Virus record (IMG/VR): IMGVR_UViG_3300031649_000001 | Location: 47,262-111,261 of that record | From: a virus | Strand: one strand, 5' to 3' | Length of the DNA stretch: 64,000 bases | The notes under the pieces: generated by a model | The model's database searches: none | What the model was told of the DNA's origin: nothing | Seen by the model: the letters and a program-made list of their open reading frames with translations, nothing else | Shown here: in pieces, positions 1 through 64,000 of the stretch | Numbering within the stretch: the stretch's first letter is position 1 | Layout of the letters: each line of letters opens with the position of its first letter | Position numbers and translations under genes: made by a program

Positions 1-1833
1 GATCTTCTCAACCGGCTCGCAGATGTCCCGGCAGAGGACCAGCCCGCAGTCATCCAGCAGCACCTCACGGAGCACCCCGAGGTCACGGCCGCAGAACTCA
101 GCCAGGCCGTACTGGAGCTGTACGACGAGCTGTCCCCCGAGGACGCCGGACCCGCCAGCGAAGACGTCCTGGCCAAGCTGGAGACCCTGGCCCGGGTCGC
201 CGACGGCATCGGGGTCGTCACCCAGCAGCAGGACGAGCGCTCCGCGCGCGCCGCCGAGATCGGCGAACGCCTGCGCGGCCTGCGCGAGCCCACCGCCGAC
301 ACCACCGAAGACGGTGAAGGCGACGCCGACCCGGCTCCCGAAGCGGAGCTGACCCCCGAAGACGCAACCGCCGAGGACACCCCCGAGGAGCAGCCGGGGG
401 ACACCCCGGACGAGACCGAGGAGGGAGCCGGAGCCCAGGCACGAGAACTGGTGGCAGCCAACGTGAAGAACACCGCCCGCGTCCCGCTCGGCACCCGCCG
501 GGGCGCCGTCCCCGCCACGCAGGAGGGCGACGGCCCGTCCCCCTTCGCGACGTACAACCTCATCGCCGCCGCCGACGTCCCCGAGTTCGCCACCGGCCAG
601 GAGATGGAACACGGTCTGTCCGACGTGGCCCGCGCCTGGGAGAACCGGATGGGCCCGATGATCACGGGCAACGTCAACTCCGGCCGTGACGGCGAGCGCA
701 CCCGCGTGGGCCTGGCCCGGATCAAGCGCAAGGTGGACGACGCCTTCGTCATCCGGGAGGACGGCCGCCAGGCCGAGGAGGTCATCGCCCACGCCACCGA
801 CGAGTCCCGCCTGCCCGGCGGCTCCCTCGTGGCGGCGGCCGGATGGTGCGCCCCCAGCGAGCAGCTGTACGACCTCTGCCCCATCCGCATGACCGAAGAG
901 GGCATGATCGACCTCCCGGCCGTGACGGCCAGGCGTGGGGGTATCCGCTACCCGGCCGACTTCGACTGGTCCGCGATCTGGGGCTCCACCGGCTTCTACC
1001 TCACCGAGGCCGAGGCCATCGCCGGGGTCGAGAAGTCCTGCGTCGAGGTCCCGTGCCCGCCGGAGTTCGAAGAGTGCCGCATGGACGTGAGCGGGCTCTG
1101 CATCCGGACGCCGATCCTGATGGAGCGCGGCTGGCCGGAGCGCGTGGAGCAGTTCATCCAGGGCTCGCTCCTGATCCACGCCCACAAGATGAACGCCCGC
1201 AAGCTGGCCAAGATGGAGGCCATGAGCACGGCGGTCACCTTCCCGGCCGTCGCCGACCCGGACCCCGCCGCCGCCATCGTCGACCCTCACGGCCCCGGTG
1301 CGGTGGAGTCGCTGCTGTCCATCCTGGAACTCCAGGTCCAGTACCAGCGCTACCACTGGCGCCTGTCGCAGAACGCCACGCTGGAGATGGTGGCGCCGTA
1401 CTGGATGCGCGGCATCCTCAAGTCCGACCTGCGCAAGAAGCTCGGGATCGACAACCGGTGGAACGTCTCCGACTCCATGGTGGACGGCTACCTGCGCGCG
1501 GTCGGCGTCTCCCCCCAGTACGTCTACGACTGGCAGGACGCCCTCAGCTCCGGCACGGCGAGCGACTTCGGCGGTGACGTGCCCACCGAGTGGCCCGACA
1601 GCGTCAAGTTCCTCCTGTACCCGGCGGGCACGTTCTTCCAGCTCCAGGCGGACGTCATCAACCTGGACGGCGTCTACGACCACGCCTCGCTGATCGAGAA
1701 CATCTACACCGCCATCTTCACCGAGGAGGGCTGGCAGGTGTGCTCCCGCTGCCTCCAGTCGTACGTCGTCACGGTGCCGCTGTGCGCCAACGGCATCTCC
1801 GGCAGCCAGCAGCTCACCACCTGCTCGGCCTAG
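1..1833 (+). CDS. Scaffold-like domain fused to HK97-type major capsid protein (5' end outside window)
   Basis: The frame is open from base 1 to the TAG at 1831-1833, giving 610 residues with the true start left of the window. Residues 1-150 are Glu/Asp/Gln rich, helical and low in complexity, like a scaffold or delta domain. From about residue 155 the protein looks like an actinophage major capsid protein: an Asn-rich arm, then GWCAPSEQLYDLC near residue 280, then an RRGGIRYPADFDWSAIW segment. A GTG at 451 could give a 460-residue capsid-only product, but no good ribosome site precedes it and coding character continues upstream. I infer that scaffold and capsid are one polypeptide, processed or not. 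The capsid call is confident; the scaffold role is inference from composition. Confidence 0.85.
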   Translation, partial: DLLNRLADVPAEDQPAVIQQHLTEHPEVTAAELSQAVLELYDELSPEDAGPASEDVLAKLETLARVADGIGVVTQQQDERSARAAEIGERLRGLREPTADTTEDGEGDADPAPEAELTPEDATAEDTPEEQPGDTPDETEEGAGAQARELVAANVKNTARVPLGTRRGAVPATQEGDGPSPFATYNLIAAADVPEFATGQEMEHGLSDVARAWENRMGPMITGNVNSGRDGERTRVGLARIKRKVDDAFVIREDGRQAEEVIAHATDESRLPGGSLVAAAGWCAPSEQLYDLCPIRMTEEGMIDLPAVTARRGGIRYPADFDWSAIWGSTGFYLTEAEAIAGVEKSCVEVPCPPEFEECRMDVSGLCIRTPILMERGWPERVEQFIQGSLLIHAHKMNARKLAKMEAMSTAVTFPAVADPDPAAAIVDPHGPGAVESLLSILELQVQYQRYHWRLSQNATLEMVAPYWMRGILKSDLRKKLGIDNRWNVSDSMVDGYLRAVGVSPQYVYDWQDALSSGTASDFGGDVPTEWPDSVKFLLYPAGTFFQLQADVINLDGVYDHASLIENIYTAIFTEEGWQVCSRCLQSYVVTVPLCANGISGSQQLTTCSA

Positions 1834-1842
1834 CAGCAGACC

Positions 1843-1872
1843 CGGCCGCCCGCCCGCCCGGCCGGGCGGCCG
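1843..1872 (+). terminator. GC palindrome after the capsid gene
   Basis: CGGCCGCCCG (1843-1852) is complementary to CGGGCGGCCG (1863-1872). The hairpin lies 10 bases after the capsid stop and has no U tract. It belongs to the dispersed GC-palindrome family and is probably a terminator or transcript-end structure. Confidence 0.5.
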
Positions 1873-1954
1873 ACTGGTGTGGCCGGGGTCCCCAGTCCCC
1901 GTTCTGGAGGCCCCGGCCGCTTCGCTCGCAGGCCCCTGACGCAACGGAGACCCC

Positions 1955-2803
1955 GTGTCTACACCCACACCAGGCAAGACCTGGGTGGACTCGCCCCCAC
2001 CCCTGGAGCCGTACCGATTCGGGCTGTTCTCCGTCGCGAGCATCACCGACGGCGAGGGGCCGTGGCAGCGCGCCGGAGTCGAGTACTTCACCGACCACTG
2101 CGCCCAGGGCGGCTACATCCTCGGGATGTGTCCGGCCCCGCTGGACCCCGGCCCCGGCACCACCCACGACAAGACCGTCTTCAGCGGCCCCGAACTCACC
2201 GAGGGCTCCAGCCCGTTCACCATCTACAGCCGTGCCGAGTGCAACGCCGTCGGGTTCGAGGACCCGCGCGGCATGGCCCTCACCCGGCTGGGCCTCATCG
2301 AGGAGCGCGAGGCGGAGAAGGCTTTCGCGGCGCTCCTGCTCGGCCTGGAGGACCCGCGCTACCCGCTGGGTGAGGCGGCCGAGGCCGTGGACCTCAAGGC
2401 CGCCCTGGGAGCGCTGGAGAAGGACGCCGCGCTCTTCTACACCGGCGCGCCCACCCTCCACGCACCCCGCTGGACGCAGCCCTACTGGGACAGCCTCAAC
2501 CTGCTCCAGCCCAACAGCGACACCGGCACCGTCCGCCGCACCCACCTGGACTCCCGGGTCGCGTTCGGCGGCGGCTACCCGGACAACCCCTTCGACCCCG
2601 ACGACCCCCCGGCCGCCGACACCTTCTGGCTCGTCGCGACGGGCACGGTGCGCGGCTTCCGTGGCGCGGCCTTCGCGAACGAGACCTTCACGCAGACCGA
2701 CAACACACGGATGGCCCTGGCCGAGCGCACGTACGCGATGGACGCGGACTGCTACCGGGCGGCGGCGCTGGTGACCGTGGGAACCGTGGGAGGTGGGGCC
2801 TGA
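1955..2803 (+). CDS. Virion structural protein, unknown role
   Basis: A 282-residue protein starting at GTG 1955, preceded by GGAG in AACGGAGACCCC. It is soluble and acidic, with aromatic-rich segments (VEYFTDHCAQGGYILGMC near residue 50; HAPRWTQPYWDSLN near 170) and no transmembrane segment. It follows the capsid gene and overlaps the next gene by one base (TGATG). Position suggests a head or capsid-associated protein, such as a decoration or minor capsid protein. I do not recognise the family, so only the structural-module assignment is supported, by location and codon use. Confidence 0.75.
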   Translation: MSTPTPGKTWVDSPPPLEPYRFGLFSVASITDGEGPWQRAGVEYFTDHCAQGGYILGMCPAPLDPGPGTTHDKTVFSGPELTEGSSPFTIYSRAECNAVGFEDPRGMALTRLGLIEEREAEKAFAALLLGLEDPRYPLGEAAEAVDLKAALGALEKDAALFYTGAPTLHAPRWTQPYWDSLNLLQPNSDTGTVRRTHLDSRVAFGGGYPDNPFDPDDPPAADTFWLVATGTVRGFRGAAFANETFTQTDNTRMALAERTYAMDADCYRAAALVTVGTVGGGA

Positions 2804-3252
2804 TGGCCACCGGCGACTACACGCTGATCTACCCCACCCCGAAGGTGGGGCTGCCCCGGCTCACCCGCGCCGCGCTGGCGCTGGCCGGTTCGGCGTACGT
2901 GAGCGTCGTGTCCGGCGCGGGAAGCCAGGCGCTCCGGGTCCCCGCAGACCGGGCCGAGGCCATCTACGACCACGCCGGACTGACCGCCGACGGCGAGGAC
3001 ATCCACGACCCGCCGACCGATGCCGAGGTGGCCGCCCGGCCGCCGGAGAAGACCCCCGATCCCGCGTCGGGCCCGGTCGCGGAGAGCACCGGCCCCGACG
3101 CGCCCAAGCTGACCGCCGCCCCCACGCCCAAGGCAGCCCCGCCCGCCGCTACACCCGGCCGCCCGGCCGGGCGGGCGGGCGGCCGGACGGCCCGCAAGGC
3201 GGCCAAGAAGACCACCCCGCGCTCCACCGGCGCGCCCAAGAAGGAGGGATGA
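2803..3252 (+). CDS. Small structural-module protein with basic Ala/Lys/Pro tail
   Basis: 149 residues; the ATG shares its A with the upstream TGA, so translation is probably coupled. Residues 1-65 form a compact hydrophobic domain (TLIYPTPKVGLPRLTRAALALAG). From about residue 75 it becomes Pro/Ala/Thr rich and ends in a basic RKAAKKTTPRS-type tail. Such tails often bind DNA or the capsid interior, but that is inference. The GC palindrome at 3155-3186 is read in frame here as PGRPAGRAGGR. Position between capsid and tail-tube genes fits a head or head-tail protein. Confidence 0.7.
   Translation: MATGDYTLIYPTPKVGLPRLTRAALALAGSAYVSVVSGAGSQALRVPADRAEAIYDHAGLTADGEDIHDPPTDAEVAARPPEKTPDPASGPVAESTGPDAPKLTAAPTPKAAPPAATPGRPAGRAGGRTARKAAKKTTPRSTGAPKKEG
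3155..3186 (+). repeat. GC palindrome repeat carried in frame
   Basis: CCGGCCGCCCGGCCGG followed by GCGGGCGGGCGGCCGG. It is the same element found between genes elsewhere, but here it is translated as part of the C-terminal tail of the 2803-3252 gene. Confidence 0.7.
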
Positions 3253-3255
3253 CCA

Positions 3256-4722
3256 GTGGCGACAAGCTGCCCGAGCTTCCTGCGCGGCACGGCGATGCGC
3301 GTGACGCGGCTGGATGCCTGCGGCCGACCCGTCTACGGGGACGGGAACATGGTGGTCAGTGACGGGTTCGTCACGGCCACCCTGTCGGCCGAGGTGCAGG
3401 AGGGTGACGCCATCACCGTCACCAAGGCCAACGGCCAGACCTGCATCAACGAGCCCGGCGAAGACCAGCTCCAGTGGTACACGACGGAGATCGAGTTCTG
3501 CCAGGTCGACCCCGACCTGATCCAGATCATGAACCAGTCGTGGGACAAGGTCCTGGACGCCCAGGGCAACGTGATCGGCTACAACGCCAACGGCACCCTC
3601 TCCGGCGACGGCTTCGCGCTGGAGATCTGGATGGACACCTACGGCACCGGCGACGCCTGCTCCGGCGACACCGCCCAGGGCTCGTGGGGCTACATCCTGC
3701 TGCCGTGGGTCAAGGGCGGCGCGCCCGGTGATATCGAGATCGGCAACGACGCGATCTCCTTCACCTTCAACGGCAAGACCAAGGTCGGCTCCGCCTGGCG
3801 GCGCGGCCCCTACGCCGTGCAGCTCCAGGCCAACGGCGCACCCGGCCCGCTCCTCCAGCCCATCGGCGACAACACCCACTACCGGCTCTTCGAGACCACG
3901 CTCCGCCCGCCGGAGCCGGAGTGCGGAGCTCAGCCGGTGGACCGCCCGACTCCGGAGGTGGCCGAGCTGACCATCACCGGCGTGGCCGGGGAGAGCCCCC
4001 GCCGTACCGTCCGCCTGCGCGCGGACAACCACGGCTTCGGCCCGGTGACCATCGACTGGGGCGACGCCTCCACGGACACCATCGCCAGCGACGGCGCCTG
4101 GGTGACGCACACCTACGCCGCCGACGGCGAGTACACCATCACCGTCCGGGACCAGCAGACCCCGGCCGTCACGGTGACCAAGGACATCACCGTCCCGCTC
4201 CCCGCCGACGACCCGATCCTCACGCTGACCGCCGACGACCCCGAGGACCGGTACACCGTGACCGCCACGGTGACGCTGCCGGAGCAGTCCTCCGGCGTGG
4301 CGAACATCGACTGGGGCGACGGCACCGACCCCGAAGAGGTCACCGTCGGCGTGGACGGCACCGTCGACGTCACCCACACCTACACGGCGGCCGGGGTCTA
4401 CACGGTCACCGTGCGCCGGGCGGACGTGGAGACCTACCGCGCCCGCGAAGCCGTCGCGGTCCCGGTCCAGGACGACCCGACCGTGACCTTCGCCGAGGAC
4501 ACCGCCGACGCCACCGCCCACACGGTCGAGCTGACCTGGGACAACGCCCCCAACGGCCCCGTGAGCATCAACTGGGGCGACGGCACGGTGGTGGACCAGA
4601 CCGAGGACGGCACCGACGTGACGCACCTGTACGCCACCAACGGCAGCAAGACGGTGACCGTGACCAGCAAGGCGAACGCTGCGGCGTCCACCAGCGTCAC
4701 CTTCACCATCCCGTTCCCGTAG
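3256..4722 (+). CDS. Major tail (tube) protein with three C-terminal PKD/Ig-like modules
   Basis: 488 residues; GTG start at 3256 behind AAGGAGGGA. Residues 1-220 resemble actinophage tail-tube proteins: TTEIEFCQVDPDLIQIMNQ near 75-95, then a Gly/Asp-rich section with SWGYILLPWVKGG. Residues 230-488 hold three tandem beta-sandwich modules, each with the PKD signature: TIDWGD...THTYAADGEYTITV, NIDWGDGT...THTYTAAGVYTVTV and SINWGDGT...THLYATNGSKTVTV. Such add-on domains decorate the outside of siphovirus tails and may bind host surface sugars. The tube role is inferred from family resemblance and position; the PKD modules are seen directly. Confidence 0.8.
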   Translation: MATSCPSFLRGTAMRVTRLDACGRPVYGDGNMVVSDGFVTATLSAEVQEGDAITVTKANGQTCINEPGEDQLQWYTTEIEFCQVDPDLIQIMNQSWDKVLDAQGNVIGYNANGTLSGDGFALEIWMDTYGTGDACSGDTAQGSWGYILLPWVKGGAPGDIEIGNDAISFTFNGKTKVGSAWRRGPYAVQLQANGAPGPLLQPIGDNTHYRLFETTLRPPEPECGAQPVDRPTPEVAELTITGVAGESPRRTVRLRADNHGFGPVTIDWGDASTDTIASDGAWVTHTYAADGEYTITVRDQQTPAVTVTKDITVPLPADDPILTLTADDPEDRYTVTATVTLPEQSSGVANIDWGDGTDPEEVTVGVDGTVDVTHTYTAAGVYTVTVRRADVETYRAREAVAVPVQDDPTVTFAEDTADATAHTVELTWDNAPNGPVSINWGDGTVVDQTEDGTDVTHLYATNGSKTVTVTSKANAAASTSVTFTIPFP

Positions 4723-4739
4723 GCCCACCAGCCCCCGCC

Positions 4740-4765
4740 CGGCCGCCCGGCCGGGCGGGCGGCCG
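4740..4765 (+). terminator. GC palindrome after the major tail protein gene
   Basis: CGGCCGCCCGG pairs with the following CCGGGCGGGCGGCCG. It starts 17 bases after the TAG of the tail gene and has no U tract. It may act as a terminator or leave a stable 3' end. Confidence 0.45.
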
Positions 4766-4852
4766 ACCCCCTGTCCGCCCACGACCCAGACCCCCGGCGC
4801 CGCCTTCTATCCCACGGGCGGCGGCGCCGGGCCCCACTCCCAGGAGGCAGCC

Positions 4853-5425
4853 ATGGCTGGCGTCAAGATCATCGCCACTCAGGAGACCATGCAGCAGATC
4901 GCCCAGCAGCTCGTCTGCTGGGACAACGGCACCGGCTCCAAGCAGAACATCATCTACCGCACCGACGGCAACCTGCCGTACTTCGAGATCCCGGCGGGAG
5001 TCTGCGACGGCGCGCCCGCGCTCACGCTGACCCCCGGCGGCGCGACCATCACCTGCCCGGACGAGGGCGCGACCACCATCGTGCAGCCGACGGACGCCGA
5101 GGTGAGCGGCGTGAACCCCAACAGCTGCACGCTCATCGGGCCCCCGACCACCCTCGCGGTGGAGGGCACCCCCACCACCACCGCCATCACCGTGGACTGG
5201 GTCGCCCCGGCCGGTGCGGCACCCACCGGCTACCGGCTGGCCTACCGCGCCGACGGCTCCAGCGGCGCGTGGACCTACATCACGGTGGGGGCGGGGGTCC
5301 TCACGGCCACCGCGACCGGCCTGACCATCGACACGGACTACGACTTCAAGGTGCAGGCCCTCCACGGCACCTACAGCTCCGCGTTCACCTCGCCCGACGT
5401 CACCATCTCCACCGCCGCCGCCTGA
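4853..5425 (+). CDS. Fibronectin type III domain tail-associated protein
   Basis: 190 residues; ATG at 4853 with CAGGAGGCAGCC as ribosome site. Residues 1-80 are a small N-terminal domain (ATQETMQQIAQQLVCWDNG, FEIPAGVCDG). Residues 100-188 form a fibronectin III module: PTTLAVEGTPTTTAITVDW, GYRLAYRADGSSGAWTYI, TATGLTIDTDYDFKVQAL. FnIII modules are common on siphovirus tails and capsids and probably mediate surface attachment. It lies between the tail-tube gene and the fibre gene. The domain is clear; the particle location is inferred. Confidence 0.75.
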   Translation: MAGVKIIATQETMQQIAQQLVCWDNGTGSKQNIIYRTDGNLPYFEIPAGVCDGAPALTLTPGGATITCPDEGATTIVQPTDAEVSGVNPNSCTLIGPPTTLAVEGTPTTTAITVDWVAPAGAAPTGYRLAYRADGSSGAWTYITVGAGVLTATATGLTIDTDYDFKVQALHGTYSSAFTSPDVTISTAAA

Positions 5426-5429
5426 TCCC

Positions 5430-5441
5430 ATCCACGCAGAT
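5430..5441. promoter_or_regulatory. ATCC box (12-bp palindromic motif)
   Basis: ATCCACGCAGAT, starting 5 bases after the FnIII gene stop and 60 bases before the fibre gene start. One copy of the dispersed ATCC-NCGN-GGAT family. Confidence 0.6.
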
Positions 5442-5450
5442 CGACCCTCC

Positions 5451-5484
5451 GGGCGGGCGGCTGACCGGCCGCCCGCCCGGCCGT
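5451..5484 (+). terminator. GC palindrome before the tail fibre gene
   Basis: GGGCGGGCGGCTGACC pairs imperfectly with GGCCGCCCGCCCGG. It lies between the FnIII gene and the fibre gene, which may isolate the fibre message. Confidence 0.45.
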
Positions 5485-5500
5485 ACGTCCTGGAGGCGCC

Positions 5501-8500
5501 GTGGCTCTGGCCGAGTACGACGACGTGTACTGGTTTCCGGACGGGACGCTCGCCCGGAACATTCCCGCGCGCGTCTTCCCGGAGCACTCCAACGAGTTCG
5601 CGACCCTCTACACCGACGCCACCGGCGACACCGAACTCCCCAATCCCCTCAACACCGACAACGACGGCCGCCTCACCTTCTGGGCCGAAGCGGGGATCTA
5701 CTGGATCCACATCGACAGCGAGTCCATCCGCGTCGGCGTCGGCACCAGCGAAGAGGGCGTGACCCCGGCGCAGGTCGCGGCGGCCATCGCCGCACACAAC
5801 GCCGACCACACCGACGTCCACGGCATCGTGGAGACGGCGGACCTGGCCACGGATGCGGAGCTGGCCGCACACGCGGCCGACACCACGAGCGTGCACGGCA
5901 TCGCCAACACGGCGCTGCTGGAGACGCAGGCCGGGGCACAGGCGAAGGCGGACGCGGCTCAGGCGGCGGCCGAGGCGAACGCCAGCGCCGACGCCGCCGG
6001 GCAGATCTCCGAGGCGCGCGGCGAGCTGGAGGAGGACATCGCCGCCGGGGACGCCGCGCAGGCTGCGGCGCTGGCCGCGCACGCCGCCGACACGACCAAC
6101 GTCCACGGCATCCCCGACACGGCCAACATCCCCACGAACGCCGAGTTCGAGCAGGTCCAGGCGGACCTCGCCGCGCACGAGGCCGACACCACGGCGGTGC
6201 ACGGCATCGCGAACACGGCCGACCTGGCCACCGACGCGGATGTGGCTGCGGTGGCGTCGGGCCTGGCCGATCACGTCGCCGACACGACCGGCGTCCACGG
6301 CATCGCCAACACCGCCGACCTGCTCACGACCGCGGACCTTGAGCAGTACGCCACCGACGCGGAGCTGGCCGCTCACGTCGCCGACACCACGGCGGTCCAC
6401 GGCATCACGGACACGGCCGACCTGGTCACGAGCGCGGATCTGGCCGGGCTGGCGACGGACGCCGAGGTGGCCGCCGTCCAGGGCAACCTGGACGCGCACG
6501 CCGCCGACACCACGGCGGTGCACGGCATCGCGAACACGGCCGACCTGGTGACGGATGCGGATCTGGCCGGGCTGGCGACTGAGGCCGCCCTGGAAGCCCA
6601 CGCCAGCGCCACCACCGACGTCCACGGCATCACCGACACCGGCGACCTGCTGACCCAGGCCGACCTGGACGAGTACGCCACGGACGCGGAGCTGGCCGCG
6701 CACGCGGCCGACACCACGGCGGTCCACGGCATCGCGAACACCGCCGACCTGGAGACGGCCACCGGCGCCCAGACCAAGGCCGACGCCGCCCGTGACGCGG
6801 CCATCGCCGACGCCGCCACCAAGTACCTCAACCGGCTCACCGGCGGCACCGTGACCGGCGACGTGATCATTGAGGGGGCGAACCTCACCGTCCAGAAGCC
6901 GGACGACGCGGGCGGCTACCGGCTGCGCACCACCGGCTCCTCCAACGACCTGGACGTCTCCCTCGAAACGTTCGTGTCGTTCTTCGCGAACCCGGACTTC
7001 TCGGGGACGCAGACGCCGCTCATGCGGTGGGAGGCCGCCGGGCCTCACCTCATCGGGCACGTGCAGATCGGCTCCAACCCCTACGACTCCGTCTTCGACT
7101 TCGACGCTGCTGCCGCCGCCGCCACCTTCAACGGGGACCTCACCGTCACCGGCGCCCTGAACGCCAACGGGGTGACGGACTGGATCAACGCCAGGACCCA
7201 CGGCGCCACCGGCGATGACGTCACCGACGACATCGACGCCCTGGAAGACGCCGTGCAGGCGTGCCCGCTGGGCGGTGTGGTCTACCTGCCCAACGGCCGC
7301 TACCGCACCTCGCGGACGCTGTACGTGCCGCCCGGGGTGACGGTGATGATGCCCCACGCCAACCTGATGGCGGTGCCGGGCATCACCGACCCGCCGTGCT
7401 CCATCAAGCCGCTCGATGAGTTCACCGGCCCGGCCGCCATCGGGTTCCTCAACCAGACGGCAGGCGGCTACCCGGCCATCCCCGCAGAACACCGCCTGGT
7501 CAACGTGATGATCGACGGCTCCGCCTACACGGCCGCCGCGCTCGACGGCATCCAGGCGAAGGGGAACATCCAGAACATCTGCATGTACGGCTGCACCATC
7601 CGCTACATGTCCGGCAATGGCATCTACACCGACATCGGCGCCGACAGCGTGTTCCCGTACTCGTGGCGCCTCTACAGGGTCATGATCGACAACTGCGACG
7701 GGCACGGCTTCGCGTTCAACGTGATGACCGACATCACCCTTTTCGACTGCCAGTCCATCGGCAACGGGGCGAACGGCTTCTACCTGCGCAACCTGGCCAA
7801 CTCGCAGATGTCGCTGTGCCGGGCGGAGTGGAACGGCAACCACGGCTACGCCTTCACCGGCGACTGGGGCGAAGGCGCCGGTGCGGGGGCGCTGGTGGCG
7901 TCGGGCTGTTCCACGGACCGCAACGGCTGGGACGGCATCCACGTGGATGCGACCGGCACCACACCCATCGTGTTCAACGGGCTCATGCTGAGGCGCGACG
8001 GCCGCAACAACGGCGCCGGGGGCGGCGGGTACGCGGCCCTGGCCACCTACGCGGCCACCATCCCCATCGTGGTGGACGGACTGACCGTCTACCCGGGCAC
8101 CGACGACAACGGCACCGGCACCTCATCCCCGGAGATGGGCGTCAACCTCCAGGCCGTCACCGAGGCGTTCACCCTCGACAATGCATATATCCACGTAGCC
8201 ACGACCCCGCTCAACGACGACGGCACCAACCTCCGCGTCCAGCTCGGCCCGAACATCATCCGCGCCACCGGCCCCACCACCGCCCCCGTAGTGGCGCCGG
8301 TGTCGGCGTGGAACTGGGCCGGGACGGCGACCGCCCAGCAGGAGGCCGCCGCCGACAACGTCCTGGAGACGCTGATCGCGGGCGAGGACTTCCCCCGCTC
8401 GGTCATCCGCGCGGATGGAATGGTGGTGTTCGGCGGCGGCACCGTCGCGCCGGACACACCGGGCTGGTACCGCGAGATCGGGGGCAACCTCAAGACCGAC

Positions 8501-8839
8501 TCCTACGTGAACATGAACTCCGGCGGCCAGTCCGGCGGCCCCTTCACCTCCTGGGCGGCCGACCCCAAGGCGCTGCGGGCGGGCGCCGGAGGCGGCGGAC
8601 TGTCCGTCGCCGAGGGCGCCAACGGCCGCCTGGGGGTTGCCACGCTGGTGGCCGGGACCGTGACCGTGGCCAACACCAGCATCACCGCCACCAGCCGGAT
8701 CTTCATCACGCGGTCCGCCGCCGGGGGCACCCTCGGCCACCTCACCGTCACCAAGAACGCGGGCGTGGGCTTCACCGTCACCAGCTCCAGCCCGACCGAG
8801 ACATCCACCGTGGAGTGGTTCGCGGTGGAGCCGTCGTAG
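5501..8839 (+). CDS. Tail fibre / tailspike with HGI repeats and parallel beta-helix domain
   Basis: 1112 residues; GTG at 5501 with TGGAGG upstream. Residues 1-85 form an N-terminal attachment domain (YWFPDGTLARNIPARVF, LTFWAEAGIYWIHID). Residues about 95-420 contain nine degenerate copies of H-A-A-D-T-T-x-V-H-G-I-x-N-T-A-D-L separated by Ala/Asp-rich stretches, likely a trimeric fibrous shaft. From about 560 a right-handed beta-helix resembles pectate-lyase-like tailspikes (GATGDDVTDDIDAL, GGVVYLPNGRYRTS, NGFYLRN). The last 150 residues are beta-rich. The beta-helix suggests binding or cleavage of a host polysaccharide; no catalytic residues were assigned. Confidence 0.85.
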   Translation: MALAEYDDVYWFPDGTLARNIPARVFPEHSNEFATLYTDATGDTELPNPLNTDNDGRLTFWAEAGIYWIHIDSESIRVGVGTSEEGVTPAQVAAAIAAHNADHTDVHGIVETADLATDAELAAHAADTTSVHGIANTALLETQAGAQAKADAAQAAAEANASADAAGQISEARGELEEDIAAGDAAQAAALAAHAADTTNVHGIPDTANIPTNAEFEQVQADLAAHEADTTAVHGIANTADLATDADVAAVASGLADHVADTTGVHGIANTADLLTTADLEQYATDAELAAHVADTTAVHGITDTADLVTSADLAGLATDAEVAAVQGNLDAHAADTTAVHGIANTADLVTDADLAGLATEAALEAHASATTDVHGITDTGDLLTQADLDEYATDAELAAHAADTTAVHGIANTADLETATGAQTKADAARDAAIADAATKYLNRLTGGTVTGDVIIEGANLTVQKPDDAGGYRLRTTGSSNDLDVSLETFVSFFANPDFSGTQTPLMRWEAAGPHLIGHVQIGSNPYDSVFDFDAAAAAATFNGDLTVTGALNANGVTDWINARTHGATGDDVTDDIDALEDAVQACPLGGVVYLPNGRYRTSRTLYVPPGVTVMMPHANLMAVPGITDPPCSIKPLDEFTGPAAIGFLNQTAGGYPAIPAEHRLVNVMIDGSAYTAAALDGIQAKGNIQNICMYGCTIRYMSGNGIYTDIGADSVFPYSWRLYRVMIDNCDGHGFAFNVMTDITLFDCQSIGNGANGFYLRNLANSQMSLCRAEWNGNHGYAFTGDWGEGAGAGALVASGCSTDRNGWDGIHVDATGTTPIVFNGLMLRRDGRNNGAGGGGYAALATYAATIPIVVDGLTVYPGTDDNGTGTSSPEMGVNLQAVTEAFTLDNAYIHVATTPLNDDGTNLRVQLGPNIIRATGPTTAPVVAPVSAWNWAGTATAQQEAAADNVLETLIAGEDFPRSVIRADGMVVFGGGTVAPDTPGWYREIGGNLKTDSYVNMNSGGQSGGPFTSWAADPKALRAGAGGGGLSVAEGANGRLGVATLVAGTVTVANTSITATSRIFITRSAAGGTLGHLTVTKNAGVGFTVTSSSPTETSTVEWFAVEPS

Positions 8840-8880
8840 CCTGACCGGACCAACCTGAACCGCCGACCGGGGGAGGCCCA

Positions 8881-9759
8881 ATGCCCGTCATCAACCCCAC
8901 CGTCCCCGGCCCCATCACACCGGACGGCTCGGGACCGTGCGCGTGGCCGCTGGACACCGCGTGCGCCCCGGAGTTCCCGCCGCTCGTGGCCGACTGGACC
9001 CCTCAGCACGTCCTTGCCGTGGAGATCGCCACGGAGCTGCTGTGGGCGCGTACCGCCGGGCGGTACGGGCTGTGCCCGGAGCTGATCCGGCCGTGCCGCC
9101 GGGCGTGCTCCCCCGACCGCCACGGGACCGGCTGGCTCTGGGACCCCCAGCAGACCGCCCCCCTCAACCCCTACCTGGACGAGCGCGGCAAGTGGTTCAA
9201 CTTCGGGTGCGGGTGCTCCCGGGAGAACTGCGGCTGCAAGCCCCTGTGCACCATCCGCCTGCCCGGCCCGGTCAACGCGGTGGTGGAGGTCCGCGTGGAC
9301 GGGGAGGTGCTCCCGCCCGACGAATACGTGCTCCACCGGCGCTCCGGCTACGGCGACCTGATCCGCAAGGGCGGCCTGGAGGGCGAGTGCTGGCCGACCT
9401 GTCAAGACCTGGAGAAGGACGTCACCGAACCCGGAACGTTCTCCGTGCTGTACCTGCGCGGGAAGGCCGTCCCCGCCGCCGGGATGCGCGCGCTCGGCTC
9501 CCTCGCCAACGAGATCTACAAGCAGTGCACCGGCGCCCGGGGCTGCCGCCTGCCGGAGCGGGTCCAGACCGTCACGAGGGAGGGCGTCACGTACGAGATG
9601 TTCGACCCCGGGGAGTGGCTGGACAAGGGCTACACCGGCCTGCGCGACGTGGACACGTGGATCGCCACGGTGAACCCCAACAGCCTGCGCCAGCCCAGCG
9701 CCGTGTTCAGCCTCGACCTTGACCCGGCGCCGTGGGCGCAGCGAGGAGACCAGCCGTGA
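8881..9759 (+). CDS. Head-to-tail adaptor-like protein
   Basis: 292 residues; ATG at 8881 behind GGGGGAGG. The N-terminal third reads WTPQHVLAVEIATELLWARTAGRYGLC, typical of actinophage gp6/gp15-like head-tail adaptors, and is followed by a Cys-rich insert (FGCGCSRENCGCKPLC near residue 110). A C-terminal helix (LGSLANEIYKQC) and a segment on orientation of the connector (DVDTWIATVNPNS) complete the pattern. Its stop overlaps the next gene by GTGA. It acts in the connector between portal and tail. The family assignment is by pattern memory and position, so moderate to good confidence. Confidence 0.7.
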   Translation: MPVINPTVPGPITPDGSGPCAWPLDTACAPEFPPLVADWTPQHVLAVEIATELLWARTAGRYGLCPELIRPCRRACSPDRHGTGWLWDPQQTAPLNPYLDERGKWFNFGCGCSRENCGCKPLCTIRLPGPVNAVVEVRVDGEVLPPDEYVLHRRSGYGDLIRKGGLEGECWPTCQDLEKDVTEPGTFSVLYLRGKAVPAAGMRALGSLANEIYKQCTGARGCRLPERVQTVTREGVTYEMFDPGEWLDKGYTGLRDVDTWIATVNPNSLRQPSAVFSLDLDPAPWAQRGDQP

Positions 9760-10271
9760 CCACCCCCGTCCTCACCCCCGAGCAGGCCGACCCGGTCCTG
9801 GGCCCCAAGCTCCAGAGCTTTCTGGCGTGCGTGTGTGCGGAGCTGGCCGACGCCGGGCGGCCGGTGTGTCACTGCTGCCTGGTATGGGGAGCGACCCGGC
9901 CCCCGGCCGACTACTGCGACTGCGACTGTGCGGACGGCCACGGCCAGGCGTACGTGCGGGTGGTCCGGCTGGACCCCCAGTCCACCGGCAACCGGACCAC
10001 GATGATGAAGTGCCAGCCGGTACGGGTGCGCGCCTGGGTGGAGGCCGGTGTGTACCGGTGCGTGCCGACCGGCGACGGCGGCGAGCCCGTCACCTGCGAC
10101 GAGCGGACCGAGTCCGCCTGGGGGTTCATCCGCGACGCCCGCGCCCTGCGGGCGGCGGTCGCCTGCTGCGACGCCCTCAAGAAGGACCGCATCGAGTTCA
10201 TGTCCCAGGACCCCGCCGACGTCTCCGGCGGCTGTTCCGGCGTCTCCGTCCAGTTCACCCTGGATCTCTGA
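9756..10271 (+). CDS. Head-tail connector / tail terminator-like protein
   Basis: 171 residues, starting at the GTG that overlaps the adaptor stop (GTGA). It is rich in Cys near residues 25-60 (CVCAELADAGRPVCHCC, DYCDCDCADGHG) and has a conserved-looking beta core (QAYVRVVRLDP, RVRAWVEAGVYRC). In related phages the gene after the adaptor encodes a head-closure or tail-terminator protein, and the small alpha/beta layout fits. The Cys cluster could bind zinc. Confidence in a connector role rests mainly on position. Confidence 0.6.
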   Translation: MTTPVLTPEQADPVLGPKLQSFLACVCAELADAGRPVCHCCLVWGATRPPADYCDCDCADGHGQAYVRVVRLDPQSTGNRTTMMKCQPVRVRAWVEAGVYRCVPTGDGGEPVTCDERTESAWGFIRDARALRAAVACCDALKKDRIEFMSQDPADVSGGCSGVSVQFTLDL

Positions 10272-10321
10272 TGTACTGACCCCCGTGTCTGAGCCCTTGG
10301 CGGGTCCGGACCCTGTGCGTC

Positions 10322-10351
10322 GAGGCCCCGAGGGTGGTTCCCCGGGGCCTC
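10322..10351 (+). terminator. Hairpin terminator ending the first structural block
   Basis: GAGGCCCCG (10322-10330) pairs with CGGGGCCTC (10343-10351). It lies 50 bases past the connector stop, just before the promoter at 10396, so it separates virion genes from the accessory block. Confidence 0.6.
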
Positions 10352-10395
10352 CGCCGTTCCCCCCTCCTCCGTGACCGCCCTCCTACGCACTGTGA

Positions 10396-10450
10396 TGAGA
10401 CACGGGGTTTGCGCACGGGGATGCGGGCCTATAACGTTGCGCCCCGTCAC
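10396..10450 (+). promoter_or_regulatory. Symmetrical-family promoter upstream of the lipoprotein gene
   Basis: The TGAGACACGGGG arm begins at 10396. The -35 is TTGCGC (10409-10414), the spacer is 17 bp, and the -10 is TAACGT (10432-10437), followed by CCCCGTCAC. Same layout as the 20 other copies. Confidence 0.7.
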
Positions 10451-10481
10451 AACCTGCACACATCACCCTGGGGGGACCCAA

Positions 10482-10934
10482 ATGATTCACAACCGGCTCA
10501 AGCATGCCGCCGTCACCGCCGTCGCCGCCCTGGCGCTGGCCGCCTTCGCCACCGCCTGCGAGGACACCACCGCCGACACCGGCTCGTCCTCCAGCTCCGA
10601 GGCCAAGAAGGACACCGAGACCAAGGCACCGTCCAAGTCCGTCGCCGACCAGTTCGCCGCGTACGTCGCCAAGAGCGGCACCGCGAACGAGAAGGCCGCC
10701 GCCAAGCACGTCGTCAAGATCCAGGGCGGCGACGACAACAACGACATCGCCGACACGGCCGACATCCACACGGACCTCAAGGGCGACCTGATGGACCAGG
10801 GCGTCACCGGCTCCGCCAAGCTGCTCTCCTCCGCCTTCGCCGACTTCCAGGAGAGCCGGGGCAAGGACAGCAAGAACGGCCTGGTCACGGTCTACAACGC
10901 GTCCGGCGACATCATCGGGAACGGACAGTACTGA
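10482..10934 (+). CDS. Secreted lipoprotein, possible superinfection-exclusion factor
   Basis: 150 residues from ATG 10482 (GGGGGGA upstream). The N terminus has a basic segment, a hydrophobic core (AAVTAVAALALAAFA) and a lipobox ending at Cys26 (ATAC), then a flexible Thr/Ser/Asp stretch. The mature domain is small and soluble (SVADQFAAYVAKSGTANEK, DIHTDLKGDLMDQG). It should be lipid-anchored on the outer face of the cell membrane. It has its own promoter and sits outside the virion genes, which suggests expression in the infected or lysogenic cell. Phage lipoproteins often block entry of related phages; that role is inference. Confidence 0.75.
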   Translation: MIHNRLKHAAVTAVAALALAAFATACEDTTADTGSSSSSEAKKDTETKAPSKSVADQFAAYVAKSGTANEKAAAKHVVKIQGGDDNNDIADTADIHTDLKGDLMDQGVTGSAKLLSSAFADFQESRGKDSKNGLVTVYNASGDIIGNGQY

Positions 10935-10936
10935 CC

Positions 10937-11515
10937 ATGACGACACCGCCCGCAGCCTTCCCGCCGCCGCCCCCGATACCCCCGCACCAGCCCCAGGCTC
11001 AGCCGTCGCGTCGGCGCGTGCTGGTGGCCGTGGCCCTCGCCGGGGTGGTGCTGGTCGCGGCGACCGCCGGGATCACCACGGCCATCGTGTCCGGCTCCGA
11101 AGACCCGAAGCCGGGCGAGCCCCGCCCCGCCGCCACCGCCTCCACGGCTGCCGAACCGCTGCTCACGGAGGAGCCGGAGGAGGAGCCCCAGGCGGCGTAC
11201 AACACGGAGCCCGACGCGAGCGACTTCACGCTGACGCTGAAGAAGAAGCGCCAGCAGTGCTTCGGGTCGGCCGGGTGCAACGTGACCGTGGAGCCCGACC
11301 TCTCGTACACGGCCGTGCTGCCGCTGGACCCCGAGGTCGCCTACTCCATCACCTATGAGATCAAGGGCGGCGACGACGGCCCGGTGATCGAGACGCTGGA
11401 GCTCACCGACGGCGACCAGCTCTCCTACTCGGAGGTCAGTGTGAGCACCCCGGGCAGCGGCACCAAGCTGACTGCGGAGGTGACGGACGTCGAGAGCGAC
11501 GGGTCCGCGTACTGA
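10937..11515 (+). CDS. Single-pass membrane protein with Pro-rich N terminus
   Basis: 192 residues; ATG two bases after the lipoprotein stop, so the two are co-transcribed. Residues 1-25 are Pro/Gln rich. One transmembrane helix spans about 27-50 (VLVAVALAGVVLVAATAGITTA), followed by an acidic Pro/Glu linker and a beta-rich extracytoplasmic domain with two cysteines (QQCFGSAGCNVTV). The topology is like many actinobacterial membrane-anchored proteins. With the neighbouring lipoprotein it may form an envelope module altering the host surface, for example superinfection exclusion. No family was recognised. Confidence 0.75.
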   Translation: MTTPPAAFPPPPPIPPHQPQAQPSRRRVLVAVALAGVVLVAATAGITTAIVSGSEDPKPGEPRPAATASTAAEPLLTEEPEEEPQAAYNTEPDASDFTLTLKKKRQQCFGSAGCNVTVEPDLSYTAVLPLDPEVAYSITYEIKGGDDGPVIETLELTDGDQLSYSEVSVSTPGSGTKLTAEVTDVESDGSAY

Positions 11516-11528
11516 TCCACGCTGATGA

Positions 11529-11558
11529 GGGCCGCCCGCTGCCGGGGCGGCCCTCTTC
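11529..11558 (+). terminator. Intrinsic terminator after the envelope gene pair
   Basis: GGGCCGCCC (11529-11537) and GGGCGGCCC (11545-11553) form a 9-bp stem with a 7-base loop, followed by TCTTC. It ends the two-gene operon from 10482. Confidence 0.75.
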
Positions 11559-11570
11559 GCGTCGACAGGG

Positions 11571-11623
11571 TGAGACATGAGGTTTGCGCGCACAGGACTG
11601 TGATGCTAACGTCGTGTCTCACG
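11571..11623 (+). promoter_or_regulatory. Symmetrical-family promoter for the 11669 gene
   Basis: TGAGACATGAGG arm, -35 TTGCGC (11584-11589), 17-bp spacer, -10 TAACGT (11607-11612), then CGTGTCTCAC. The leader hairpin GGGGGC-GCC-GCCCCC follows, then a GAGGAG ribosome site. Confidence 0.75.
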
Positions 11624-11668
11624 ACACCGGGGGCGCCGCCCCCACCACGACCAGCCGAGGAGCCCGCC

Positions 11669-12910
11669 ATGGCCGCCAAGACCACCGCCACCGTCGAGAC
11701 CACCATCACCACCCTGACCGGCGAGGCCTTCGCGACCGTCGGCTGGTCCACCAGCCGCACCAAGGTAGACGAGGTCCGCGAGTACAAGTGGACCGCCCCC
11801 CACGCCCTCAAGGTGTGGCGCTTCGCCCGCATGGACGACCAGTGGTTCGGCTTCTGCTGGAAGTGCGACGGCGCCGGGAACATCGGCTACGGCCCCGACA
11901 ACGGCGTCTGCTGGGAGTGCTCCGGCCACGGCCTCCGCGACTACTGGACGGTCGGCGAGGAGTTCGACACCAAGCTCCGCAACATCGAGCGCTCCGTGAA
12001 GGCCGAGTCCACCAAGCAGGCCAAGGCTATCGCCGCCCGCCACGCCGAGATCGCCGAGTGGCGCGCCGCCAACCCCGAGCTGATCACCTGGGCCGAGGCC
12101 AAGACCCCCACCGGCACCGAGCCCCACGAGGTCCTGACCGGAGAGACCCAGGACGTGTACGACGGCTACACCCCCAACGTCCAGTACGCCATCCGCTGCG
12201 TCCGCTACGGCACCGCCCTGGACCGCAAGCTCACCGGCCTGCTCCGCAAGGTGATCGCCGACGAGGCCAACGCCCCGGCCGTCAAGCCCAGCCGCCACGC
12301 CGGTGCGGAGGGCGACCGCCCGACCATCACCGGCAAGGTCGTCATGTGGCGCAACAACGAGGAGGACGGCTACCTCACCGTCAAGGTGGAGGGCGAGGGC
12401 GCCGACACCGGCATCACCTTCTTCACCAACACCAGTTCCGCCTCCGCCTACGAGCTGGAGGAGGGCGACCTGGTGATGGTCAAGGCGACCATTAAGCGCA
12501 ACGAGGTGTACCGGGTGACCGGCCAGAAGTCGGACCGCGTCGGCCGCGCCGTCTTCACCAAGGTCGACGAGATCCCCGCCCCCGCCGCGCCGGTCGCCAC
12601 GGTCGCTGAGACGGCCCCGCAGGCGCCGGTTGAGACCCCGGCCCCGGCCGCCCCCGCCAGCGAGCCCACGACCCCGCAGAGCGACGCCACGCCCGTCCGC
12701 AAGACCGGCCGCCGCGCAGCCCAGGGCGCGTCCTCCGTGGACGGCTGGGAGCTGCTCTACGACAAGCCCAAGGCGGGCGCCGAGGTGGTCCGCAAGGACG
12801 GCCGCTACGCCCTCGCCTGCAAGACCCACCGCACCCTCCACCACCTGGACCGCCTCTCCGACGAGGGCAAGGTCCGCAAGGCGGGCGGCTGGTGCACCGA
12901 GTGCCACTGA
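11669..12910 (+). CDS. WELLYDKP-family protein with DnaJ-like zinc centre and OB-like domain
   Basis: 413 residues; ATG at 11669 behind GAGGAG. Residues 60-90 hold two CxxCxGxG units (CWKCDGAG at 63-70, CWECSGHG at 81-88), as in DnaJ-type zinc centres. Residues about 265-325 are beta-rich with an OB-like look (TITGKVVMWRNNEEDGYL ... LVMVKATIKRN). A Pro/Ala linker leads to the shared C-terminal domain (GWELLYDKP at about 359-367, C-x2-H, ending WCTECH). It is the largest of seven paralogues and follows its own promoter and leader hairpin. Zinc binding and nucleic-acid binding are inferred; function is unknown. Confidence 0.8.
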   Translation: MAAKTTATVETTITTLTGEAFATVGWSTSRTKVDEVREYKWTAPHALKVWRFARMDDQWFGFCWKCDGAGNIGYGPDNGVCWECSGHGLRDYWTVGEEFDTKLRNIERSVKAESTKQAKAIAARHAEIAEWRAANPELITWAEAKTPTGTEPHEVLTGETQDVYDGYTPNVQYAIRCVRYGTALDRKLTGLLRKVIADEANAPAVKPSRHAGAEGDRPTITGKVVMWRNNEEDGYLTVKVEGEGADTGITFFTNTSSASAYELEEGDLVMVKATIKRNEVYRVTGQKSDRVGRAVFTKVDEIPAPAAPVATVAETAPQAPVETPAPAAPASEPTTPQSDATPVRKTGRRAAQGASSVDGWELLYDKPKAGAEVVRKDGRYALACKTHRTLHHLDRLSDEGKVRKAGGWCTECH

Positions 12911-12917
12911 CCGCCCC

Positions 12918-12943
12918 GCCCCCCGGCCGCCCGGCCGGGGGGC
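12918..12943 (+). terminator. GC palindrome after the 11669 gene
   Basis: GCCCCCCGGCC (12918-12928) pairs with GGCCGGGGGGC (12933-12943) around a GCCC loop, seven bases after the TGA. Likely terminator, at least partial since small genes follow. Confidence 0.6.
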
Positions 12944-12945
12944 CG

Positions 12946-12957
12946 ATCCACGCAGAT
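12946..12957. promoter_or_regulatory. ATCC box (12-bp palindromic motif)
   Basis: ATCCACGCAGAT, ending 9 bases before the ATG at 12967. An AGAGAG purine run follows and may serve as ribosome site. Confidence 0.6.
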
Positions 12958-12966
12958 AGAGAGCGC

Positions 12967-13446
12967 ATGTTCACCAAGGAGTGGTACGCCGACCCCGCCG
13001 ACCTGATGCGCGGCTGGGTGACGCTGACCGAGCACACCCAGTGGTCCCCGACCCGGGGCTGGGAGATCACCGGCTACACCGTCCACGCCACCCACTGGAG
13101 CCTGCCCGAGGGCGAGCCCGGGTTCCTCCCCCACAGCACCGGCCAGCCCATCGCCGAGTGGGCCGACGCGCTGGCCGCGTACGTGGACCGGCTGTCGGAG
13201 CTGGACGCCGCCAACCGGCAGAAGCCCGCGCCGCTCCCGCCGCAGGTGCAGACCCTGACCGGGCTGGCCGACATCCGGTGGGTGCGCCTGTCGGAACTCA
13301 AGGACGGCGACCACATCAAGGACTCCCACGGCTGGCAGGTGATCCAGGACGTGGAGCACGCCGACGGCCGTACCCGCTGGAGCCTGGTCGGCGACGACCA
13401 CCGCGCCGTGTGGCCTTCCAGCCAGGCCATCCAGCGCACCACCTGA
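12967..13446 (+). CDS. Hypothetical protein
   Basis: 159 residues starting at ATG 12967 after an AGAGAGCGC stretch. It is Trp-rich (WYADPADLMRGWVTLTEHTQW, ATHWSLPEG) and has a C-terminal part with an SH3/KOW-like feel (SELKDGDHIKDSHGWQVIQDV). No transmembrane segment or signal. It begins a run of small genes joined by ATCC boxes and short overlaps (12967-19009). Family not recognised. Confidence 0.75.
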   Translation: MFTKEWYADPADLMRGWVTLTEHTQWSPTRGWEITGYTVHATHWSLPEGEPGFLPHSTGQPIAEWADALAAYVDRLSELDAANRQKPAPLPPQVQTLTGLADIRWVRLSELKDGDHIKDSHGWQVIQDVEHADGRTRWSLVGDDHRAVWPSSQAIQRTT

Positions 13447-13457
13447 TCCACGCAGAC
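13446..13457. promoter_or_regulatory. ATCC box overlapping a stop codon
   Basis: ATCCACGCAGAC; its first base is the last base of the TGA that ends the 12967 gene. AGAGAGAGG follows as a possible ribosome site for the next gene. Confidence 0.6.
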
Positions 13458-13478
13458 AGAGAGAGGACCAAGCCAGCC

Positions 13479-13724
13479 ATGATCCTGCGCCAGTACCGCC
13501 TGACCCTGACCCACTACCGCGACAGCAAGGTGATCGGGGAGCCGGTCATCGTGCCCGCCCCCCACCACGCCGGTGACCTCCTGGTCCACGACGGCGACGT
13601 GTGGGAGGTGATCCGCTGCGAGACCCAGCTCCCCGACCCGCGCGAGACGGCCGAGGAGGCCCGCGAGCCCATCGAGGTGAACGTCGTGGTCGGCGAGGTC
13701 GCGGACCACCTGACCGACCGCTGA
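13479..13724 (+). CDS. Small hypothetical protein
   Basis: 81 residues; ATG at 13479 after AGAGAGAGGACC. The N-terminal half is beta-rich (RQYRLTLTHYRDSKVIGEPVIV), followed by HHAGDLLVHDGDVWEVIRCET, resembling the C-terminal half of the preceding protein (DGDHIK...GWQVIQDVE), so the two may share a small beta-barrel. Codon use matches its neighbours. Function unknown. Confidence 0.7.
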   Translation: MILRQYRLTLTHYRDSKVIGEPVIVPAPHHAGDLLVHDGDVWEVIRCETQLPDPRETAEEAREPIEVNVVVGEVADHLTDR

Positions 13725-13735
13725 TCCACGCAGAC
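13724..13735. promoter_or_regulatory. ATCC box overlapping a stop codon
   Basis: ATCCACGCAGAC; the A is shared with the TGA of the 13479 gene. Followed by AGAAAGAGG before the next start. Confidence 0.6.
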
Positions 13736-13755
13736 CGAGAAAGAGGACGCACCGC

Positions 13756-14367
13756 ATGACGCACACCTGGGGCCCGGACCACATCATCCACGTGGACCTG
13801 GAAGATGACCGCGACCGCGCCAGCGACGACTACAGCCGGTACGGCTCCTACGTCGGCGCCCGCGAACTCAGCTTCCAAGACACCTGGGCCAAGCCCGAGC
13901 TGAAGCCCGCTGAGCCCATCGCGTTCGCGGCGACCGCCTGGACGGTGGCCTGCCCGCCCATCATGTCGCCCGGCCTGGTGGACTGGCGCCCCGACATCCA
14001 CAAGATCGAGATCGGCTACGACGAAGACGGCCACGACCTGATGGCCACCGTGGAACTCCCCCTTGAGCACCACCAGTTGGCCGCCAAGATCCCCTACCAG
14101 TACCAGGACTGGGCCCGGCACAACCACTGGCGCGGCGACGACTACGTCTACCTGATGCACGGCGGCGTCCGCAGGGGCAAGCCCACCGTCACCGCCCTGG
14201 TCACCGTCCAGCACATCCTCACCTCGGTCACGCTGGTCACCCCGCCCGCCCACCCCACCGGCCGCGCCCTGGTGGACGCGGCCCTCCAGTCCGTGGAACT
14301 GACGGCCGCCGCCCTCAACGCGGAGCTTCCGGAGATCATCAACCGGGTGCAGGGGCGGGACCGATGA
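13756..14367 (+). CDS. Hypothetical protein
   Basis: 203 residues; ATG at 13756 behind AAAGAGG. Mixed alpha/beta composition with several His/Trp/Tyr-rich motifs (HTWGPDHIIHVDLEDDRDR, YQYQDWARHNHWRGDDYVY) and an amphipathic C-terminal helix (ALVDAALQSVELTAAALNAEL). The stop overlaps the next gene by ATGA. No recognised domain. Its place in a tight gene string suggests an early or accessory role. Confidence 0.75.
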   Translation: MTHTWGPDHIIHVDLEDDRDRASDDYSRYGSYVGARELSFQDTWAKPELKPAEPIAFAATAWTVACPPIMSPGLVDWRPDIHKIEIGYDEDGHDLMATVELPLEHHQLAAKIPYQYQDWARHNHWRGDDYVYLMHGGVRRGKPTVTALVTVQHILTSVTLVTPPAHPTGRALVDAALQSVELTAAALNAELPEIINRVQGRDR

Positions 14368-14912
14368 GCCGCGCCCGCCGGTACCCGGTCGGCGGCGACC
14401 CCGGCCCCATCCCCGCAGATAAGCCGGTGCCGACCAAGAACCAGATCCTGGTCATCGTGGACTCGGCCCGCGACCCCATGACCCGGCCCGCCATCCTGCT
14501 GGCGGCAGCCCGCCTGTTCGACGTGCAGCCGCCCGGCCAGCGCGCAGAAGAGGCCACCCGGTGGGCCCGCCGGGTGATGAACTACCCGGCCGCCGAACGC
14601 CTCCTGGACCGGATGGAGATCGACGAGCTGATCACCGGCTCGGAGGCGTGGGAGTGGGCCCAGGTGGGCCACCCCATCGGCGGCGCCCAGGCGCGGACCA
14701 CATACTTCTTCACCGCCCGCCAGGCCCTCGCGCTCCGGGGGCGTAACGAACACCACCGGGACGACGTCCTATGGGGGCAGGCGGAGCGCGCCGCCGACTC
14801 GCTGATGAGGAAGCTCCACAGCGGCGAGTGGGAGCGCGCCAGGGACACGGCGTACGCCGCCCTCCTGAAAGGGCTGCCCGCTCCATACACAGACGCACAG
14901 GAGCCCTCATGA
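14364..14912 (+). CDS. Hypothetical helical protein
   Basis: 182 residues; ATGA overlap with the previous gene and another ATGA with the next. Mostly alpha-helical, with NQILVIVDSARDPMTRPAI near residues 26-44 and an ARTTYFFTARQALALRGRN segment near 110. The ATCC box at 14409-14420 lies inside the early coding region. No transmembrane segment. Family not recognised. Confidence 0.7.
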   Translation: MSRARRYPVGGDPGPIPADKPVPTKNQILVIVDSARDPMTRPAILLAAARLFDVQPPGQRAEEATRWARRVMNYPAAERLLDRMEIDELITGSEAWEWAQVGHPIGGAQARTTYFFTARQALALRGRNEHHRDDVLWGQAERAADSLMRKLHSGEWERARDTAYAALLKGLPAPYTDAQEPS

Positions 14913-15400
14913 CCGAGCCCGCCACCCCGCCGGAGTTCCGGCGGCCCGAGCGCCTGACCCAGGTCCCCGAGTACCTGATCAAGCAGGCCGTCACCAACAT
15001 CACCGCCCTGGTCGACCACGACACGGAGAAGTGCGACGAGGTAGTACGCCGGGTGCTGGCGGCGCTGCTTCTGGCCGCGCCGGACATGCCCGACGCGCTG
15101 ACCTACCGCTACCCCGACGGCTACGCCACGGACGAACCGATGCACACGGCGGCGGTCCACGTCTGCAAGTGGGGGATGCTCCGCCGCAACGGCGACGTGG
15201 TCATGTGCGCCCTGGACGAGCCCTACGAGGACGGCGACCCCGGCCCCGGCCACGACACCCCCGGCGAGCACGGCTGGCGCGACGCCGACGCCGACGACGA
15301 CCACACGCCGTTCCGCGAGAGCGACCCGCGCGCCTTCCACGCGCCCACCTGGGAGGGCGCCGTCCGCCCGCCCGTAGAGATCTCCACCCACCACCTGTAG
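14909..15400 (+). CDS. Hypothetical protein with acidic C terminus
   Basis: 163 residues; overlaps the previous stop (ATGA) with GGAGCCC upstream. Residues 20-60 are helical (LIKQAVTNITALVDHDTEKC). A central section carries Cys and His (HTAAVHVCKWGMLRRNGDVVMC), and the tail is Asp/Gly/His rich (GHDTPGEHGWRDADADDDH), perhaps metal binding. Function unknown. Confidence 0.7.
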   Translation: MTEPATPPEFRRPERLTQVPEYLIKQAVTNITALVDHDTEKCDEVVRRVLAALLLAAPDMPDALTYRYPDGYATDEPMHTAAVHVCKWGMLRRNGDVVMCALDEPYEDGDPGPGHDTPGEHGWRDADADDDHTPFRESDPRAFHAPTWEGAVRPPVEISTHHL

Positions 15401-15411
15401 GGAGCCACCGC

Positions 15412-15936
15412 ATGCCCGAGCCCGCCCGGCCCGCCTGCCCGACCGGCGGCGAGCACCCGCCGCCGCCCCACCTGACCGCCACGTTCCCGCCGGTGGCCGA
15501 CCGGCCCAACCTGGGCAAGGTGCTGACCGCCGCCTGGCACGACTGCAAGCCGTGCATGGACCGGCACCGGGGCCTCGCCGTGGAGCACCCCGAACTCATC
15601 GAGGCCCTGTTCGGGATCTGGCTGATGTGGATGGCGATCACCGCCGACGCCCTGGAGCGGCCGACCGTGGAGACGGCCGCCGAGCTGGCGGACAGCTTCC
15701 TGCCGCCCGGCTCGCCCCAGCCCACCGATGACACCCGCGCCATCCTCATCTCCACCACCCTGAAGGTGACGCCCGGCCCTCTGGGCAAGCCGGTCAACAC
15801 CTGGGGCCACGCCGAGGTCACCAGCCTGATCGGCGCCATGTTCCACGACGGGCGCTCGCTGGTCTGGACCGACTCGCTGTCCTTCCTCACGGGCGTCCTG
15901 CGGGGCGAGGCCCGTGCCATCGCCGAGAGCAACTAG
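15412..15936 (+). CDS. Hypothetical protein with HxCxxC-type motif
   Basis: 174 residues; ATG at 15412, with GGAGCC upstream. After a Pro-rich start it has AAWHDCKPCMDRHRGLA near residues 40-56, a possible metal or Fe-S site. A hydrophobic helix follows (EALFGIWLMWMAITADAL) that could be buried or membrane-associated. The C terminus is alpha/beta. No family recognised. Confidence 0.7.
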   Translation: MPEPARPACPTGGEHPPPPHLTATFPPVADRPNLGKVLTAAWHDCKPCMDRHRGLAVEHPELIEALFGIWLMWMAITADALERPTVETAAELADSFLPPGSPQPTDDTRAILISTTLKVTPGPLGKPVNTWGHAEVTSLIGAMFHDGRSLVWTDSLSFLTGVLRGEARAIAESN

Positions 15937-15945
15937 GAGCAGAGC

Positions 15946-16479
15946 ATGACCATCTACGCCACTCACCGGCACAGCACCAACACCAAGACCACCGGCCCGC
16001 TGGAGGCGTTCCCGTCCGTGGAGCGGGCCAGCGTCGCGCTCCAGCTCCGCGCCCGCAAGCAGGAGTCCGGCACCTACTACCTGGACGAAGACACCGACGT
16101 CACGCCCCGGCCCCCGGTGCAGTTCCCGGAGGCCGACCTGACCGGCTACCTGCTGGTCTGGCGGCGCAAGGGCGGCGAGGCCCGGCCCGAGCCCGGCGAG
16201 GAGCCGGAGGAGCGGTGGCGCCTGACGGCGGGGGGCGCCGTCATCAAGGAGCCGTACGCCGACCGCGACCCGGCCTACGAGCTGCCCCAGCTCACCCCGA
16301 AGGAGCGCCGCACCAAGGCGCTCCACGCCCTTCGCGAGGTACCCCCGCTCACCGATGAGTTCCGCGCCGGACTGGACCCCATGTGGAAGCGGGTGCTGCG
16401 GGACCTGGTCCAGGACACCGAGGCCGAGGACGCCATCCTCCGCGTGATGCAGACCGCATGGAAGACCGACCAGAAGTGA
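15946..16479 (+). CDS. Hypothetical protein
   Basis: 177 residues; ATG at 15946 behind AGGAGCAGAGC, a good ribosome site. It begins with a His/Thr-rich stretch (YATHRHSTNTKTTGPLEAF), then a charged middle with Arg/Glu repeats (ARPEPGEEPEERWRL) and a helical C terminus. The stop overlaps the arginase-like gene (GTGA). Nothing in the sequence points to a known family. Confidence 0.7.
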   Translation: MTIYATHRHSTNTKTTGPLEAFPSVERASVALQLRARKQESGTYYLDEDTDVTPRPPVQFPEADLTGYLLVWRRKGGEARPEPGEEPEERWRLTAGGAVIKEPYADRDPAYELPQLTPKERRTKALHALREVPPLTDEFRAGLDPMWKRVLRDLVQDTEAEDAILRVMQTAWKTDQK

Positions 16480-17318
16480 GCGAGCCCGAGCTGAAGCTGC
16501 TGGTGGTGGACTGGGACTTCTTCTTCCCCAACCCGGCCTGGTCGGCGGACCCGACGGAGGAGTCCCTGCTGTACCTGTGGGACCACAAGGAGGCCCCGTT
16601 CTACCTGGGCCCGGTGGTCTGGGGGGCGCGGGCGTCGTCGTTCATCCGCAACGGGATGGAGCTGCCCCAGGTGGCGGGCTGGGAGGGGTTCTGGAACCGC
16701 TTCAAGTTCAACGAGGACGGCGTCTCGGTGATCTACGGGGACAGCAACCTGCACGCCGGTCGCATCCTGCCCTCCTCGCTCGGCATGGATGAGGAGTACG
16801 GGGTCAACCACTGGCACACGGTGTCGCTGTGGGACGCCCACCACGACGCGGGCTACAAGTCCACCGGCTCCTACGAGGAGTGGGACGCGACGGGCAAGGT
16901 GTCGTGCGAGGACTGGATGCTGGTCCACCACGGCCACGGCTCCCGCCTCCAGGTGACCTACCCGGCCTGGCGCCGCAAGGTGGGCCACGTGGAGCCCGAG
17001 CCGCTGGTCCCCGTGGAACGGCGGGTGGACGACGGCACCGACCCCGACGACTGGTACGACGCGGTGTACGTGTGCCGCTCCGGCGCGTGGGTGCCGCCGT
17101 GGTGCGACGACCAGTTCACCGAGTTCCTGGCCCAGGGCCCGGACTCGTACCCGACCCTGATGGACCCGGAGACCTGGGTCCATCCCCGGCCCGACGGCCT
17201 GGACCTGGCCGACAAGGAGGTGTCCGCCCGCGAGCTGATGGACCAGATCGCGGCGGGCGGCGGCGCCATCAACGCGGAGGCGCTGGAGCGCTGGCGCGCC
17301 GGACGGGAGGCGTCGTGA
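16476..17318 (+). CDS. Arginase/UPF0489-like putative metallohydrolase
   Basis: 280 residues from the GTG overlapping the previous stop; an ATG at 16458 could add six residues. The core has DWDFFFPN at 12-19, NHWH at 111-114 and LWDAHHDAGY at 118-127. DAHxD is the metal-ligand signature of the arginase/deacetylase fold, and a DxD with an NHWH/GxH-type site fits UPF0489-like members, some of which are peptide arginases. A CEDW motif (144-147) and HHGHG (151-155) may complete the site. The metal would be Mn2+. Substrate is unknown, perhaps an arginyl protein or small guanidino compound. Fold-level inference only. Confidence 0.5.
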   Translation: MSEPELKLLVVDWDFFFPNPAWSADPTEESLLYLWDHKEAPFYLGPVVWGARASSFIRNGMELPQVAGWEGFWNRFKFNEDGVSVIYGDSNLHAGRILPSSLGMDEEYGVNHWHTVSLWDAHHDAGYKSTGSYEEWDATGKVSCEDWMLVHHGHGSRLQVTYPAWRRKVGHVEPEPLVPVERRVDDGTDPDDWYDAVYVCRSGAWVPPWCDDQFTEFLAQGPDSYPTLMDPETWVHPRPDGLDLADKEVSARELMDQIAAGGGAINAEALERWRAGREAS

Positions 17319-17614
17319 AGAGGCGCGCCGTCTTCATCTACGGATGCTGCGCTCTCATGTGGGCACAGCTAATGGGCCCGGATTCCCCCTACTGGAGCAT
17401 CACCGTCACTGGGCTCCAGGTGATTTGGGTCGGAGCAGGCGCCTACCAGTTCGTCCAGGGAATGAAGGCAAATCGAGCGGAGCTGGAGAGCCAGCGCAAT
17501 CGAGAGATCCGCAGTCAGCGGATCCGGGAGCTGGAGAAGGAACTGGGCTACGAGCCGCTGGAGTTGGCGGTCGACGATGCTCCGGAGATCTGGCCGAAGG
17601 GCGGTCGCGAGTGA
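17315..17614 (+). CDS. Small membrane protein with coiled-coil tail, atypical codon use
   Basis: 99 residues; GTGA overlap with the previous gene. Residues 5-45 contain one or two hydrophobic segments (AVFIYGCCALMWAQL, LQVIWVGAGAYQFV). Residues 50-80 are a charged coiled coil (ANRAELESQRNREIRSQRIR). The codons AAT, CGA, GCA and ATT are more frequent than in flanking genes, which suggests recent acquisition. A small membrane protein with a cytoplasmic coiled coil could oligomerise at the membrane; role unknown. Confidence 0.7.
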   Translation: MKRRAVFIYGCCALMWAQLMGPDSPYWSITVTGLQVIWVGAGAYQFVQGMKANRAELESQRNREIRSQRIRELEKELGYEPLELAVDDAPEIWPKGGRE

Positions 17615-17796
17615 GCGCGCCGGAGCACAGGCACAAGTGGGCCACGCTGGCGTCGTGGCCGTCGGGCCCGGACGGCGAGACCGACCGGCTGGTGCAGTGC
17701 ACCGTGCCCGACTGCGGGGAGGTCGTCACCCGCGCCCACGACGAGGACGACGACGGCCTGATCGAGATCAAGAGGAGGGCGGCCGATGGGGGCTGA
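17611..17796 (+). CDS. Small putative zinc-binding protein
   Basis: 61 residues; GTGA overlap. HRHKWATLASW near the N terminus and CTVPDCGEVVT near 30-40 give a possible His/Cys zinc site. The tail is Asp/Glu rich then basic. It resembles many short actinophage proteins of unknown role. Confidence 0.65.
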   Translation: MSAPEHRHKWATLASWPSGPDGETDRLVQCTVPDCGEVVTRAHDEDDDGLIEIKRRAADGG

Positions 17797-18127
17797 CGAC
17801 CTGGCCGTGAACGCGGACGGCCAACACCCGGAGTACGGGCACCTGATGCTCGTGTTCTTCGACACCACCGGCCGGATGCAGTGGCAGGAGAAGCCCAGCC
17901 GCTGTTCCAGTCCGGAGGCCCACGTCGGCGAGATCACCGTGAAGGCGGTGTTCGTGGAGGACGTGGACCGGCCGGACGCGCCGCCGGGCTCATCCGCGTG
18001 GATGGTCCACGCCGGTGCACCGGATGCAGAGACGGCGCAGAAGACGGCGCGAACAGTCGCGAAGGCACTCGGTGCCGACCTGAACCCCGTACTGTCAACT
18101 GTCGTGGAAGGCAGGGGAGTTAAGTGA
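17786..18127 (+). CDS. Hypothetical protein
   Basis: 113 residues; ATG at 17786 inside the end of the preceding gene, with AGGAGGG just upstream as ribosome site. Beta-rich start (GHLMLVFFDTTGRMQWQEK) and a helical end (DAETAQKTARTVAKALGADL). A perfect ATCC box lies inside at 17992-18003. Function unknown. Confidence 0.7.
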   Translation: MGADDLAVNADGQHPEYGHLMLVFFDTTGRMQWQEKPSRCSSPEAHVGEITVKAVFVEDVDRPDAPPGSSAWMVHAGAPDAETAQKTARTVAKALGADLNPVLSTVVEGRGVK

Positions 18128-18423
18128 CTGCGGAGGACCCTTACCCCGCGTGGAGAGCGACGCTGGCCGCCGTACTGGAGCACTGGGACGGCGTCCAGGC
18201 GATCGAGGAGGGGTGGACCGTGGAGTACGACGCCGGGGACGGCGCGTACCGGGCCACCTTCACGCTCCGGCCGAACGTCTTCCCCGGCACCAAGAGGCGC
18301 CGCTACAGCTTCACCGAGGCGGAGTTCTGTCAGTACGTGCTGGGGGTGGCCGACCTGGCGCCGGAGAAGGCTGGCCCGGCGGCGCTCCGGCTGGCTGAGG
18401 AGTCGCGGGAAGAGGCGCCGTGA
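18124..18423 (+). CDS. Hypothetical protein
   Basis: 99 residues; GTGA overlap at both ends. WRATLAAVLEHWDGVQAIEEG is an N-terminal helix, followed by a beta hairpin (WTVEYDAGDGAYRATFTL) and FTEAEFCQYVLG. A small soluble alpha/beta protein with no recognised family. Confidence 0.7.
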   Translation: MTAEDPYPAWRATLAAVLEHWDGVQAIEEGWTVEYDAGDGAYRATFTLRPNVFPGTKRRRYSFTEAEFCQYVLGVADLAPEKAGPAALRLAEESREEAP

Positions 18424-18662
18424 ACGGCCAGCGCATGGTGCCGGAGATGACCGGCGAGGAGTGGACGGCGTGGATCGGGGCTCCGGACGGCTCTGTGCCG
18501 TGCCCGGCGGGCGGCTGCGGCCTGGTGTCGGCGGCGCGCTGGGACGGCGTGAACGAGACGCTGGAGTGGCCGGGGTGCGGGCACCGGGCGTTCTTCCCGG
18601 AGGTCCCGCCGGTGTGGCCCCCGCCGGAGTCCCACCGTTCAACTGCCGGGGAGGGTCAGTGA
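18420..18662 (+). CDS. Small putative zinc-binding protein
   Basis: 80 residues; GTGA overlap at both ends. VPCPAGGCGLVSA (26-38) plus WPGCGHRAFFPE give three Cys and one His that could bind zinc. Located directly before the acetyltransferase gene and probably co-translated with it. Confidence 0.65.
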   Translation: MNGQRMVPEMTGEEWTAWIGAPDGSVPCPAGGCGLVSAARWDGVNETLEWPGCGHRAFFPEVPPVWPPPESHRSTAGEGQ

Positions 18663-19009
18663 GTTGGGCGAGCGAGGCCGTAGAGGCTATCCGCGCGGAT
18701 GAGCCGGGCCTGAAGCTGTACGTGGAGTGGCGGGCGCGTTCGCTGACGGCGGCGATCACGATGCTGGCCGTGCCGGAGGACCGGCGCGGCCAGGGCGTGG
18801 CCCGGCGGGCGGTGGAGACGCTGGTGGTCGCGGCCGACCTGGCCGGAGCGCAGTTGGCGGTGACGCCGACGGACGAGTTCGGGGCGGACCTGGCGCGGCT
18901 GCGCCGGTTCTACGAGGGCTTCGGGTTCGTGCGGAACACCGGGGCGGCGCGGGACTGGGACCACAAGGAGGACTACATCCGGCCGCGCTGGGGGGTCGAG
19001 TCGGCTTGA
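18659..19009 (+). CDS. GNAT-family N-acetyltransferase
   Basis: 116 residues; GTGA overlap. The acetyl-CoA binding loop is RRGQGVA at 42-48, preceded by a beta strand (TMLAVPE), followed by helix ARRAVETLVVAAD and the strand-helix end LRRFYEGFGFVRN typical of GNATs. It is shorter than most single-domain GNATs (about 140-150), lacking part of the N-terminal strand. It would acetylate an amine on a small molecule or protein. Last gene of the tightly overlapping string. Confidence 0.75.
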   Translation: MSWASEAVEAIRADEPGLKLYVEWRARSLTAAITMLAVPEDRRGQGVARRAVETLVVAADLAGAQLAVTPTDEFGADLARLRRFYEGFGFVRNTGAARDWDHKEDYIRPRWGVESA

Positions 19010-19173
19010 GGGGGCAACGGCGTCGGGATGCCATGATCCGCCATATCAAAGCCGGTCAAATGGGGCTCGATATAGGCCAGACTTAGGGGTCCTGACCTGG
19101 GGACGGAGGAAACGTATTAAGTTTCCTCCGTGATTTCCCGACAGCTCCCCGCGACGAATGCAAGGAATGCGAC
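19010..19173 (+). other. Intergenic region, lower GC, with hairpin
   Basis: 164 bases between the GNAT and the next gene. It is AT-richer than its surroundings (CATATCAAAGCC, GATATAGG) and could hold a promoter for the 19174 gene, though no -35/-10 pair of the symmetrical family is present. It also holds the perfect stem described at 19104. Confidence 0.5.
19104..19130 (+). terminator. Perfect 10-bp hairpin
   Basis: CGGAGGAAAC (19104-19113) pairs exactly with GTTTCCTCCG (19121-19130) around GTATTAA. It is unlike the GC palindromes elsewhere. It could be a terminator for the 12967-19009 string, or a protein-binding or RNA structure; no U tract follows. Confidence 0.5.
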
Positions 19174-19662
19174 ATGAGTGACGAAAGTCCCCTCTATCTG
19201 GTGTCCAGGGTGACCATGGTCAAGGGCGGCGGTGGCGTGTTCATACCTCACGAAGGAGAACACGCCCTGGACGTGCGCCTGATGGCCGCCACCGATGCGC
19301 TCGACGCCGAGTACGGCGACACGTTCGCCGTCTGGAGGGTGACGGATTCCGTCACCGCCGACCAGGCACAGAGCCTCATCCGGGCGAACACTCCCGAGTC
19401 GCTGGCGACCGTCGTCCGCGACGGCGCCCTGCTGGAACTCGGCCAGCCCCCCTTCAAGTCCCAGTACGCCCTCCACGCCAAGAAGCCTCTCGACCCGGCC
19501 AAGTTCACCCAGATCCGCTGCGGACAGGGTGGCTGTACGGCGGCGCAGGCGGTGTCGCGCGCCATGGAGCCGGAGCGCGTGCAGGCCGCGATGGAGGAAG
19601 GCGGCTGGAGCCTGGTCCAGGGGAAGGGCTGGTTCTGCCCGGCGCACGGCGGCGGCGCCTGA
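19174..19662 (+). CDS. Hypothetical protein with C-terminal zinc-ribbon-like end
   Basis: 162 residues; ATG at 19174 after AAGGAATGCGAC. N-terminal alpha/beta domain (YLVSRVTMVKGGGGVFIPHEG), then TQIRCGQGGCTAAQAV near 116 and WFCPAHGGGA at the very end, so CxxxxC plus CxxH may bind zinc. The stop codon overlaps the start of the next gene. It lies just upstream of the integrase, so a regulatory or excision-related role is possible but unsupported. Confidence 0.7.
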   Translation: MSDESPLYLVSRVTMVKGGGGVFIPHEGEHALDVRLMAATDALDAEYGDTFAVWRVTDSVTADQAQSLIRANTPESLATVVRDGALLELGQPPFKSQYALHAKKPLDPAKFTQIRCGQGGCTAAQAVSRAMEPERVQAAMEEGGWSLVQGKGWFCPAHGGGA

Positions 19663-20036
19663 TGGCGGTTTCCTCCGAGTTCCCTGAGAGCGATTCTGAG
19701 AGCGACGCCGATTTCGCCGACCTGAAGGCGTACCTCTCCCCGGCCCCGCCCGGCGGCCCATCCGCGTGGATGGAGTCGGCCCGGCGACTGGACGCGCGCG
19801 CCGTCGCGGCAGGGCAGATGAGCCCCGGCGAATTCATTGATGCATGGGCATGCGACCCGGCCGAAATTCATCCGTACGGCGACAGCCACTACTCCGTCGG
19901 CTCCCTCTACGGTGGTGAAATCGGTACCCGTTCCGAATACGGGCGTTACAAGTCTGGACCAAGCGCACCGAATGCAGAGCCAATCCGCGTGGATCAGAAA
20001 AAGGGGGTACGGGGAAGTGCCCAACACCATTGCTGA
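19662..20036 (+). CDS. Hypothetical protein before the integrase
   Basis: 124 residues; shares one base with the previous stop. It is acidic and Ser-rich at the start (SSEFPESDSESDADFAD), then a short helical part (ESARRLDARAVAAGQMSPGEF), then polar. Two ATCC boxes lie inside (19760 and 19983). The last 20 bases overlap the integrase start. Codons are less GC-biased than the average. It holds no obvious helix-turn-helix, so I do not call it an excisionase. Confidence 0.6.
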   Translation: MAVSSEFPESDSESDADFADLKAYLSPAPPGGPSAWMESARRLDARAVAAGQMSPGEFIDAWACDPAEIHPYGDSHYSVGSLYGGEIGTRSEYGRYKSGPSAPNAEPIRVDQKKGVRGSAQHHC

Positions 20037-20976
20037 ACCGCTGGCGCGGGCGATCGACGAATACCTGGACTGGGCGATAGTGCACGCCTTCAAGCCGGGC
20101 TCGGGATCACCGCGCACCTACCGCATCAAGCTCAACATGTACGCCCGCCACTTCGGGCATACCCGGCCGGTGAGGGAGATCACCGGCCAGGACTGGATGA
20201 AGACCTGCGGCATGTACTGGAGCACCGCCGCCGCCGAGACCTACAACTCCGGCCGCCGCGCCGCCATCAGCTTCCTCAAGTACTGCCGCGACAACGAGCC
20301 GCCCCTGACCAGGGCCGAGCCGCCCAAGCTGTGGACCCCCCGCCCGGTGACCAAGCAGCGCGACAAGGCGCTGCCCCAGGGCACCATGACCAGCCTGCTC
20401 AACCCGGACCGCTACCCGCTGAGGGAGCGGTCGCTGTGGTCCACGCTCTACGACAGCTCGGAGCGCCTGTCGGGCGTCCTGAGCCTGGACATCCCGAACA
20501 TCACCTGGGAGCAGAACTTCGGGACGGTGCGGATCAAGGGCGGCGACACCCGCTACATCGCGTGGACGCCGTACACCGGGCGCCTGCTCCGCGATTACGT
20601 GGGCGATCGGACCTGGGGGCCGGTATGGCTGGGGGAGCTGCCGCCGTGGAACTGGCGGGAGCGCCCCGACACCGACAAGGGGCCGCCCGGCGGCAACCCG
20701 GCCGCCGGGCCCGACGACCCCGGCCACGGCCACCTGTACCGGCTCACCGCCCACCGGGCACGGGTGATCTACACGGAGCTGACCGGCCTGAAGAAGCCCC
20801 ACCGCATCCGGCACACCCGGCTCAAGGCGCTGGGCTCCCGTGACGGCACGCCGTCCCCGATGCTCCACGCCATCAGCGGCCACATCACGGAGGAGATGCT
20901 GCGGCACTACAGCGAGCCGTCACCCGAACAGGTGTCAGCGTTCATCGCGCAGGTCGGCAGCCTGATGGACGGCTAG
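20017..20976 (+). CDS. int: Tyrosine recombinase (phage integrase)
   Basis: 319 residues from GTG 20017, chosen because of GGGGAA just upstream; the frame is open further 5' but that part reads unlike protein and overlaps the preceding gene. Residues 1-115 form an SAM-like DNA-binding domain (TYRIKLNMYARHFGHTRPV). The catalytic domain carries Arg150 (SSERLSGVLSLDI), Lys174 in the beta hairpin (VRIKGGDTR), His262-x-x-Arg265 (HRIRHTR), His289 (SGH) and nucleophile Tyr298 (RHYSEP), the full tyrosine-recombinase set. It should join phage and host att sites, supporting a temperate life cycle. No attP core was found nearby. Confidence 0.85.
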   Translation: MPNTIAEPLARAIDEYLDWAIVHAFKPGSGSPRTYRIKLNMYARHFGHTRPVREITGQDWMKTCGMYWSTAAAETYNSGRRAAISFLKYCRDNEPPLTRAEPPKLWTPRPVTKQRDKALPQGTMTSLLNPDRYPLRERSLWSTLYDSSERLSGVLSLDIPNITWEQNFGTVRIKGGDTRYIAWTPYTGRLLRDYVGDRTWGPVWLGELPPWNWRERPDTDKGPPGGNPAAGPDDPGHGHLYRLTAHRARVIYTELTGLKKPHRIRHTRLKALGSRDGTPSPMLHAISGHITEEMLRHYSEPSPEQVSAFIAQVGSLMDG

Positions 20977-21032
20977 ACTCGCCGCCGTCTGACGCGTTGC
21001 CACGTACCAGACGACTCCATACCGGCGCCGCC

Positions 21033-21056
21033 CCCCGTCTCCTCACACGGGGGGCG
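21033..21056 (+). terminator. Hairpin after the integrase
   Basis: CCCCCCGT (from about 21033) pairs with ACGGGGGG around a TCTCCTCAC loop, followed by CGTTGT. It probably ends the integrase transcript; the virion gene string restarts 30 bases later. Confidence 0.6.
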
Positions 21057-21086
21057 TTGTCGTACCCGGGCCGTACCCTGCCGCTC

Positions 21087-21347
21087 ATGGCGAACGAGTG
21101 GCGGCGCGCCCGGCGCGAGGCACAGAAGGCGGCGCTGCGGGCGGTGGCGGAGGCCCTGGGGGGCGACGACGAGGCGTACACCATCGCCGGGTTCCTGGCC
21201 CGCCACAACCGGCACACCGGCGGCGCCATCACCAAGCCGGAGCAGCTCCTGGGGCTGGAGGTGCCGGAGGATGTGATCGGGATCGGGGAGACGCGCGCCC
21301 GGCGGATCTACGACTGGCAGGAACGCCAACGCGATCCACGGGGATAG
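21087..21347 (+). CDS. Small helical protein, virion module restart
   Basis: 86 residues from ATG 21087. Basic N-terminal helix (WRRARREAQKAALRAVAEAL) and a small helical C terminus (VPEDVIGIGETRARRIYDW). The stop TAG is fused to an ATCC box (21334-21345). It lies seven bases before the gp10-like gene, so it is likely a small head-tail or regulatory protein. Family unknown. Confidence 0.65.
   Translation: MANEWRRARREAQKAALRAVAEALGGDDEAYTIAGFLARHNRHTGGAITKPEQLLGLEVPEDVIGIGETRARRIYDWQERQRDPRG
21334..21345. promoter_or_regulatory. ATCC box overlapping a stop codon
   Basis: ATCCACGGGGAT; the last T begins the TAG that ends the 21087 gene. Nine bases later the gp10-like gene begins. Confidence 0.6.
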
Positions 21348-21354
21348 AGCAGGT

Positions 21355-21816
21355 ATGGGCGTACGCATCGAGTTCACCTGGAACGAGCCGGAGATCGAGC
21401 GCATGCTGCGGTCGCCGGACGGCGACGTGGCCACCTACGTGCGCCGGGTGGCGGAGGCTACGCGCTCGCTGGCGGTCGCCGGGGCGCCGGTGGACGACGG
21501 CCCCCTCCGGGCCTCCCTGCGCGTCCAGATGGAGTACACAGGGGCCCACGTGAAGGCGTGGGTCTACAGCAACCTGGAGTACGCCCTGTACGTCCACGAG
21601 GGCACCGGCATCTACGGCCCGAAGGGCACGCCGATCCGCCCGAAGCGGGCGAAGGTGCTGGTCTTCGAGGCCCGCAACGCCCGCACCACCGCACGCGGCC
21701 GGGGCAACCTCGTGTTCGCCCGTCAGGTGAAGGGCGCCCGCCCGAACCGGTTCCTGCTCCGGGCGCTCCAGCAGGCCAGCCCCTGGCCGGTGGACTCCAC
21801 CGTGATCTACGCCTGA
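21355..21816 (+). CDS. HK97 gp10-like head-tail connector / tail completion protein
   Basis: 153 residues; ATG at 21355 after AGAGCAGGT. The pattern APVDDGPLRASLRVQM, YALYVHEGTGIYGPKG and RPKRAKVLVFEARN is characteristic of HK97 gp10-like proteins that sit at the head-tail joint. A C-terminal helix (PNRFLLRALQQAS) is also typical. It normally lies beside the adaptor and terminator genes, but here those are 11 kb upstream beyond the integrase block. Confidence 0.8.
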   Translation: MGVRIEFTWNEPEIERMLRSPDGDVATYVRRVAEATRSLAVAGAPVDDGPLRASLRVQMEYTGAHVKAWVYSNLEYALYVHEGTGIYGPKGTPIRPKRAKVLVFEARNARTTARGRGNLVFARQVKGARPNRFLLRALQQASPWPVDSTVIYA

Positions 21817-22032
21817 CGCCTTCGATCCGTTGGCGTGGGCCCGCTGGCCGTCCTTCGCATCCCAGGCGCGACGGAGGGCCTGCCTTCGCTCGGACGCCAA
21901 TCCTGCTCCGTACGCCACGGGGGGGAGCGTAGGGAGCGTGAGCGAGGCAGGCCCTCGGCCTTGGTGCGGTTGGAGCCAGCAGCGCAGGGACCTGTCCAGT
22001 TCCGGTCTGCCACCAGCAGGATAGCAGTCCGT
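21817..22032 (+). other. Non-coding spacer
   Basis: About 216 bases without a credible gene between the gp10-like gene and the promoter at 22033. It contains short inverted repeats such as GAGCGTAGGGAGCGTGAGC and GGCCTGCCTTCG/GGCAGGCCCTCGG arms (about 21878 and 21949) that could pair at long range. A structured untranslated region is possible. Confidence 0.45.
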
Positions 22033-22072
22033 ATGCGCACCGCAACACCGTGCGATAGTCTCGTGTCTCCCG
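22033..22072 (+). promoter_or_regulatory. Symmetrical-family promoter for the 22090 gene
   Basis: -35 ATGCGC (22033-22038), 17-bp spacer, -10 TAGTCT (22056-22061), then CGTGTCTCCCG. The upstream arm is poor, and there is no leader hairpin. The gene starts about 20 bases after the predicted start of transcription. Confidence 0.6.
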
Positions 22073-22089
22073 ATAGAGGAGAGGCAGCG

Positions 22090-22686
22090 ATGGCAGTAAC
22101 GAACCGCCCGCGCCACGAGGCCGCCCCGGCGCTCCAGGCGATGATGATCGACTACATGCGCCGTACGCCGTGGGACGACGGGGGCGGCACCGACACGCAC
22201 CGGCCGCAGGTGCTGTTCGTCTACACCAACAAGATCAGCAAGGTGACGGTGCCGCCGCGCGCCTACGACGACCACCCGCGCATCATGGTCAAGAGGATGG
22301 CGGACATCTTCACGGCCGCCCGCGCCAGCGGTGAACTGACCGCGAAGCCTGCCGACATGGTGGGGGCGGGGATGCTGATCGAGTTCTGGCAGATCGCGTT
22401 CGCGGACCAGGCGGAGCGCGACCACTGGCGGACCCGGGACTTCTCGGAGCACCCGCGCGCCGTGGAGGCGCGGATGCTGATCGTCCACCAGGTGGGGCAT
22501 CCGCCGGTGGCGGCGATGCACAACCGGGACCGGCGGCGGACCGGGGAGGTGCTGACGTTCCCGAAGCCCACCATGAGCGACGAACCGCTTCTGCCGGGAG
22601 GTGCGGCGCCGCCGCTGCTGATCCATCTGGAGCGGCTGTGCCGGGCGCTACTGTCGCCTCCGGCCACGTTCCTGTCCGGGCGGTAG
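22090..22686 (+). CDS. Hypothetical protein with its own early-type promoter
   Basis: 198 residues; ATG at 22090 behind AGGAGAGGCAGCG. Helical, with RHEAAPALQAMMIDYMRRT at the start, a central MVKRMADIFTAARASGELT helix pair and AERDHWRTRDFSEHPRAV. No transmembrane segment. It sits among virion genes but is served by a symmetrical-family promoter and closed by a GC palindrome, so it is likely an independent cargo (moron-like) unit rather than a virion protein. Confidence 0.7.
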   Translation: MAVTNRPRHEAAPALQAMMIDYMRRTPWDDGGGTDTHRPQVLFVYTNKISKVTVPPRAYDDHPRIMVKRMADIFTAARASGELTAKPADMVGAGMLIEFWQIAFADQAERDHWRTRDFSEHPRAVEARMLIVHQVGHPPVAAMHNRDRRRTGEVLTFPKPTMSDEPLLPGGAAPPLLIHLERLCRALLSPPATFLSGR

Positions 22687-22700
22687 TCCGCCCCCTCACC

Positions 22701-22728
22701 GCCCGGCCGCCCGCCCGCCCGGCCGGGC
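22701..22728 (+). terminator. GC palindrome after the 22090 gene
   Basis: GCCCGGCC (22701-22708) pairs with GGCCGGGC (22721-22728). It sits 14 bases after the TAG. A TAGCTACGCT sequence follows that may be a -10 region for the tail assembly genes. Confidence 0.5.
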
Positions 22729-22777
22729 GGTAGCTACGCTGTGTGCATCCGCCGCTACACACCGTGGGAGATGCACC

Positions 22778-23278
22778 GTGGCCGAAGCCCCCGACGCTCT
22801 GACGTTCTACATCGACGCGGATGACGCGTACACCCCGGCAGAGATGCCCCAGGGCGTGGTGAAGATGGGCGGCGTGGAGTACAGCGTCCGCTGCCCCAAA
22901 GACTCCCTTCCCATGCTGCTGGGCCGGATCGAGGCGCAGGCGGCCGAGCTGAAGACGGCCGCCGCGTACGAGGACGTGGTCCGCCAGCTCGCGGCGGCCG
23001 TGTTCGAGCCGGACGACGTGGAGGCCATCCTGGAGCGGGTGGTCGACCAGAACGAGCGCACGCTCTCCGTCGCCTTCCTGATGGACACCGTGCGCCGGGT
23101 GTACGAGGCGTACGGCCCGCATCTGGACAAGGCGTACGAGGAGCTGGGGCTGGAGAACCCGGTGAAGAAGACCGGCCCCAAGACCCCCCAGGACCGTAAG
23201 CCCAGCAGCCGCAAGCCCCCGGCGAAGAAGGCCGCCAAGAAGGCCCCCGCCAAGAAGACGGCGGCGCGGGCACGATGA
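22778..23278 (+). CDS. Tail assembly chaperone, first of pair
   Basis: 166 residues; GTG at 22778 with GGGAG upstream. The core (DALTFYIDADDAYTPAEMPQG, VRCPKDSLPMLLGRIEAQ) and the helical part (AILERVVDQNERTLSVAFLMD) match gpG-like chaperones that precede the tape measure gene in siphoviruses. The tail is Lys/Ala/Pro rich (PPAKKAAKKAPAKK). These proteins bind the tape measure during tail assembly. The stop overlaps the next start by ATGA. Confidence 0.75.
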   Translation: MAEAPDALTFYIDADDAYTPAEMPQGVVKMGGVEYSVRCPKDSLPMLLGRIEAQAAELKTAAAYEDVVRQLAAAVFEPDDVEAILERVVDQNERTLSVAFLMDTVRRVYEAYGPHLDKAYEELGLENPVKKTGPKTPQDRKPSSRKPPAKKAAKKAPAKKTAARAR

Positions 23279-23841
23279 CCCGCCTGGGCCCGGCGCGGCC
23301 GGGGCCGCTGACCTTCACCCTGGACGGCGAGCCCTACACCCTGTCCATCCCCGTGGATGGGCTGGAGGCGTGCGGGTGGGTCGCCGAGGGCAACTGGTAC
23401 GCGCTGGTGCCGGGCTGCCTCAAGGGCGACTCAGAAGACCGCTTCCTCGCCCTCCTGGGCGACCCGTACGGGCCGGTGGGCCTGCGGGTGTGCACGCGCC
23501 TGGCGTACGGCCTGGCGAAGCCCGTGTACGGCTTTGAGTGGCATGTGGCGCAGCGCCTGGCCGTGACCGCCCGCGAGCACTGGGACCTGTTCTCGGGGTG
23601 GACGGTGACCGTCGGGTTCGAGCCCGAGGGTGCCAGCGCGCACCGGGTGTGCAGCGCGGTGTACTCGTGGCTGCGGTCGGGGTGCCAGGAGGAGAAGGAC
23701 GTCCGCAGGCTGGAGACCCAGCTCAACGCGCCGCCCCGGCAGACCCTGGGGCGTGGCCGCCGGGCCATCATGCCGGGGTTCGACAAGCAGGCGCAGGCGG
23801 CCGACTGGAAGAAGGCGTTCGCGGAGCTGGGCAGCGGGTGA
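23275..23841 (+). CDS. Tail assembly chaperone, second of pair
   Basis: 188 residues; ATGA overlap with the first chaperone gene. It resembles the product normally made by a programmed -1 frameshift in lambda-like phages (YALVPGCLKGDSEDRFLALLGDP, AREHWDLFSGWTVTVGF). Here a separate ATG start is present, so it may be made by re-initiation. I saw no convincing slippery heptamer in the overlap. It precedes the tape measure gene, interrupted only by a leftward gene. Confidence 0.65.
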   Translation: MTRLGPARPGPLTFTLDGEPYTLSIPVDGLEACGWVAEGNWYALVPGCLKGDSEDRFLALLGDPYGPVGLRVCTRLAYGLAKPVYGFEWHVAQRLAVTAREHWDLFSGWTVTVGFEPEGASAHRVCSAVYSWLRSGCQEEKDVRRLETQLNAPPRQTLGRGRRAIMPGFDKQAQAADWKKAFAELGSG

Positions 23842-23859
23842 TCGGTCAGTCGGCGTCGC

Positions 23860-24627
23860 TCACCCGGTCACGCTATCGGCCCGCGCACCGATCTTGCCCC
23901 GCCAGCGGTCGGTCGCCCGGCGGAACAGCTCGTCGGCGCGGCGGCGGTCGTAGACGCGCTGGGGAGGGATGTCGGCACGCAGGGCGGCCCGGCGCAGCGT
24001 CATGCCCTCCTGGACGCCCGCGCGCAGGGCCTCCCACTGCTCCTCGCTGATCTCCGTGGGGTCGGGCGCCCGGCGTGCCCTGGCCCTGGCGCGGGCGGCG
24101 TCCATCGCGTCGCGGAACACGGAGTCGCGGCGGCGGCGCTGGTAGATCACCGCGTTGGTGATCCCGGCTTCCTCGGCGGCCAGGTTGATGATCATGCCGT
24201 CCTCGACGGCCTTGAGGAACAGCCGGACCCGGTGGGGGGTGAAGCGGTGTTCGCGGCGCTGGCGCAGGGCGGGCGGGTTCATGCGGCGGGCGGCTTCGGC
24301 CGCCTCCGCGAAGGCGGGGCTGTTCTGGCGCCAGCCCTTCACGCGCTCATCCCCGTGGAACAGGATGCGGGCGGCCTGGGTGGGGGTGAAGCCCAGCGCC
24401 AGGAGCCCGACGTACTGGGCCTGCTGGAGGATCTTGTCGGCGTCGTAGGCGTAGGGGTCGTGCCCGGCCAGCGCGAGCTGGACGTCGGTGTCGGTGCGGG
24501 CGGCGGCGTACACGGCTGCGGGCTTCACGTTGATCATCTCGGCGGCGTCGGTGGCGGTGTTCCCCACCCGCAGCATCTTGATCACCATGTCGGCCTGGTC
24601 GTTGGTCAGGGGCGTGGCTCGGTCCAT
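23860..24627 (-). CDS. Tandem helix-turn-helix DNA-binding protein, leftward inside the virion block
   Basis: 255 residues; ATG at 24627 (reverse) chosen because upstream codons look non-coding. Four HTH-like units are visible at about 8-45 (GNTATDAAEMINVKPAAVY), 69-106 (GFTPTQAARILFHGDERVKGW), 131-172 (GMIINLAAEEAGITNAVIYQ) and 196-236 (GMTLRRAALRADIPPQRVY). Each has the G-x3-AA-x2-AGI-x4-VY pattern of homeodomain-like HTHs. It is the only leftward gene between 1 and 36 kb, placed between chaperone and tape measure. It may be a regulator binding long or repeated sites, or a terminase-small-subunit-like protein. Confidence 0.75.
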   Translation of the reverse strand: MDRATPLTNDQADMVIKMLRVGNTATDAAEMINVKPAAVYAAARTDTDVQLALAGHDPYAYDADKILQQAQYVGLLALGFTPTQAARILFHGDERVKGWRQNSPAFAEAAEAARRMNPPALRQRREHRFTPHRVRLFLKAVEDGMIINLAAEEAGITNAVIYQRRRRDSVFRDAMDAARARARARRAPDPTEISEEQWEALRAGVQEGMTLRRAALRADIPPQRVYDRRRADELFRRATDRWRGKIGARADSVTG

Positions 24628-24690
24628 GCGGGCGGAGTGTACGGACGGCCACTGACAAGAGGTCGTGAGCTGCGTGGATGGGCCTGCGGA

Positions 24691-24719
24691 CCCGGCCGCC
24701 CGCCCGGCCGCCCGGCCGG
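24691..24719. repeat. GC palindrome repeat between divergent genes
   Basis: CCCGGCCGCCCGCCCGGCC then GCCCGGCCGG, between the leftward HTH gene and the tape measure gene. Here it is upstream of both genes, so it is not at a transcript end. Confidence 0.5.
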
Positions 24720-24729
24720 ATGTGGACAC

Positions 24730-24752
24730 GGACGGTAGCCTGGTGTCGCATT
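24730..24752 (+). promoter_or_regulatory. Degenerate symmetrical-family site before the tape measure gene
   Basis: TAGCCTGGTGTCGCA at 24736-24750 resembles the TAGTCTGGTGTCACA half of the family, but no matching -35 is present. Could be a regulated promoter for tape measure and tail genes, or a bare operator half-site. Confidence 0.3.
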
Positions 24753-24782
24753 GAGTGATCGCTGCTGGTTGATGGGCCGGGC

Positions 24783-24799
24783 GACGAACGCAGTTCGTC
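24783..24799 (+). other. Small hairpin in the tape measure leader
   Basis: GACGAA-CGCAG-TTCGTC forms a 6-bp stem 17 bases before the GTG at 24816 and just before the CCGGAGG ribosome site, so it could influence translation. Confidence 0.4.
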
Positions 24800-24815
24800 A
24801 TGTCCGGAGGCAGCG

Positions 24816-27800
24816 GTGGCAGGTGAGGTCGGACGCGCGTCAGTCGTCATCACCGCCGACATCGGAACCTTCAACGCCGAGCTGAGGCGCGAGTTCCGCG
24901 ACGCGGGCCGCGACGCCGGACAGGCCCTGGACGATGCCCTCCAGCGGGCCATCCGCAACTCCGGCCGCAACGCGGCCCGCACCATCGCCCGCGACCTGCG
25001 CTCCAATCTGCGCGGACTGAAGGCGTCCGTGGAGGTGGAGCCGGACACCAGCCGGTTCCGCACCCAGCTCCAGCGTGATCTGCGTGGACTGGCCGCCGCG
25101 TCCGTACGGGTCGCGCCGGACTCCGACACCTTCCGTACCGAGCTGAACCGGCAGCTGACCGGGCTGGGCTCGGTGGGCATCCCGGCCCAGCCGGACACCA
25201 CACGCTTCGCCGCGCTGCTCCGGCGCCAGCTACGCGGCACCACCGTGGACGTCGGCGTCACGCCGGACGCGGCCCGCTTCCAGGCGGCCATCCAGGCGGC
25301 GGCCCGTGCCGTCAGCGCCGACGTACGCCTCAGTCCGGACGTAGCGGCCTTCCGGGCGCAGGTGACGGCCGCGCTGCGCGGGGTCACCGCGCAGGTCCGT
25401 GTAGAGCCGGAGATGAGCCGGTTCGAGGCTGCGCTGCGGCGCGGGCTGCGGGCGCTGCGGGTCGACGTCGGCGTGGACCCGAACACGACCGGGTTCCTGG
25501 CCCGGCTCCAGCGCGACGTACGCGGGTTCGCGGTCAACGTCCGGGTCAACGCGGACGTCTCCCGCTTCCAGCGCCAGCTCAACCGGGATCTGCGCGGACT
25601 GGGCAACATCACGGTCCGGGTGCAGGGGGACGCCGCCCGGTTCCGGCGGGATCTTGAGCGGGCGATGCGCGGGCTGGAGCCCATCCGTATCCGCGTGGAG
25701 CCGGACCTGGACCGGCTGAACGACGCGCTGCGCCGTCACAACGCGCCCGACGTCACGGTCAACGTCAACCCCGACGCCAACCGCTTCCAGCGGGCGCTGG
25801 GCACCATCGCCGGGATGGCCGGGCGGGCGGGCGCGGCCTTCGCCGGGCTGCTGCGTATCGGCGCCCTGGCGGGGGCGTTCCTGTCGGCGGCAGCGGCCAT
25901 CGCCTCCTTCGCGGCGTCGCTGGCCCCGGCGCTCGGCATCATCGCCGCCGGTCCGGCGGTCATCACCGGGATGATCGTCGCCACGTCGGCGCTGAAGATC
26001 GCCCTGTCGGGGGTGGGGGAAGCCTTCGGGGCGGCCCTGGGCGACGACGCGGAGGCGTTCAACAAGGCTCTGGAGAAGCTGTCGCCGGAGGCCCAGGCGG
26101 CGGCCAAGGAACTCCGCGCGCTCAAGCCTGCGTTCGACCAGCTCAAGACCACCGTCCAGGACGCGTTCTTCAAGCCCCTTGAGGGGCAGATCACCGGCGT
26201 CGCCAAGGCGCTCGGCGGCCCCCTGAAGCAGGGCCTGGCCGACGTCGCCGGGAACTTCGGGCTGGCCGGGCAGCGGATCGCCAACTTCCTGCGCTCCGCG
26301 CTGGGGGTCCAGGCCGTCACCAACATCCTCGACGGCACCACCAAGGCGACGTCCGGGCTGGCCGCCGCCATCGGGCCGGTGGTCGCCGGGTTCACGCGGG
26401 TGGCCGGGGCCGTCTCCAAGGCGTTCGGCGACCAGCTCGGCGACGCCATCGCCAGCCTCGGGGCCCGGTTCGGGTCCTTCCTCGGGGAGGCCGCCGCCTC
26501 CGGCCAGGCAGTCGCCTGGGTCCAGGGGGCGCTGGTCACCTTCCGGCAGCTCGGTGACCTCGTCGGCTCGCTGGTCGGCCTCTTCGGGGACCTGTTCGGG
26601 GCGCTGGCCGCCGGGGGCGGCGGGTCGCTGGGGGCCCTGACGCAGATCATCGACGCGGTACGGACGGCGATCCAGCCGCTCCTGCCGCTGGTCACCCAGC
26701 TCGCGCAGCTCTTCTCTACCGTCCTGTCCACGGCGCTGTCCACGATGATGGCCGTGCTGGGGCCGGTGATCACGGCCATCTCGTCGGTACTGACGCCGCT
26801 CATCCCGGTCCTGACCCAGGCCTTCCAGCAGTTCGGTGCGGCGCTGGCCCCCGTCGCGGCCCAGCTCGGCGCCGGGCTGGCCTCGGTGATCACCGGGCTC
26901 GCCCCCGTCTTCGCTCAACTGGCCCCGCTCGTAGCCCAGTTGGGGCAGGCGTTCGGGGCGATCCTGGGGGCCGCCCTTCAGATCGTCCTGCCGTTGCTCG
27001 GGCCGATCATCGACTTCATCGGCCAGCTCCTGCCGATCTTCACCCCCCTGATCGGGGTCGTCACCGAGGTCGCGACCGCGCTCGGCGGTGCGCTCGGGGA
27101 GGCGGCCCAGGCCCTGGCCCCGCTGCTGGTGGAGGTGGGGGCCGCCCTCACCGAGGTCGCTGCCGCCGTGGTGCCGCTGGTGGGGCAGCTCATCGGCGCC
27201 CTGCTGCCCGTCCTGCCGCCCATCGTCGACGCCTTCTCCGCCCTGGTCAGCGCGCTGCTCCCGCTGATCCCGCCGATCGCCGACCTGCTCGTGTCGCTGG
27301 CGCCGCTCATCTCGATGCTGATCGGCCTGCTGGCGCCGGTGCTCCAGGTGGAGGCCGCGTTCGCGGCCTGGGTCGCGATCAACATCATCGTCCCGATCAT
27401 CCAGAAGGTCGTCGCGATCCTGGTCGGCCTGATCCAGGGCGTCACAGCGGTGATCACCTTCATCACCGGGCTGCCCGGGGCGGTGGTCGGGGCGCTGTCG
27501 TCGTTCGCGTCGATGCTCGTCGGCTTCTTCACGTCCGCCTGGGCGGCCGTCACCACCGCCGTATCCACGGGGATCGATGCCGTGGTGGGGTTCTTCACCG
27601 CGCTGCCCGGCCGGATCCTCGCGTTCCTCCAGGCGCTGCCCGGCATGCTGATCGACCTGTTCACGTCGGCCGTCGCCGGGCTCGCCATCGCGATCCTGAC
27701 CGGGATCGCCGCCGTGGTGTTCATCTTCACCGAGCTGCCCGGCCGCATCCTCTCCGCCCTCCAGTCGCTGGGCTCGCGGCTGGTGGGGCTGTTCACGTCG

Positions 27801-28496
27801 GCGGCCAGCGCCACGGCGGGGGCGGTGCGGTCGGGCTTCACCGCCGTCACCTCGTTCTTCTCCGCCCTCCCCGGGCGGATCATGGCCTTCATCACTTCGC
27901 TGCCCGGCCGGATCAGCTCCATCTTCCGGTCGGCCGCCTCGTCCGCGTCCAGCGCGGTCCGCTCCGGCTTCAGCTCCGTCATCTCGTTCTTCAGCGCGCT
28001 GCCCGGCCGGATCGCGTCCGCCATCTCCGGCATCGGCTCCCGCATCGCCGGAGTGTTCCGGTCGGCGGCCAGCTCCGCCCGCTCCGCCGTCTCGGGTCTC
28101 ATCTCCGGCGTGGTGTCGCTGTTCTCCGGCCTCGCCGGGAAGATCGTCGGGGCGATCGGCGACATCGGCGGCCAGATCATGGCGAAGATCAAGGGCGGTA
28201 TCCCCAGCTCGGTGCGGAAGTACCTGCCCTTCGCCGACGGCGGCATCGTCACCATGCCCACCCGCGCCCTCATCGGCGAGGCCGGTAAGGAAGTCGTCGT
28301 CCCGATGACCCGCCCGGCCCGCGCCATCCAGCTCGCCCAGCAGTCCGGCCTGGTCGACCTGCTGAAGAAGTCCGGCGCCCTCAAGGGCCACGCCGAGACG
28401 CCCAGCCACACGTGGAACATCACCACGCCCGGCAGCGACGCGTATGTCATCGCCCAGAACCTGTACGGCCACATCGCCCGCGCCAGCGGCATCTAG
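24816..28496 (+). CDS. Tape measure protein
   Basis: 1226 residues; GTG at 24816 behind CCGGAGG. Residues about 55-345 contain eleven degenerate 24-30 residue repeats of the form V-R-V-x-P-D-x2-R-F-x3-L-x-R-x-L-R-G-L. Residues 345-900 hold long hydrophobic helices typical of tape measures. Residues 900-1130 hold about five repeats centred on FFSALPGRI...FRSAASS. The end has FADGGIVTMPTRALIGEAGKE, a common tape-measure C-terminal motif. It sets tail length, which at about 1.5 angstrom per residue would be near 180 nm, and may help inject DNA. Longest gene in the window. Confidence 0.95.
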   Translation: MAGEVGRASVVITADIGTFNAELRREFRDAGRDAGQALDDALQRAIRNSGRNAARTIARDLRSNLRGLKASVEVEPDTSRFRTQLQRDLRGLAAASVRVAPDSDTFRTELNRQLTGLGSVGIPAQPDTTRFAALLRRQLRGTTVDVGVTPDAARFQAAIQAAARAVSADVRLSPDVAAFRAQVTAALRGVTAQVRVEPEMSRFEAALRRGLRALRVDVGVDPNTTGFLARLQRDVRGFAVNVRVNADVSRFQRQLNRDLRGLGNITVRVQGDAARFRRDLERAMRGLEPIRIRVEPDLDRLNDALRRHNAPDVTVNVNPDANRFQRALGTIAGMAGRAGAAFAGLLRIGALAGAFLSAAAAIASFAASLAPALGIIAAGPAVITGMIVATSALKIALSGVGEAFGAALGDDAEAFNKALEKLSPEAQAAAKELRALKPAFDQLKTTVQDAFFKPLEGQITGVAKALGGPLKQGLADVAGNFGLAGQRIANFLRSALGVQAVTNILDGTTKATSGLAAAIGPVVAGFTRVAGAVSKAFGDQLGDAIASLGARFGSFLGEAAASGQAVAWVQGALVTFRQLGDLVGSLVGLFGDLFGALAAGGGGSLGALTQIIDAVRTAIQPLLPLVTQLAQLFSTVLSTALSTMMAVLGPVITAISSVLTPLIPVLTQAFQQFGAALAPVAAQLGAGLASVITGLAPVFAQLAPLVAQLGQAFGAILGAALQIVLPLLGPIIDFIGQLLPIFTPLIGVVTEVATALGGALGEAAQALAPLLVEVGAALTEVAAAVVPLVGQLIGALLPVLPPIVDAFSALVSALLPLIPPIADLLVSLAPLISMLIGLLAPVLQVEAAFAAWVAINIIVPIIQKVVAILVGLIQGVTAVITFITGLPGAVVGALSSFASMLVGFFTSAWAAVTTAVSTGIDAVVGFFTALPGRILAFLQALPGMLIDLFTSAVAGLAIAILTGIAAVVFIFTELPGRILSALQSLGSRLVGLFTSAASATAGAVRSGFTAVTSFFSALPGRIMAFITSLPGRISSIFRSAASSASSAVRSGFSSVISFFSALPGRIASAISGIGSRIAGVFRSAASSARSAVSGLISGVVSLFSGLAGKIVGAIGDIGGQIMAKIKGGIPSSVRKYLPFADGGIVTMPTRALIGEAGKEVVVPMTRPARAIQLAQQSGLVDLLKKSGALKGHAETPSHTWNITTPGSDAYVIAQNLYGHIARASGI

Positions 28497-28508
28497 GGGG
28501 TGAGCTGC

Positions 28509-29306
28509 ATGTTTATGGAAACCGACGCGCTATATTTCGGCGGCATGGTCACCAATAACCACTGCTCCGTAGGCGGCTGCACCAAGCACCGCCAGACGCA
28601 CGGCAAGTGCCTCACCCACGCGCGCCAGGACCCCACCCTTCCCCGCTGCACGTATCCCGCGTGCGGCGACGTGGAGCGCGCCAAGGGCCACTGCGACCGG
28701 CACTACATCCAGCAGCGACAGGGCATTGAGCTCAAGCCGTTCGTCCAGTGGAACCTGCTGGACTGCCGAGGCCCGCTCTGCACCCGCAGCGCGAAGTACC
28801 GGGACGGCTACTGCAAGCCCCACCATGAGCAGCGCCAGAAGCACGGCGAGGTGTGGGTGATCGGGACCCGGAAGCACCCCGGCCGCGCGCCGGTGACCAA
28901 GTGCATCGAGCCCGGCTGCCCATCCACGCAGATCGCCGTCCTGTCGCGGTGCCTGGAGCACGCGCGCCAGGCGCACGGCGAGTGCTGGCTGCCGTGGTGC
29001 ACCGACCCGGGCCACCACGTGACGGGGCTGTGCGACAAGCACCGCCGCCACCAGCGGGCCATGATGCACAGCTACGGCATCGGCTGGCAGCGCCGTTTGG
29101 AGATGGCGGAGGAGCAGGGCCACCAGTGCCCCCTCTGTGGCGCCCCCGATGACCTGGCGAACGGCGAGGGCCTGCACATCGATCACGACCACACCACGGG
29201 CCGGGTTCGCGGCTTGCTCTGCGGCCTCTGCAACCGGGGAATCGGCCTGCTCGGTCATGACCTCACCCGCCTGCGCAAGGCGATCACCTACCTGGAGGTC
29301 ACGTGA
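28509..29306 (+). CDS. HNH / endonuclease VII-family nuclease with zinc-knuckle array
   Basis: 265 residues from ATG 28509, chosen because AGGGGG lies at a good distance; ATG 28545 is another option. The first 180 residues hold five copies of C-x4-5-C-x7-10-G-x-C-x2-H (for example CTYPACGDVERAKGHCDRH). The C terminus has CPLCG, then HIDHDHTTGRVRGLLC and CNRGIG, the endonuclease VII/HNH metal site. It lies between the tape measure and tail genes with little spacing, typical of a homing endonuclease. It probably makes a site-specific break in phage DNA lacking the gene. Mobility is inferred. Confidence 0.8.
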   Translation: MFMETDALYFGGMVTNNHCSVGGCTKHRQTHGKCLTHARQDPTLPRCTYPACGDVERAKGHCDRHYIQQRQGIELKPFVQWNLLDCRGPLCTRSAKYRDGYCKPHHEQRQKHGEVWVIGTRKHPGRAPVTKCIEPGCPSTQIAVLSRCLEHARQAHGECWLPWCTDPGHHVTGLCDKHRRHQRAMMHSYGIGWQRRLEMAEEQGHQCPLCGAPDDLANGEGLHIDHDHTTGRVRGLLCGLCNRGIGLLGHDLTRLRKAITYLEVT

Positions 29307-29318
29307 TCACCGAAGGGG

Positions 29319-30611
29319 GTGGCCATCATCTGGGACGGCTATTTGCAGTTGGCCGGTAACGAGATCGTCAACAGCGCCAGGGCGGTGGCGTATGCGCGGG
29401 CGGCCGGGCTGCCGATGGAGTGCGACCCGTGCGACGCCGTGGCGGAGGCGATGGGTGATGCCCCGTACTTCAGCCTGGAGGACGGCACGGCTCCCTGGTA
29501 CGACCCGGGCGTCCCGGCCAGCCGTGGCTTCCACGGCGTGTTCGGCATGGACGTGGCGGGGTTCTCCGGCTCCACCATCACCCGCTCCCCAACCGCGCTG
29601 ATCGGTGACGGGTCGGCGCTCGGTCCGGCCCGCCGCAACCACCGCGAGATCGCCTGGACCGTCGCTCTGATCACCGAGGGCGAGGCCGAACTCTCGTACG
29701 CGATGGAGTGGCTGTCGACCACGCTCCTCGGCTCGCAGTGCGAGGGCCGCACCTGCGACGGGGATGAGATCTGCGTGTTCTCCGCGTGCCCCGGCACGAC
29801 CCCGCTGGCCGTCGGCGACACCAGCGTCCTGGGCGACCAGGAGATCCGCCACCTGTACGACGCGGGCATCCTGTCCGGCCCGGTCGTCACGGGCCGTCAG
29901 TGGATGGGCGGGGGCCGGTTCCTGTGGGCCACGGTCACCTTCACCCTCGCGGCGGCCAAGCCGTGGATCTACCACGACCCGCTGGCCGCGAACGTGGACT
30001 GGGTCGCGCTGGGGAGCGGGGAGCTGGTCAGCAACATCGACCCCGACCAGGTGTACCAGCAGTGCCTCCAGCCCAGCCCCTGCGCCACCGACCCGCTCTG
30101 CCCCACCCCGCCGCTGCCGCCCAAGGCGCCCTCCCCGCTGAGCCCGTGCTATCCGACCGGCCTGGCCAGCTTCCGCCGCTCCCGCATCCAGGTCTCCCCG
30201 CTGGACGAATCCGCGTGGCTGGAGACGGTTCCGGTGCTGGAGGTGCGTACCGGCTCCACGGCCATGCGCCGGGTGCTGGTGCGGTTCTGGGCGAACCCCC
30301 AGAACAACCCCTGCAACTCCGCTCTGGACCCGTGCAACGCCTGCGCTGACATCAACGTCGGCTACATCCCGGCGGGGTCCACGCTGCGCGTGGACGGCCG
30401 TGTGCAGCGGAGCGTGGTGGAGTGCCCGCAGCTCCCCATCGGCATCGCCACCAGTACCCCCACCATCTACGGCGCCGAAGGAGCGAACTTCACGTGGCCC
30501 ACCTTCCCCTGCCCCACCGGCCTCTGCATCGAGGTGTGGTCCCGTTCCGACACCACAGCGGCCAACGCCACGGCGCGGGTGCTGCTGGTGCCCCGTGCGG
30601 ACGCCGGGTGA
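29319..30611 (+). CDS. Distal-tail-like minor tail protein
   Basis: 430 residues; GTG at 29319 with GAAGGGGGT upstream. The start (IIWDGYLQLAGNEIVNSARAV) and centre (SGPVVTGRQWMGGGRFLWAT VTF) are typical of the first minor tail protein after the tape measure in actinophages, probably forming the distal tail ring. A Pro/Cys-rich linker near 245-275 leads to a beta-rich C-terminal domain (RVLVRFWANPQNNPCNSALD). Its position and size support a Dit-like role; the match is by pattern. Confidence 0.7.
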   Translation: MAIIWDGYLQLAGNEIVNSARAVAYARAAGLPMECDPCDAVAEAMGDAPYFSLEDGTAPWYDPGVPASRGFHGVFGMDVAGFSGSTITRSPTALIGDGSALGPARRNHREIAWTVALITEGEAELSYAMEWLSTTLLGSQCEGRTCDGDEICVFSACPGTTPLAVGDTSVLGDQEIRHLYDAGILSGPVVTGRQWMGGGRFLWATVTFTLAAAKPWIYHDPLAANVDWVALGSGELVSNIDPDQVYQQCLQPSPCATDPLCPTPPLPPKAPSPLSPCYPTGLASFRRSRIQVSPLDESAWLETVPVLEVRTGSTAMRRVLVRFWANPQNNPCNSALDPCNACADINVGYIPAGSTLRVDGRVQRSVVECPQLPIGIATSTPTIYGAEGANFTWPTFPCPTGLCIEVWSRSDTTAANATARVLLVPRADAG

Positions 30612-30617
30612 TGCGCC

Positions 30618-33032
30618 ATGGCTGACGTCCTGTTCAACCTGCGCGCGGGCGCGAGCGCGGTGTTCCCCTCGCCGCCCACGCTCACCATGACCCGCGTCCA
30701 CCAGCAGGCCTTCTACGAGCCCACCACCCAGCTCATCTACATCACGCAGGTGGTCGGGAACGGGGTGACGCTGCCGGGCGAGTCCGGGCCGCCCGCGACG
30801 GGTGTGCGCGACAGCCGGGGCGACATCGCCATCAACCGCGTCACGCTGGACGGCACGGTCACGGGGGTCATGTACTGCCGCCGCTTCGACCACGGCTCCG
30901 GCATCGGCGTGGAGTACGACGCCGTCACCGGCAAGACGTGGCTGTGGCTGCCGTTCGACGCGGTGGAGCAGCCGATCGGCACGAACGCGCACGGCCGCCG
31001 GATCTGCCGGATCGAGTTCGTGAACAACGCGGTCATCGACCCCGAGGACGTTCCCCCGGCCCAGGCGTACGAGCCGTTCACCGGGCTCACGTCCATCACC
31101 CCGGCCCTGGACCTGGTCAACGGGCGGATGACCGTCGCCTACAACGCGGGCGGCACCACCCAGTACGCGGTGTTCACGCTGGCCGACTTCAAGGCGAAGA
31201 TCTTCACCGCGCCGCTCTACCAGTTCCCCCGCCCCTCCTACCCGGACTTCCAGTCGTGGACGGCGTTCGGCGAGTACGTCTACCAGCAGCACGGCAGCGC
31301 CTACAGCGAGGACGACACCAACCCGCCGCCGCCGGACGGCAACGGCAACGCGTGGTGGACCGTGGTCGATATGCGGTCCGGCAACGTGGTGGACCGGGTG
31401 CAGAACACGGTCGGGCTGACGCTGGACTACCGCGAGCCGGAGGCCGTGGCGGTCTTCGACATGCCGTCCGGCCCGCAGTTCACGTTCGGGTTCGCCGTCG
31501 GCGACTCGCCCCGGCGGGTCGCCCTGTACGGGATCACGGCCCAGGTCGACACCTCCCAGCCGATCCGCGCGGAGGTGGTGGTCGCCCCGGAGGAAGGCGT
31601 CCAGCTCACCGTCAGCGTGGAGGACACCGAGTCGATCCAGTCGTGGGAGATCATCCGCGATGTCGACGGCACCCGGCAGACGCTGTTCTCCGGGACCGGC
31701 GCGGGCTCCCTCCCCGCCGTATCCACGTGGTTCGACTCGGCGCCGCCGGGCTGCATCTCCATCACCTACCACCTGGTGATCCAGCGCACCGACGGCACCC
31801 TCACCGAGGACGTCTCCAACGCGGTCACCTATGTGCCGGACGGCGGCTGCAACCAGGGCGGCCCGGCCGTGGGCGGGGAGGACAACACCCTGGGGTGCGC
31901 CTCCACCTACACCGCACAGATCCACTGGCGCGGCGGCGCCCAGCCGTACGCCGTGGCGGCGATGGACCGGCTGACGGAGGTGACCTGGAACCGGACCATC
32001 AACGACATCTCCGAGGCGTCCGTCACGATCCTGAAGGGCAACATCAGCACGGAGTGCTGCGAGGCCCTGAAGGAGATGCATCCGTGGGTGCACGAGCTGA
32101 CGCTGTACCGGGACGGCGAGCTGGTGTGGCAGGGCCCGGTCACCAAGACCACCGGCCGCCGCGACTCCATCACCATCCAGGCGCAGGACGTCACCGCCTG
32201 GTTCGATCACCTGGTCAACACCTGGCGGATCACCTACACCGCGAGTACCGCGGACGCTCAGGGGCGCAAGGCCGGACCCATCACGGCCATCGCCTACAAC
32301 CACATCCGCCTCAACATGACGGCGTCGTCGCTGGCCAACCCCGACTACGCGGGGATCATGGACTACATGGTCGTGCGGTCCGCCGGGCTCCCGACCGTCA
32401 AGGTGGAGAAGGACGGCAGCTCGAACACGAGCATCTGGACCACGTACCTGGGTGACCTGATGCGGGAGTGGGCCAAGCGCGGGCTCACCTGGACCACCAT
32501 CGGCCGGACCGTCCTGCTGCGGGCCCGGCCCACCTCCACCACCCGCGCCCAGGCGCGCCTGACGATGGAGGACTTCACCGGCGAGATCGAGGTCATCAAG
32601 GACGGCACCCAGGGCGGCACCTACGGCTTCGCCACCACCCAGGACCAGCAGGACATCAGCGACGGCAAGACCCTGGGGTACGGCAAGACGAAGACCGCGT
32701 ACGGGCGGCTGGATGTGCTGGTGTCGCTGGACGAGGAGAAGGTGACCGACGCCGATCTGCGTGAAGCGGCCAAGGACGCCATCGCCGGGCGCTACCCCAT
32801 CCCCATCACCATCAGCGTTCCCGACGGTTCCTCGCTGGCTTCCACCGCGCCGGTCAAGCTCCATCAGCTCGTGCCCGGCGAGCGGTTCGACGTCCTCGCC
32901 GAGAGCTTCTGCACGCCGGTGCTCCAGGGCTTCGCGCTCACGGATGTGGAGGGGTCCTGGCAGAACGGCCAGGAGAAGATCGGCGTCACCCTCACGCCGC
33001 TCGCGGATCTTGAAGAGGAGCTGACCACATGA
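30618..33032 (+). CDS. Minor tail protein, baseplate-hub (Tal)-like
   Basis: 804 residues; ATG at 30618, six bases after the previous stop. Residues 1-420 are beta-rich. Residues 430-800 resemble the hub/Gp37-like tail proteins of actinophages: DRLTEVTWNRTINDISEASV, HELTLYRDGELVWQGPV, DVTAWFDHLVNTWRITY, then a helical segment (GDLMREWAKRGLTWT) and LHQLVPGERFDV. It likely caps the tail tube below the Dit ring. The stop overlaps the next gene by ATGA. Assignment is moderate to good. Confidence 0.75.
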   Translation: MADVLFNLRAGASAVFPSPPTLTMTRVHQQAFYEPTTQLIYITQVVGNGVTLPGESGPPATGVRDSRGDIAINRVTLDGTVTGVMYCRRFDHGSGIGVEYDAVTGKTWLWLPFDAVEQPIGTNAHGRRICRIEFVNNAVIDPEDVPPAQAYEPFTGLTSITPALDLVNGRMTVAYNAGGTTQYAVFTLADFKAKIFTAPLYQFPRPSYPDFQSWTAFGEYVYQQHGSAYSEDDTNPPPPDGNGNAWWTVVDMRSGNVVDRVQNTVGLTLDYREPEAVAVFDMPSGPQFTFGFAVGDSPRRVALYGITAQVDTSQPIRAEVVVAPEEGVQLTVSVEDTESIQSWEIIRDVDGTRQTLFSGTGAGSLPAVSTWFDSAPPGCISITYHLVIQRTDGTLTEDVSNAVTYVPDGGCNQGGPAVGGEDNTLGCASTYTAQIHWRGGAQPYAVAAMDRLTEVTWNRTINDISEASVTILKGNISTECCEALKEMHPWVHELTLYRDGELVWQGPVTKTTGRRDSITIQAQDVTAWFDHLVNTWRITYTASTADAQGRKAGPITAIAYNHIRLNMTASSLANPDYAGIMDYMVVRSAGLPTVKVEKDGSSNTSIWTTYLGDLMREWAKRGLTWTTIGRTVLLRARPTSTTRAQARLTMEDFTGEIEVIKDGTQGGTYGFATTQDQQDISDGKTLGYGKTKTAYGRLDVLVSLDEEKVTDADLREAAKDAIAGRYPIPITISVPDGSSLASTAPVKLHQLVPGERFDVLAESFCTPVLQGFALTDVEGSWQNGQEKIGVTLTPLADLEEELTT

Positions 33033-33238
33033 GCCCGTTGCCCGGCCAGCGGGCGGGCCAGCGCCCGATCCGCGCGGCTGTCGCCTCGCAGAGGGCGATC
33101 GGCCGTCAGCTCACCGCCGTCCACGCCATGTCCGACACCCTCGTGCTCTTCACCGACGAGGGCTGGCAGAAGGTCGCGTGTGAGCCCGACGGCCGCGACC
33201 ACCTCATCCCCTACGACTTCGGTAACCAGGAGGGCTAG
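33029..33238 (+). CDS. Small protein between tail genes
   Basis: 69 residues; ATGA overlap with the hub gene and GGAGGG-containing end two bases before the next gene. Basic N terminus (GQRAGQRPIRAAVASQRAIG) and a compact C-terminal part (TLVLFTDEGWQKVACEPDG). Many actinophages carry such a short gene here; probably a small tail component. Confidence 0.7.
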   Translation: MSPLPGQRAGQRPIRAAVASQRAIGRQLTAVHAMSDTLVLFTDEGWQKVACEPDGRDHLIPYDFGNQEG

Positions 33239-33240
33239 CC

Positions 33241-35121
33241 ATGGCCAGGTGCGGATGCAGCGGGACTTGCTCGTGCGTGATTCAGGGCTCTTCGCCCATC
33301 TCCGTGACCGGGAACGGCTCGGTGCAGGCGCCGTTCGTGGTCAGTCTGTCGGCGGGCGGCCAGACCGGGTGTGCCGCAATCGTGGCGTGCCTGGCTGGGA
33401 ACCTGGGGCCGGGGCTCATCTACAACGAGGGCACCGGCGACCTCCAGGTGCGGCTCTCGGACCAGGCCGGGAACGCGGCGGCCTTCAACACGGACGGCCT
33501 GTATGTGCCGTCGGGCGGCACCCCGCCCACCCCGGCCACCTGCCTCCAGACCATCGCCGATCTCCCGGCCGCGCCCAACACGGTCGGTGCGGCGTACCTG
33601 GCGCAGCTCAGGGGCGCCTACTCCAGCCCGCATCAGGTGGACTGGTGCCTGGCTACCGGGTGCGACATCATCCAGTTCCGCTGCGCCACCTCCTCGGATG
33701 ACGTGGGCGTGATCAGCGACCTGAGCACCCACGACCTGACCGACACCCGGACGTCCATCTACATCAGCCAGGACATCCGGCAGCTCAGTGCGGCCCAGGC
33801 CAAGGCCGTCCTCAACTACGCCGGTGACGAGAACGACCCGCAGGGCTTCAACATCGCCTCCGGCGGCGACCGTACCGACCGGCGCGGCGGCTGGTACGGG
33901 TGGCTTCAGCCGACCTACTACACGCAGCTCCTGACGGATTTCCTGACGCGGATCGACGGGAAGTCCGTGGCGCTGATCGAGTGCATCCCCGCCTCCACGT
34001 CGCCGTACCCGGAGTCGACGGCGATCGTCGGGGCGATCCGTGCGGTGCTCCAGTACTGCGCCCAGGCGTGGGCGTTCATCGGGGTGCGGACGGTCGCGAA
34101 CGCCACGACGGTGAACAACGCGGGGATCACGCCGATCATGATCCCGGCGACGCCGACCACCTACAACACCACGGCGCTGCCGTACACCACGGCGGAGCTG
34201 ACGGCGGCGGGGATCACCTGGATCCTGCTGGACACCAAGTACGCCGACAGCGTGTTCACGACGTACAAGAACGCCGGGTTCCAGGTCCTCATGTACACCA
34301 CGTCGCGGCATGTGGAGCGGACCCGGGTGATCACCCTGGGTATCCGGGGTGCGATGGCCGATGACCCGGTGTACTACCGGGGGGCGACCGGCGCGTCCGG
34401 GTGGGCGTACGGGTACCGGACGGAGACCGATCCGTGGGAGCACCGGATGATCGGCACCGGGCAGCTCAGCTTCCGTACGGATCAGCACTCGGTGGCGTCC
34501 AACGGGGGGTTCGTGCGCGGCCGGACGGAGGCTGCCGAGCAGGGCCTCATCCTCCCGGCCAGCTTCGGTGACAACCTGGGGCGTCCGTCGGTGCTGCTGG
34601 GGTGGCTGTGTCCCATCTTCGGGCTGGCCAACCCGCCCAACTGGACGCTGGACTGGGACATGAAGTGGAACACCCTGGCTACGGTGTCCGCGACGCGGGC
34701 GAAGATGGGGCTGCTGTTCGGGGCGACCTCGGACCGGGACACGTACGACTGGCCACAGGCCGACGCGGTCCAGAACCCGTCCGCCTACCCCGAGGGCCAG
34801 AAGACCTTGTACCGGGTGTTCCAGCGGCAGAACGGCGAGATCGGGATCGCGAAGTGGGCCAGCCAGGCGTCGGCGATCAGCTACCTGGCCGTGGCGTCGA
34901 CTCCGGCGGTGGCCGCTGACGTGTGGAACTCGTACCGGCTGACGGTCTCGCCGACGCAGATCACGTTCCGGCGGACGACGAGCGGCGGTACCCAGTACAC
35001 GGTGACGACGGCCGACACGCAGTACCGGGGCGGGTGGGTGTGGCTGGAGAAGGAGGAGGGTTCCAACGGTGACACGGTCAATCCGTTCGAGGGCAAGTTC
35101 CGCAACTTCGCCCTGTCGTGA
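33241..35121 (+). CDS. Minor tail protein with GDPD-like barrel and lectin-like C terminus
   Basis: 626 residues; ATG at 33241 behind AGGAGGGCT. The first 20 residues are Cys-rich (RCGCSGTCSCVIQG). Residues about 110-390 look like a glycerophosphodiester-phosphodiesterase-type TIM barrel (VALIECIPASTSPYPEST, GITWILLDTKYADSVF, IRGAMADDPVYYRG). Residues 430-626 are a beta-sandwich like concanavalin/laminin G folds (WTLDWDMKWNTLATV, GIAKWASQASAISYL). It probably binds or trims teichoic acid or another cell-wall polymer. Full GDPD active-site residues were not confirmed. Confidence 0.7.
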   Translation: MARCGCSGTCSCVIQGSSPISVTGNGSVQAPFVVSLSAGGQTGCAAIVACLAGNLGPGLIYNEGTGDLQVRLSDQAGNAAAFNTDGLYVPSGGTPPTPATCLQTIADLPAAPNTVGAAYLAQLRGAYSSPHQVDWCLATGCDIIQFRCATSSDDVGVISDLSTHDLTDTRTSIYISQDIRQLSAAQAKAVLNYAGDENDPQGFNIASGGDRTDRRGGWYGWLQPTYYTQLLTDFLTRIDGKSVALIECIPASTSPYPESTAIVGAIRAVLQYCAQAWAFIGVRTVANATTVNNAGITPIMIPATPTTYNTTALPYTTAELTAAGITWILLDTKYADSVFTTYKNAGFQVLMYTTSRHVERTRVITLGIRGAMADDPVYYRGATGASGWAYGYRTETDPWEHRMIGTGQLSFRTDQHSVASNGGFVRGRTEAAEQGLILPASFGDNLGRPSVLLGWLCPIFGLANPPNWTLDWDMKWNTLATVSATRAKMGLLFGATSDRDTYDWPQADAVQNPSAYPEGQKTLYRVFQRQNGEIGIAKWASQASAISYLAVASTPAVAADVWNSYRLTVSPTQITFRRTTSGGTQYTVTTADTQYRGGWVWLEKEEGSNGDTVNPFEGKFRNFALS

Positions 35122-35245
35122 TTTGGTTACGGGGCGTGAGGGCTTCCAGCCGATCGTGTGAAGAGCGGGCGTGCGCCCCTGGGGCGCCGGGGTCGGCAGT
35201 ACGCTGCCCGGACCCTGAAAGCGACGCCAGGAGCGGTGAGAGACG

Positions 35246-35830
35246 ATGTTGAAGGCATACCTGCGGCGGTACGACAACACCACGGTCCCGGTCACGGTCA
35301 GGCACACGGGCCAGCACCTCGGCGTCCACGAGGGCAAGGTGCGCGTGGCGCGCCTGTACTGGGACCGGGCCCAGCCGCTGGAGGACCCGGACGGGGAGTT
35401 CCAGCCGCTGGTGGAGTCGGTGCCGCTGCTGGACACGCTGATCCTGACGCGGGTGTCGCCGCGCAACGGGGAGCGGGCGGTGTTCCACGGGACGGTCACG
35501 GACCTGAGCGTGGACGGCGAGTCGGTGAGCCTGATCGCGGTGGACAGCCCCGGCACGGAGCGGCTGTACGACCAGCCGTGGTGGAACGACGCGCCGCTGT
35601 ACCCGTCGGACCAGGCGGCCCCCGAGCACACCTCGCCGCTCATGTCGGTCGGGTCGCAGGCCCCGCCGCAGGGTGCGCCTCAGGGGGTGCAGACGCTGGC
35701 CGGTGCGCATCTGCGCGTGTCGGGCAACTTCCAGTCCGACGGCCCGGCCGCCCGGCCGGGCGGGCACCCGGCCGCCCCCCCGGCCGGTCAGTGGCAGGCT
35801 GTTCCGCAGCCTGTCGCCCAGCAGGCGTAG
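35246..35830 (+). CDS. Hypothetical protein at the end of the tail module
   Basis: 194 residues; ATG at 35246, with AGGAGCGG upstream and a TACGCT -10-like element at 35201. Residues 1-130 are beta-rich (RRYDNTTVPVTVRHTGQHLG, TLILTRVSPRNGERAVFHG). The C terminus is Pro/Gln/Ala rich and includes the GC palindrome read in frame (GPAARPGGHPAAPPAG). Possibly a virion-associated or accessory protein; family unknown. A strong terminator follows. Confidence 0.7.
   Translation: MLKAYLRRYDNTTVPVTVRHTGQHLGVHEGKVRVARLYWDRAQPLEDPDGEFQPLVESVPLLDTLILTRVSPRNGERAVFHGTVTDLSVDGESVSLIAVDSPGTERLYDQPWWNDAPLYPSDQAAPEHTSPLMSVGSQAPPQGAPQGVQTLAGAHLRVSGNFQSDGPAARPGGHPAAPPAGQWQAVPQPVAQQA
35741..35787 (+). repeat. GC palindrome repeat carried in frame
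   Basis: GGCCCGGCCGCCCGGCCGGG and flanking units, translated as part of the Pro/Ala-rich tail of the 35246 gene. Confidence 0.6.
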
Positions 35831-35854
35831 CGCCGCCCCCCCTGCGCTGCGCCA

Positions 35855-35890
35855 CGATGCCCCCCGGCTTCCCCCTGCCGGGGGGCATCG
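35855..35890 (+). terminator. Strong terminator ending the tail operon
   Basis: CGATGCCCCCCGGC (35855-35868) pairs perfectly with GCCGGGGGGCATCG (35877-35890) around an 8-base loop. It lies 24 bases after the last tail-module stop. Confidence 0.8.
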
Positions 35891-36370
35891 CTCTGCCAGT
35901 TGGCCCAACCGGCTACGCCGTTCGCCGTCTACGGGGATGCGCCGGGGCACGGTGGTGGGGAACGATCTGCGGATCGATCCTCCGCCCGGCGGCCCGTATC
36001 CGCCGGTCTGCCCGGCCGCCCGGCCGGGCGGCCGGTAACGGGGAGCGGGGAGCCTGGGACTGCGGGACGGCGTCCCAGGGCAGCCGCCGACGCGGGCGGG
36101 GAGCTGGTGCCGACTGGGGAGAAGCACCGGCGAGCGGGGTGGCGGGGCACTGGGCTCGGGGAGCCGGTGCCCCGCCTCCACCCGGCAGGGGGCTGGCTTG
36201 GCCGTCCGCCTACTGTGACAGGGCGTGGGGCTTGAGTCACTGGGGGTTGCCCGAACATACCCCGCACGACTGAACGAACCCCGGGGACTGGGGCGGAATC
36301 TGCCCCTCCGTCGGTGGCGTCTGCCATGCTGAGACCGCTTCGCCTGCACCGGCCCGACGTGCAGTCCGGC
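35891..36370 (+). other. 480-base region without a credible gene
   Basis: No reading frame here has coding character. It contains a GC palindrome (36011-36035), a GGGGCAC/GTGCCCC inverted repeat near 36145 and 36171, and a possible promoter TTGAGT-N18-CATACC near 36233. It could encode a structured RNA or long leader; no known RNA family was recognised. Confidence 0.5.
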
Positions 36371-36402
36371 GGCCCCAGCTCCCACCGCGCTGGGGCCGTT
36401 TG
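36371..36402 (+). terminator. Hairpin before the 36418 gene
   Basis: GGCCCCAGC (36371-36379) pairs with GCTGGGGCC (36389-36397), followed by GTTTG. Possibly the end of a short RNA from the preceding non-coding region, or an attenuator. Confidence 0.55.
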
Positions 36403-36417
36403 CATGAGGAGGCCGTG

Positions 36418-36876
36418 ATGCCGGAGCCGGACGAGTTCGAGAGCGGGCCGCGCCGGATCATCCCGGCCCTGCCCATGGAGGACCCCGCGCTGGGGGAGAT
36501 CCGGTGGGGCCGGTGGGAGCGGGCACTGCCTGCGTTCATCTGCCTGGTGGGCGGCGGTCAGGCCGACACCGACTGCGAGACGTGCGCCTGGCCCACCCTG
36601 CGCAACGCCAGGGGCATGACGTTCTACACCCCCGAGCCCACCTGGGAGCGCGTGGTCCGATCCACGCAGACCAAGGACGGCCGGTCCAAGTGGGTCAAGG
36701 TGCAGCGCAAGGCGTACTGGGCGTACACGCACTGGGCGCAGTACTGCCCGCGCTGCGACGAGATGTTCGCGTGGCGGCGGGTGAGCCCCGAGGACGAGGA
36801 CGACTGGACGGAGATCTTCCATCACCCGCCGACCACGCAGCGGGCGGTGCCCCCGGCCGAGGGCACCCTGTTCTGA
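36418..36876 (+). CDS. Putative zinc-ribbon protein
   Basis: 152 residues; ATG at 36418 behind GAGGAGGCC. DTDCETCAWP near residue 50 and QYCPRCDEMF near 105 give two CxxC knuckles separated by about 55 residues, a zinc-ribbon arrangement with a long insert containing WERVVRSTQTKDGRSKW. The stop TGA shares its A with a palindromic ATCC box that also touches the stop of the facing gene. Function unknown. Confidence 0.75.
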   Translation: MPEPDEFESGPRRIIPALPMEDPALGEIRWGRWERALPAFICLVGGGQADTDCETCAWPTLRNARGMTFYTPEPTWERVVRSTQTKDGRSKWVKVQRKAYWAYTHWAQYCPRCDEMFAWRRVSPEDEDDWTEIFHHPPTTQRAVPPAEGTLF

Positions 36877-36887
36877 TCCGCGCGGAT
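36876..36887. promoter_or_regulatory. ATCC box exactly between two convergent stop codons
   Basis: ATCCGCGCGGAT, a perfect palindrome. Its first base is the last base of the rightward TGA and its last base is the last base of the leftward TGA. Confidence 0.65.
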
Positions 36888-37165
36888 CACGGCTCCAGGG
36901 GCGGGATGTCGCTGAAGTAGTCGGTGCGGTTCAGGTGGGCGCCGAGGGTGCTCAGCGTCATGTAGGGGGACGCCGTGTCTCCCCAGTCGGCGGGGGTGGC
37001 GGCCTCCAGCCGGGCGAGGCGCAGGGTGGCCAGGGTGAGGAGCTTGATCACTTCGGCGTGGCGGGGGCTGGCCGGGTGGGCGCGCAGCAGGCGGGCCGCT
37101 TCGTCCAGGCGCTCCGGCACGCTGAGGTCTGTGCCGTCGGAGTCGAGGTCACGTGGCTTGGTCAT
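36887..37165 (-). CDS. Small helical protein
   Basis: 92 residues; ATG at 37165 (reverse). Helical, with VPERLDEAARLLRAHPASPRH near 25 and IKLLTLATLRLARLEAATP near 47, and a polar end. Its start overlaps the end of the upstream zinc-ribbon gene by 17 bases, so they form a two-gene leftward unit. Family unknown. Confidence 0.7.
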   Translation of the reverse strand: MTKPRDLDSDGTDLSVPERLDEAARLLRAHPASPRHAEVIKLLTLATLRLARLEAATPADWGDTASPYMTLSTLGAHLNRTDYFSDIPPLEP

Positions 37166-37331
37166 GGGCGCCAACGTACGGGTGCGGGTTGTGGGGTGCC
37201 AGGAGCGGGTCACTGGTCCACCACGAGCAGGACGGGCAGTACCGGTTCTCCACGTCCCCGGGATGCCAGGACGTCTTGAGACATTCGGGACATGTGATGT
37301 TCGGGCGCGGGTCCACGGCTGGCTGCTCCAT
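37149..37331 (-). CDS. Small zinc-ribbon protein
   Basis: 60 residues; ATG at 37331 (reverse). Two knuckles, CPECLKTSW at 14-22 and YCPSCSWW at 31-38, make a compact zinc ribbon. Overlaps the next gene and is probably translationally coupled to it. Such ribbons often bind DNA, RNA or RNA polymerase; no target is suggested by sequence. Confidence 0.75.
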   Translation of the reverse strand: MEQPAVDPRPNITCPECLKTSWHPGDVENRYCPSCSWWTSDPLLAPHNPHPYVGAHDQAT

Positions 37332-37445
37332 CCGGCCTATGGTGCCCGATATGGATGCCTCTGGAAGTCGTCGGTGTGGCCTGGCTGAAACGGGGCATGC
37401 GGGGGTTCAGGCTGCGGCGGGCGCGGCCGGGGGCGGCTCGTACGG

Positions 37446-37682
37446 GTGAGCGGTGTCCTGACCCGTAAGGGGGGCCGGTGTTCCGGCTCGCATGTGGGCC
37501 TCGTGTGTTCGACCCACCCGCACATAGGGGGGCGTCGCTGCACGTGGGTGTGTGTGGGGTGCGGTCGGCCGTGCCGGTGCCTGTGCCATGCGGGGCGCCG
37601 GTGGTGCCGTCACCCGGTGCGAGCGGTTCGCTACTTTCTTGGCCAGTTCCGATACAGGTTTCTGTCCGTGACGCTACGCTGA
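37446..37682 (+). CDS. Possible Cys-rich small protein
   Basis: 78 residues from GTG 37446. Eight or more Cys/His in CTWVCVGCGRPCRCLCH near 32-48 look like a metal-binding knuckle, and the end is basic and hydrophobic. There is no clear ribosome site and GC skew is moderate. Overlapping leftward frames exist but look less protein-like. Kept as a possible gene. Confidence 0.35.
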   Translation: MSGVLTRKGGRCSGSHVGLVCSTHPHIGGRRCTWVCVGCGRPCRCLCHAGRRWCRHPVRAVRYFLGQFRYRFLSVTLR

Positions 37683-37828
37683 CGGAGCGAAGTTACAGGT
37701 CCGCGCACAGTGCGCCCCTGTCGGGTTACATGCGGTGACCGGCGGGGGCGTTTCTGTGCCCGCTGCCGTTCGAGAACTGTGACGCGCCCGGCCGCCCGGC
37801 CGCCCGCCCGGCCGGGTAGCTTTCAGTT
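37683..37828 (+). other. Leader region of the endolysin gene
   Basis: 146 bases with lower GC at the start (GTTACAGGTCC) and a GC palindrome at 37786-37816. TAGCTT at 37817-37822 lies 6 bases before the endolysin ATG, so a leaderless transcript is possible; no clear -35 was seen. Confidence 0.4.
37786..37816 (+). repeat. GC palindrome repeat upstream of the endolysin
   Basis: CCCGGCCGCCCGGC plus CGCCCGCCCGGCCGGG, ending one base before the -10-like TAGCTT. Confidence 0.5.
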
Positions 37829-38644
37829 ATGGCTCAACCACTCTCCGCGACGGCCGCCCTCGATGCGCTCAAGCGCGAAGGGCTCAAGGTCGTCGAATAC
37901 AAGTCAACCTGGAAGACCCACAACCGAGGCCAGCGCGGCGACGGCTGGGGCCCCATGCAGGGCGTCATGCTCCACCACACCGCCACCAGCGGCGCCACCG
38001 CCGCCCGCGTCAAGACGTCCGTAGAGCTCTGCTGGGACGGCTACACGGGGCTGCCCGGCCCCCTGTGCCACGGCGTCATCGCCCCCGACGGCACCGTCTA
38101 CCTGGTCGGCTGGGGCCGCGCCAACCACGCCGGGCTCGGCGACGACGACGTCCTGCGCGCGGTCATCAACGAGACCCCCATCCCCGCAGACGACGAGGCC
38201 AACACCGACGGCAACGCGCGCTTCTACGGCTTCGAGGCCATCAACCTCGGCGACAACACGGACGACTGGCCGCCCGCACAGGTGGAGGCGATGGTGCGGG
38301 CGTCGGCCGCGCTGCTGCGCGCCCACGACTGGAACAAGGACGGCACCGGCTTCATCAGCGTCATCGGCCACAAGGAGTGGCAGCCGGGCAAGCCCGACCC
38401 GTCCGGCCCCGGCCTGCCGTCCATGAACACCATCCGCTCCCGCGTGGCCGAGCGTCTCAAGCACCCGGCGTCCTGGAGCCCCGGCGTCCCCGGCCAGGCC
38501 ACCTACACCGTCCGCGACGGCGACACCCTGGGCGACATCGCCGACCGCTTCCACACCACGGTCGACAAGCTGGTGGCCCTCAACAAGAACCTGATCAAGG
38601 ACCCCGACGAGATCGAGGTCGGCTGGAAGCTCAAGCTCAAGTAG
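37829..38644 (+). CDS. Endolysin: N-acetylmuramoyl-L-alanine amidase with LysM
   Basis: 271 residues; ATG at 37829. Residues 35-200 form an Amidase_2/PGRP-type domain: MLHHTATSG (48-56) with the zinc histidine pair, HGVIAPDGTVYLVGWG (81-96), and GHKEWQPGKPDPSG (180-193) giving the second His and the K-x-D motif. Residues 224-270 are a LysM repeat (ATYTVRDGDTLGDIADRFH). It cuts the amide bond between muramic acid and L-Ala in peptidoglycan at the end of infection, with LysM binding the glycan. There is no signal peptide, so it should depend on the neighbouring holin for export. Confidence 0.92.
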   Translation: MAQPLSATAALDALKREGLKVVEYKSTWKTHNRGQRGDGWGPMQGVMLHHTATSGATAARVKTSVELCWDGYTGLPGPLCHGVIAPDGTVYLVGWGRANHAGLGDDDVLRAVINETPIPADDEANTDGNARFYGFEAINLGDNTDDWPPAQVEAMVRASAALLRAHDWNKDGTGFISVIGHKEWQPGKPDPSGPGLPSMNTIRSRVAERLKHPASWSPGVPGQATYTVRDGDTLGDIADRFHTTVDKLVALNKNLIKDPDEIEVGWKLKLK

Positions 38645-38653
38645 GAGGGGCCC

Positions 38654-38908
38654 ATGCCCATACCCGCCGCTCTGGCTGCCCGCTTCAAGTGGGATGCCCT
38701 GGAGCGCATCGTGTGGTCCACCGTCGAGTTCACCGCCGGTGCCGTCATCGTCGCCGTCACCCCGCTGGATGTGTGGTGGGCGCTGCCCATCGCCATCGCC
38801 CTCGTCACCATCAAGACCTTCGCCGCCAAGCGCGTCGGCCAGCCCGGCACGGCCTCCACGCTGCCCGCCGCCGCCGACCCGGCAGCAGGCCCGGCCGCGC
38901 GCCCCTGA
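38654..38908 (+). CDS. Putative holin
   Basis: 84 residues; ATG at 38654 behind AGGAGGGGCCC. An amphipathic start is followed by two hydrophobic segments (IVWSTVEFTAGAVIVAVT and VWWALPIAIALVTIKTF) with a short turn, then a polar tail. Size, topology and position 10 bases after the endolysin support a class II-like holin that permeabilises the membrane for endolysin release. Confidence 0.75.
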   Translation: MPIPAALAARFKWDALERIVWSTVEFTAGAVIVAVTPLDVWWALPIAIALVTIKTFAAKRVGQPGTASTLPAAADPAAGPAARP

Positions 38909-38922
38909 CCCCGTACGCACAG

Positions 38923-38950
38923 CAGCCCCCGGCCGGGCGGCCGGGGGCTG
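38923..38950. terminator. Bidirectional terminator between convergent operons
   Basis: CAGCCCCCGGCC (38923-38934) pairs perfectly with GGCCGGGGGCTG (38939-38950) around GGGC. It serves the lysis genes on the left and the leftward 38968 gene on the right, and shows a GC-palindrome unit working as terminator. Confidence 0.8.
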
Positions 38951-38956
38951 CGTTCC

Positions 38957-38968
38957 ATCCGCGTGGAT
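38957..38968. promoter_or_regulatory. ATCC box overlapping a stop codon
   Basis: ATCCGCGTGGAT; its last base is the last base of the TGA ending the leftward 39606-38968 gene. Confidence 0.6.
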
Positions 38969-39606
38969 CAGGTACGGGCGGTGCGGTCCTTCGCGATGGA
39001 GAACAGGATGCCCAGCAGCAGCTCCGGGATCTGCCCGCCCACCATCTTGCCGGGGGTCAGGTCGTCCACGAAGCCGTCCAGGACCATGGTGGGCCGGGGC
39101 TGTGAGGCGTGGTACATCCGGCCGTCCAGGTCGACGGCCCCCCCGGCGCGGATCTCCACCCGGTCCGGGAGATCCTTGTAGGCCGGTGTGCGCTCGCCGC
39201 GCTCGGACGCCTCGTACATCGCCCTCACCTTGTGGGCGGGCGGTGCCCAGCCCTCGGTGACCATATACATGCCGACCAGGGAGTCAGGGATGTGCGCGCG
39301 GATGGCGTCGGCGGCGGCCCGCTGGTGGGGGCCGCGCGGTGCCGTCAGGAACTCCCGGTAGCTGGCGAGGACGTTCTTCGGGTCGCCGTTGCCCGCGTTC
39401 CACATGCTGTCGGGGACCGGGATCGGGCGGCAGCGGAACCGGCCGTTCTCTGCCCGGTAGATGTGGCCCCACTCCGGCGGCAGGTCCCAGCCGACGCGGC
39501 CGTTGAGCGCCCGCTTGATCGCGTTGAGGACCTGCGTGGGCTCGTCGCCGTTGAGGACCTTCACGACTCGGCGACCCCACTCGGGGTCGGTGATGGGTTC
39601 AGACAC
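38968..39606 (-). CDS. Hypothetical protein
   Basis: 212 residues; start at 39606 (reverse). Alpha/beta with WGHIYRAENGRFRCRPIPVP near 45-65 and SLVGMYMVTEGWAPPAHKVR near 108; the last part is hydrophobic (PELLLGILFSIAKD). Mixed features resemble a small phage early protein. It is the last gene of the unit driven by the promoter at 40424. Family not recognised. Confidence 0.75.
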   Translation of the reverse strand: MSEPITDPEWGRRVVKVLNGDEPTQVLNAIKRALNGRVGWDLPPEWGHIYRAENGRFRCRPIPVPDSMWNAGNGDPKNVLASYREFLTAPRGPHQRAAADAIRAHIPDSLVGMYMVTEGWAPPAHKVRAMYEASERGERTPAYKDLPDRVEIRAGGAVDLDGRMYHASQPRPTMVLDGFVDDLTPGKMVGGQIPELLLGILFSIAKDRTART

Positions 39607-39610
39607 GGTG

Positions 39611-39991
39611 TTACTCCTCGTTGATGAGCCGGTAGTAGGCGGCCAGGATGTCGCCCACGTGCTCGTTCTGCCGGTGGGTGAGCGCGATGGGGATCGTACG
39701 CACGCCGGGGTGGTCGGGGTCGGGCACGGCCGGGAGGTCTCCCCGGCGGCGCGGTGGCTGGGGGCAGGTGAGGGCGTGGCGGGCCGCCAGCAGCAGCCGG
39801 TAGCCTTCGCCGTCGTCCATGGCCTCGGACTCTGTGAAGCTCTTGGTCAGGCCGTCGTGGAGGTTGACCTTGATCACCAAGTTGGGGCCCAGGCGGAGCG
39901 GGATGGTCTCGCCGTAGAGCAGGCGTTCCTCCGGGGTGGGGCGGCGGCGCGCGCGGGCCAGTACGCGGCGGGCGGCCGTCCAGAGCGACAT
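39611..39991 (-). CDS. Hypothetical protein
   Basis: 126 residues; ATG at 39991 (reverse) with GGAGAGCCC upstream. A basic helix at the start (LWTAARRVLARARRRPT), a beta hairpin (GPNLVIKVNLHDGLTKSF) and a helical end (QNEHVGDILAAYYRLI). Five bases from the next gene, so same transcript. Function unknown. Confidence 0.75.
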   Translation of the reverse strand: MSLWTAARRVLARARRRPTPEERLLYGETIPLRLGPNLVIKVNLHDGLTKSFTESEAMDDGEGYRLLLAARHALTCPQPPRRRGDLPAVPDPDHPGVRTIPIALTHRQNEHVGDILAAYYRLINEE

Positions 39992-40006
39992 GGCGGGGCT
40001 CTCCTT

Positions 40007-40047
40007 CCGGCCGCCCGCCCGGCCGGTCGGGCGGCCGGGCGGGCGGG
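40007..40047 (-). repeat. GC palindrome repeat between co-directional genes
   Basis: CCGGCCGCCCGCCCGGCCGG then TCGGGCGGCCGGGCGGGCGG, between two leftward genes of one unit. It may cause partial termination or mark a transcript end. Confidence 0.5.
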
Positions 40048-40099
40048 AGAGGTAGGGGGTGGGGTGCGGGAGGGTGTACGGCTGAGAGTACGGGCGGTG

Positions 40100-40387
40100 T
40101 CAGGGCTTGCGGACCTTCTCCGCCCGGGGCTTGCGCGCCATGACGGCCGCCCGCCGGGCGTCCCAGCCGCGCAGCCACATGCGGAACTCGAATTCGCTCA
40201 TGGCCTCGGGCATCCTCTGGTGGCAGGGCTGGAACAGGATCGTCACGCACTGGTCGTCCACGCTCCAGGCGGTCTGCCAGCCGGGCATGATGTAGTCCTC
40301 GCCCTGCAACTGCGTCAGCCGCAGCTCGACGTTGCGGCGGCCCTCTTCGGCGGCGGCCTGCTCCCGCTCTGTGCTCACAGTGGTCAT
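40100..40387 (-). CDS. Hypothetical protein
   Basis: 95 residues; ATG at 40387 (reverse), AGGAGG upstream. First gene behind the promoter at 40424. Helical start (TEREQAAAEEGRRNVELRL), one central PGWQTAWSVDDQCVTILF strand region and a basic tail (RKPRAEKVRKP). Possibly nucleic-acid binding by its tail; unproven. Confidence 0.75.
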   Translation of the reverse strand: MTTVSTEREQAAAEEGRRNVELRLTQLQGEDYIMPGWQTAWSVDDQCVTILFQPCHQRMPEAMSEFEFRMWLRGWDARRAAVMARKPRAEKVRKP

Positions 40388-40423
40388 CGGTCCTCCTTCG
40401 CTGATGGCCGGGCCCCCGCCCGG

Positions 40424-40474
40424 GTGACATGAGGTTATCCACCACGGACGGGGGGCGCATACGTTATGTCACAC
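40424..40474 (-). promoter_or_regulatory. Symmetrical-family promoter (leftward)
   Basis: Read on the reverse strand: GTGTGACAT arm, -35 ATGCGC (40460-40455), 17-bp spacer, -10 TAACCT (40437-40432), then CATGTCACC. Gene start about 40 bases downstream at 40387. Confidence 0.65.
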
Positions 40475-40480
40475 GTCCCT

Positions 40481-40915
40481 CTAAAGGGCGATGGCCTTCT
40501 CCTGGATGGCCTCCCAGTTCACGCGCTCCTGGTCCCAGGGCACGATCAGCCTGCCCGCGCCCCGGCCGTGCCGCAGGATCTCCAGGCCCTCGGGCCGGAG
40601 CACGTAGGTGTAGTCGATGCTGTCCACCTGGTCCTGGGTCCTGAGCCAGTGGTCCTGCTCGCCCTCGTGCATGTCGTGGCAGTAGCAGATGTCGTCGCCG
40701 ATGGCCTCCGCCCCGAGGAGCTTCCACCCGGTGGGGTGCTGGTCGATGTAGTAGCGGGCCGCCTGGTCCAGGTCGCCCCTGAAGTGGGCGACCACCTGGC
40801 GCCACACGGCGCGGCCGGTGTGGGTGGGGTAGCCGTCGCCGCCCACGTACATCCCCGCGAACTTCGTGGGGTCGTCGGGGTCGGTGAGCCGGGCGATGAT
40901 CGCCTGCGTAGCCAT
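40481..40915 (-). CDS. Hypothetical protein
   Basis: 144 residues; ATG at 40915 (reverse) after AGAGGACCC. Contains IARLTDPDDPTKFAGMYVGG, a likely helix-strand unit, and ICYCHDMHEGEQDHW near 75, a possible metal site. Last gene of the six-gene unit from the promoter at 43751. Not recognised. Confidence 0.75.
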   Translation of the reverse strand: MATQAIIARLTDPDDPTKFAGMYVGGDGYPTHTGRAVWRQVVAHFRGDLDQAARYYIDQHPTGWKLLGAEAIGDDICYCHDMHEGEQDHWLRTQDQVDSIDYTYVLRPEGLEILRHGRGAGRLIVPWDQERVNWEAIQEKAIAL

Positions 40916-40927
40916 GTGCGGGTCCTC

Positions 40928-41428
40928 TCAGGTGTCCAGGAGCGTGATGATGTGCACGTCGCCCTCGCCGTACTCCTTGGCCAGGGCGTCGTAGACGGCT
41001 CGCCCGGTGGGCGTCAGGTCGTCCGGGATGGCCTCGTAGTAGCCGCCGACGTGCCGGTTGCTCAGCGACGCGGAGGTGGCTCCCAGGAACCCCGCCCAGC
41101 GCAGCCCCAAGGACAGCTCGTCCTCGCCGCGCAGGTGCGTCAGGCTCCTCGCCAGGTCGCCCTCATCGGCCCGCTCCAGGGCGGCGCGGGCCGCGTGCAG
41201 CCGGGTGCGGGCGCGGTCGTGGTAGCCGCCCTCGTCCCAGATCTGCGGCTCGGCCATCCGGAACGGCACCCGGGCGTCCGGCTCGCTGAGGTAGGCGTAG
41301 ACGTCCACGTTGCACGGGTCGTCGGGGCGCTCGGGCGCCAGCACCACCAGATAGGCGAACAGTCCGCCCTCGCCGGTGTCGTCGTACAGCACGCCGGGCG
41401 TCGGCCAGTTGATCATGTTCACGGGCAT
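40928..41428 (-). CDS. Hypothetical protein
   Basis: 166 residues; ATG at 41428 (reverse) behind GGAGCGCCACC. Begins MINWPTPGVLYDDTGEGG and continues with a strand-rich half (GLFAYLVVLAPERPDDPC), then helices (HDRARTRLHAARAALERA) and a polar end. Twelve bases from the next gene. Function unknown. Confidence 0.75.
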   Translation of the reverse strand: MPVNMINWPTPGVLYDDTGEGGLFAYLVVLAPERPDDPCNVDVYAYLSEPDARVPFRMAEPQIWDEGGYHDRARTRLHAARAALERADEGDLARSLTHLRGEDELSLGLRWAGFLGATSASLSNRHVGGYYEAIPDDLTPTGRAVYDALAKEYGEGDVHIITLLDT

Positions 41429-41439
41429 GGGTGGCGCTC

Positions 41440-42129
41440 CTATTCGACGGCGTCGCGCAGCGTACGGTGCGCGACGATGGGGCTGAGGGTGAGGCGGAGC
41501 CAGCCGGTGAGCTGGACGGAGGCCATGCGCTCCAGGTAGGCGTACGCCCCGTCCAGGGCGTCGGCGTGCTGGGTGGTGTCGGTGGTCAGCGTCTCCACCT
41601 CCCGCCGGTACACGTCCTCCGCCTGGCCGATCAGCCGCTCGGCCTCGGCCTGGGGGTCCTTCACGCCGCGCACGCAGATCAGGAGCTGCCGGGTGGTGTA
41701 GGCGGTGCGCACCTGAGTGCGGACGTGGTCCTTGCCCGGCATCCAGATCGGATCGAGGTGGTCGTCCTCGTCGAACCGGGACTCGGTGATCTTCGCGCCG
41801 TGATAGGCGCCCATGGAGACCATGTGGTCCGCGTGATCGAAGAGGGCGCGGGCGGCCTCCCGCATGTAGTGGCCGTGCCGCTCCTGCCAGCTCATCGGCT
41901 CCGGCTCGGTCATGGGCACGTTGGCGGCGCACGCCCGGCGGACGATCCGTGCGGGCTGGGTGATGCCGCCGGGGCGCTCGGCGTGGAACTTGGCGAGGGC
42001 TGCGTGGGCGGAGCCGACGGCCATGATGCGGGAGCGGCCGGGCCCCTCGCCGTCGGGACAGTCGCAGTCGGTGTAGTGGAGGGCGTAGCCGCCGGTGACG
42101 GGCACCAGGCGGACGGGGAATTCGGTCAT
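41440..42129 (-). CDS. Hypothetical protein
   Basis: 229 residues; ATG at 42129 (reverse). The N terminus is a small CDCPDG-containing beta domain (GGYALHYTDCDCPDGEG), followed by a long helical region (HGHYMREAARALFDHADH, AEAERLIGQAEDVYRREV). A second ATG about 70 codons in could give a shorter product. Follows an ATCC box. Not recognised. Confidence 0.75.
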   Translation of the reverse strand: MTEFPVRLVPVTGGYALHYTDCDCPDGEGPGRSRIMAVGSAHAALAKFHAERPGGITQPARIVRRACAANVPMTEPEPMSWQERHGHYMREAARALFDHADHMVSMGAYHGAKITESRFDEDDHLDPIWMPGKDHVRTQVRTAYTTRQLLICVRGVKDPQAEAERLIGQAEDVYRREVETLTTDTTQHADALDGAYAYLERMASVQLTGWLRLTLSPIVAHRTLRDAVE

Positions 42130-42144
42130 GTGGCTTGGTCCTCT

Positions 42145-42156
42145 ATCTGCGTGGAT
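42145..42156. promoter_or_regulatory. ATCC box overlapping a stop codon
   Basis: ATCTGCGTGGAT (reverse ATCCACGCAGAT); its last base is the last base of the TGA that ends the leftward 42521-42156 gene, and AGAGGACC follows before the next start. Confidence 0.6.
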
Positions 42157-42521
42157 CAGTCGTTGTCGGGGCTCGGGCGGCCGACGAGCATGGCTCTGGC
42201 CTCCAGTGCGCGGTGGAGCAGGGCGGGCTCGCCGGGGGCGACGTCGTGGGCCTCCACGGAGTCCTCCAGTTCGGGCAGCTCCAGCCGGAGGCTGTCCGGC
42301 TGGCTCTCCATCAGCTCCCGCAGGGCGCGGCCCCGGAGCGGCATGCGCACCCACACCGCCACGTCGGCCAGGCTGACGGTGACGTACAGCGCAGGCCCGA
42401 GGTCCACCTCCACGGAGGCGCCTTCGGCCAGCACGTCGCGGAGTTCTTCGGTGGTCAGCTCGCTGTAGTCCAGCCCCTCGGTGTCCGCCGCCGGTTCTGT
42501 CGGCTCCGGCGCGCCGGTCAC
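42156..42521 (-). CDS. Small acidic protein
   Basis: 121 residues; GTG at 42521 (reverse) overlapping the upstream stop (GTGA). Acidic and helical at the start (SELTTEELRDVLAEGASVE), beta-rich middle (ALYVTVSLADVAVWVRM) and a helical end. The acidic surface could mimic DNA, but nothing proves it. Unknown. Confidence 0.7.
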   Translation of the reverse strand: MTGAPEPTEPAADTEGLDYSELTTEELRDVLAEGASVEVDLGPALYVTVSLADVAVWVRMPLRGRALRELMESQPDSLRLELPELEDSVEAHDVAPGEPALLHRALEARAMLVGRPSPDND

Positions 42522-43384
42522 TGGCCCTCCGTCTGGGGCTCCTCAAGGACCACCCAGTCGCCCGGCTTGTCCAGGACCAGCCAGGTGCCCAGCTCGGTGC
42601 GGGGCACCGTGATGCCGTCGGGGTAGTCGGAGGCCTCGTCGCCGCGCACCACGAGATCGACGTTCGTGGTGGAGACGTCGGTGACGGTGACCGGGACGGC
42701 GCGGGTGGCGGTGACGTAGTACTGGCCGGGGGCGGCGAGGCGCGGCACGCGGCGGCTGGCCGGGCGGGCGTCGGTCTCCGCGTGGCCGGTCAGGGCGCCG
42801 GGCTCGCCGTCGTCCTCCCGGGCGAAGAAGCCGTCCTCGTGGAGCTGGCGGCGGGCGGCGGCCAGGTCGGGCGTGGTGTCGTCGGCCAGGTACCGGAGGT
42901 AGCTGCGGATCTTGCGGCCCTCGTCCAGGACGCCGGTGACGCGGTAGTCGGCCACGTCGGGGTGTGTGTCCTGCCAGTGCTGGACGCGGCCCAGGACGGC
43001 CTCCAGGAGCCGGAGGTTGGTGCGGGCGAAGTCCTCCTCCATCCGCCGCTCGTCGTGACCGGCCGGGTGCTCGAAGAACGGCTCCCGCTCGCCGCCCGCG
43101 CCTTCCTCGGCGTTGCGCTGCTCCGCGAAGACGCCGTTCTCCACCAGGTGCAGGCCCAGGGTGATGGCGTCGGCGGAGTGCAGCCGGGTGACGATCTCCC
43201 GCCGGGGCGGGTTCTTCCCGCCCTTGCCGGGCTCGTCGATGACCTGGGAGACGTAGACGTCGCGGGTGTAGCCGTGTTCGGTGTGGGCCGGGCCGCGATT
43301 CACGCTGACGGTCTCGTTCTCGTAGGCACGCGGCCGGGCAAGCCAGGCGTTCTTGCCGGGGCTGGGACTGCGGTTCTCGGTCAT
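42518..43384 (-). CDS. Hypothetical protein
   Basis: 288 residues; ATG at 43384 (reverse). N-terminal beta part (VSVNRGPAHTEHGYTRDVYV), a helical middle (HLVENGVFAEQRNAEEG, RTNLRLLEAVLGRVQHW) and a beta-rich C terminus (GQYYVTATRAVPVTVTDV). Largest gene of the 40481-43723 unit. No recognised domain. Confidence 0.75.
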   Translation of the reverse strand: MTENRSPSPGKNAWLARPRAYENETVSVNRGPAHTEHGYTRDVYVSQVIDEPGKGGKNPPRREIVTRLHSADAITLGLHLVENGVFAEQRNAEEGAGGEREPFFEHPAGHDERRMEEDFARTNLRLLEAVLGRVQHWQDTHPDVADYRVTGVLDEGRKIRSYLRYLADDTTPDLAAARRQLHEDGFFAREDDGEPGALTGHAETDARPASRRVPRLAAPGQYYVTATRAVPVTVTDVSTTNVDLVVRGDEASDYPDGITVPRTELGTWLVLDKPGDWVVLEEPQTEGQ

Positions 43385-43400
43385 GACGGGTCGGTGTCCT

Positions 43401-43412
43401 ATCTGCGTGGAT
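43401..43412. promoter_or_regulatory. ATCC box overlapping a stop codon
   Basis: ATCTGCGTGGAT; its last base is the last base of the TGA ending the leftward 43723-43412 gene. Confidence 0.6.
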
Positions 43413-43723
43413 CAGGCGGCGAGGCCGAAGGCCAGGGCCGTCCGCTTGTAGGCGAGGAGCGTACGAAGCAGGTCGAGCGCCTGGGTGGCCAGGTCGTAGG
43501 CGGCGGCGGGCCGCTGGCGGCCGTTGGCCAGGGTGTAGGTGCGGGCGGCCGGGGCGATGCCCAGACGCTTGGCGGTGCGGGTGATCTGGGAGGCGTACCG
43601 GGCGGCGAAGTCGTCGCCGAGGCCGAGCCGGTCCAGGAGGGTGCGGGCCGTGATCAGCGTGGGCTGGCGGCGGGCGCCCAGGACGGCGGCGCGGTGGTGG
43701 CGGCGGGTGCGCGTCCGGTACAT
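43412..43723 (-). CDS. Small basic protein, possible DNA-binding
   Basis: 103 residues; ATG at 43723 (reverse) with AGGGAGACACG upstream. Basic start (YRTRTRRHHRAAVLGARRQ) and a helical middle (TLLDRLGLGDDFAARYASQI, TRTAKRLGIAPAARTY) that could be a helix-turn-helix. It is the first gene after a symmetrical-family promoter, which suits an early regulator, but this is inference. Confidence 0.7.
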   Translation of the reverse strand: MYRTRTRRHHRAAVLGARRQPTLITARTLLDRLGLGDDFAARYASQITRTAKRLGIAPAARTYTLANGRQRPAAAYDLATQALDLLRTLLAYKRTALAFGLAA

Positions 43724-43750
43724 CGTGTCTCCCTCGGTCTCCTGCTTGCC

Positions 43751-43804
43751 GTGTGACACGAGATTAGCATCACGGGATACCGCGCGCAAATCTCGTGTCT
43801 CATC
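43751..43804 (-). promoter_or_regulatory. Symmetrical-family promoter (leftward), model copy
   Basis: Reverse strand: GAGACACGAGATTTGCGC with -35 TTGCGC (43789-43784), 17-bp spacer, -10 TAATCT (43766-43761), CGTGTCACAC. Arms GAGACACGAGATT and AATCTCGTGTC are near-exact inverted repeats, so the whole promoter is almost a palindrome. Confidence 0.8.
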
Positions 43805-43892
43805 ACAGGGACGAGTCAGGGCCCCGCCACCCACCGTGTCTGAAGGGAGCGACGAGGCCCTACGGGCATCATGCCATGCGCTGAACGGGAAT

Positions 43893-44393
43893 TCAGACAG
43901 GACGCCCGGACCGGCCGGAGGAGATCGGCGCCGGGGTTACCCCCCGCTCCAGGCACTCGGACACCAGGGCGCGGAAGTCCATCCGGCAGAAGTCCGCCCG
44001 CGCCATGCTGTCGGCGGTGAGCTGGAGCGCGGGCCATTCCTCCCGGTGGAACTGCTCCCGGCCCTGGCCGTACAGCACCTCGTCCAGCCAGAGCGCCACG
44101 ATGTGCACCGCCTTGACGCCGCGTTCGCTCCTGAGGTCGGCCGGGGGGGCATCCGGCCGGTCGGCCGCCCGCCCGCCCGGCCGGACCCACTGATCGACGA
44201 GGTAGCCGATGTGGGCGAGTGCTACCGGAGTGTCGGACAGGTACGAGTCCAGCAGCGCCCGCGCCGCCCTGGCCCGGTCGGGCTCCCAGAACTCCGGCCG
44301 GTACCAGGCGTCCGGCCGCCAGTCCCCGTCGCCGGTCTGCGTGGCCCCCGCGTTCTGGTGGTGGGCCACCACCACGATCCTGCTCGGGCTCAC
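43893..44393 (-). CDS. Hypothetical protein with in-frame GC repeat
   Basis: 166 residues; GTG at 44393 (reverse) overlapping the stop of the 47-residue gene (GTGA). Begins SRIVVVAHHQNAGATQTGDG, then WYRPEFWEPDRARAARALLDS and a helical C-terminal half. The GC palindrome at 44153-44184 encodes the RPGGRAADRPDAPP segment. Last gene of the HU-containing unit. Unknown function. Confidence 0.7.
   Translation of the reverse strand: MSPSRIVVVAHHQNAGATQTGDGDWRPDAWYRPEFWEPDRARAARALLDSYLSDTPVALAHIGYLVDQWVRPGGRAADRPDAPPADLRSERGVKAVHIVALWLDEVLYGQGREQFHREEWPALQLTADSMARADFCRMDFRALVSECLERGVTPAPISSGRSGRPV
44153..44184 (-). repeat. GC palindrome repeat carried in frame
   Basis: CCGGCCGGTCGGCCGCCC and adjacent units, translated within the 44393-43893 gene. 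Confidence 0.6.
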
Positions 44394-44533
44394 CACCGGC
44401 CGTTCACCGCCCTGCCGCACCGGCCGCTGGCCCAGTCCATGGCCCGGTCCAGGCGTGCGCCCAGCCACTCCCAGACGGCCTCCCCAGGGCCGCGACGGCG
44501 CCGTCCGGGACGGCGCCGCCTGCCCAGGCTCAT
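44390..44533 (-). CDS. Very small basic protein (47 residues)
   Basis: ATG at 44533 (reverse) overlaps the HU stop (ATGA) and its own TGA overlaps the next GTG (GTGA). The product is strongly basic at the start (LGRRRRPGRRRRGPGEAV), then WEWLGARLDRAMDW, an amphipathic helix. The two-sided overlaps and GC-biased third positions support a real gene. A short basic protein beside HU may bind DNA or RNA. Confidence 0.6.
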   Translation of the reverse strand: MSLGRRRRPGRRRRGPGEAVWEWLGARLDRAMDWASGRCGRAVNGRW

Positions 44534-44823
44534 GCCGTCTTACCCGTCGCCACGACGTCCTTGAAGGTGGAGCCCACCTTGAAGGAAGCGCGGTAGCGGG
44601 CGGGGACGTCGATCTTCCCGCCGGTGGCCGGGTTCGTCGCGGTGCGGGCGCCGGAGAACTTGCGCTCCCAGGTGCCGAACCCGGGGATGACGACCTTCTC
44701 GTCCCCGGCGGCCACGGTGTCCTGCACGACGTCGACCAGGGCATCCAGGAACGCCTTCGTCTGGGTCTGGGTGGCGCCGTCCATGCGGTCGGCGATGGCG
44801 GCGGCGAGCTGGTTCTTGTTCAC
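44530..44823 (-). CDS. HU/IHF-family DNA-binding protein
   Basis: 97 residues; GTG at 44823 (reverse), overlapping the preceding stop. The DNABII signature GFGTWERKFSGARTATNPAT spans 48-67, with the NP dipeptide that intercalates DNA, plus the usual helical base (NKNQLAAAIADRMDGATQ). Typical HU length is 90-100. It bends DNA and could serve phage DNA packing, recombination by the integrase, or control of the many promoters. Clear assignment. Confidence 0.92.
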   Translation of the reverse strand: MNKNQLAAAIADRMDGATQTQTKAFLDALVDVVQDTVAAGDEKVVIPGFGTWERKFSGARTATNPATGGKIDVPARYRASFKVGSTFKDVVATGKTA

Positions 44824-45113
44824 GTGATGTAGTCCTTCGTGCTGTCGATGAGTTCCTGGTGCGCGTCCGCTGCTGCGGAATCGCGAACCCGCTGCTCGGC
44901 GAGGGCGCCGAGTGCTCGGGCGTAGTTCAGGGCGGCGCCGATGCCGTGACAGACCGTGTCGCGGAACACGAACCGTGTGCCCGCGTCGGTGCCGGTGCCG
45001 CCGGGCGAGTAGGCGTACAGGTACGTCTGCTCGCCGGTGACGTGGGTGTAGCGGGCGGCCTCCATCCGCATCTCGCGGTAGCGAGGCCTGTTGATCAGCA
45101 GGCTGTACGCCAT
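44820..45113 (-). CDS. Hypothetical protein upstream of HU
   Basis: 97 residues; ATG at 45113 (reverse) with AGGAGCCG upstream. Start MAYSLLINRPRYREMRMEAARY, then a beta/turn region (GEQTYLYAYSPGGTGTDAG) and a helical end (ALNYARALGALAEQRVRDSA). GTGA overlap with the HU gene. Unknown. Confidence 0.75.
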   Translation of the reverse strand: MAYSLLINRPRYREMRMEAARYTHVTGEQTYLYAYSPGGTGTDAGTRFVFRDTVCHGIGAALNYARALGALAEQRVRDSAAADAHQELIDSTKDYIT

Positions 45114-45122
45114 CGGCTCCTC

Positions 45123-45485
45123 CTAGAAGTCCTGCCGCCAGACCTGGCCGTCGTCGGCCCAGGTCCAGCGCTGCCAGACGTCCTCCGGGACGCTGGGCGC
45201 CTCGCCCTTCACGTCGGCACTGTTGACGATCCACACCTCCATGAACGCGGTGTCGTTGCCGTCGGGCCAGTGGGTGGGCTCGGGCGGCCCGAACTTCCCG
45301 GCCTGGCGGACCATGCCGCGCTGGGACCGGACACGCTGCCCGAACTCGTCCAGGGCGCGGCCGATCGACTGGAACTCCTCGATCGTCGGGTCGGTGGAGC
45401 CGCCGGGGCCGTGGTTGTTCGGGTGGTAGATGAGCCGGAGCCGCTGGCCGCGCTCCAGCTTCATGTCGCTGGGCTCTTCGCCCAT
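45123..45485 (-). CDS. Hypothetical protein, first gene of the HU unit
   Basis: 120 residues; ATG at 45485 (reverse), GAGAGGATCACTCC upstream. Starts with a beta section (KLERGQRLRLIYHPNNHG), then a helix (IEEFQSIGRALDEFGQRV) and a Trp-rich end (DVWQRWTWADDGQVWRQDF). Follows the promoter at 45511, so it heads a five-gene leftward unit. Not recognised. Confidence 0.75.
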   Translation of the reverse strand: MGEEPSDMKLERGQRLRLIYHPNNHGPGGSTDPTIEEFQSIGRALDEFGQRVRSQRGMVRQAGKFGPPEPTHWPDGNDTAFMEVWIVNSADVKGEAPSVPEDVWQRWTWADDGQVWRQDF

Positions 45486-45510
45486 GGAGTGATCCTCTCT
45501 TCGGTGCCGT

Positions 45511-45561
45511 GTGTGATCACGCTATCCGACAGGGCGCGCGTGCACAAACCTTGTGTCACTC
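45511..45561 (-). promoter_or_regulatory. Symmetrical-family promoter for the HU unit
   Basis: Reverse strand: GAGTGACACAAGG arm, -35 TTGTGC (45547-45542), 17-bp spacer, -10 TAGCGT (45524-45519), then GATCACAC. Variant arms but same spacing. Confidence 0.65.
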
Positions 45562-46005
45562 ACCGTGCATGAAAGCAGGGCGTTCACCCGGCTCGTCCTG
45601 TTCCTTGGTGTAGGCGGACGGGGTGACCGTGTACGGCACCGTCTCCTCCCGGCCGTCCGGGTGCAGCAGCGTGATCTCCCCCTGGGCCTTCGCGACGCGC
45701 AGGAACAGCGAGCGCGGCCCGGCCTCGGGGTGCTGTTCCTGGCCCCGGCAGATCGCCTGCGGCAGCTCACCCGGGTTGTAGCTGAGGGTGTCGTGGCAGG
45801 TGATGAAGCTCTCTTCGCGGGTCACGGACTCCGTCAGGTACTTCAGGAGGCCAGGCTGTAGGTGCATCAGGTTGCCGGGGCGGAAGATGCACGTGTCGCA
45901 CCGGCGGGCCATGAGCCGGACCAGGCCGCCGTCCGTCCACACCTTCTGGGTCGGCTCGTCGTCCTCGTCGTCGTCCCAGACCTCGGTCTCGATGTCCTCA
46001 TCCAC
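45556..46005 (-). CDS. Cys-rich protein with CxxC-x-C-x-C arrangement
   Basis: 149 residues; GTG at 46005 (reverse), inside an ATCC box. Acidic first 20 residues, then RRCDTCIFRPGNLMHL near 35, SFITCHDTLSYN near 67 and AICRGQEQH near 85: four Cys in the order C-x2-C...C...C, seen in many actinobacterial and phage proteins and likely to hold a metal or Fe-S cluster. The rest is beta-rich. Redox or sensing role possible. Confidence 0.75.
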   Translation of the reverse strand: MDEDIETEVWDDDEDDEPTQKVWTDGGLVRLMARRCDTCIFRPGNLMHLQPGLLKYLTESVTREESFITCHDTLSYNPGELPQAICRGQEQHPEAGPRSLFLRVAKAQGEITLLHPDGREETVPYTVTPSAYTKEQDEPGERPAFMHGE

Positions 46006-46011
46006 GCGGAT
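46000..46011. promoter_or_regulatory. ATCC box covering a start codon
   Basis: ATCCACGCGGAT; the GTG start of the leftward Cys-rich gene lies inside it, so a bound protein could block its translation start region in DNA. Confidence 0.55.
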
Positions 46012-46024
46012 AGCTCCAGGGGGT

Positions 46025-46060
46025 GGCCGCCCGGCCAGGTGGCCGGGCGGGCGGGCGGTC
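46025..46060 (-). repeat. GC palindrome repeat
   Basis: CCGCCCGGCC (46027-46036) pairs with GGCCGGGCGG (46041-46050). Between two leftward genes; possible partial terminator after 46347-46081. Confidence 0.5.
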
Positions 46061-46080
46061 AGGTGAGCAGGCGGGGCAGG

Positions 46081-46347
46081 CTACTTCAGCCCGACCATGG
46101 CCTTCAGCTCGGCCTTGATCCGGCGGGCGTCCTCACCGCGCCAGGTGCCCGCGTTCACCAGGAACCGGCGGACGATGCCGTCGCCGGAGTCGTCGCCGAA
46201 GCTGTCCTCCACGCTGTCCAGCCCTTCCATGGCCTGGATGTACGGCTCGGCGCCGAAGTAGATCTTCGGCCAGGTGGAGCGGATCTCGGCCGCGATGTCG
46301 CGGACCTTGCGCGGCTCGGGGGTGGTGTCGGTGGCGGTGTCCGCCAT
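46081..46347 (-). CDS. Hypothetical protein
   Basis: 88 residues; ATG at 46347 (reverse) with GGAGGACCC upstream. Helical, with KVRDIAAEIRSTWPKIYFGAE near 14 and GIVRRFLVNAGTWRGEDARR near 57. First gene of a two-gene unit. No family recognised; small size fits an early host-interaction protein. Confidence 0.75.
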   Translation of the reverse strand: MADTATDTTPEPRKVRDIAAEIRSTWPKIYFGAEPYIQAMEGLDSVEDSFGDDSGDGIVRRFLVNAGTWRGEDARRIKAELKAMVGLK

Positions 46348-46390
46348 GGGGTCCTCCGGTGGCTTGGCCCCCGGCCCGGCGGCCGGGGGG

Positions 46391-46441
46391 TGTGACATCA
46401 AACTATCAACCCCTCGGACCGTGCGCAAATCCCGTGTCACG
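46391..46441 (-). promoter_or_regulatory. Symmetrical-family promoter (leftward)
   Basis: Reverse strand: GTGACACGGGATT arm, -35 TTGCGC (46428-46423), 17-bp spacer, -10 TAGTTT (46405-46400), TGATGTCACAC. Its leader hairpin is CCCCCGGCC/GGCCGGGGG at 46368-46389. Confidence 0.7.
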
Positions 46442-46482
46442 TACCTACGGTGACATCAGGGTTCACGCCTCTGTCCACGGGG

Positions 46483-46513
46483 CTGGCCGCCCGGCGGGGT
46501 GCCGGGCGGCCAG
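46483..46513 (-). terminator. Terminator of the 47404-46529 gene
   Basis: CTGGCCGCCCGGC (46483-46495) pairs perfectly with GCCGGGCGGCCAG (46501-46513). It lies just past the leftward stop. Confidence 0.75.
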
Positions 46514-46517
46514 TGTG

Positions 46518-46529
46518 ATCCGCGTGGAT
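46518..46529. promoter_or_regulatory. ATCC box overlapping a stop codon
   Basis: ATCCGCGTGGAT, sharing a base with the TGA of the leftward WELLYDKP-family gene, between stop and terminator. Confidence 0.6.
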
Positions 46530-47404
46530 CACTTGTCGGTGCAGCTCGGGCACCACACGGAGCGGCGGCCACCACGCAGGCCGCGCTCCTGGACCAGCCG
46601 CGTGAGCGGGTGGGCGTGCTTGTGGGTGGTGCAGATGAGGGCGTACTTGCCGTCCTTGCGGCCGACCTGGGCCTTCTGCTTGGGCTTGTCGTACAGCAGC
46701 TCCCAGCCCTCCACGGCCGCGTCGCCCTGGGCCTCGCGGCGGGTGCCGCCGCCGGTGCCGGTGCGGGGGGCCCGTGCGGGCTTGTCGCGCTCCACGGCCT
46801 TGGCCGCCTCGGCCGCCTTGGGGGCGTCGGCGCAGCCCTTGCCGTGCTCGCCGGTCTCGACGATCTTCTCCACGGAGCAGCCGCACGCGGCCTGGCCCCG
46901 GTGGGCGTCGGCGGCCGGGGCGGCGTCCTCGTCGCTGTTCTCGTCCTCCTGGTCGGGGGCGTTCTCCAGGGCGGCCGTGATGGCGGCGGCCTGGGCGACG
47001 GTGGCGGTGGCCTCGTCGATCACGGCGTTCAGGAGGGCGTCAAACTCCTCGCCGCTCTCGCCGTCCTCGTCGTCGGCTGCCCGCTCGGCGACGGCGTTCG
47101 CCTCGGCCACGGCCGCGTCCTCGGCGTCGCGCCCGGCCTGCTCGCTGGCCAGGGTCTCCGTCACGGCGGCGGCCGACAGCGTGGTCTCGTCGTCGGCGGC
47201 CGGGGCGGCGGGCTCCGGGGCGGTCGCGACCGGCGCGCCCTGGGCGGTGTAGGTGAGCTTGCTGGTGGCCTCGGTGCGGACCTCGACATCCACGCGGTCC
47301 AGCTTGGCGCGGGCGTCGGCCTCGGTCTTGGCGCTCTTGAGGTTCGAGATGCGCTTGGGCTCGGGGCTGGAGGGGGTGGCGGCGACGATGTAGGCGGTGG
47401 CCAT
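46529..47404 (-). CDS. WELLYDKP-family protein with CGC/TGxHxxxC motif
   Basis: 291 residues; ATG at 47404 (reverse), GAGGAGCCC upstream. N-terminal 60 residues (KTEADARAKLDRVDVEV, LTYTAQGAPVA) match the head of the 61945 paralogue. A long acidic Ala/Glu stretch follows. ACGCSVEKIVETGEHGKGC near 170-188 is a possible metal site that also occurs at the end of the RecT-like protein. The C terminus is the shared domain (WELLYDKP at 234, YALICTTHKHAHPL, WCPSC). Own promoter, leader and terminator. Role unknown. Confidence 0.8.
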   Translation of the reverse strand: MATAYIVAATPSSPEPKRISNLKSAKTEADARAKLDRVDVEVRTEATSKLTYTAQGAPVATAPEPAAPAADDETTLSAAAVTETLASEQAGRDAEDAAVAEANAVAERAADDEDGESGEEFDALLNAVIDEATATVAQAAAITAALENAPDQEDENSDEDAAPAADAHRGQAACGCSVEKIVETGEHGKGCADAPKAAEAAKAVERDKPARAPRTGTGGGTRREAQGDAAVEGWELLYDKPKQKAQVGRKDGKYALICTTHKHAHPLTRLVQERGLRGGRRSVWCPSCTDK

Positions 47405-47454
47405 GACGGGCTCCTCGGCGAGTCGGGTGGTGCGTGGTGGGGCGGTTCCCCTTA

Positions 47455-47511
47455 CGAGACACGAAGTTAGCATACTCTGATCCGCGTGCGCAAATCTCAT
47501 GTCACACGGGC
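47455..47511 (-). promoter_or_regulatory. Symmetrical-family promoter for a WELLYDKP gene
   Basis: Reverse strand: GTGACATGAGATT arm, -35 TTGCGC (47493-47488), 18-bp spacer, -10 TAACTT (47469-47464), CGTGTCTCG. The spacer contains a GATCC half ATCC box. Confidence 0.7.
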
Positions 47512-47515
47512 GGGC

Positions 47516-47548
47516 GGGCGGCCGGACCCTGGGGGAGCCCGGCCGCCC
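47516..47548 (-). terminator. GC palindrome after the 47868-47560 gene
   Basis: GGGCGGCCGG (47516-47525) pairs with CCGGCCGCCC (47539-47548). Immediately 3' of the leftward stop and ATCC box. Confidence 0.65.
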
Positions 47549-47560
47549 ATCCACGCTGAT
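47549..47560. promoter_or_regulatory. ATCC box overlapping a stop codon
   Basis: ATCCACGCTGAT, sharing its last base with the leftward stop TGA. Confidence 0.55.
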
Positions 47561-47868
47561 CAGTCCTCGGTGGCGGGCAGGTCCTCCAGCTCGGCCGCCG
47601 CCTGGGCGCCCTGGGCCGCCTCGGTGAGACGCGTGAGCACCAGCGAGGCCGCCGCTTCACGCCCCATGGCGCGGCTCACCGGGTCGTCACCGGTCAGCCC
47701 GTAGGCCACCGGGAGAACTTCCTCCTCGTAGGTGGTGTGGACCAGGTGGACCAGCTCCTCCATGGCGCGGGTCCAGCCCGGGGCGTTCTCCTCGTCGGTG
47801 AGCTCGCCGTAGATGGTGCTCACGCCCATCTGGTAGTCGTCGGACGGGGTGGGTGCGGTGTCGTTCAA
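47560..47868 (-). CDS. Hypothetical helical protein
   Basis: 102 residues; TTG at 47868 (reverse) chosen because GAGGAG lies at ideal distance; a later GTG would lose the ribosome site. Helical core (TRAMEELVHLVHTTYEEEVL, REAAASLVLTRLTEAAQGA). Second gene of the unit from the promoter at 48311. Family unknown. Confidence 0.65.
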   Translation of the reverse strand: MNDTAPTPSDDYQMGVSTIYGELTDEENAPGWTRAMEELVHLVHTTYEEEVLPVAYGLTGDDPVSRAMGREAAASLVLTRLTEAAQGAQAAAELEDLPATED

Positions 47869-47983
47869 GGTGTCTCCTCGTTCGGGCTGGGGGCTCTCCC
47901 CGGCAGGCGCCACGCCCCCTCCCCCCCGGGCGGGGGCGTGGCGCCAGCGAGGGGGGCGGCCGGGGGCCGCCCTCCCCGCCCGG

Positions 47984-48271
47984 TCAGCCGTCGCGGCGGA
48001 TCTGGTCGGCGGTGTCCAGCTCCTCGTCGAGCGCGACGGTCACGCGGTCCAGGATCAGGGAGTGCAGGGCGCGTTCGGCCATGGGGGCGGAGGAGCCGGG
48101 GACCATGCGCATCACGTTCTGCATTCCGGCCGTGAACACGGCGCGGATGGCCTCGTCCAGGATGTCGAGTTCTTCGCTCAGGCGGCTGACGTTGGGGTCG
48201 CCTGCCTCGATGCGGCGCTCGATGGCGCGGCGCATGGGGCTGGTGCCGTCGTTGGGGAGCTGGCTGATCAT
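47984..48271 (-). CDS. Hypothetical helical protein
   Basis: 95 residues; ATG at 48271 (reverse) behind AGGAGGCCAC. Helical throughout (RRAIERRIEAGDPNVSRL, LDILDEAIRAVFTAGMQNV, ERALHSLILDRVTVALD). Preceded by the symmetrical promoter and leader hairpin GGGGGC-GCC-GCCCCC. Unknown. Confidence 0.75.
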   Translation of the reverse strand: MISQLPNDGTSPMRRAIERRIEAGDPNVSRLSEELDILDEAIRAVFTAGMQNVMRMVPGSSAPMAERALHSLILDRVTVALDEELDTADQIRRDG

Positions 48272-48310
48272 GTGGCCTCCTGTGCCTGGTGGTGGGGGCG
48301 GCGCCCCCGG

Positions 48311-48364
48311 TGTGAGACATGACATTAGCGTCGGCCCATACTCAATGCAAATCTCATGTCACAC
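48311..48364 (-). promoter_or_regulatory. Symmetrical-family promoter (leftward)
   Basis: Reverse strand: GTGACATGAGATT arm, -35 TTGCAT (48350-48345), 17-bp spacer, -10 TAATGT (48327-48322), CATGTCTCACACC, then the leader hairpin. Confidence 0.75.
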
Positions 48365-48396
48365 GGCCGGGCGGTCGGGCGGGCGGCCGACCGGCC
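48364..48396. repeat. GC palindrome repeat between divergent promoters
   Basis: CGGCCGGGCGGTCGGGCGGG and flanking units between the leftward promoter at 48311 and the rightward one at 48405; it separates two divergent units. Confidence 0.5.
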
Positions 48397-48404
48397 AGTC
48401 ATGC

Positions 48405-48460
48405 GAGACATGAGGTTTGCATACACCAGTAGGCGCCCGCTAATGTCGTGTCTCACACGG
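48405..48460 (+). promoter_or_regulatory. Symmetrical-family promoter (rightward)
   Basis: GAGACATGAGG arm, -35 TTGCAT (48417-48422), 18-bp spacer, -10 TAATGT (48441-48446), CGTGTCTCACAC. Gene start 22 bases after the arm. Confidence 0.75.
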
Positions 48461-48481
48461 CAACCGAAGGGATCACCAGCC

Positions 48482-48742
48482 ATGGCAGTCAGGTTCGGCA
48501 GACCGCCCCCGCAGACCGACTGGGCACTGGCGTGCTCCGTGCACGCTCAGGCGCTGCGGCTGAGCGCCGACGGAGCGAGCCCGCTCCAGGCGGAGCGGGC
48601 CGTCGTCGAGTACGGCGCGGCCGTCGCGCTGGAGAAAGCGGCCGACTACTGGCGCACCGGCGACCACGAGCTGGCCCGGATGTGGATGCGGGCGGCGGGC
48701 AGCCAGCTCGCCGCCGCGCTCATCGACGTGCCATGGCTGTGA
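48482..48742 (+). CDS. Hypothetical helical protein
   Basis: 86 residues; ATG at 48482 after GAAGGGATCACC. Helices WALACSVHAQALRLSADGA, LQAERAVVEYGAAVALEK and ELARMWMRAAGSQLAAAL. First of a three-gene rightward unit. Not recognised. Confidence 0.75.
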   Translation: MAVRFGRPPPQTDWALACSVHAQALRLSADGASPLQAERAVVEYGAAVALEKAADYWRTGDHELARMWMRAAGSQLAAALIDVPWL

Positions 48743-48743
48743 G

Positions 48744-48775
48744 CCGTCCGGCCGCCCGGCCGCCCGGCCGGACGG
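48744..48775 (+). repeat. GC palindrome repeat inside the unit
   Basis: CCGTCCGG (48744-48751) and CCGGACGG (48768-48775) flank CCGCCCGGCCGCCC. Between co-directional genes; may cause partial termination or protect mRNA. Confidence 0.5.
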
Positions 48776-48795
48776 GTGAACTGAGGAGAACACAC

Positions 48796-49311
48796 ATGAT
48801 CGAATGGACCACCCCGCGCCCCCTGAAGACCTGGCCGGGCGAGGCCCTGGCCGGGGAGCTGATGAACCAGGCCCGGCCGGGCTCGCGGCACACGCTGCTG
48901 GTGGGGGCACTGGAGGCGCTGGCCACCCTGGGCGCGCCGCTCCACCACGACCAGGCGGAGCACGTGGACTTCCTCCTGGCGGGCTATCTGCGTGGAGTGG
49001 CGGCGGCGGCGATCGTCGCGGACGTCGCCAGCCACACGCGGCACTGGACCGGCGCCCGGGACTACGCGCTGGGCGGTGAGCAGGTGGAGTTCCTGCCGCC
49101 GGACGGGGTGCTGCTCGGGACGCTGACCGTCGCCCTGACCGCCGTGGGCAAGGCGCTCACAATGGCCGGGGCCTGGGGGGACATGCCGCGCGTGACGGTG
49201 CCCGACGGGCACACCGAGACCGTCGGGCTGATCCAGCGGGGGCTGGCCGAGGCGGCCCAGGTGCGCATGGACCAGGTGAACGACCGAGCAGAGGACGTGA
49301 ACGGTGTCTGA
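48796..49311 (+). CDS. Hypothetical protein
   Basis: 171 residues; ATG at 48796 behind GAGGAGAACAC. Helical (RHTLLVGALEALATLGAPLH, AEHVDFLLAGYLRGVAAAAI, LGTLTVALTAVGKALTMAG), with an ATCC-like box at 48985. No clear membrane span. The end overlaps the next gene by eight bases. Unknown. Confidence 0.75.
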   Translation: MIEWTTPRPLKTWPGEALAGELMNQARPGSRHTLLVGALEALATLGAPLHHDQAEHVDFLLAGYLRGVAAAAIVADVASHTRHWTGARDYALGGEQVEFLPPDGVLLGTLTVALTAVGKALTMAGAWGDMPRVTVPDGHTETVGLIQRGLAEAAQVRMDQVNDRAEDVNGV

Positions 49312-49630
49312 GCACGAGCAGCCCGAAGGGATCCACGTGGAGGCGAGCCGCCTGGGCCGCAGCCAGCGGTTCGCGCTGACGGCCACGGACGCGGACGGCG
49401 TGGTGGATGAGCGCCGGTGGGCGGTGGTCCAGTGGGCCAGCAAGCCGCGCCAGAGCAAGGGCGAGTTCGCGCCGTGGTGGTACGAGGCGGGGCGGACCTG
49501 GCACCTGTACGACGGTGACGCGCCGCAGGAGGAGGGCGGCGAGCTGCCCCCGCCGAAGTCGTCGTTCGCGTCGATGGAGGAGGTCAAGGCGTACATCCGT
49601 GCGCTGGTGGCGGGGGGGAGCCCGGCCTAG
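49304..49630 (+). CDS. Hypothetical protein
   Basis: 108 residues; GTG at 49304 inside the end of the previous gene. Trp-rich beta part (RRWAVVQWASKPRQSKGEF, AGRTWHLYDGD) and a helical end (SMEEVKAYIRALVAGG). A near-perfect ATCC box (49331) lies in its first codons. Unknown. Confidence 0.7.
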   Translation: MSEHEQPEGIHVEASRLGRSQRFALTATDADGVVDERRWAVVQWASKPRQSKGEFAPWWYEAGRTWHLYDGDAPQEEGGELPPPKSSFASMEEVKAYIRALVAGGSPA

Positions 49631-49692
49631 AGTGTGGGGTTCCGCCCGGCGGATGGTGCGGCGTCGCAGTTCCTCCGCCGCCGGGTGCCCCT

Positions 49693-49722
49693 GAGCCCCT
49701 GGCCCCCGTCGGCCAGGGGCTC
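49693..49722 (+). terminator. Strong intrinsic terminator
   Basis: GAGCCCCTGGCC (49693-49704) pairs perfectly with GGCCAGGGGCTC (49711-49722) around CCCGTC. Ends the three-gene unit. Confidence 0.8.
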
Positions 49723-49740
49723 ATCTCGTGTCACCCGGGC

Positions 49741-49792
49741 GCCGTGACCTTTGTGCACGCATGCCGCGCGTGCTAATCTCGTGTCACACGGC
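49741..49792 (+). promoter_or_regulatory. Symmetrical-family promoter (rightward)
   Basis: -35 TTGTGC (49751-49756), 17-bp spacer, -10 TAATCT (49774-49779), CGTGTCACACGG. An extra CTCGTGTCACC arm at 49725 lies upstream in the opposite sense to usual. Confidence 0.7.
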
Positions 49793-49821
49793 ACCGGGGG
49801 GACCACGGAAGGGACCACGCC

Positions 49822-50328
49822 ATGAAGCTCACCGCAGACGCAGTGCTGAAGCAGAACGGATGGCCCGAGTCGCACGCCGAACTGGCGCGGCTCATCGCGG
49901 AGGGCGACACCGCCCAGACGCTGATCGAAGCCCAGGGCCAGCGGGTCATCCGCCAGCCCGACCCCAAGTGGGACTGGGAGCACGAGGCCGGGCTGTGCGC
50001 CGAGTGTGACCTGCTCCTGATCAGGCTGCCGAAGCCGGTGAAGCTGGAGCGCATCGTGGTCACGCTCGGGCGGCCCATGCCCGTCCAGTACGAGATGACG
50101 CACGCTCACGTGGCCGACGCCGCCGGGAACCTGATGTGCCCGGACTGCGCGGATGGGGGCGAGCCGTGCGGTGAGCCCCACCAGGCGCACATGTGCGACG
50201 CGCCCATGGTGGTGGAGTGTGCGAGCTGCTCCGTGGCACCGGCGATGCCCCGGGAGGATCACTGCCCGGAGTGCCGCCCGTACGAGGGGCAGTACGACAG
50301 CGACCGGTACTACGGGATCTACCTGTAG
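49822..50328 (+). CDS. Putative zinc-binding protein
   Basis: 168 residues; ATG at 49822 behind AAGGGACCACGCC. Helical start (TADAVLKQNGWPESHAELA), then GLCAECDLLLIRL near 55, NLMCPDCADGGEPC near 100, and MCDAP, VECASCSV and HCPECRPYE at the end: several CxxC knuckles for two or more zinc ions. Own promoter and terminator. Target unknown. Confidence 0.8.
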   Translation: MKLTADAVLKQNGWPESHAELARLIAEGDTAQTLIEAQGQRVIRQPDPKWDWEHEAGLCAECDLLLIRLPKPVKLERIVVTLGRPMPVQYEMTHAHVADAAGNLMCPDCADGGEPCGEPHQAHMCDAPMVVECASCSVAPAMPREDHCPECRPYEGQYDSDRYYGIYL

Positions 50329-50331
50329 GCC

Positions 50332-50368
50332 GCCTGCGTGGGGGCGTAGCAGCCCCCGCCCCCACGCG
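50332..50368 (+). terminator. Hairpin terminator after the 49822 gene
   Basis: GCGTGGGGGC pairs with GCCCCCACGC (to 50368) with CAGCCCCC in the loop. It precedes the recombination operon. Confidence 0.7.
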
Positions 50369-50402
50369 TAAACTTCATGTATCCGAGACAGGAGATTTGC
50401 AC
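50368..50402 (+). promoter_or_regulatory. Degenerate symmetrical-family site before the recombination operon
   Basis: TAAACTTCATGT (50370-50381) could be a -10 with right arm, but no -35 was found upstream. The next bases, GAGACAGGAGATTTGCA, look like a left arm plus -35 and also hold the AGGAGA ribosome site of the next gene. Confidence 0.35.
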
Positions 50403-50405
50403 GCT

Positions 50406-51068
50406 ATGGAACAAGACGAGAAAGAGGGCCTGACCAGGGTCTTCTGGAGCCACATGGACCTCGCGAAGGGGCTGTACCTGTCGCGCGGACACCTGTACCG
50501 GCTCCTGGACCAGGGTCACATGCTCGGGCCGGACATCGTGATCGCGGCCGACCGGTTCGGCTGGGACCCCAAGCGCTCGCAGCGCTTCGGCATGGAGGCC
50601 GACCGGCTGGACGCGGACGGCCGCCCCATCGGGCCGCCCCCCGACGGCAGCCTGGCCAAGGCCGAGACGCTGGTCAAGACGCGCTACAGCCGTACGCCCG
50701 ATGTGTACCTGTCGTCGTGGCTGTGCTCGTACGCCTACGGCCTCAAGAAGAACGCGGTCTACTTCATGCGCAGCCGGAGCGCGTTCATCCCCGCCGACGT
50801 GAAGATCGAGCCGAAGACGTACGGCTGGTCCGAGCCCAGGGTGATCGAGTTCGGTGAGCAGACCGGCCGCCTGGACGGCGACGGCATCGACCGGTGGGTG
50901 GTGCGGCGGACGGCGGAGTTCGGGCTGTCGCCGGACATCGCCTGGGTGCGCAAGCGGCTCGCCGAGCGACCCGCCGCCGAAGGCCACCCCAGCCTTGAGG
51001 ACCGGGTGAACCACGCTCTGGAAGTGTGGCGGGAGAAGCAGCGGGCCCAGGCTGCCGCGAAGAAGTAG
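50406..51068 (+). CDS. Putative HTH DNA-binding protein heading the recombination operon
   Basis: 220 residues; ATG at 50406 behind AGGAGA. VFWSHMDLAKGLYLSRGHLYRL near residues 12-33 then QGHMLGPDIVIAADRFGWDP resembles a MerR/excisionase-type helix-turn-helix. The middle and C-terminal part (YLSSWLCSYAYGLKKNAVYF, WVRKRLAERP) are helical. It is 58 bases upstream of the RecT-like gene and likely co-transcribed. Could regulate its own operon. Confidence 0.65.
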   Translation: MEQDEKEGLTRVFWSHMDLAKGLYLSRGHLYRLLDQGHMLGPDIVIAADRFGWDPKRSQRFGMEADRLDADGRPIGPPPDGSLAKAETLVKTRYSRTPDVYLSSWLCSYAYGLKKNAVYFMRSRSAFIPADVKIEPKTYGWSEPRVIEFGEQTGRLDGDGIDRWVVRRTAEFGLSPDIAWVRKRLAERPAAEGHPSLEDRVNHALEVWREKQRAQAAAKK

Positions 51069-51126
51069 AAAAAGCGGTAGCCCCCGGCACGCACCGGGGG
51101 CCACCTACACGGCGTCGAAGAAGATC

Positions 51127-52410
51127 GTGAGGACCAAGCCATTGACTCCCCAGAACCATCCGACCGCTACAGCATCCACGCGACTGGTGGACGTGTCCAG
51201 TCACGGCCTGCCCGGTACGGACGTTCCCACCGATTTCATCCAGATGCTCCAGATGGCAGAGATGCTGGCTGAGGCGCACCTGTTCATGCCCTCCCACCTG
51301 CACGGCAAGCCCGCTGACATCCTCGCGCTGATGATGCGGGCGCGCGGCATGGATATCCCCCTGGCCGTGGCCTGGGATGAGCTGTACGCCACGAAGGACG
51401 GCGACGTCGGCCGCCGGGCCAAGCTGGTCCGGGCGCTGGCGCGGCGGGCCGGGCATCGTATCGACTTCGTGGAGCGGGACCGCTTCCATGCGGTGGCGCT
51501 GGTGACCCTGGCCGACGGAGAGAAGCACGAGTGCAGCTTCACCATCACGGAGGCGATGGAGCGCGGCTACACCGACCCGTCGTACGAGTACGCCGACGCC
51601 TGGACGCGGATGCCGGAGGACATGCTCGTCGCCCGCGTGACCACCAGGGCGGTCAACTGGTTCTGTCCGGAGGTGCTGCTGGGGCTGGGCGCGGACCTGA
51701 AGGAGCACGCCGACGAGCCGCAGAACGCGTCCCAGGTGGTGGTGATCCGGGAGGAGCGCCGGGCCCAGGTGCTCCAGACGCTGCGGCTGATGCAGCTCAC
51801 CGAGAAGCAGCCCAACGGGCAGATGCGCCTCAACCTGCTGCGCCAGTTGTTCATGGAGTGCCGGGACGGAACGCTGCTGGACTACGGCTCGGACGAGACC
51901 GGCCAGGTCAGTGTGCGGCATGTGCTCACGGACGCGATGCGGGCGGCCGACACGCTGGCCGGGGAGCAGAGCAGCGGCATCCTGGACCCGGCCAGCCCGG
52001 ACGACGGCCCCAAGACCCTGGCCGATCTGCGTGGATTGCTAGAGGCGGAGACGGCCGGGGAGACCCCGGCGGAGACGGAGCCCGCCGACGCTCCCGCACC
52101 CGAGCCGGAGCCGGTGAAGAAGCCCCGCAAGCGGGCCGCGAAGAAGACGACCGCCAAGAAGACCGCCAGCAAGGAGCAGGCAGGCACCGGGGGGACGTCC
52201 GGAGGCCAGGCCGAGGCCGGGGCGCCCCAAGCCGCCAGCAAGGAGCAGGCGAGCGCGGCGCCGCCCGCCAGTCCGGCCGCCCGCCCGGCCGCCCGGTCGG
52301 CCGGGCGGCCGGACGATGACCGGCTGCCGTGCGGCTGCCTCACCGACCACGTCATCCAGACCGGCCTCCACGCCGACGCCTGCACCGATGCCCCGGGCGG
52401 TGGCGAGTGA
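51127..52410 (+). CDS. RecT-like single-strand annealing protein
   Basis: 427 residues; GTG at 51127. The segment MLQMAEMLAEAHLFMPSHLH, LALMMRARGMDIPLAVAWDE, VRALARRAGHRI and PEDMLVARVTTRAVNWFCPE fits actinophage RecT-like annealing proteins. Residues 280-400 are a Lys/Ala/Pro-rich linker (RAAKKTTAKKTASKEQ), with the GC repeat read in frame. The end CGCLTDHVIQTGLHADAC is a possible zinc motif also found in the 46529 gene. It should pair single strands with the nuclease encoded next (GTGA overlap). Good but not certain. Confidence 0.7.
   Translation: MRTKPLTPQNHPTATASTRLVDVSSHGLPGTDVPTDFIQMLQMAEMLAEAHLFMPSHLHGKPADILALMMRARGMDIPLAVAWDELYATKDGDVGRRAKLVRALARRAGHRIDFVERDRFHAVALVTLADGEKHECSFTITEAMERGYTDPSYEYADAWTRMPEDMLVARVTTRAVNWFCPEVLLGLGADLKEHADEPQNASQVVVIREERRAQVLQTLRLMQLTEKQPNGQMRLNLLRQLFMECRDGTLLDYGSDETGQVSVRHVLTDAMRAADTLAGEQSSGILDPASPDDGPKTLADLRGLLEAETAGETPAETEPADAPAPEPEPVKKPRKRAAKKTTAKKTASKEQAGTGGTSGGQAEAGAPQAASKEQASAAPPASPAARPAARSAGRPDDDRLPCGCLTDHVIQTGLHADACTDAPGGGE
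52273..52312 (+). repeat. GC palindrome repeat carried in frame
   Basis: CCGGCCGCCCGCCCGG and related units, translated as a Pro/Ala/Arg stretch in the linker of the RecT-like protein. Confidence 0.6.
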
Positions 52411-53522
52411 CCGCGCTGGAGCCCCAGGGCGCGGCCCCCCGTACCGGGCCGCTGCCGCTGGCGGCCGTCCCCGCCCTGCGCAAGGGCCTGGAGCGGGCGG
52501 CCGGGCGCGCCTTCAAGAAGGCCAACCGCGAGAACCAGGAGCGGCGCGGCGAGGAGAGGATGTGGCTGCTGTCCATGTCGGGGCTGGGCGGCTGCACCCG
52601 GGAGTCGGCGTACAAGCTGGCCGGGGTGCCGCCGTCGGACCCGGAGCTGGCCTACGACACCGAGGCCAGGCAGGCGCTGCTGGGGACGTGGATCCATGAG
52701 AAGTACCTGCCGTACTTCGCGGCCGAGCTGGCGGACGGCGCGGTGGAGATGCCGGTCCGGCTGGAGGTGCCCATCTACGCGGATGACACCGGGGAGTTCG
52801 TGCGGAACCAGGTGATCGACGGGACGACGGACTGCTACACGGAGGTGATGGGCGGCGGGGTGATCGATCTGAAGACGCTGGGCGCCTACCTGCTGGGCGG
52901 GGTGGAGCACGACGGCGTGAAGGAGGAGCACCGGGTGCAGGTGCGCGGCTACGCCACCGGGATCCGGCAGTGGGGGATGCCGGTGGCGTGGATCGCCTGG
53001 CTCTACATGGACCGCGCCAACGGTGAGGTCGCCGTGCACATCGAGCCGTTCGGCGAGGACGCCGAGGAGGCCACCGAGGAGCAGGTGCGTCATCTGGTGC
53101 GGCTGTCGGCCGCGCCGGACGCCGCGCCGCGCGGCCACCGGGGGCCGGGTCTGTCGTGGGTGTGTGACGGCTGTGCGTGGCTGCGGGCGTGCTTCGGGCC
53201 GGACGCGGAGCCGGGCGACAGCTCCGCGCTCCAGGTCCACACGGCTCCGGAGATCGCGTTCGCGGCGGAGAAGTACGCCGAACTCAGGGCGCAGATCGGA
53301 CCCCTGGAGAAGGATAAGGAGATGTACGCGGCCATGATCGGGCGGCCCAAGCCGGGCGTCTACGGGCCCATGGCGATCACGTACGGCAGGGACGGCGACA
53401 AGGTGGACGAGGCGGCGGCGATCGAGATGCTGGGGCTGATGGGGGCGGAGATCCCCTACAAGCCCAGGCGGGGCAACAGGAACGTCCGGTACAACCCGGG
53501 ACACACGGCGGTGGAGGAGTAG
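52407..53522 (+). CDS. Cas4/RecB-like PD-(D/E)XK exonuclease with Fe-S cysteines
   Basis: 371 residues; GTGA overlap with the RecT-like gene. His97 in GTWIHEKY, Asp142 in GTTDCYTE, Asp154-x-Lys156 in VIDLKT, and the QxxxY motif Gln178-Tyr182 make the RecB-type nuclease core. Cys63 (GGCTRESAY) with Cys253, Cys256 and Cys262 (CDGCAWLRAC) match the four-Cys iron-sulfur clamp of Cas4/AddB nucleases. It would resect DNA ends to make substrate for RecT-like annealing. Strong fold assignment; exact polarity unknown. Confidence 0.85.
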   Translation: MTALEPQGAAPRTGPLPLAAVPALRKGLERAAGRAFKKANRENQERRGEERMWLLSMSGLGGCTRESAYKLAGVPPSDPELAYDTEARQALLGTWIHEKYLPYFAAELADGAVEMPVRLEVPIYADDTGEFVRNQVIDGTTDCYTEVMGGGVIDLKTLGAYLLGGVEHDGVKEEHRVQVRGYATGIRQWGMPVAWIAWLYMDRANGEVAVHIEPFGEDAEEATEEQVRHLVRLSAAPDAAPRGHRGPGLSWVCDGCAWLRACFGPDAEPGDSSALQVHTAPEIAFAAEKYAELRAQIGPLEKDKEMYAAMIGRPKPGVYGPMAITYGRDGDKVDEAAAIEMLGLMGAEIPYKPRRGNRNVRYNPGHTAVEE

Positions 53523-53525
53523 GCG

Positions 53526-54038
53526 ATGGCGAGTGCGGAGGGGGGCCGGGCCGTGGACCCGGTCCCCACGCGGGAGACGATAGAGCAGGCGTTCGCGCTG
53601 GTGGACGGCGAGCCCAAGACCGTGGGCGAGCTGTCCTTCGCGATGTGCGCGGTGCTCGGGGTGGACACCGAGGGCTGCGGCTCGTACGACCTGCGGAAGA
53701 TGTTCCCGTACCAGGTGTTCACCACCCTGCTGTCGCACATGGTGCGGGACGGCGAGGTGGTGGTCCACACGCGGAGCGAGTGGCGGAAGCTGACGCGGGG
53801 GGTGTTCTTCCGTGGGGGCAACCAGCAGGCTCGCGCGTACGCCACGGCGGACGCCGCCCGGCAGATCAGGACGGCGCTGCGGGCGGCCGGTTCCAGCGAC
53901 CCCAGGGCGCGCTGGGAGCTGGCTTTGCACATGGCGCGTCAGCGGGTGCTGCGGGAGCATGCGGCGGACGTGGAGGCGTACGCATCCGCGTGGATGAAGC
54001 AAGAGACGGCGAAGCGAGGAGGCGGCGGCGGTGGCTGA
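53526..54038 (+). CDS. Hypothetical protein, recombination operon
   Basis: 170 residues; ATG at 53526 behind GGAGGAGTAGGCG. Helical with TRETIEQAFALVDGEPKTVG and a winged-helix-like middle (KMFPYQVFTTLLSHMVRDGE, VVVHTRSEWRKLTRGVFF), then a helical Arg-rich tail and a Gly run. It may be a small wHTH protein. A perfect ATCC box lies near its 3' end (53984). Overlaps the next gene. Confidence 0.65.
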   Translation: MASAEGGRAVDPVPTRETIEQAFALVDGEPKTVGELSFAMCAVLGVDTEGCGSYDLRKMFPYQVFTTLLSHMVRDGEVVVHTRSEWRKLTRGVFFRGGNQQARAYATADAARQIRTALRAAGSSDPRARWELALHMARQRVLREHAADVEAYASAWMKQETAKRGGGGGG

Positions 54039-54306
54039 CGTGATGAGCGCGGTGGAGATCACCTTCAAGGTGGAGGCGCTGGCGGGGCTGGACGGCAGGC
54101 AGTGGATCACGTGTGAGCTCAAGGACGGCGAGCCGATGCACGTCGGCTACATCACGCCGCGCGGGGACGCCGTGGCCGCCCACGGCACCGGCGACGGCTG
54201 GCCCCAGATCGACGTGTGCGCGGATGACACGCGCGCGATGTGCGCGGTGATCGGGGCGTGGGGCCGTCAGCTCGCCAACGATCCGGGGGGCGACGATGAC
54301 GACTGA
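54031..54306 (+). CDS. Small hypothetical protein
   Basis: 91 residues; GTG at 54031 inside the end of the previous gene. Beta-rich (VEITFKVEALAGLDGRQWIT, EPMHVGYITPRGDAVAAHG) and ends in Asp. Overlaps the ParB-like gene by 11 bases. Unknown. Confidence 0.65.
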   Translation: MADVMSAVEITFKVEALAGLDGRQWITCELKDGEPMHVGYITPRGDAVAAHGTGDGWPQIDVCADDTRAMCAVIGAWGRQLANDPGGDDDD

Positions 54307-54697
54307 CGAGGAGGAGCGGGACATGTTCTCGTTCCTCACGTACACGTGGGACGTGACGGCCGCCGCCGCGCTGGCGGCCGGGCTGCCGGTCCAGCCGTTC
54401 ACGGTGCAGTCGGCGTTCCAGCTCCTGCCTTTCATCCGCGTGGACCGGGAGCATGCGAAGACGGTGGACCTTGAGGAGCCGCTGCTGGCGGTCTACCTCA
54501 AGGAGCTGGATTCGCCGTTCGTGATCGACGGCTGGCATCGTCTGGCACGGGCCGGGGCGGAAGGCGTCACGACGCTGCCGTGCAGGCTGCTGACAGCCGA
54601 CCAGGAGCGCCAGGTGCGCCTCCACGGCGGCACCAAGGGACAACCCGACCGGGCCGCCCGGCGGGCGAGACTGCTGGAGGAACGCGGTGGGCGTTGA
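54296..54697 (+). CDS. ParB/Srx-like domain protein
   Basis: 133 residues; ATG at 54296 (a second ATG at 54323 is possible). DLEEPLLAVYLKELDSPFVI followed by DGWHRLARA at 78-86 and LPCRLLT matches the ParB/sulfiredoxin-like fold, where the G-x-H-R box binds nucleotide. It is short, one domain only. Such phage proteins may act as CTPase clamps, nucleases or kinase-like enzymes; which one is unknown. Within the recombination operon. Confidence 0.65.
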   Translation: MTTDEEERDMFSFLTYTWDVTAAAALAAGLPVQPFTVQSAFQLLPFIRVDREHAKTVDLEEPLLAVYLKELDSPFVIDGWHRLARAGAEGVTTLPCRLLTADQERQVRLHGGTKGQPDRAARRARLLEERGGR

Positions 54698-55067
54698 CGT
54701 GAAGGACTGGAAGGCGCGGCGGCGACTGGCGGAGGCGTGCGCGGCCGTGGCCGTGGCCCAGGCCCACGGCCTGGACCCGACCCGGCCGGACCTGGAGGAG
54801 CTGCACCCGGCGGAGTTCGCGGAGGCGGTGCACACCTGGTCCCAGGCCAACCCGGTGCAGCCCGACCCGCTGCTGGGCGGGGGCTTCGACACCCGCTCCA
54901 ACTCCGGCGCGGCGGCCTACGCCATGCAGCGCGTCAGCGAGGGCGCCACGCTGTGCGCCGGGTGCGAGGAGTACGTGTTCCAGGAGGACCTGGCCGCCGG
55001 GCCAGCCGGGCTGCTCGTGATCTGCCGCCGGTGCGTGGCGCGGGAGAAGGTGGCGGCCGGTGCCTGA
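54687..55067 (+). CDS. Hypothetical protein with CxxC pairs
   Basis: 126 residues; GTG at 54687 inside the end of the previous gene, with GGAGGAACG upstream. Helical start (WKARRRLAEACAAVAVAQAHG), then LCAGCEEYVFQEDL and VICRRCVAREK near the end, a zinc-finger-like pair of knuckles. Overlaps the next gene. Unknown. Confidence 0.7.
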   Translation: MGVDVKDWKARRRLAEACAAVAVAQAHGLDPTRPDLEELHPAEFAEAVHTWSQANPVQPDPLLGGGFDTRSNSGAAAYAMQRVSEGATLCAGCEEYVFQEDLAAGPAGLLVICRRCVAREKVAAGA

Positions 55068-55446
55068 GGAGCGGGAGCTGCCGCCGGAGATGTGGCCCCG
55101 GGAGGGTCCGGTGCAGGGCCCGTGTGCCAAGTGCCGTCAGGTGGGCTCGCTGGTCCTGGAGCATCGCCTGGAGTACCTGGACCCGCCCGCCGGGGGCTGG
55201 CCGCCGGACGTCCCGGCGGCGCGGCTGGCGGCGGCGTGCCGGGGCTGCGGCAGCGACTTCCTGACGCGGACGACGCGGCTGGTGGCGAACCTGGGGGCGT
55301 CGCTGGCCGGGGTCCAGCCGAAGGTGTCGGCGACGGAGCGGCCGTGGCTCAAGTGCGAGCAGTGCAGTCACGAGGCCGGGGCCAGGCTGTGGCCGTGGGT
55401 GCGGTGCACGGCGTGCGGGCGGGAGTCGCGCGGCCGGTTCGAGTGA
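55060..55446 (+). CDS. Putative zinc-ribbon protein
   Basis: 128 residues; GTG at 55060 inside the previous gene. Four CxxC knuckles: PCAKCRQVG near 22, ACRGCGSDF near 59, KCEQCSHEAG near 98 and RCTACGRES near 115, so probably two zinc ribbons. Last gene of the recombination operon. Could be a DNA- or RNA-binding factor; unproven. Confidence 0.75.
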   Translation: MPEERELPPEMWPREGPVQGPCAKCRQVGSLVLEHRLEYLDPPAGGWPPDVPAARLAAACRGCGSDFLTRTTRLVANLGASLAGVQPKVSATERPWLKCEQCSHEAGARLWPWVRCTACGRESRGRFE

Positions 55447-55495
55447 GGTAACGCTCCGTGTACGCTTGTGCACGCAGGGAAAAGGTGAGCAGCGC

Positions 55496-55530
55496 CGAAA
55501 GGCCCGACGCCGGGAGCGTCGGGCCTTTCG
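55496..55530. terminator. Very strong bidirectional terminator
   Basis: CGAAAGGCCCGACGC (55496-55510) pairs perfectly with GCGTCGGGCCTTTCG (55516-55530), a 15-bp stem with AAA/TTT edges and CGGGA loop. It ends the rightward recombination operon and faces the leftward 55570 gene. Confidence 0.9.
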
Positions 55531-55538
55531 TGTTGTCC

Positions 55539-55567
55539 GGGCGCCCGCCCGGCCGGGCGGGGGGCCG
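55539..55567 (-). repeat. GC palindrome repeat after the 55570 gene
   Basis: GGGCGCCCGCCCGGCCGGGC and flank, 3' of the leftward 55779-55570 gene. Redundant with the strong terminator beside it. Confidence 0.5.
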
Positions 55568-55569
55568 GG

Positions 55570-55779
55570 TCAGTTGCCGGGGCCGAACTCGCACCACTCG
55601 CAGAAGTACCGGTTGCACGAGGGGTCCGAGCAGCAGTCGCCCATCTCGCCGCCGCAGTCGGGGCACGCGTCCTCCGCGACCTCCAGGACGGGGACCACCG
55701 GCGCGGGCGCCGCCGGAGCGACGGTGACCGTGACGGTCCGGGTGACGATGACGGTCTCGGTGACGGTGATCTCCAGCAT
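55570..55779 (-). CDS. Small zinc-finger protein with beta repeat
   Basis: 69 residues; ATG at 55779 (reverse), AGGGGG upstream. A Thr/Val repeat (VTETVIVTRTVTVTV) forms a strand-like start, then ACPDCGGEMGDCCSDPSC and YFCEWCEFG carry seven Cys for one or two zinc ions. First of the one-gene units with the GGTGTCACACC operator form. Unknown target. Confidence 0.75.
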   Translation of the reverse strand: MLEITVTETVIVTRTVTVTVAPAAPAPVVPVLEVAEDACPDCGGEMGDCCSDPSCNRYFCEWCEFGPGN

Positions 55780-55820
55780 GATGGCCCCCTGGGCTCCGGC
55801 GTGGTGGGGGCTCCTGCCCC

Positions 55821-55877
55821 CCGGTGTGACACCAGTATTGCATACGCAGTTCAGGTTACGCAAACCCCGTGTCTCAT
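55821..55877 (-). promoter_or_regulatory. Symmetrical-family promoter, GGTGTCACACC form
   Basis: Reverse strand: TGAGACACGGGG arm, -35 TTGCGT (55863-55858), 18-bp spacer, -10 AATACT (55839-55834), GGTGTCACACC. Leader hairpin GGGGGGC/GCCCCC follows. Confidence 0.75.
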
Positions 55878-55879
55878 CA

Positions 55880-55891
55880 ATCCACGGGGAT
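55880..55891. promoter_or_regulatory. ATCC box next to a promoter
   Basis: ATCCACGGGGAT, four bases upstream of the GAGACAC arm of the leftward promoter at 55821. Confidence 0.6.
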
Positions 55892-55895
55892 GGAC

Positions 55896-55922
55896 CGGGC
55901 GGGGGCCGCCCGCCCGGCCGGG
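55896..55922 (-). terminator. GC palindrome after the 56184-55927 gene
   Basis: CGGGCGG pairs with CCGCCCG inside CGGGCGGGGGCCGCCCGCCC. It is directly 3' of the leftward stop. Confidence 0.55.
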
Positions 55923-55926
55923 AGGT

Positions 55927-56184
55927 TCAGGCGTTCCGGAAGGCGGGCTGGGCCCTGAACTCAAGGCTGATGTGAGCCACGTCCCAGTTCGCGAGGGCCC
56001 ACTCCTGGAGGGGCTTGAGCGGGCCCTCGGTGTCGCACACGAGGTAGGCCGGGGTGCCTCCGAAGTAGTCGATCATCTCGGAGCCGGGCGCGCTGTAGTC
56101 GACCGGGACAACGTCCGGGAGGGCGGTACCGAAGGCGGCCTGCTGGTTGGGGGCGGTGCGGACTTCCAGGACCCAGCGGTTCAT
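55927..56184 (-). CDS. Hypothetical protein
   Basis: 85 residues; ATG at 56184 (reverse), AAGGAGAAGGCC upstream. Alpha/beta (RWVLEVRTAPNQQAAFGTAL, MIDYFGGTPAYLVCDTEG, LQEWALANWDVAHISLEF). Stand-alone unit with promoter, leader hairpin and palindrome terminator. It has no WELLYDKP domain. Unknown. Confidence 0.75.
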   Translation of the reverse strand: MNRWVLEVRTAPNQQAAFGTALPDVVPVDYSAPGSEMIDYFGGTPAYLVCDTEGPLKPLQEWALANWDVAHISLEFRAQPAFRNA

Positions 56185-56220
56185 GGCCTTCTCCTTGGGG
56201 CGTGGTGGGGGCGGCGCCCC

Positions 56221-56276
56221 GGTGTGACATCAGTATTGCATACGCGGTTCAGGTTATGCAAACCTCGTGTCTCATC
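56221..56276 (-). promoter_or_regulatory. Symmetrical-family promoter, GGTGTCACACC-like form
   Basis: Reverse strand: TGAGACACGAGG arm, -35 TTGCAT (56261-56256), 18-bp spacer, -10 AATACT (56237-56232), GATGTCACACC. Confidence 0.75.
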
Positions 56277-56277
56277 A

Positions 56278-56289
56278 ATCCACGGGGAT
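56278..56289. promoter_or_regulatory. ATCC box next to a promoter
   Basis: ATCCACGGGGAT beside the arm of the leftward promoter at 56221, same arrangement as at 55880. Confidence 0.6.
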
Positions 56290-56307
56290 GAGGCCGGGCG
56301 GACAGGA

Positions 56308-56330
56308 GGCCGCCCGCCCGGCCGGGCGGC
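56308..56330 (-). terminator. GC palindrome after the 56656-56330 gene
   Basis: GCCGCCCG and CGGGCGGC face each other around CCCGGC, directly after the leftward stop. Confidence 0.55.
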
Positions 56331-56656
56331 TACGCGGGCCAGGCGAAGCCGGAGTTCCCGACGACCGCCAGGTTGAGGACCGACCCGAAGAACGACGCCC
56401 GCCGGAAGTCGGCGAAGGCGAAGTGCAGGTGCTGGAGCCGGGCGTCGATCACCGTGGCGTGGCGGCTGATGGACTGCGGCGAGCCCGCGTTCAGCACGTC
56501 CAGCAGGGCCTGGGCGTCCGGAGCGTCGTAGAAGGCGACGTTGACGGAGCCGTCGGCCTGGCTGAGCCAGACGTCCACGTAGCCGGGGAGCTGCCGGGCG
56601 AGGTGGCTGGTGGCCTGCTGGGGGGTGAGGGTCGGGTCGTTGAGCGAGCTGAGCAT
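56330..56656 (-). CDS. Hypothetical protein
   Basis: 108 residues; ATG at 56656 (reverse), AAGGAGAGCCGTC upstream. Alpha/beta ferredoxin-like pattern (TSHLARQLPGYVDVWLSQ, GSVNVAFYDAPDAQALLDV, LQHLHFAFADFRRASFF). Second gene behind the promoter at 57040. Unknown. Confidence 0.75.
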   Translation of the reverse strand: MLSSLNDPTLTPQQATSHLARQLPGYVDVWLSQADGSVNVAFYDAPDAQALLDVLNAGSPQSISRHATVIDARLQHLHFAFADFRRASFFGSVLNLAVVGNSGFAWPA

Positions 56657-56669
56657 GACGGCTCTCCTT

Positions 56670-56681
56670 GTCTGCGTGGAT
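56670..56681. promoter_or_regulatory. ATCC box before a leftward gene
   Basis: GTCTGCGTGGAT (reverse ATCCACGCAGAC), 14 bases upstream of the start at 56656. Confidence 0.5.
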
Positions 56682-56708
56682 CGTGGTGGGGCTCGCGCCC
56701 CGGGAGGG

Positions 56709-56741
56709 GGGCCGCCCGCCCGGCCGGGCGGGCGGCGGGCG
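56709..56741 (-). terminator. GC palindrome after the 57004-56744 gene
   Basis: GGCCGCCCGCCCGG faces CCGGGCGGGCGGC. Directly 3' of the leftward stop; partial readthrough would be needed for the next gene. Confidence 0.55.
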
Positions 56742-56743
56742 GG

Positions 56744-57004
56744 TCAGGCGTCCAGGCCCTGACCCCAGGCGGCGACGATGCGGTGGTACTCGGCGCGGGC
56801 GGCCTGGCTGTCGCGGCCGACGCGGACGGCGAGCGCGGCGATGGCCTCGCGGTCCACATCCTGGCCCTTGACCGCGCGGCGCAGGTCGATGGCCACCCGC
56901 TGGTCGATGCTGACCAGACGGCCCGCCAGCGCCTTCACGTCGGCGGCGTCGCCCAGCTCGGCCACGATCTGAAGCTCTTCGATGAGTTCGGCGGTGGACA
57001 TCAT
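56744..57004 (-). CDS. Hypothetical helical protein
   Basis: 86 residues; ATG at 57004 (reverse), AGGAGCCCGCC upstream; a second ATG follows. Helical (ELIEELQIVAELGDAADVKA, RAVKGQDVDREAIAALAVRV). Preceded by promoter and leader hairpin. Unknown. Confidence 0.75.
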   Translation of the reverse strand: MMSTAELIEELQIVAELGDAADVKALAGRLVSIDQRVAIDLRRAVKGQDVDREAIAALAVRVGRDSQAARAEYHRIVAAWGQGLDA

Positions 57005-57039
57005 GGCGGGCTCCTGGGCGTGGTGGGGGCGGCGCCCCC

Positions 57040-57095
57040 GGTGTGACACCAGTATTGCATACGCCATTCGGCGAACGCAAATCTCGTGTCACACG
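57040..57095 (-). promoter_or_regulatory. Symmetrical-family promoter, GGTGTCACACC form
   Basis: Reverse strand: GTGACACGAGATT arm, -35 TTGCGT (57080-57075), 18-bp spacer, -10 AATACT (57056-57051), GGTGTCACACC, then leader hairpin GGGGGC-GCC-GCCCCC. Confidence 0.8.
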
Positions 57096-57123
57096 GCCGG
57101 GCGGCCGGTCGGCCGCCCGGCCG
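57094..57123 (-). terminator. Strong GC palindrome after the Nudix-like gene
   Basis: CGGCCGGGCGGCCG (57094-57107) pairs perfectly with CGGCCGCCCGGCCG (57110-57123) around GT. Directly 3' of the leftward stop at 57138. Confidence 0.7.
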
Positions 57124-57137
57124 TGGAGCCGACGGGG

Positions 57138-57626
57138 TCAGTGGTCGGCCAGTACCTCCACGTCACCGCCGGACAGTGCCCGCAGCGCGGCGTGGACGCG
57201 GGCCGCCGTGAAGGTCATCAGCAGCTCCTCCATGTCCCCGGGGTCCACCCAGCGCACCCCGGCCACGTCCGGCCCTAGCGTGAACTCAGGGTCCTTGTCC
57301 CACACTCCGCAGTCGTAGAGCAGGTTGAGACCTTCCCGGGAGTAGTGGGTGCGCCACTGCTTGCCGTACATGTGGTGCACCGCCAGCAGGCGGCCGGGCT
57401 CCAGCGTGGCGCCCGTCTTGCGGCGGGCCGCACGCACCAGGCCGTCGGTCAGCGGCTCGTTCTCCTCCACGCACCCGCCCGGCAGGTAGAACGGGACGGG
57501 GTGCTCCTCCGGCGGCTGCTTCTTCTCCACGAACAGCACGTGACCGTCCGTGTTGCGCACGATTCCCAGGGCTCCGACGCGGCGCTCCGGCGCGTGGATG
57601 AAATGGTCGTGCTTCGCTTCTGGCAT
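57138..57626 (-). CDS. Nudix-fold protein with degenerate catalytic box
   Basis: 162 residues; ATG at 57626 (reverse) behind AGAGGAGTTCC. VGALGIVRNTDGHVLFVEKK and FYLPGGCVEENEPLT are classic Nudix strands and loop. The box starts correctly (Gly51-x5-Glu57-x7-Arg65) but the R-E-U-x-E-E core reads RAARRKTGA, so all three metal-binding glutamates are replaced (Ala66, Arg69, Lys70). It is probably a binding or regulatory Nudix domain, or one with another metal site. Ligand could be a nucleotide-linked signal; unknown. Confidence 0.75.
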   Translation of the reverse strand: MPEAKHDHFIHAPERRVGALGIVRNTDGHVLFVEKKQPPEEHPVPFYLPGGCVEENEPLTDGLVRAARRKTGATLEPGRLLAVHHMYGKQWRTHYSREGLNLLYDCGVWDKDPEFTLGPDVAGVRWVDPGDMEELLMTFTAARVHAALRALSGGDVEVLADH

Positions 57627-57653
57627 GGAACTCCTCTTCGCCCAAGTGGACTG

Positions 57654-57677
57654 CGGGCGGCCGGAGTTGGCCGCCCG
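57654..57677 (-). other. Hairpin in the Nudix leader
   Basis: CGGGCGGCC (57654-57662) pairs with GGCCGCCCG (57669-57677) around GGAGTT. On the leftward message it lies about 30 bases before the start; possible attenuator. Confidence 0.5.
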
Positions 57678-57694
57678 GGAACCAGCCTGGTGCC

Positions 57695-57729
57695 AGACCA
57701 TAAACACCTGTTGAACGAACGGGCGTTCG
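57695..57729 (-). promoter_or_regulatory. Possible promoter/operator of the Nudix gene
   Basis: On the reverse strand TATGGT (about 57702-57697) may be a -10. CGAACGGGCGTTCG at 57716-57729 is a 14-bp palindrome overlapping the expected -35. It differs from the symmetrical family, so this gene may be controlled separately. Confidence 0.4.
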
Positions 57730-57769
57730 CCGCACGGGCGGGCGGCCGGGTGACCGCCCGCCCGTGCGG
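57730..57769 (-). terminator. Very strong GC terminator after the 57774 gene
   Basis: CCGCACGGGCGGGCGG (57730-57745) pairs perfectly with CCGCCCGCCCGTGCGG (57754-57769), a 16-bp stem. It lies just past the leftward stop. Confidence 0.8.
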
Positions 57770-57773
57770 GAGT

Positions 57774-58463
57774 TCAGCAGGAGGGGCACCAGCCGCCCGC
57801 CTTGCGGACCGGGCCCTCGTCGCTCAGGCGGGCCAGTCCGTGGGCGTGGCCGTGGGTCTTGCAGATCAGGGCGTACTCGGGCTTGCCGTCCACGTACCGG
57901 CGGCCGACCTCGGCGCCCGCCTTCGGCTTGTCGTAGAGCAGGTCCCAGCCGGTGGCGCTGGAGGCTCCCAGGGCCTCCCTGGCGGCCTTGCGGGGCGCGG
58001 CCGGGGCGGCGGGCGCCGGGGCCGGGGCGGCGGCCGGGGCGAGGGTCAGGTCGCTGACGATGTAGTCGGCGCCGCCGGACGCGGCCAGGTGGGCGAACTC
58101 GGCGTCGTACTGGACGGAGACGACCCAGCCGACCGGGGTGAGCGCGGGCTCGTTGGTGGTGGTGCCGGTGGCGTTCTCGGGGGTGGTGACGCGGGAGGCG
58201 GCGGGCAGCTCCGGGGTGATGGGGGCGGCGGCCGGGGCGTCGTACTTGCCCTCCACGAAGGTGGCGAAGACCTCGTCCCAGTCGGCGCCGTCGATGGTGG
58301 AGCCGGAGAGGCGGGTCTTGTCGCCGAGGTACGCCTTGGCCATCTCCTCGTACTGCTGGCGGTCCTTGCCGAAGGTGAAGCCGACCGGCTCGAAGGAGTT
58401 GGGGGCGTCCTTGAAGAGGTTGCGGCAGACGGCGGACGTGGCGGCGGCGGTGGAGAGGGCCAT
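57774..58463 (-). CDS. WELLYDKP-family protein (short form, internal start)
   Basis: 229 residues; ATG at 58463 (reverse) behind AAGGAGCCC. N-terminal 150 residues are alpha/beta (SAVCRNLFKDAPNSFEPVG, DWDEVFATFVEGKY). The shared domain begins at WDLLYDKP (173) and ends WCPSC. It has its own promoter and leader hairpin at 58510. The same frame is open upstream to 58802 with no stop, so a 342-residue form (see next entry) is also possible. Unknown role. Confidence 0.75.
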   Translation of the reverse strand: MALSTAAATSAVCRNLFKDAPNSFEPVGFTFGKDRQQYEEMAKAYLGDKTRLSGSTIDGADWDEVFATFVEGKYDAPAAAPITPELPAASRVTTPENATGTTTNEPALTPVGWVVSVQYDAEFAHLAASGGADYIVSDLTLAPAAAPAPAPAAPAAPRKAAREALGASSATGWDLLYDKPKAGAEVGRRYVDGKPEYALICKTHGHAHGLARLSDEGPVRKAGGWCPSC

Positions 58464-58802
58464 CGTGGGCTCCTTCGGGTCGGTCGTGGTGGGGGGCTCC
58501 GCGCCCCCCGGTGTGACACCAGTATTGCATACACCGTTCGGCGTGCGCAAACCTTGTGTCTCATCAATCCACGTGGATCGGACCGGGGAGGCAGGCGTAC
58601 CGTACGCGGCCTCGTGGTCCACGCGGTCCTGGAGCGCCTGGCAGCACACGTCCTGGGCCTCGGGCCCCATGCCGGGGCACTCCCGCCGGGCGCAGCAGGT
58701 CGTGTCCCCGCCGTCGTCGGTGATCGGGTTCGTCTCGCCGCACACCGAGCAGTGCGCCATCTGCGCCAGGTCGACGGCGCGCGGGTAGCGCTGGTGGCTC
58801 AT
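57774..58802 (-). CDS. Long form: zinc-head fused in frame to the WELLYDKP protein
   Basis: 342 residues if read from ATG 58802 (reverse; AGAGAGGACCCCG upstream) to the same stop. The first 75 residues (AHCSVCGETNPITDDGGD, TCCARRECPG, DVCCQALQDR) match the head of the 60932 paralogue. The promoter at 58510 is read through as protein (STWIDETQGLRTPNGV). Compared with the 60932 protein, this looks like a lost stop codon joining two genes, or a nested gene with two starts. Promoter at 58825 would drive it. Confidence 0.5.
   Translation of the reverse strand: MSHQRYPRAVDLAQMAHCSVCGETNPITDDGGDTTCCARRECPGMGPEAQDVCCQALQDRVDHEAAYGTPASPVRSTWIDETQGLRTPNGVCNTGVTPGGAEPPTTTDPKEPTMALSTAAATSAVCRNLFKDAPNSFEPVGFTFGKDRQQYEEMAKAYLGDKTRLSGSTIDGADWDEVFATFVEGKYDAPAAAPITPELPAASRVTTPENATGTTTNEPALTPVGWVVSVQYDAEFAHLAASGGADYIVSDLTLAPAAAPAPAPAAPAAPRKAAREALGASSATGWDLLYDKPKAGAEVGRRYVDGKPEYALICKTHGHAHGLARLSDEGPVRKAGGWCPSC
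58510..58565 (-). promoter_or_regulatory. Symmetrical-family promoter inside a longer open frame
   Basis: Reverse strand: GAGACACAAGG arm, -35 TTGCGC (58550-58545), 18-bp spacer, -10 AATACT (58526-58521), GGTGTCACACC; leader hairpin GGGGGGC...GCCCCCC follows. It lies within the 58802-57774 open frame. Confidence 0.75.
58567..58578. promoter_or_regulatory. ATCC box next to a promoter, perfect palindrome
   Basis: ATCCACGTGGAT beside the arm of the leftward promoter at 58510; also inside the long open frame. Confidence 0.65.
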
Positions 58803-58824
58803 CGGGGTCCTCTCTGCCGGTGCC

Positions 58825-58876
58825 GTGTGACACCAGACTATCGGTCGGTAGTGGGGTGAGCACACCCCGTGTCTCA
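58825..58876 (-). promoter_or_regulatory. Symmetrical-family promoter for the zinc-head frame
   Basis: Reverse strand: TGAGACACGGGG arm, -35 GTGCTC (58863-58858), 17-bp spacer, -10 TAGTCT (58840-58835), GGTGTCACAC. The -35 is weak. Confidence 0.6.
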
Positions 58877-58966
58877 TTCGTGAGCGGCCGGAGGGACGTC
58901 CAGGAGCCATGAGTGCGCAGCTCGGGGGCGGTGCCGCTCACAGACCGCTCAGCGATCCGACGTGAA

Positions 58967-58996
58967 CGGCCGCCCGCCCGGCCGGGCGGGCGGCCG
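58967..58996 (-). terminator. 30-base GC palindrome after the 59271-59002 gene
   Basis: CGGCCGCCCGCCCGG (58967-58981) and its complement to 58996 form a full palindrome directly 3' of the leftward stop. Confidence 0.65.
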
Positions 58997-59001
58997 GGCG
59001 G

Positions 59002-59271
59002 CTACCGGCGGGGGAACAGGGCCGCGATGATCTCGTCCTCGCGGGCCGGGGGCGCGAACTCACCGGCGCGGGCGGCGACCATGTCCGCCTGGAGGGCGTG
59101 CTGGCGGACCCACGCCTTGGGCAGGCGGGCGCCGCACAGGATCAGGTCGGCGAGGATGCTCCAGTCGCCGGAGGCCTCCCGCAGGGCGGCGGCCTGGGCC
59201 TTGGTGGTGGCGGCCTGGGCGCGGCGGGCGGCGTCGGCGGCGGCGCGGATGGCGATGAAGGCTGCGTTCAC
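59002..59271 (-). CDS. Hypothetical Ala-rich helical protein
   Basis: 89 residues; ATG at 59271 (reverse), CAGGAGGACCACG upstream. Helical and Ala-rich (AIRAAADAARRAQAATTKA, ADLILCGARLPKAWVRQHA). Stand-alone unit with symmetrical promoter, leader hairpin and palindrome terminator. Unknown. Confidence 0.75.
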   Translation of the reverse strand: MNAAFIAIRAAADAARRAQAATTKAQAAALREASGDWSILADLILCGARLPKAWVRQHALQADMVAARAGEFAPPAREDEIIAALFPRR

Positions 59272-59315
59272 GTGGTCCTCCTGGACTGGAGCGTGGTGGG
59301 GGCGGCGCCCCCCTC

Positions 59316-59367
59316 ATGTGACATGAGATTAGCATGGACGCTCGCGTCATGCAAACTTCGTGTCTCC
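59316..59367 (-). promoter_or_regulatory. Symmetrical-family promoter (leftward)
   Basis: Reverse strand: GGAGACACGAAG arm, -35 TTGCAT (59354-59349), 17-bp spacer, -10 TAATCT (59331-59326), CATGTCACATG, then GGGGGGC-GCC-GCCCCC hairpin. Confidence 0.75.
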
Positions 59368-59424
59368 TCTATACGGGGGAGGACGGGAGTTCACGGAACG
59401 GCCCTGATCAGGGGACTGAACTCT

Positions 59425-59436
59425 ATCCCCGTGGAT
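59425..59436. promoter_or_regulatory. ATCC box next to a promoter
   Basis: ATCCCCGTGGAT, followed by TGAT and then the GAGACAC arm at 59441; the same spacing recurs at 60170 and 61832. Confidence 0.65.
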
Positions 59437-59440
59437 TGAT

Positions 59441-59494
59441 GAGACACGGAGTTTGCATTCAGCGAACCGGTATGCAATACTGGTGTCACACCGG
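59441..59494 (+). promoter_or_regulatory. Symmetrical-family promoter for a WELLYDKP gene
   Basis: GAGACACGGAG arm, -35 TTGCAT (59453-59458), 17-bp spacer, -10 AATACT (59476-59481), GGTGTCACACC; then hairpin GGGGGGC-AAACA-GCCCCCC. Confidence 0.8.
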
Positions 59495-59531
59495 GGGGCA
59501 AACAGCCCCCCACCACACCGAGGAGCTCACC

Positions 59532-60017
59532 ATGGCTGCCAAGACCTCCGCCTCCATCGCCCCCTCCACCTACACCGCCCTGACGGTCTCCTCCCGCACC
59601 GCCAAGGTCACGCACCTCTGGGTCGGCACCGGCAACCTGTGCGGCGCCGAGTTCACCCAGGCCCCGATGGTCCGCCAGCTCCAGGCGAACTCCATCTGCA
59701 AGTCCTGCGCCGCCCTCCAGGACGTCTTCGACGCCGCCCAGGAGGCGGCCGAGGCCGACCGCGAGCGGATCATGAACACCGACCGCGCCCGCCGCCTCAC
59801 CGACGGCCAGTCCGCCGTCACCGGCTGGGAACTCCTCTACGACAAGCCGAGCATCGCCGCTCAGGTCGGCCGCCGCGACAAGAAGTACGCGCTCATCTGC
59901 ACCGACCACCGCTACGCCCGGCCGCTGGCCAAGCTGACGGACGAGCGCCTGGTCCGCAAGGCGGGCAAGGCTGCCTGGTGCGAGGGCTGCGCCGTCGAGG
60001 GCACCGACGAGGGCTGA
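59532..60017 (+). CDS. WELLYDKP-family protein
   Basis: 161 residues; ATG at 59532 with GAGGAGCTCACC upstream. The head (TYTALTVSSRTAKVTHLW, NLCGAEFTQAP, SICKSCAALQD) has three Cys and may bind metal. The shared domain starts at WELLYDKP (99) and continues YALICTDHRYARPL to WCEGC, with a short acidic tail absent in paralogues. Second His of the H.H.H run is replaced. Own promoter, leader and terminator. Unknown. Confidence 0.8.
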   Translation: MAAKTSASIAPSTYTALTVSSRTAKVTHLWVGTGNLCGAEFTQAPMVRQLQANSICKSCAALQDVFDAAQEAAEADRERIMNTDRARRLTDGQSAVTGWELLYDKPSIAAQVGRRDKKYALICTDHRYARPLAKLTDERLVRKAGKAAWCEGCAVEGTDEG

Positions 60018-60032
60018 GCCCCCCGGGGCGTA

Positions 60033-60064
60033 CCGCCCGCCCGGCCACCCGGCCGGGCGGGCGG
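60033..60064 (+). terminator. GC terminator after the 59532 gene
   Basis: CCGCCCGCCCGGCC (60033-60046) pairs perfectly with GGCCGGGCGGGCGG (60051-60064) around ACCC. Confidence 0.75.
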
Positions 60065-60169
60065 CCGTGTGTCCGGGGGTCGGTCGCTTCGGTCGCTGAG
60101 CGCCGTTCTGAGGAGTTCACGCAGGGCCAGCGGCACTCACGGCTCCGGCTCCTGCCTCCGGCCCTCCCT

Positions 60170-60181
60170 GATCCCCGTGGA
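60170..60181. promoter_or_regulatory. ATCC box next to a promoter
   Basis: ATCCCCGTGGAT, then TGAT and the GAGACACGGGG arm; identical arrangement to 59425 and 61832. Confidence 0.65.
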
Positions 60182-60184
60182 TTG

Positions 60185-60239
60185 ATGAGACACGGGGTTT
60201 GCAAATGGTGAACCGGTATGCAATACTGGTGTCACACCG
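60185..60239 (+). promoter_or_regulatory. Symmetrical-family promoter for a WELLYDKP gene
   Basis: TGAGACACGGGG arm, -35 TTGCAA (60198-60203), 17-bp spacer, -10 AATACT (60221-60226), GGTGTCACACC; hairpin GGGGGGC-AGGA-GCCCCCC follows. Confidence 0.8.
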
Positions 60240-60282
60240 GGGGGCAGGAGCCCCCCACCACCGCCGAACCGAGGAGCTCCAA

Positions 60283-60795
60283 ATGGCCGCCACCTTCACC
60301 CTCAAGTACGGTCGCACCTCGGTCCACGTGGCTGGCGCCGAGATCCGCACCCAGGGCACGGACTTCGACTACGCGAAGAGCGCCTGCCCGGTGCTGTCCC
60401 GCTCGGTCCGCTTCTGCGAGCGCGCCGCCCAGGCCACCACGGCGGCCGAGGTCATCGAGGAGGCCAAGAAGCTGGCCGTCGCCACCAGCAACAAGCTCTG
60501 CAAGAAGTGCCTGGAGGCTCTGGAGGCCATGGCCGCCACGGAGGCCGCCGAGGCTGAGGCCGCCGCCGCTCCGGCCGGGCGCACCCCCCGCGCCGCCCAG
60601 GGCGTCGCCAGCGTCGCCGGGTGGGAGCTGCTCTACGACAAGCCGAAGCAGGGTGCCGAGGTCGGCCGCCGGTCCGTTGAGGGCCGCCCCCAGTACGCGC
60701 TGATCTGCAAGGCTCACGGCCACGCCCACGAGCTGCCCCGGCTGACCGCCGAGCGGGCGCTCCGGTCCAATGGCGGATGGTGCCCCTCCTGCTGA
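60283..60795 (+). CDS. WELLYDKP-family protein
   Basis: 170 residues; ATG at 60283 behind GAGGAGCTCCAA. Head: KYGRTSVHVAGAEIRTQG, a helix (TTAAEVIEEAKKLAVATS) and NKLCKKCLEAL, a CxxC knuckle; KSACPVLSRSVRFC adds two Cys. The shared domain begins at WELLYDKP (114): YALICKAHGHAHEL, then GGWCPSC at the very end. One of the three most typical members. Own promoter, leader hairpin and palindrome terminator. Unknown role. Confidence 0.8.
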   Translation: MAATFTLKYGRTSVHVAGAEIRTQGTDFDYAKSACPVLSRSVRFCERAAQATTAAEVIEEAKKLAVATSNKLCKKCLEALEAMAATEAAEAEAAAAPAGRTPRAAQGVASVAGWELLYDKPKQGAEVGRRSVEGRPQYALICKAHGHAHELPRLTAERALRSNGGWCPSC

Positions 60796-60800
60796 CGCCC

Positions 60801-60830
60801 CGGGCGGGCGGCCGGTCGGCCGCCCGCCCG
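60801..60830 (+). terminator. GC terminator after the 60283 gene
   Basis: CGGGCGGGCGGCCG (60801-60814) pairs perfectly with CGGCCGCCCGCCCG (60817-60830). Confidence 0.75.
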
Positions 60831-60835
60831 GCCGG

Positions 60836-60891
60836 GTGACACGGAGTTTGCATTCCGCGAACGGGGATGCTAATCTGGTGTCACACCGGGG
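60836..60891 (+). promoter_or_regulatory. Symmetrical-family promoter for a WELLYDKP gene
   Basis: GTGACACGGAG arm, -35 TTGCAT (60848-60853), 17-bp spacer, -10 TAATCT (60871-60876), GGTGTCACACC; hairpin GGGGGGC-AGGA-GCCCCCC. No ATCC box precedes this copy. Confidence 0.8.
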
Positions 60892-60931
60892 GGCAGGAGC
60901 CCCCCACCACCTCCAGCCGAAGGAGCCCACC

Positions 60932-61675
60932 ATGGCCCGCCTCCTCTCCGCCGCCGCCCTCCGCGAGACCGTTCACTGCGCCGGTTGCGGCGACCTGAAC
61001 CCCGCCGACGACGGCGACGGCTACACCGTCTGCTGCAACAAGCGCGTCTGCACCGGGTGGGGCTGGAGCAAGACCGAGGGCTGCTGCGGCGAGACGGCCG
61101 CCCGCCTGGCCGACGAGCGCCACCGCGCCTCCCGCAACCCGAACCTGGACCGCCACATGGCGGAGGTCGCCGCGAAGCTGGAGGCCGCCGACGCGAAGGG
61201 TGTCCACACCCACGCGGCCGTCCGGGTGGGCGTGGGCGCCACGCAGTCCGGGCCGGTCCTGGCCTGGCGCTACGACTCCGAGGTGGAGGGCTACGGCGAC
61301 ATCACCCTCGTGAACTACAAGGGCGAGGAGCTGTACGCGCCGCTGACGGACGTCATGCTGCACGACATCCGGCCGTGCTGGGACCGCTGCAAGCACGCCC
61401 CCGCCGTCCCGGCGCCGGTGGTGGAGGTCAAGGAGATGACGGCCGCCCGCCCGGCCGCCCGTACCACCCGCGCCGCCCTGGGCGCCGCCTCCGCCCCCGG
61501 CTGGGAGCTGCTCTACGACAAGCCGAAGGCGGGCGCCGAGGTCGGCCGCCGGGCCAAGGGTGAGAAGTCCGAGTACGCGCTGATCTGCAAGGCTCACGGC
61601 CACGTCCACCCGCTGGCCCGCCTGAGCGACGAGGGCCAGGTCCGCAAGGCGGGCGGCTGGTGCCCGTCCTGCTGA
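60932..61675 (+). CDS. WELLYDKP-family protein with Cys-rich zinc head
   Basis: 247 residues; ATG at 60932 behind AAGGAGCCCACC. Head: TVHCAGCGDLNPADDGDGYT, VCCNKRVCTG, EGCCGETAARLADER, about eight Cys, matching the head of the 58802 frame. Middle alpha/beta part (KGVHTHAAVRVGVGATQSGP, DITLVNYKGEELY). The shared domain begins at WELLYDKP (191): YALICKAHGHVHPL, RKAGGWCPSC. The intact head-plus-tail fusion supports the long-form reading at 58802. Unknown function; zinc binding inferred. Confidence 0.8.
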   Translation: MARLLSAAALRETVHCAGCGDLNPADDGDGYTVCCNKRVCTGWGWSKTEGCCGETAARLADERHRASRNPNLDRHMAEVAAKLEAADAKGVHTHAAVRVGVGATQSGPVLAWRYDSEVEGYGDITLVNYKGEELYAPLTDVMLHDIRPCWDRCKHAPAVPAPVVEVKEMTAARPAARTTRAALGAASAPGWELLYDKPKAGAEVGRRAKGEKSEYALICKAHGHVHPLARLSDEGQVRKAGGWCPSC

Positions 61676-61687
61676 GTTCCCGCCCCA

Positions 61688-61723
61688 CCGCCCGCCCGTC
61701 TGGCCGCCCGGCCGGGCGGGCGG
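61688..61723 (+). terminator. GC terminator after the 60932 gene
   Basis: CCGCCCGCCCG (61688-61698) pairs with CGGGCGGGCGG (61713-61723), with GGCCGCCCGGCC in the loop. Confidence 0.65.
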
Positions 61724-61831
61724 CCGTGTGTCCATATCTGTTCAGGAGCCGGGGTCGCTGTGCTACTGCGTGAGGAGTTCGCGCAGGTCGGCGGGCACTC
61801 ACGGCTCCGCTCCGCACTCCGGGCCTGCCTG

Positions 61832-61843
61832 ATCCCCGTGGAT
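61832..61843. promoter_or_regulatory. ATCC box next to a promoter
   Basis: ATCCCCGTGGAT, then TGAT and the GAGACACGGGG arm. Confidence 0.65.
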
Positions 61844-61846
61844 TGA

Positions 61847-61902
61847 TGAGACACGGGGTTTGCATTCGCCGAACGGCGTATGCAATACTGGTGTCACACC
61901 GG
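61847..61902 (+). promoter_or_regulatory. Symmetrical-family promoter for a WELLYDKP gene
   Basis: GAGACACGGGG arm, -35 TTGCAT (61860-61865), 18-bp spacer, -10 AATACT (61884-61889), GGTGTCACACC; hairpin GGGGGC-AAGA-GCCCCC. Confidence 0.8.
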
Positions 61903-61944
61903 GGGGCAAGAGCCCCCACCACCTCCCTCCCGAAGGAGCCCACC

Positions 61945-62499
61945 ATGGCCGCCACCTCTTACACCGTCGCCGCTGCCGCCGAGTTCGCCGCCAAGCCCTA
62001 CGCCAACCTGGCCGCCGCCAAGCGCGAGGCCAACCGCCGGGCGCAGGCCACCGGGCTGGAGGTCACCGTCACCACCGTCGCCACCGGCCGCCTGAGCTAC
62101 ACCGCCGTCGCCGAGCCGCTGGTCATCGCGGACCAGGCCGAGGTGGAGGCCGCTCTCGCCGCCGAGGACCGCGCCGACGCCCTGACCGGCGTGGCCGCCG
62201 TCCTGTCCGCGATGGTCGTCAAGACCGCCGCCCGCATCGAGGCCGCTCCCAACGGCCCGGCCCCCCGCCGCCCCCGCAAGGCCGTCACCGGCCGCCGGGC
62301 GGGCCTGGGCGAGTCGGCCGCCAGGGGCTGGGAGCTGCTGTACGACAAGCCGCGCCAGGCCGCTCAGGTCGGCCGCCGCGACGGCCAGTACGCCCTGATC
62401 TGCGTGAACACGGGCACCGCCTACGCGCTCGGCAAGCTGGTGGACGAGCGGGGCGCCCGCAAGGCTGGCGGCTGGTGCGCCGCCGGGTGCAAGCACTGA
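61945..62499 (+). CDS. WELLYDKP-family protein, divergent tail
   Basis: 184 residues; ATG at 61945 behind AAGGAGCCCACC. The head (NLAAAKREANRRAQATGLEV, GRLSYTAVAEPLVI) is homologous to the head of the 47404-46529 paralogue. The shared domain starts at WELLYDKP (129), but the C-x2-H-x-H-x-H run is replaced by CVNTGTAYAL and the end reads CAAGCKH, so its metal site should differ or be lost. Own promoter, leader and terminator. Unknown. Confidence 0.8.
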   Translation: MAATSYTVAAAAEFAAKPYANLAAAKREANRRAQATGLEVTVTTVATGRLSYTAVAEPLVIADQAEVEAALAAEDRADALTGVAAVLSAMVVKTAARIEAAPNGPAPRRPRKAVTGRRAGLGESAARGWELLYDKPRQAAQVGRRDGQYALICVNTGTAYALGKLVDERGARKAGGWCAAGCKH

Positions 62500-62510
62500 C
62501 CCCACCTCTA

Positions 62511-62540
62511 CGGGCGGGCGGCCGGGTGGCCGCCCGCCCG
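62511..62540 (+). terminator. GC terminator after the 61945 gene
   Basis: CGGGCGGGCGGCC (62511-62523) pairs perfectly with GGCCGCCCGCCCG (62528-62540) around GGGT. Confidence 0.75.
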
Positions 62541-62543
62541 GCC

Positions 62544-62569
62544 GTGTGACACGGGATACGCTGCGGGTC
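62544..62569 (+). promoter_or_regulatory. Possible leaderless promoter with operator half-site
   Basis: GTGTGACACGGGATACGCT: a GTGTGACAC half-arm, then TACGCT (62557-62562) as a -10 that would start transcription close to the ATG at 62570. No -35 was seen. Confidence 0.4.
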
Positions 62570-62860
62570 ATGTCACTGGAACAGGACCGGGAGCGGTACC
62601 GGTCGGCGATGCACGCGGTGCAGTCCGGCGTCGCGGCGAAGATGGAGTACGACGGGGCGGAGACCAGCCCCAAGCACCTGCGGGTAGGCGTGAACTCCAC
62701 CATGGTGGAGCACTCCGCACTGGTGGGACTGCTGCTCCGCAAGGGCGTGATCACCGAGGCCGAGTTCTACGCGGCCCTCGCGGATGCGGCGGAGGCCGAG
62801 CAGCGGCTGTACGAGAGCTGGCTCAGCGAGCGGACCGGCGCGGCGATCCGCCTGGGCTGA
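62570..62860 (+). CDS. Hypothetical helical protein
   Basis: 96 residues; ATG at 62570 with no ribosome site, so possibly leaderless. Helical (QDRERYRSAMHAVQSGVAAK, TEAEFYAALAD AAEAEQRLY), with MVEHSALVGLLLRKGVIT in the middle. Its TGA overlaps an ATCC box and is followed closely by a small Cys-rich gene. Similar short proteins occur in many actinophages; role unknown. Confidence 0.7.
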   Translation: MSLEQDRERYRSAMHAVQSGVAAKMEYDGAETSPKHLRVGVNSTMVEHSALVGLLLRKGVITEAEFYAALADAAEAEQRLYESWLSERTGAAIRLG

Positions 62861-62871
62861 TCCCCGTGGAC
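62860..62871. promoter_or_regulatory. ATCC box joining a stop and a start codon
   Basis: ATCCCCGTGGAC; the first A belongs to the TGA of the 62570 gene and the GTG inside it is the start of the next gene. Confidence 0.55.
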
Positions 62872-63015
62872 GAGAGCGACAGGACGGCGCGCGGTGAAGG
62901 GTGGCACTTCGTGGACGGGCGGGTGGTGGCGTGCTGCGAGGAGGGGGAGGACGACTGCCCGTGCACGTGTCACGACCGGGCGGCCGGGGGGCCGCCCGCC
63001 CGCCCGGCCGGGTGA
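62866..63015 (+). CDS. Small Cys-rich protein (49 residues)
   Basis: GTG at 62866, inside the ATCC box, to TGA 63013-63015. WHFVDGRVVACCEEGEDDC followed by PCTCHD gives a C-C...C-P-C-x-C-H cluster typical of short actinophage metal-binding proteins. The last 15 codons are the GC palindrome read in frame (RAAGGPPARPAG). It lacks its own ribosome site, so coupling to the upstream gene is likely. Confidence 0.6.
   Translation: MDESDRTARGEGWHFVDGRVVACCEEGEDDCPCTCHDRAAGGPPARPAG
62980..63012 (+). repeat. GC palindrome repeat carried in frame and at a gene end
   Basis: CGGGCGGCCGGGGGGCCGCC plus CGCCCGCCCGGCC; it both encodes the tail of the 49-residue protein and could act as its terminator. GGTGACACGAGATACGGG just after it is an isolated operator half-arm. 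Confidence 0.55.
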
Positions 63016-63080
63016 CACGAGATACGGGCGTGAGGGTCGCTCAGCATCCCGTGAGCGGCACCGGCCGGGCCGCTGCGCAC

Positions 63081-63326
63081 TCACGGCTCAGCTCCGCCCT
63101 CCTGGGGCTGCCCGGGGCGGTACATGACCGTGGGCCCGGTGCCGCGCGCCCGCACGATCAGCCCCTCGTCCGCGAGCGCGCCCAGGACCAGGGAGGCCTG
63201 GGACCGGTTGAGCCCGTGGATCTGCATGAGGTCGGCCAGCGCGGGCGCCCGGGAGCCGGTGGGCCAGTCGCCCCGGCGGATGGACCGGCGCAGCCGGGCC
63301 AGGACGTCGGCCGCGTCCGGCGTCAC
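63081..63326 (-). CDS. Small GntR-like winged-helix protein
   Basis: 81 residues; GTG at 63326 (reverse) overlapping the stop of the HAD-like gene (GTGA). RRSIRRGDWPTGSRAPALAD, LNRSQASLVLGALADEGLIV and RARGTGPTVMYRPG match the helix-turn-helix and wing of GntR-type regulators, with no effector domain. It is a candidate repressor for the phage's repeated operators, or an early regulator. No binding site can be assigned from sequence. Confidence 0.7.
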   Translation of the reverse strand: MTPDAADVLARLRRSIRRGDWPTGSRAPALADLMQIHGLNRSQASLVLGALADEGLIVRARGTGPTVMYRPGQPQEGGAEP

Positions 63327-63727
63327 CGGCCGTCCGCCCGGCCGCCCGCCCGCTCCCTGAGCACCGGCACGAGTTCCGCCGCTGCCGCGATGGCGTCGTC
63401 CCAGTCGCCGGTGAAGGGCACGGCGCGGTCGTCGATGTAGGCGTGGGCGGGGTACTTGCGGTTGGTCACCAGCAGGACGCCGCGCCGGTTCCAGAACTCC
63501 AGCCCCAGGGTGCCGTCATCGGCCAGCGTCTCGAACTCGCCGTGCTCGGCGAGCCACGCCGCGACCGGCGCGGCCGGGCGGGTGGTGTGGATGAACACGG
63601 AGTCGATGGCCATGAGGCCGCGCAGGGCGGCGAAGGCGCCGGGTGTCTCATCCCCGTAGATGGAGCCGTCCTGCCAGCCCCGGGTGTAGTCGTGTACGGG
63701 GACGTCGAAGTCAACGGAGATCGTCAT
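63323..63727 (-). CDS. HAD-like putative phosphatase
   Basis: 134 residues; ATG at 63727 (reverse). Asp6-x-Asp8 (SVDFDVP) is motif I, SVFIHTTR at 43-50 gives the motif II Thr, Lys91 in NRKYPAHAY is motif III, and YIDDRAVPF at 97-105 is motif IV. The order and spacing fit a minimal HAD hydrolase, often seen in actinophages beside small regulators. It may dephosphorylate a nucleotide or small molecule. Co-transcribed with the winged-helix gene. Confidence 0.75.
   Translation of the reverse strand: MTISVDFDVPVHDYTRGWQDGSIYGDETPGAFAALRGLMAIDSVFIHTTRPAAPVAAWLAEHGEFETLADDGTLGLEFWNRRGVLLVTNRKYPAHAYIDDRAVPFTGDWDDAIAAAAELVPVLRERAGGRADGR
63331..63355 (-). repeat. GC palindrome repeat carried in frame
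   Basis: CGTCCGCCCGGCCGCCCGCCC at the 3' end of the HAD-like gene, encoding its ERAGGRADGR tail. Confidence 0.5.
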
Positions 63728-63739
63728 GTCGGCATTGTC

Positions 63740-63777
63740 CCGGGCGGGCGCCCGGCCGCCCGGCCGCCCGGCCGGGC
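63740..63777. repeat. GC palindrome repeat upstream of the HAD gene
   Basis: GGGCGGGCGCCCGGCCGCCC with further CGGCC units, between the HAD-like gene start and the right-edge gene end. Confidence 0.5.
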
Positions 63778-63784
63778 ACTGTGT

Positions 63785-63796
63785 GATCCGCGCGGA
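63785..63796. promoter_or_regulatory. ATCC box (near-perfect)
   Basis: ATCCGCGCGGAC in the region upstream of the leftward HAD-like gene. Confidence 0.5.
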
Positions 63797-63808
63797 CGGA
63801 ACCGGAAG

Positions 63809-63842
63809 AGCCCCGCCCCCGTCATGGGGAGCGAGGCTCCTT
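63809..63842 (-). terminator. Imperfect hairpin beyond the right-edge gene
   Basis: AAGAGCC and GGCTCCTT ends with CCCC/GGGG inside. On the reverse strand it lies 3' of the gene that enters from the right edge and may end it. Confidence 0.5.
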
Positions 63843-63890
63843 GCGTGTTCGGCCGGTCGGCCGGTCGGCCGCCCGCCCGGCCGGGTTCAC

Positions 63891-64000
63891 CTATGCGATG
63901 AACTGCGCAGATACGGGCGGACCGCCCTCCTGTGCTTCCCGCTGAGGAGGCACGGCGGAGGCCCCGGGCGCCGGGGTCGCGGTGGCGCTGCGCGACGGCG
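63891..64000 (-). CDS. 3' end of a leftward gene cut by the window edge
   Basis: A reverse frame is open from the right edge to a TAG at 63893-63891. The visible 36 residues (ATATPAPGASAVPPQREAQE, then GGPPVSAQFIA) look like a Pro/Ala/Gln-rich tail of a real protein, with mostly GC third positions. Too little is visible for a family call, and the other reverse frames read less like protein. Confidence 0.45.
   Translation of the reverse strand, partial: PSRSATATPAPGASAVPPQREAQEGGPPVSAQFIA

What the first reader, a model, noticed from the sequence alone, without database searches (positions are those of the whole stretch)
57774..58802. Lost stop codon or nested gene: zinc-head frame fused to a WELLYDKP gene across a promoter
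The frame starting at 58802 reads without a stop through the promoter at 58510 into the 58463-57774 gene. Its head is similar to the head of the 60932 protein, which is naturally fused to the same tail. So either an ancestral head-tail protein acquired an internal promoter, or two units merged. The promoter-operator would be translated as a linker in the long form.
Basis: seen in the sequence. Interest (0 to 1): 0.7.

Follow-up and report, generated by a model that had tools for sequence, protein, structure and literature searches.

The report
Phage gene nested in longer gene
Two related, previously undescribed phages of Streptomyces-like bacteria each carry one continuous reading frame in which a complete internal promoter lies between a cysteine-rich head and a shared tail, so the same DNA can probably yield a long protein (with the promoter translated as a floppy linker) and a short one lacking the head; it is real and conserved, but it resembles nested gene pairs already known.

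Summary
The minus-strand frame 58802-57774 is open for 342 codons and runs through a full promoter cassette (two operator arms, -10, leader hairpin, Shine-Dalgarno, ATG 58463). It is not a sequencing error: a second phage (IMG/VR 3300042007_000202) has the same head-linker-tail in one frame (67% protein identity), despite a 45-nt and a 3-nt indel and 26 substitutions in 117 aligned linker bases. Openness alone is weak evidence: 10 of 15 such cassettes in the two phages are open in the downstream gene's frame. The real point is that the head, which looks like genuine coding sequence (dN/dS 0.38, GC3 0.97), has no stop of its own in either phage, so translating it must yield the fusion. The linker shows no protein-level constraint (dN/dS 0.83, GC3 0.70, predicted disordered). 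Best model: a nested in-frame pair, long form from an upstream variant promoter (P1), short form from the internal promoter (P2), like Tn5 transposase/inhibitor. Merger of two complete units is somewhat favoured over insertion of a promoter. The tail is an orphan small Cys/His domain, seven copies per phage; in Streptomyces a relative precedes an HNH nuclease resembling type IV restriction enzymes. No expression data exist.

The parts
57774..58802 (-). long form, 342 aa: head, linker, middle, tail in one open frame
   Evidence: translation without stop; same frame intact in L009:5992-7023, 67% identity
57774..58463 (-). short form, 229 aa, starting at internal ATG 58463
   Evidence: own SD and a complete upstream cassette; start and SD conserved in L009
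58584..58802 (-). Cys-rich head (residues 1-73), probably zinc-binding
   Evidence: 82% aa identity, dN/dS 0.38, GC3 0.97; paralogous to head of 60932 protein
58464..58583 (-). linker (residues 74-113) = promoter P2, leader and SD read as protein
   Evidence: GC3 0.70, dN/dS 0.83; pLDDT about 30-42 in the full-length model
58567..58578 (-). palindrome ATCCACGTGGAT at the upstream edge of cassette P2
   Evidence: a similar element precedes many of the other cassettes
58547..58563 (-). P2 left operator arm TGAGACACAAGGTTTGC, containing most of the -35-like TTGCGC (58550-58545)
   Evidence: matches the cassette family
58511..58529 (-). P2 right operator arm TGCAATACTGGTGTCACAC with -10 AATACT (58526-58521)
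   Evidence: exact consensus
58491..58509 (-). P2 leader hairpin GGGGGGC-GCGGA-GCCCCCC, no T run
   Evidence: fold -19.2 kcal/mol, z -1.2; no terminator-like site found
58470..58476 (-). Shine-Dalgarno GAAGGAG of the short form
   Evidence: read directly; present in L009
58825..58876 (-). P1: variant copy of the promoter-operator upstream of the head (-10 TAGTCT 58840-58835)
   Evidence: motif scores 20.9 / 21.1, at or below the low end of the other copies; counterpart in L009 weaker still
58808..58814 (-). Shine-Dalgarno GAGAGGA of the long form
   Evidence: read directly; conserved in L009
57777..57986 (-). tail domain (WELLYDKP family; WDLLYDKP here), residues 273-342
   Evidence: 7 copies in each phage; AlphaFold2 mean pLDDT 91.5, four strands then a helix
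60932..61675 (+). paralogue: head + unrelated middle + tail, promoter only upstream of its start

Best explanation
The locus is a nested, in-frame gene pair. A head unit (variant promoter P1, SD, ATG 58802) runs without a stop into a standard tail-domain gene that keeps its own complete cassette (operator-promoter P2, leader hairpin, SD, ATG 58463). Transcription from P1 should give a 342-aa protein in which cassette P2 is translated as a roughly 40-aa disordered linker; transcription from P2 should give a 229-aa protein without the head. P1 and P2 both carry the phage's paired operator arms, so both should be controlled by the same regulator, and regulator bound at P2 would also lie in the path of transcription from P1. 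Both products share the tail, so they probably bind the same partner, the short form being the default product (in the window's phage) and the long form a minor version with an extra zinc module. Shown: the open frame, its conservation, head coding constraint, the full cassette. Inferred: use of both promoters, both products, zinc binding, and the relation between the products. A merger of two units before the two phages split is inferred from the start signals present on both units.
For: Open frame in two phages, with linker indels of 45 and 3 nt, both multiples of three. Head dN/dS 0.38 and GC3 0.97 against linker 0.83 and 0.70. P2 in the window within the range of the other copies and with a perfect right arm (24.6 / 36.7; others 21-31 and 20-36). 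Starts and SDs conserved. Linker predicted disordered, tail confident. Precedent for a long and a shortened product from two promoters at one gene: Tn5 transposase and its inhibitor, with the inhibitor transcript the more abundant (PMC4265352).
Against: No transcript or protein data. Only two genomes carry it, so the head dN/dS interval is wide (0.17-0.89). P2 in the relative is weaker (18.2 / 29.6) and both P1 copies score low, that of the relative very low (14.0 / 12.0), so either product might be minor or absent. With 26 substitutions in the linker the chance of staying open is 0.51-0.66, so frame conservation by itself is modest evidence.
Confidence: 0.62

Rival explanations
1. Only the long protein matters, at least in the relative, and P2 is decaying: the gene is on its way to being a single head-tail protein like 60932, with the old promoter left as a spacer.
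For: P2 of the relative is degraded in both arms compared with the other copies; the 60932 gene shows that a head-tail protein without an internal promoter exists.
Against: In the window P2 is in the normal range with a perfect right arm; SD and ATG of the short form are conserved in both phages; P2 of the relative still has TTG in the -35 and the A2 and T6 of the -10.
Confidence: 0.18
2. Only the short protein is made; the head stretch is an untranslated or decaying remnant and the open frame is a by-product of 71% GC.
For: Long open frames through cassettes are common here (10 of 15); P1 scores low.
Against: Head has low dN/dS, near-total GC3, an SD, conserved cysteines and a paralogue in a normal gene.
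Confidence: 0.12
3. History: an ancestral head-tail protein acquired an internal promoter by in-frame insertion of a cassette. This concerns origin and is compatible with the two-product mechanism.
For: Head and tail are also fused in 60932.
Against: The middles of the two proteins are unrelated; what follows the cassette starts like other tail genes (SD, ATG, Ala); an insertion would also need a length divisible by three.
Confidence: 0.25
4. Sequencing or assembly error hides a stop between two separate genes.
For: Metagenome-derived record.
Against: An independently assembled relative with different linker sequence and length has the same open frame.
Confidence: 0.02

Closest known systems
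Tn5/IS50 transposase and inhibitor (two promoters, nested products)
   Same: A long product and a shortened product are expressed from two promoters at one gene; the inhibitor transcript is the more abundant (PMC4265352).
   Different: Here the two starts are about 340 nt apart, the internal promoter is a full operator cassette of a phage-wide family, and antagonism is untested.
Other nested in-frame pairs: pIGRK RepR/RepR', phage T4 gene 49
   Same: A second protein from an internal in-frame start with a different function (PMC6854812; T4 gene 49 is cited there, that paper was not readable).
   Different: pIGRK has no internal promoter; here a complete one is present and would be translated as a linker.
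Streptomyces HNH proteins with an N-terminal relative of the tail domain (WP_266914621.1)
   Same: The GW(D/E)-xx-Y-x-KP ... C-x2-H ... WC-x2-C domain.
   Different: There it is N-terminal to an HNH nuclease whose HNH part matches PADLOC type IV restriction models. The phage proteins carry the domain C-terminally and have no recognised nuclease.
Cluster A mycobacteriophage operators and stoperators
   Same: Short regulator sites repeated across a phage genome (PMC9283540 abstract).
   Different: Here two inward-facing arms frame a promoter; the regulator is unknown and roadblock activity untested.

Membership tests
Nested in-frame gene pair with internal promoter (Tn5 Tnp/Inh type) | one reading frame holding an internal start in the same frame | tested here: met
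   ATG 58463 in frame within 58802-57774; same in the relative
Nested in-frame gene pair with internal promoter (Tn5 Tnp/Inh type) | a promoter inside the long gene that drives the short one | tested here: inconclusive
   Good copy of the phage's own promoter family in the window, weaker in the relative; a generic sigma-70 scan found none; activity not testable
Nested in-frame gene pair with internal promoter (Tn5 Tnp/Inh type) | both proteins are made | not testable with these tools
   needs proteomics or reporter fusions
Nested in-frame gene pair with internal promoter (Tn5 Tnp/Inh type) | the short form inhibits the long form | not testable with these tools
   only the shared tail suggests it
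Type IV (modification-dependent) HNH restriction enzyme | HNH nuclease domain | tested here: not met
   P0001 has no Pfam or PADLOC match; only the Streptomyces relative P0002 has HNH
Known Pfam or PHROG family for head or tail | match at curated cut-off | tested here: not met
   no PDB fold match at E <= 0.001 for the tail

The most novel reading that the evidence does not exclude
Regulatory DNA used twice: one regulator's operator-promoter both drives a short protein and, when read from upstream, is translated as the linker of a longer isoform, so that regulator occupancy sets the ratio of two isoforms of a tail-domain protein family that engages, or mimics, host HNH-type modification-dependent nucleases.
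Probability: 0.07. Interest if true: 0.72.

Novelty: new variant of a known kind. Interest (0 to 1): 0.42.

Why it matters
If both products are made, a promoter-operator serves as coding sequence without apparent protein-level constraint, a simple route by which phages could turn neighbouring transcription units into isoform pairs. It also draws attention to an uncharacterised small domain with seven copies in each of two phages and a relative linked to HNH nucleases in Streptomyces, whose function can be tested directly.

Tried and rejected
Sequencing error: rejected by the relative. Frame openness as proof of coding: rejected as weak, base rate 10 of 15. Protein-level selection on the linker: not seen. 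Known families for head or tail: none in Pfam, PHROGs, PADLOC or PDB folds. Relatives in named phages: none for this protein, the tail or the 60932 protein. Further carriers of the fusion in IMG/VR: none beyond the one relative; tail profile found nothing in the genome-contig pattern scan. A palindrome (CGGCCGCGCGGCCG) in the extra 45 nt of the relative might be a terminator remnant, but such sequences are common at this GC content, so it was not used. One search read the loci of minus-strand genes in the wrong orientation; only its plus-strand rows were used, and starts of the others were redone.

Full report
Observation. The window is the right end of a 111,261-base virus record. On the minus strand the frame from ATG 58802 is open to 57774, 342 aa. 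Residues 1-73 form a cysteine-rich head, 74-113 a linker, 114-272 a middle, 273-342 a tail domain. The linker DNA is a full copy of the phage's repeated cassette: palindrome, left arm TGAGACACAAGGTTTGC, spacer, right arm TGCAATACTGGTGTCACAC, hairpin, SD and ATG 58463.

Is it more than chance? In 15 cassettes from the two phages, 10 are open in the downstream gene's frame through the whole cassette, and leader lengths are spread evenly over the three phases. Reading through a cassette is thus ordinary at 71% GC. The informative fact is that the head is a coding region without a stop. It is 82% identical in protein between the two phages, dN/dS is 0.38 (bootstrap 0.17-0.89), GC3 is 0.97; the linker has 0.83 and 0.70, the short form 0.69 and 0.99. 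If the head is translated, the fusion follows.

Relative. L009 (IMGVR_UViG_3300042007_000202) has the same architecture in one frame, 67% identical. Between the two, the linker has 26 substitutions in 117 aligned bases, a 45-nt and a 3-nt indel, both in phase. Simulated substitution alone leaves the frame open in 51-66% of cases, so this supports the frame but not strongly. It does exclude a sequencing error. Scans of IMG/VR with four queries found no third carrier of the fusion.

Promoters. A right-arm motif occurs with up to 3 mismatches 22 times in the window's phage and 28 times in the relative, none in the reversed control; because left arms are inverted near-copies, some matches are left arms. 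Two arms face each other: TGWGACACGAGATTTGC and the reverse complement of GCTAATCTCGTGTCACA. P2 in the window scores like the other copies; P2 of the relative is weaker; P1 of the window is a variant and P1 of the relative is poor. A generic sigma-70 scan found neither, so promoter function rests on repetition and position before genes, not on a consensus match.

Structure and family. The tail occurs seven times in each phage and once in a third contig, at the end of otherwise different proteins. AlphaFold2 predicts it confidently (mean pLDDT 91.5; four strands and a helix), with no convincing PDB match. In the full-length model the tail is confident and residues 73-144 are below 50. In 395 Streptomycetaceae-family genomes the profile matched 4. 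In L044, L048 and a Streptomyces plasmid protein the domain precedes an HNH motif (for L044 and L048 the motif was recognised by eye); the HNH part of the plasmid protein matches PADLOC mREase_IV at 4e-33. This suggests, but does not show, a role near modification-dependent nucleases. Metal binding by head and tail is inferred from cysteines and histidines only.

Mechanism. Best supported is a nested in-frame pair with a long form from P1 and a short form from P2 under one regulator. Tn5 transposase/inhibitor is the closest known working analogue; pIGRK RepR/RepR' is another nested pair, without an internal promoter. Whether the short form antagonises the long one is unknown.

History. Both units carry start signals and the middles of the 58802 and 60932 proteins are unrelated, so merger of two units is somewhat more likely than insertion of a promoter. 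The 60932 gene was not found in the relative: only one head copy was detected there.

Verdict. Real, conserved, probably functional as two products; a variant of a known kind. Interest 0.42.

Noticed in passing
window 55800-62000 and elsewhere; G000 and G001: A promoter-operator cassette with two inward-facing arms (TGWGACACGAGATTTGC ... GCTAATCTCGTGTCACA) overlapping -35 and -10; 22 and 28 motif matches in the two phages, none in the reversed control. Regulator unknown.
   Followed up: partly
window 63081-63326 (-): 81-aa GntR-type helix-turn-helix protein (Pfam GntR 5.9e-8), a candidate regulator of the cassettes.
   Followed up: no
window 11669-12907, 46532-47404, 57774-62499; G001 L032, L034, L036, L009: Seven different proteins per phage end in the same tail domain; their N-terminal parts differ.
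   Followed up: partly
L037:1003-1677; L044; L048: In Streptomyces and Embleya a relative of the tail domain sits N-terminal to an HNH nuclease resembling type IV restriction enzymes; in L046 and L047 it stands in a small protein.
   Followed up: partly
window 451-1833: Major capsid protein only about 35% identical to named phages but 90-91% to two IMG/VR contigs: an undescribed actinophage lineage.
   Followed up: partly
window 5501-8839: 1112-aa tail protein whose C-terminus matches a phage polysaccharide deacetylase family.
   Followed up: no
window 59002-59271 (-): Small gene with its own cassette between the head unit and the 59535 gene, not seen at this place in the relative.
   Followed up: no
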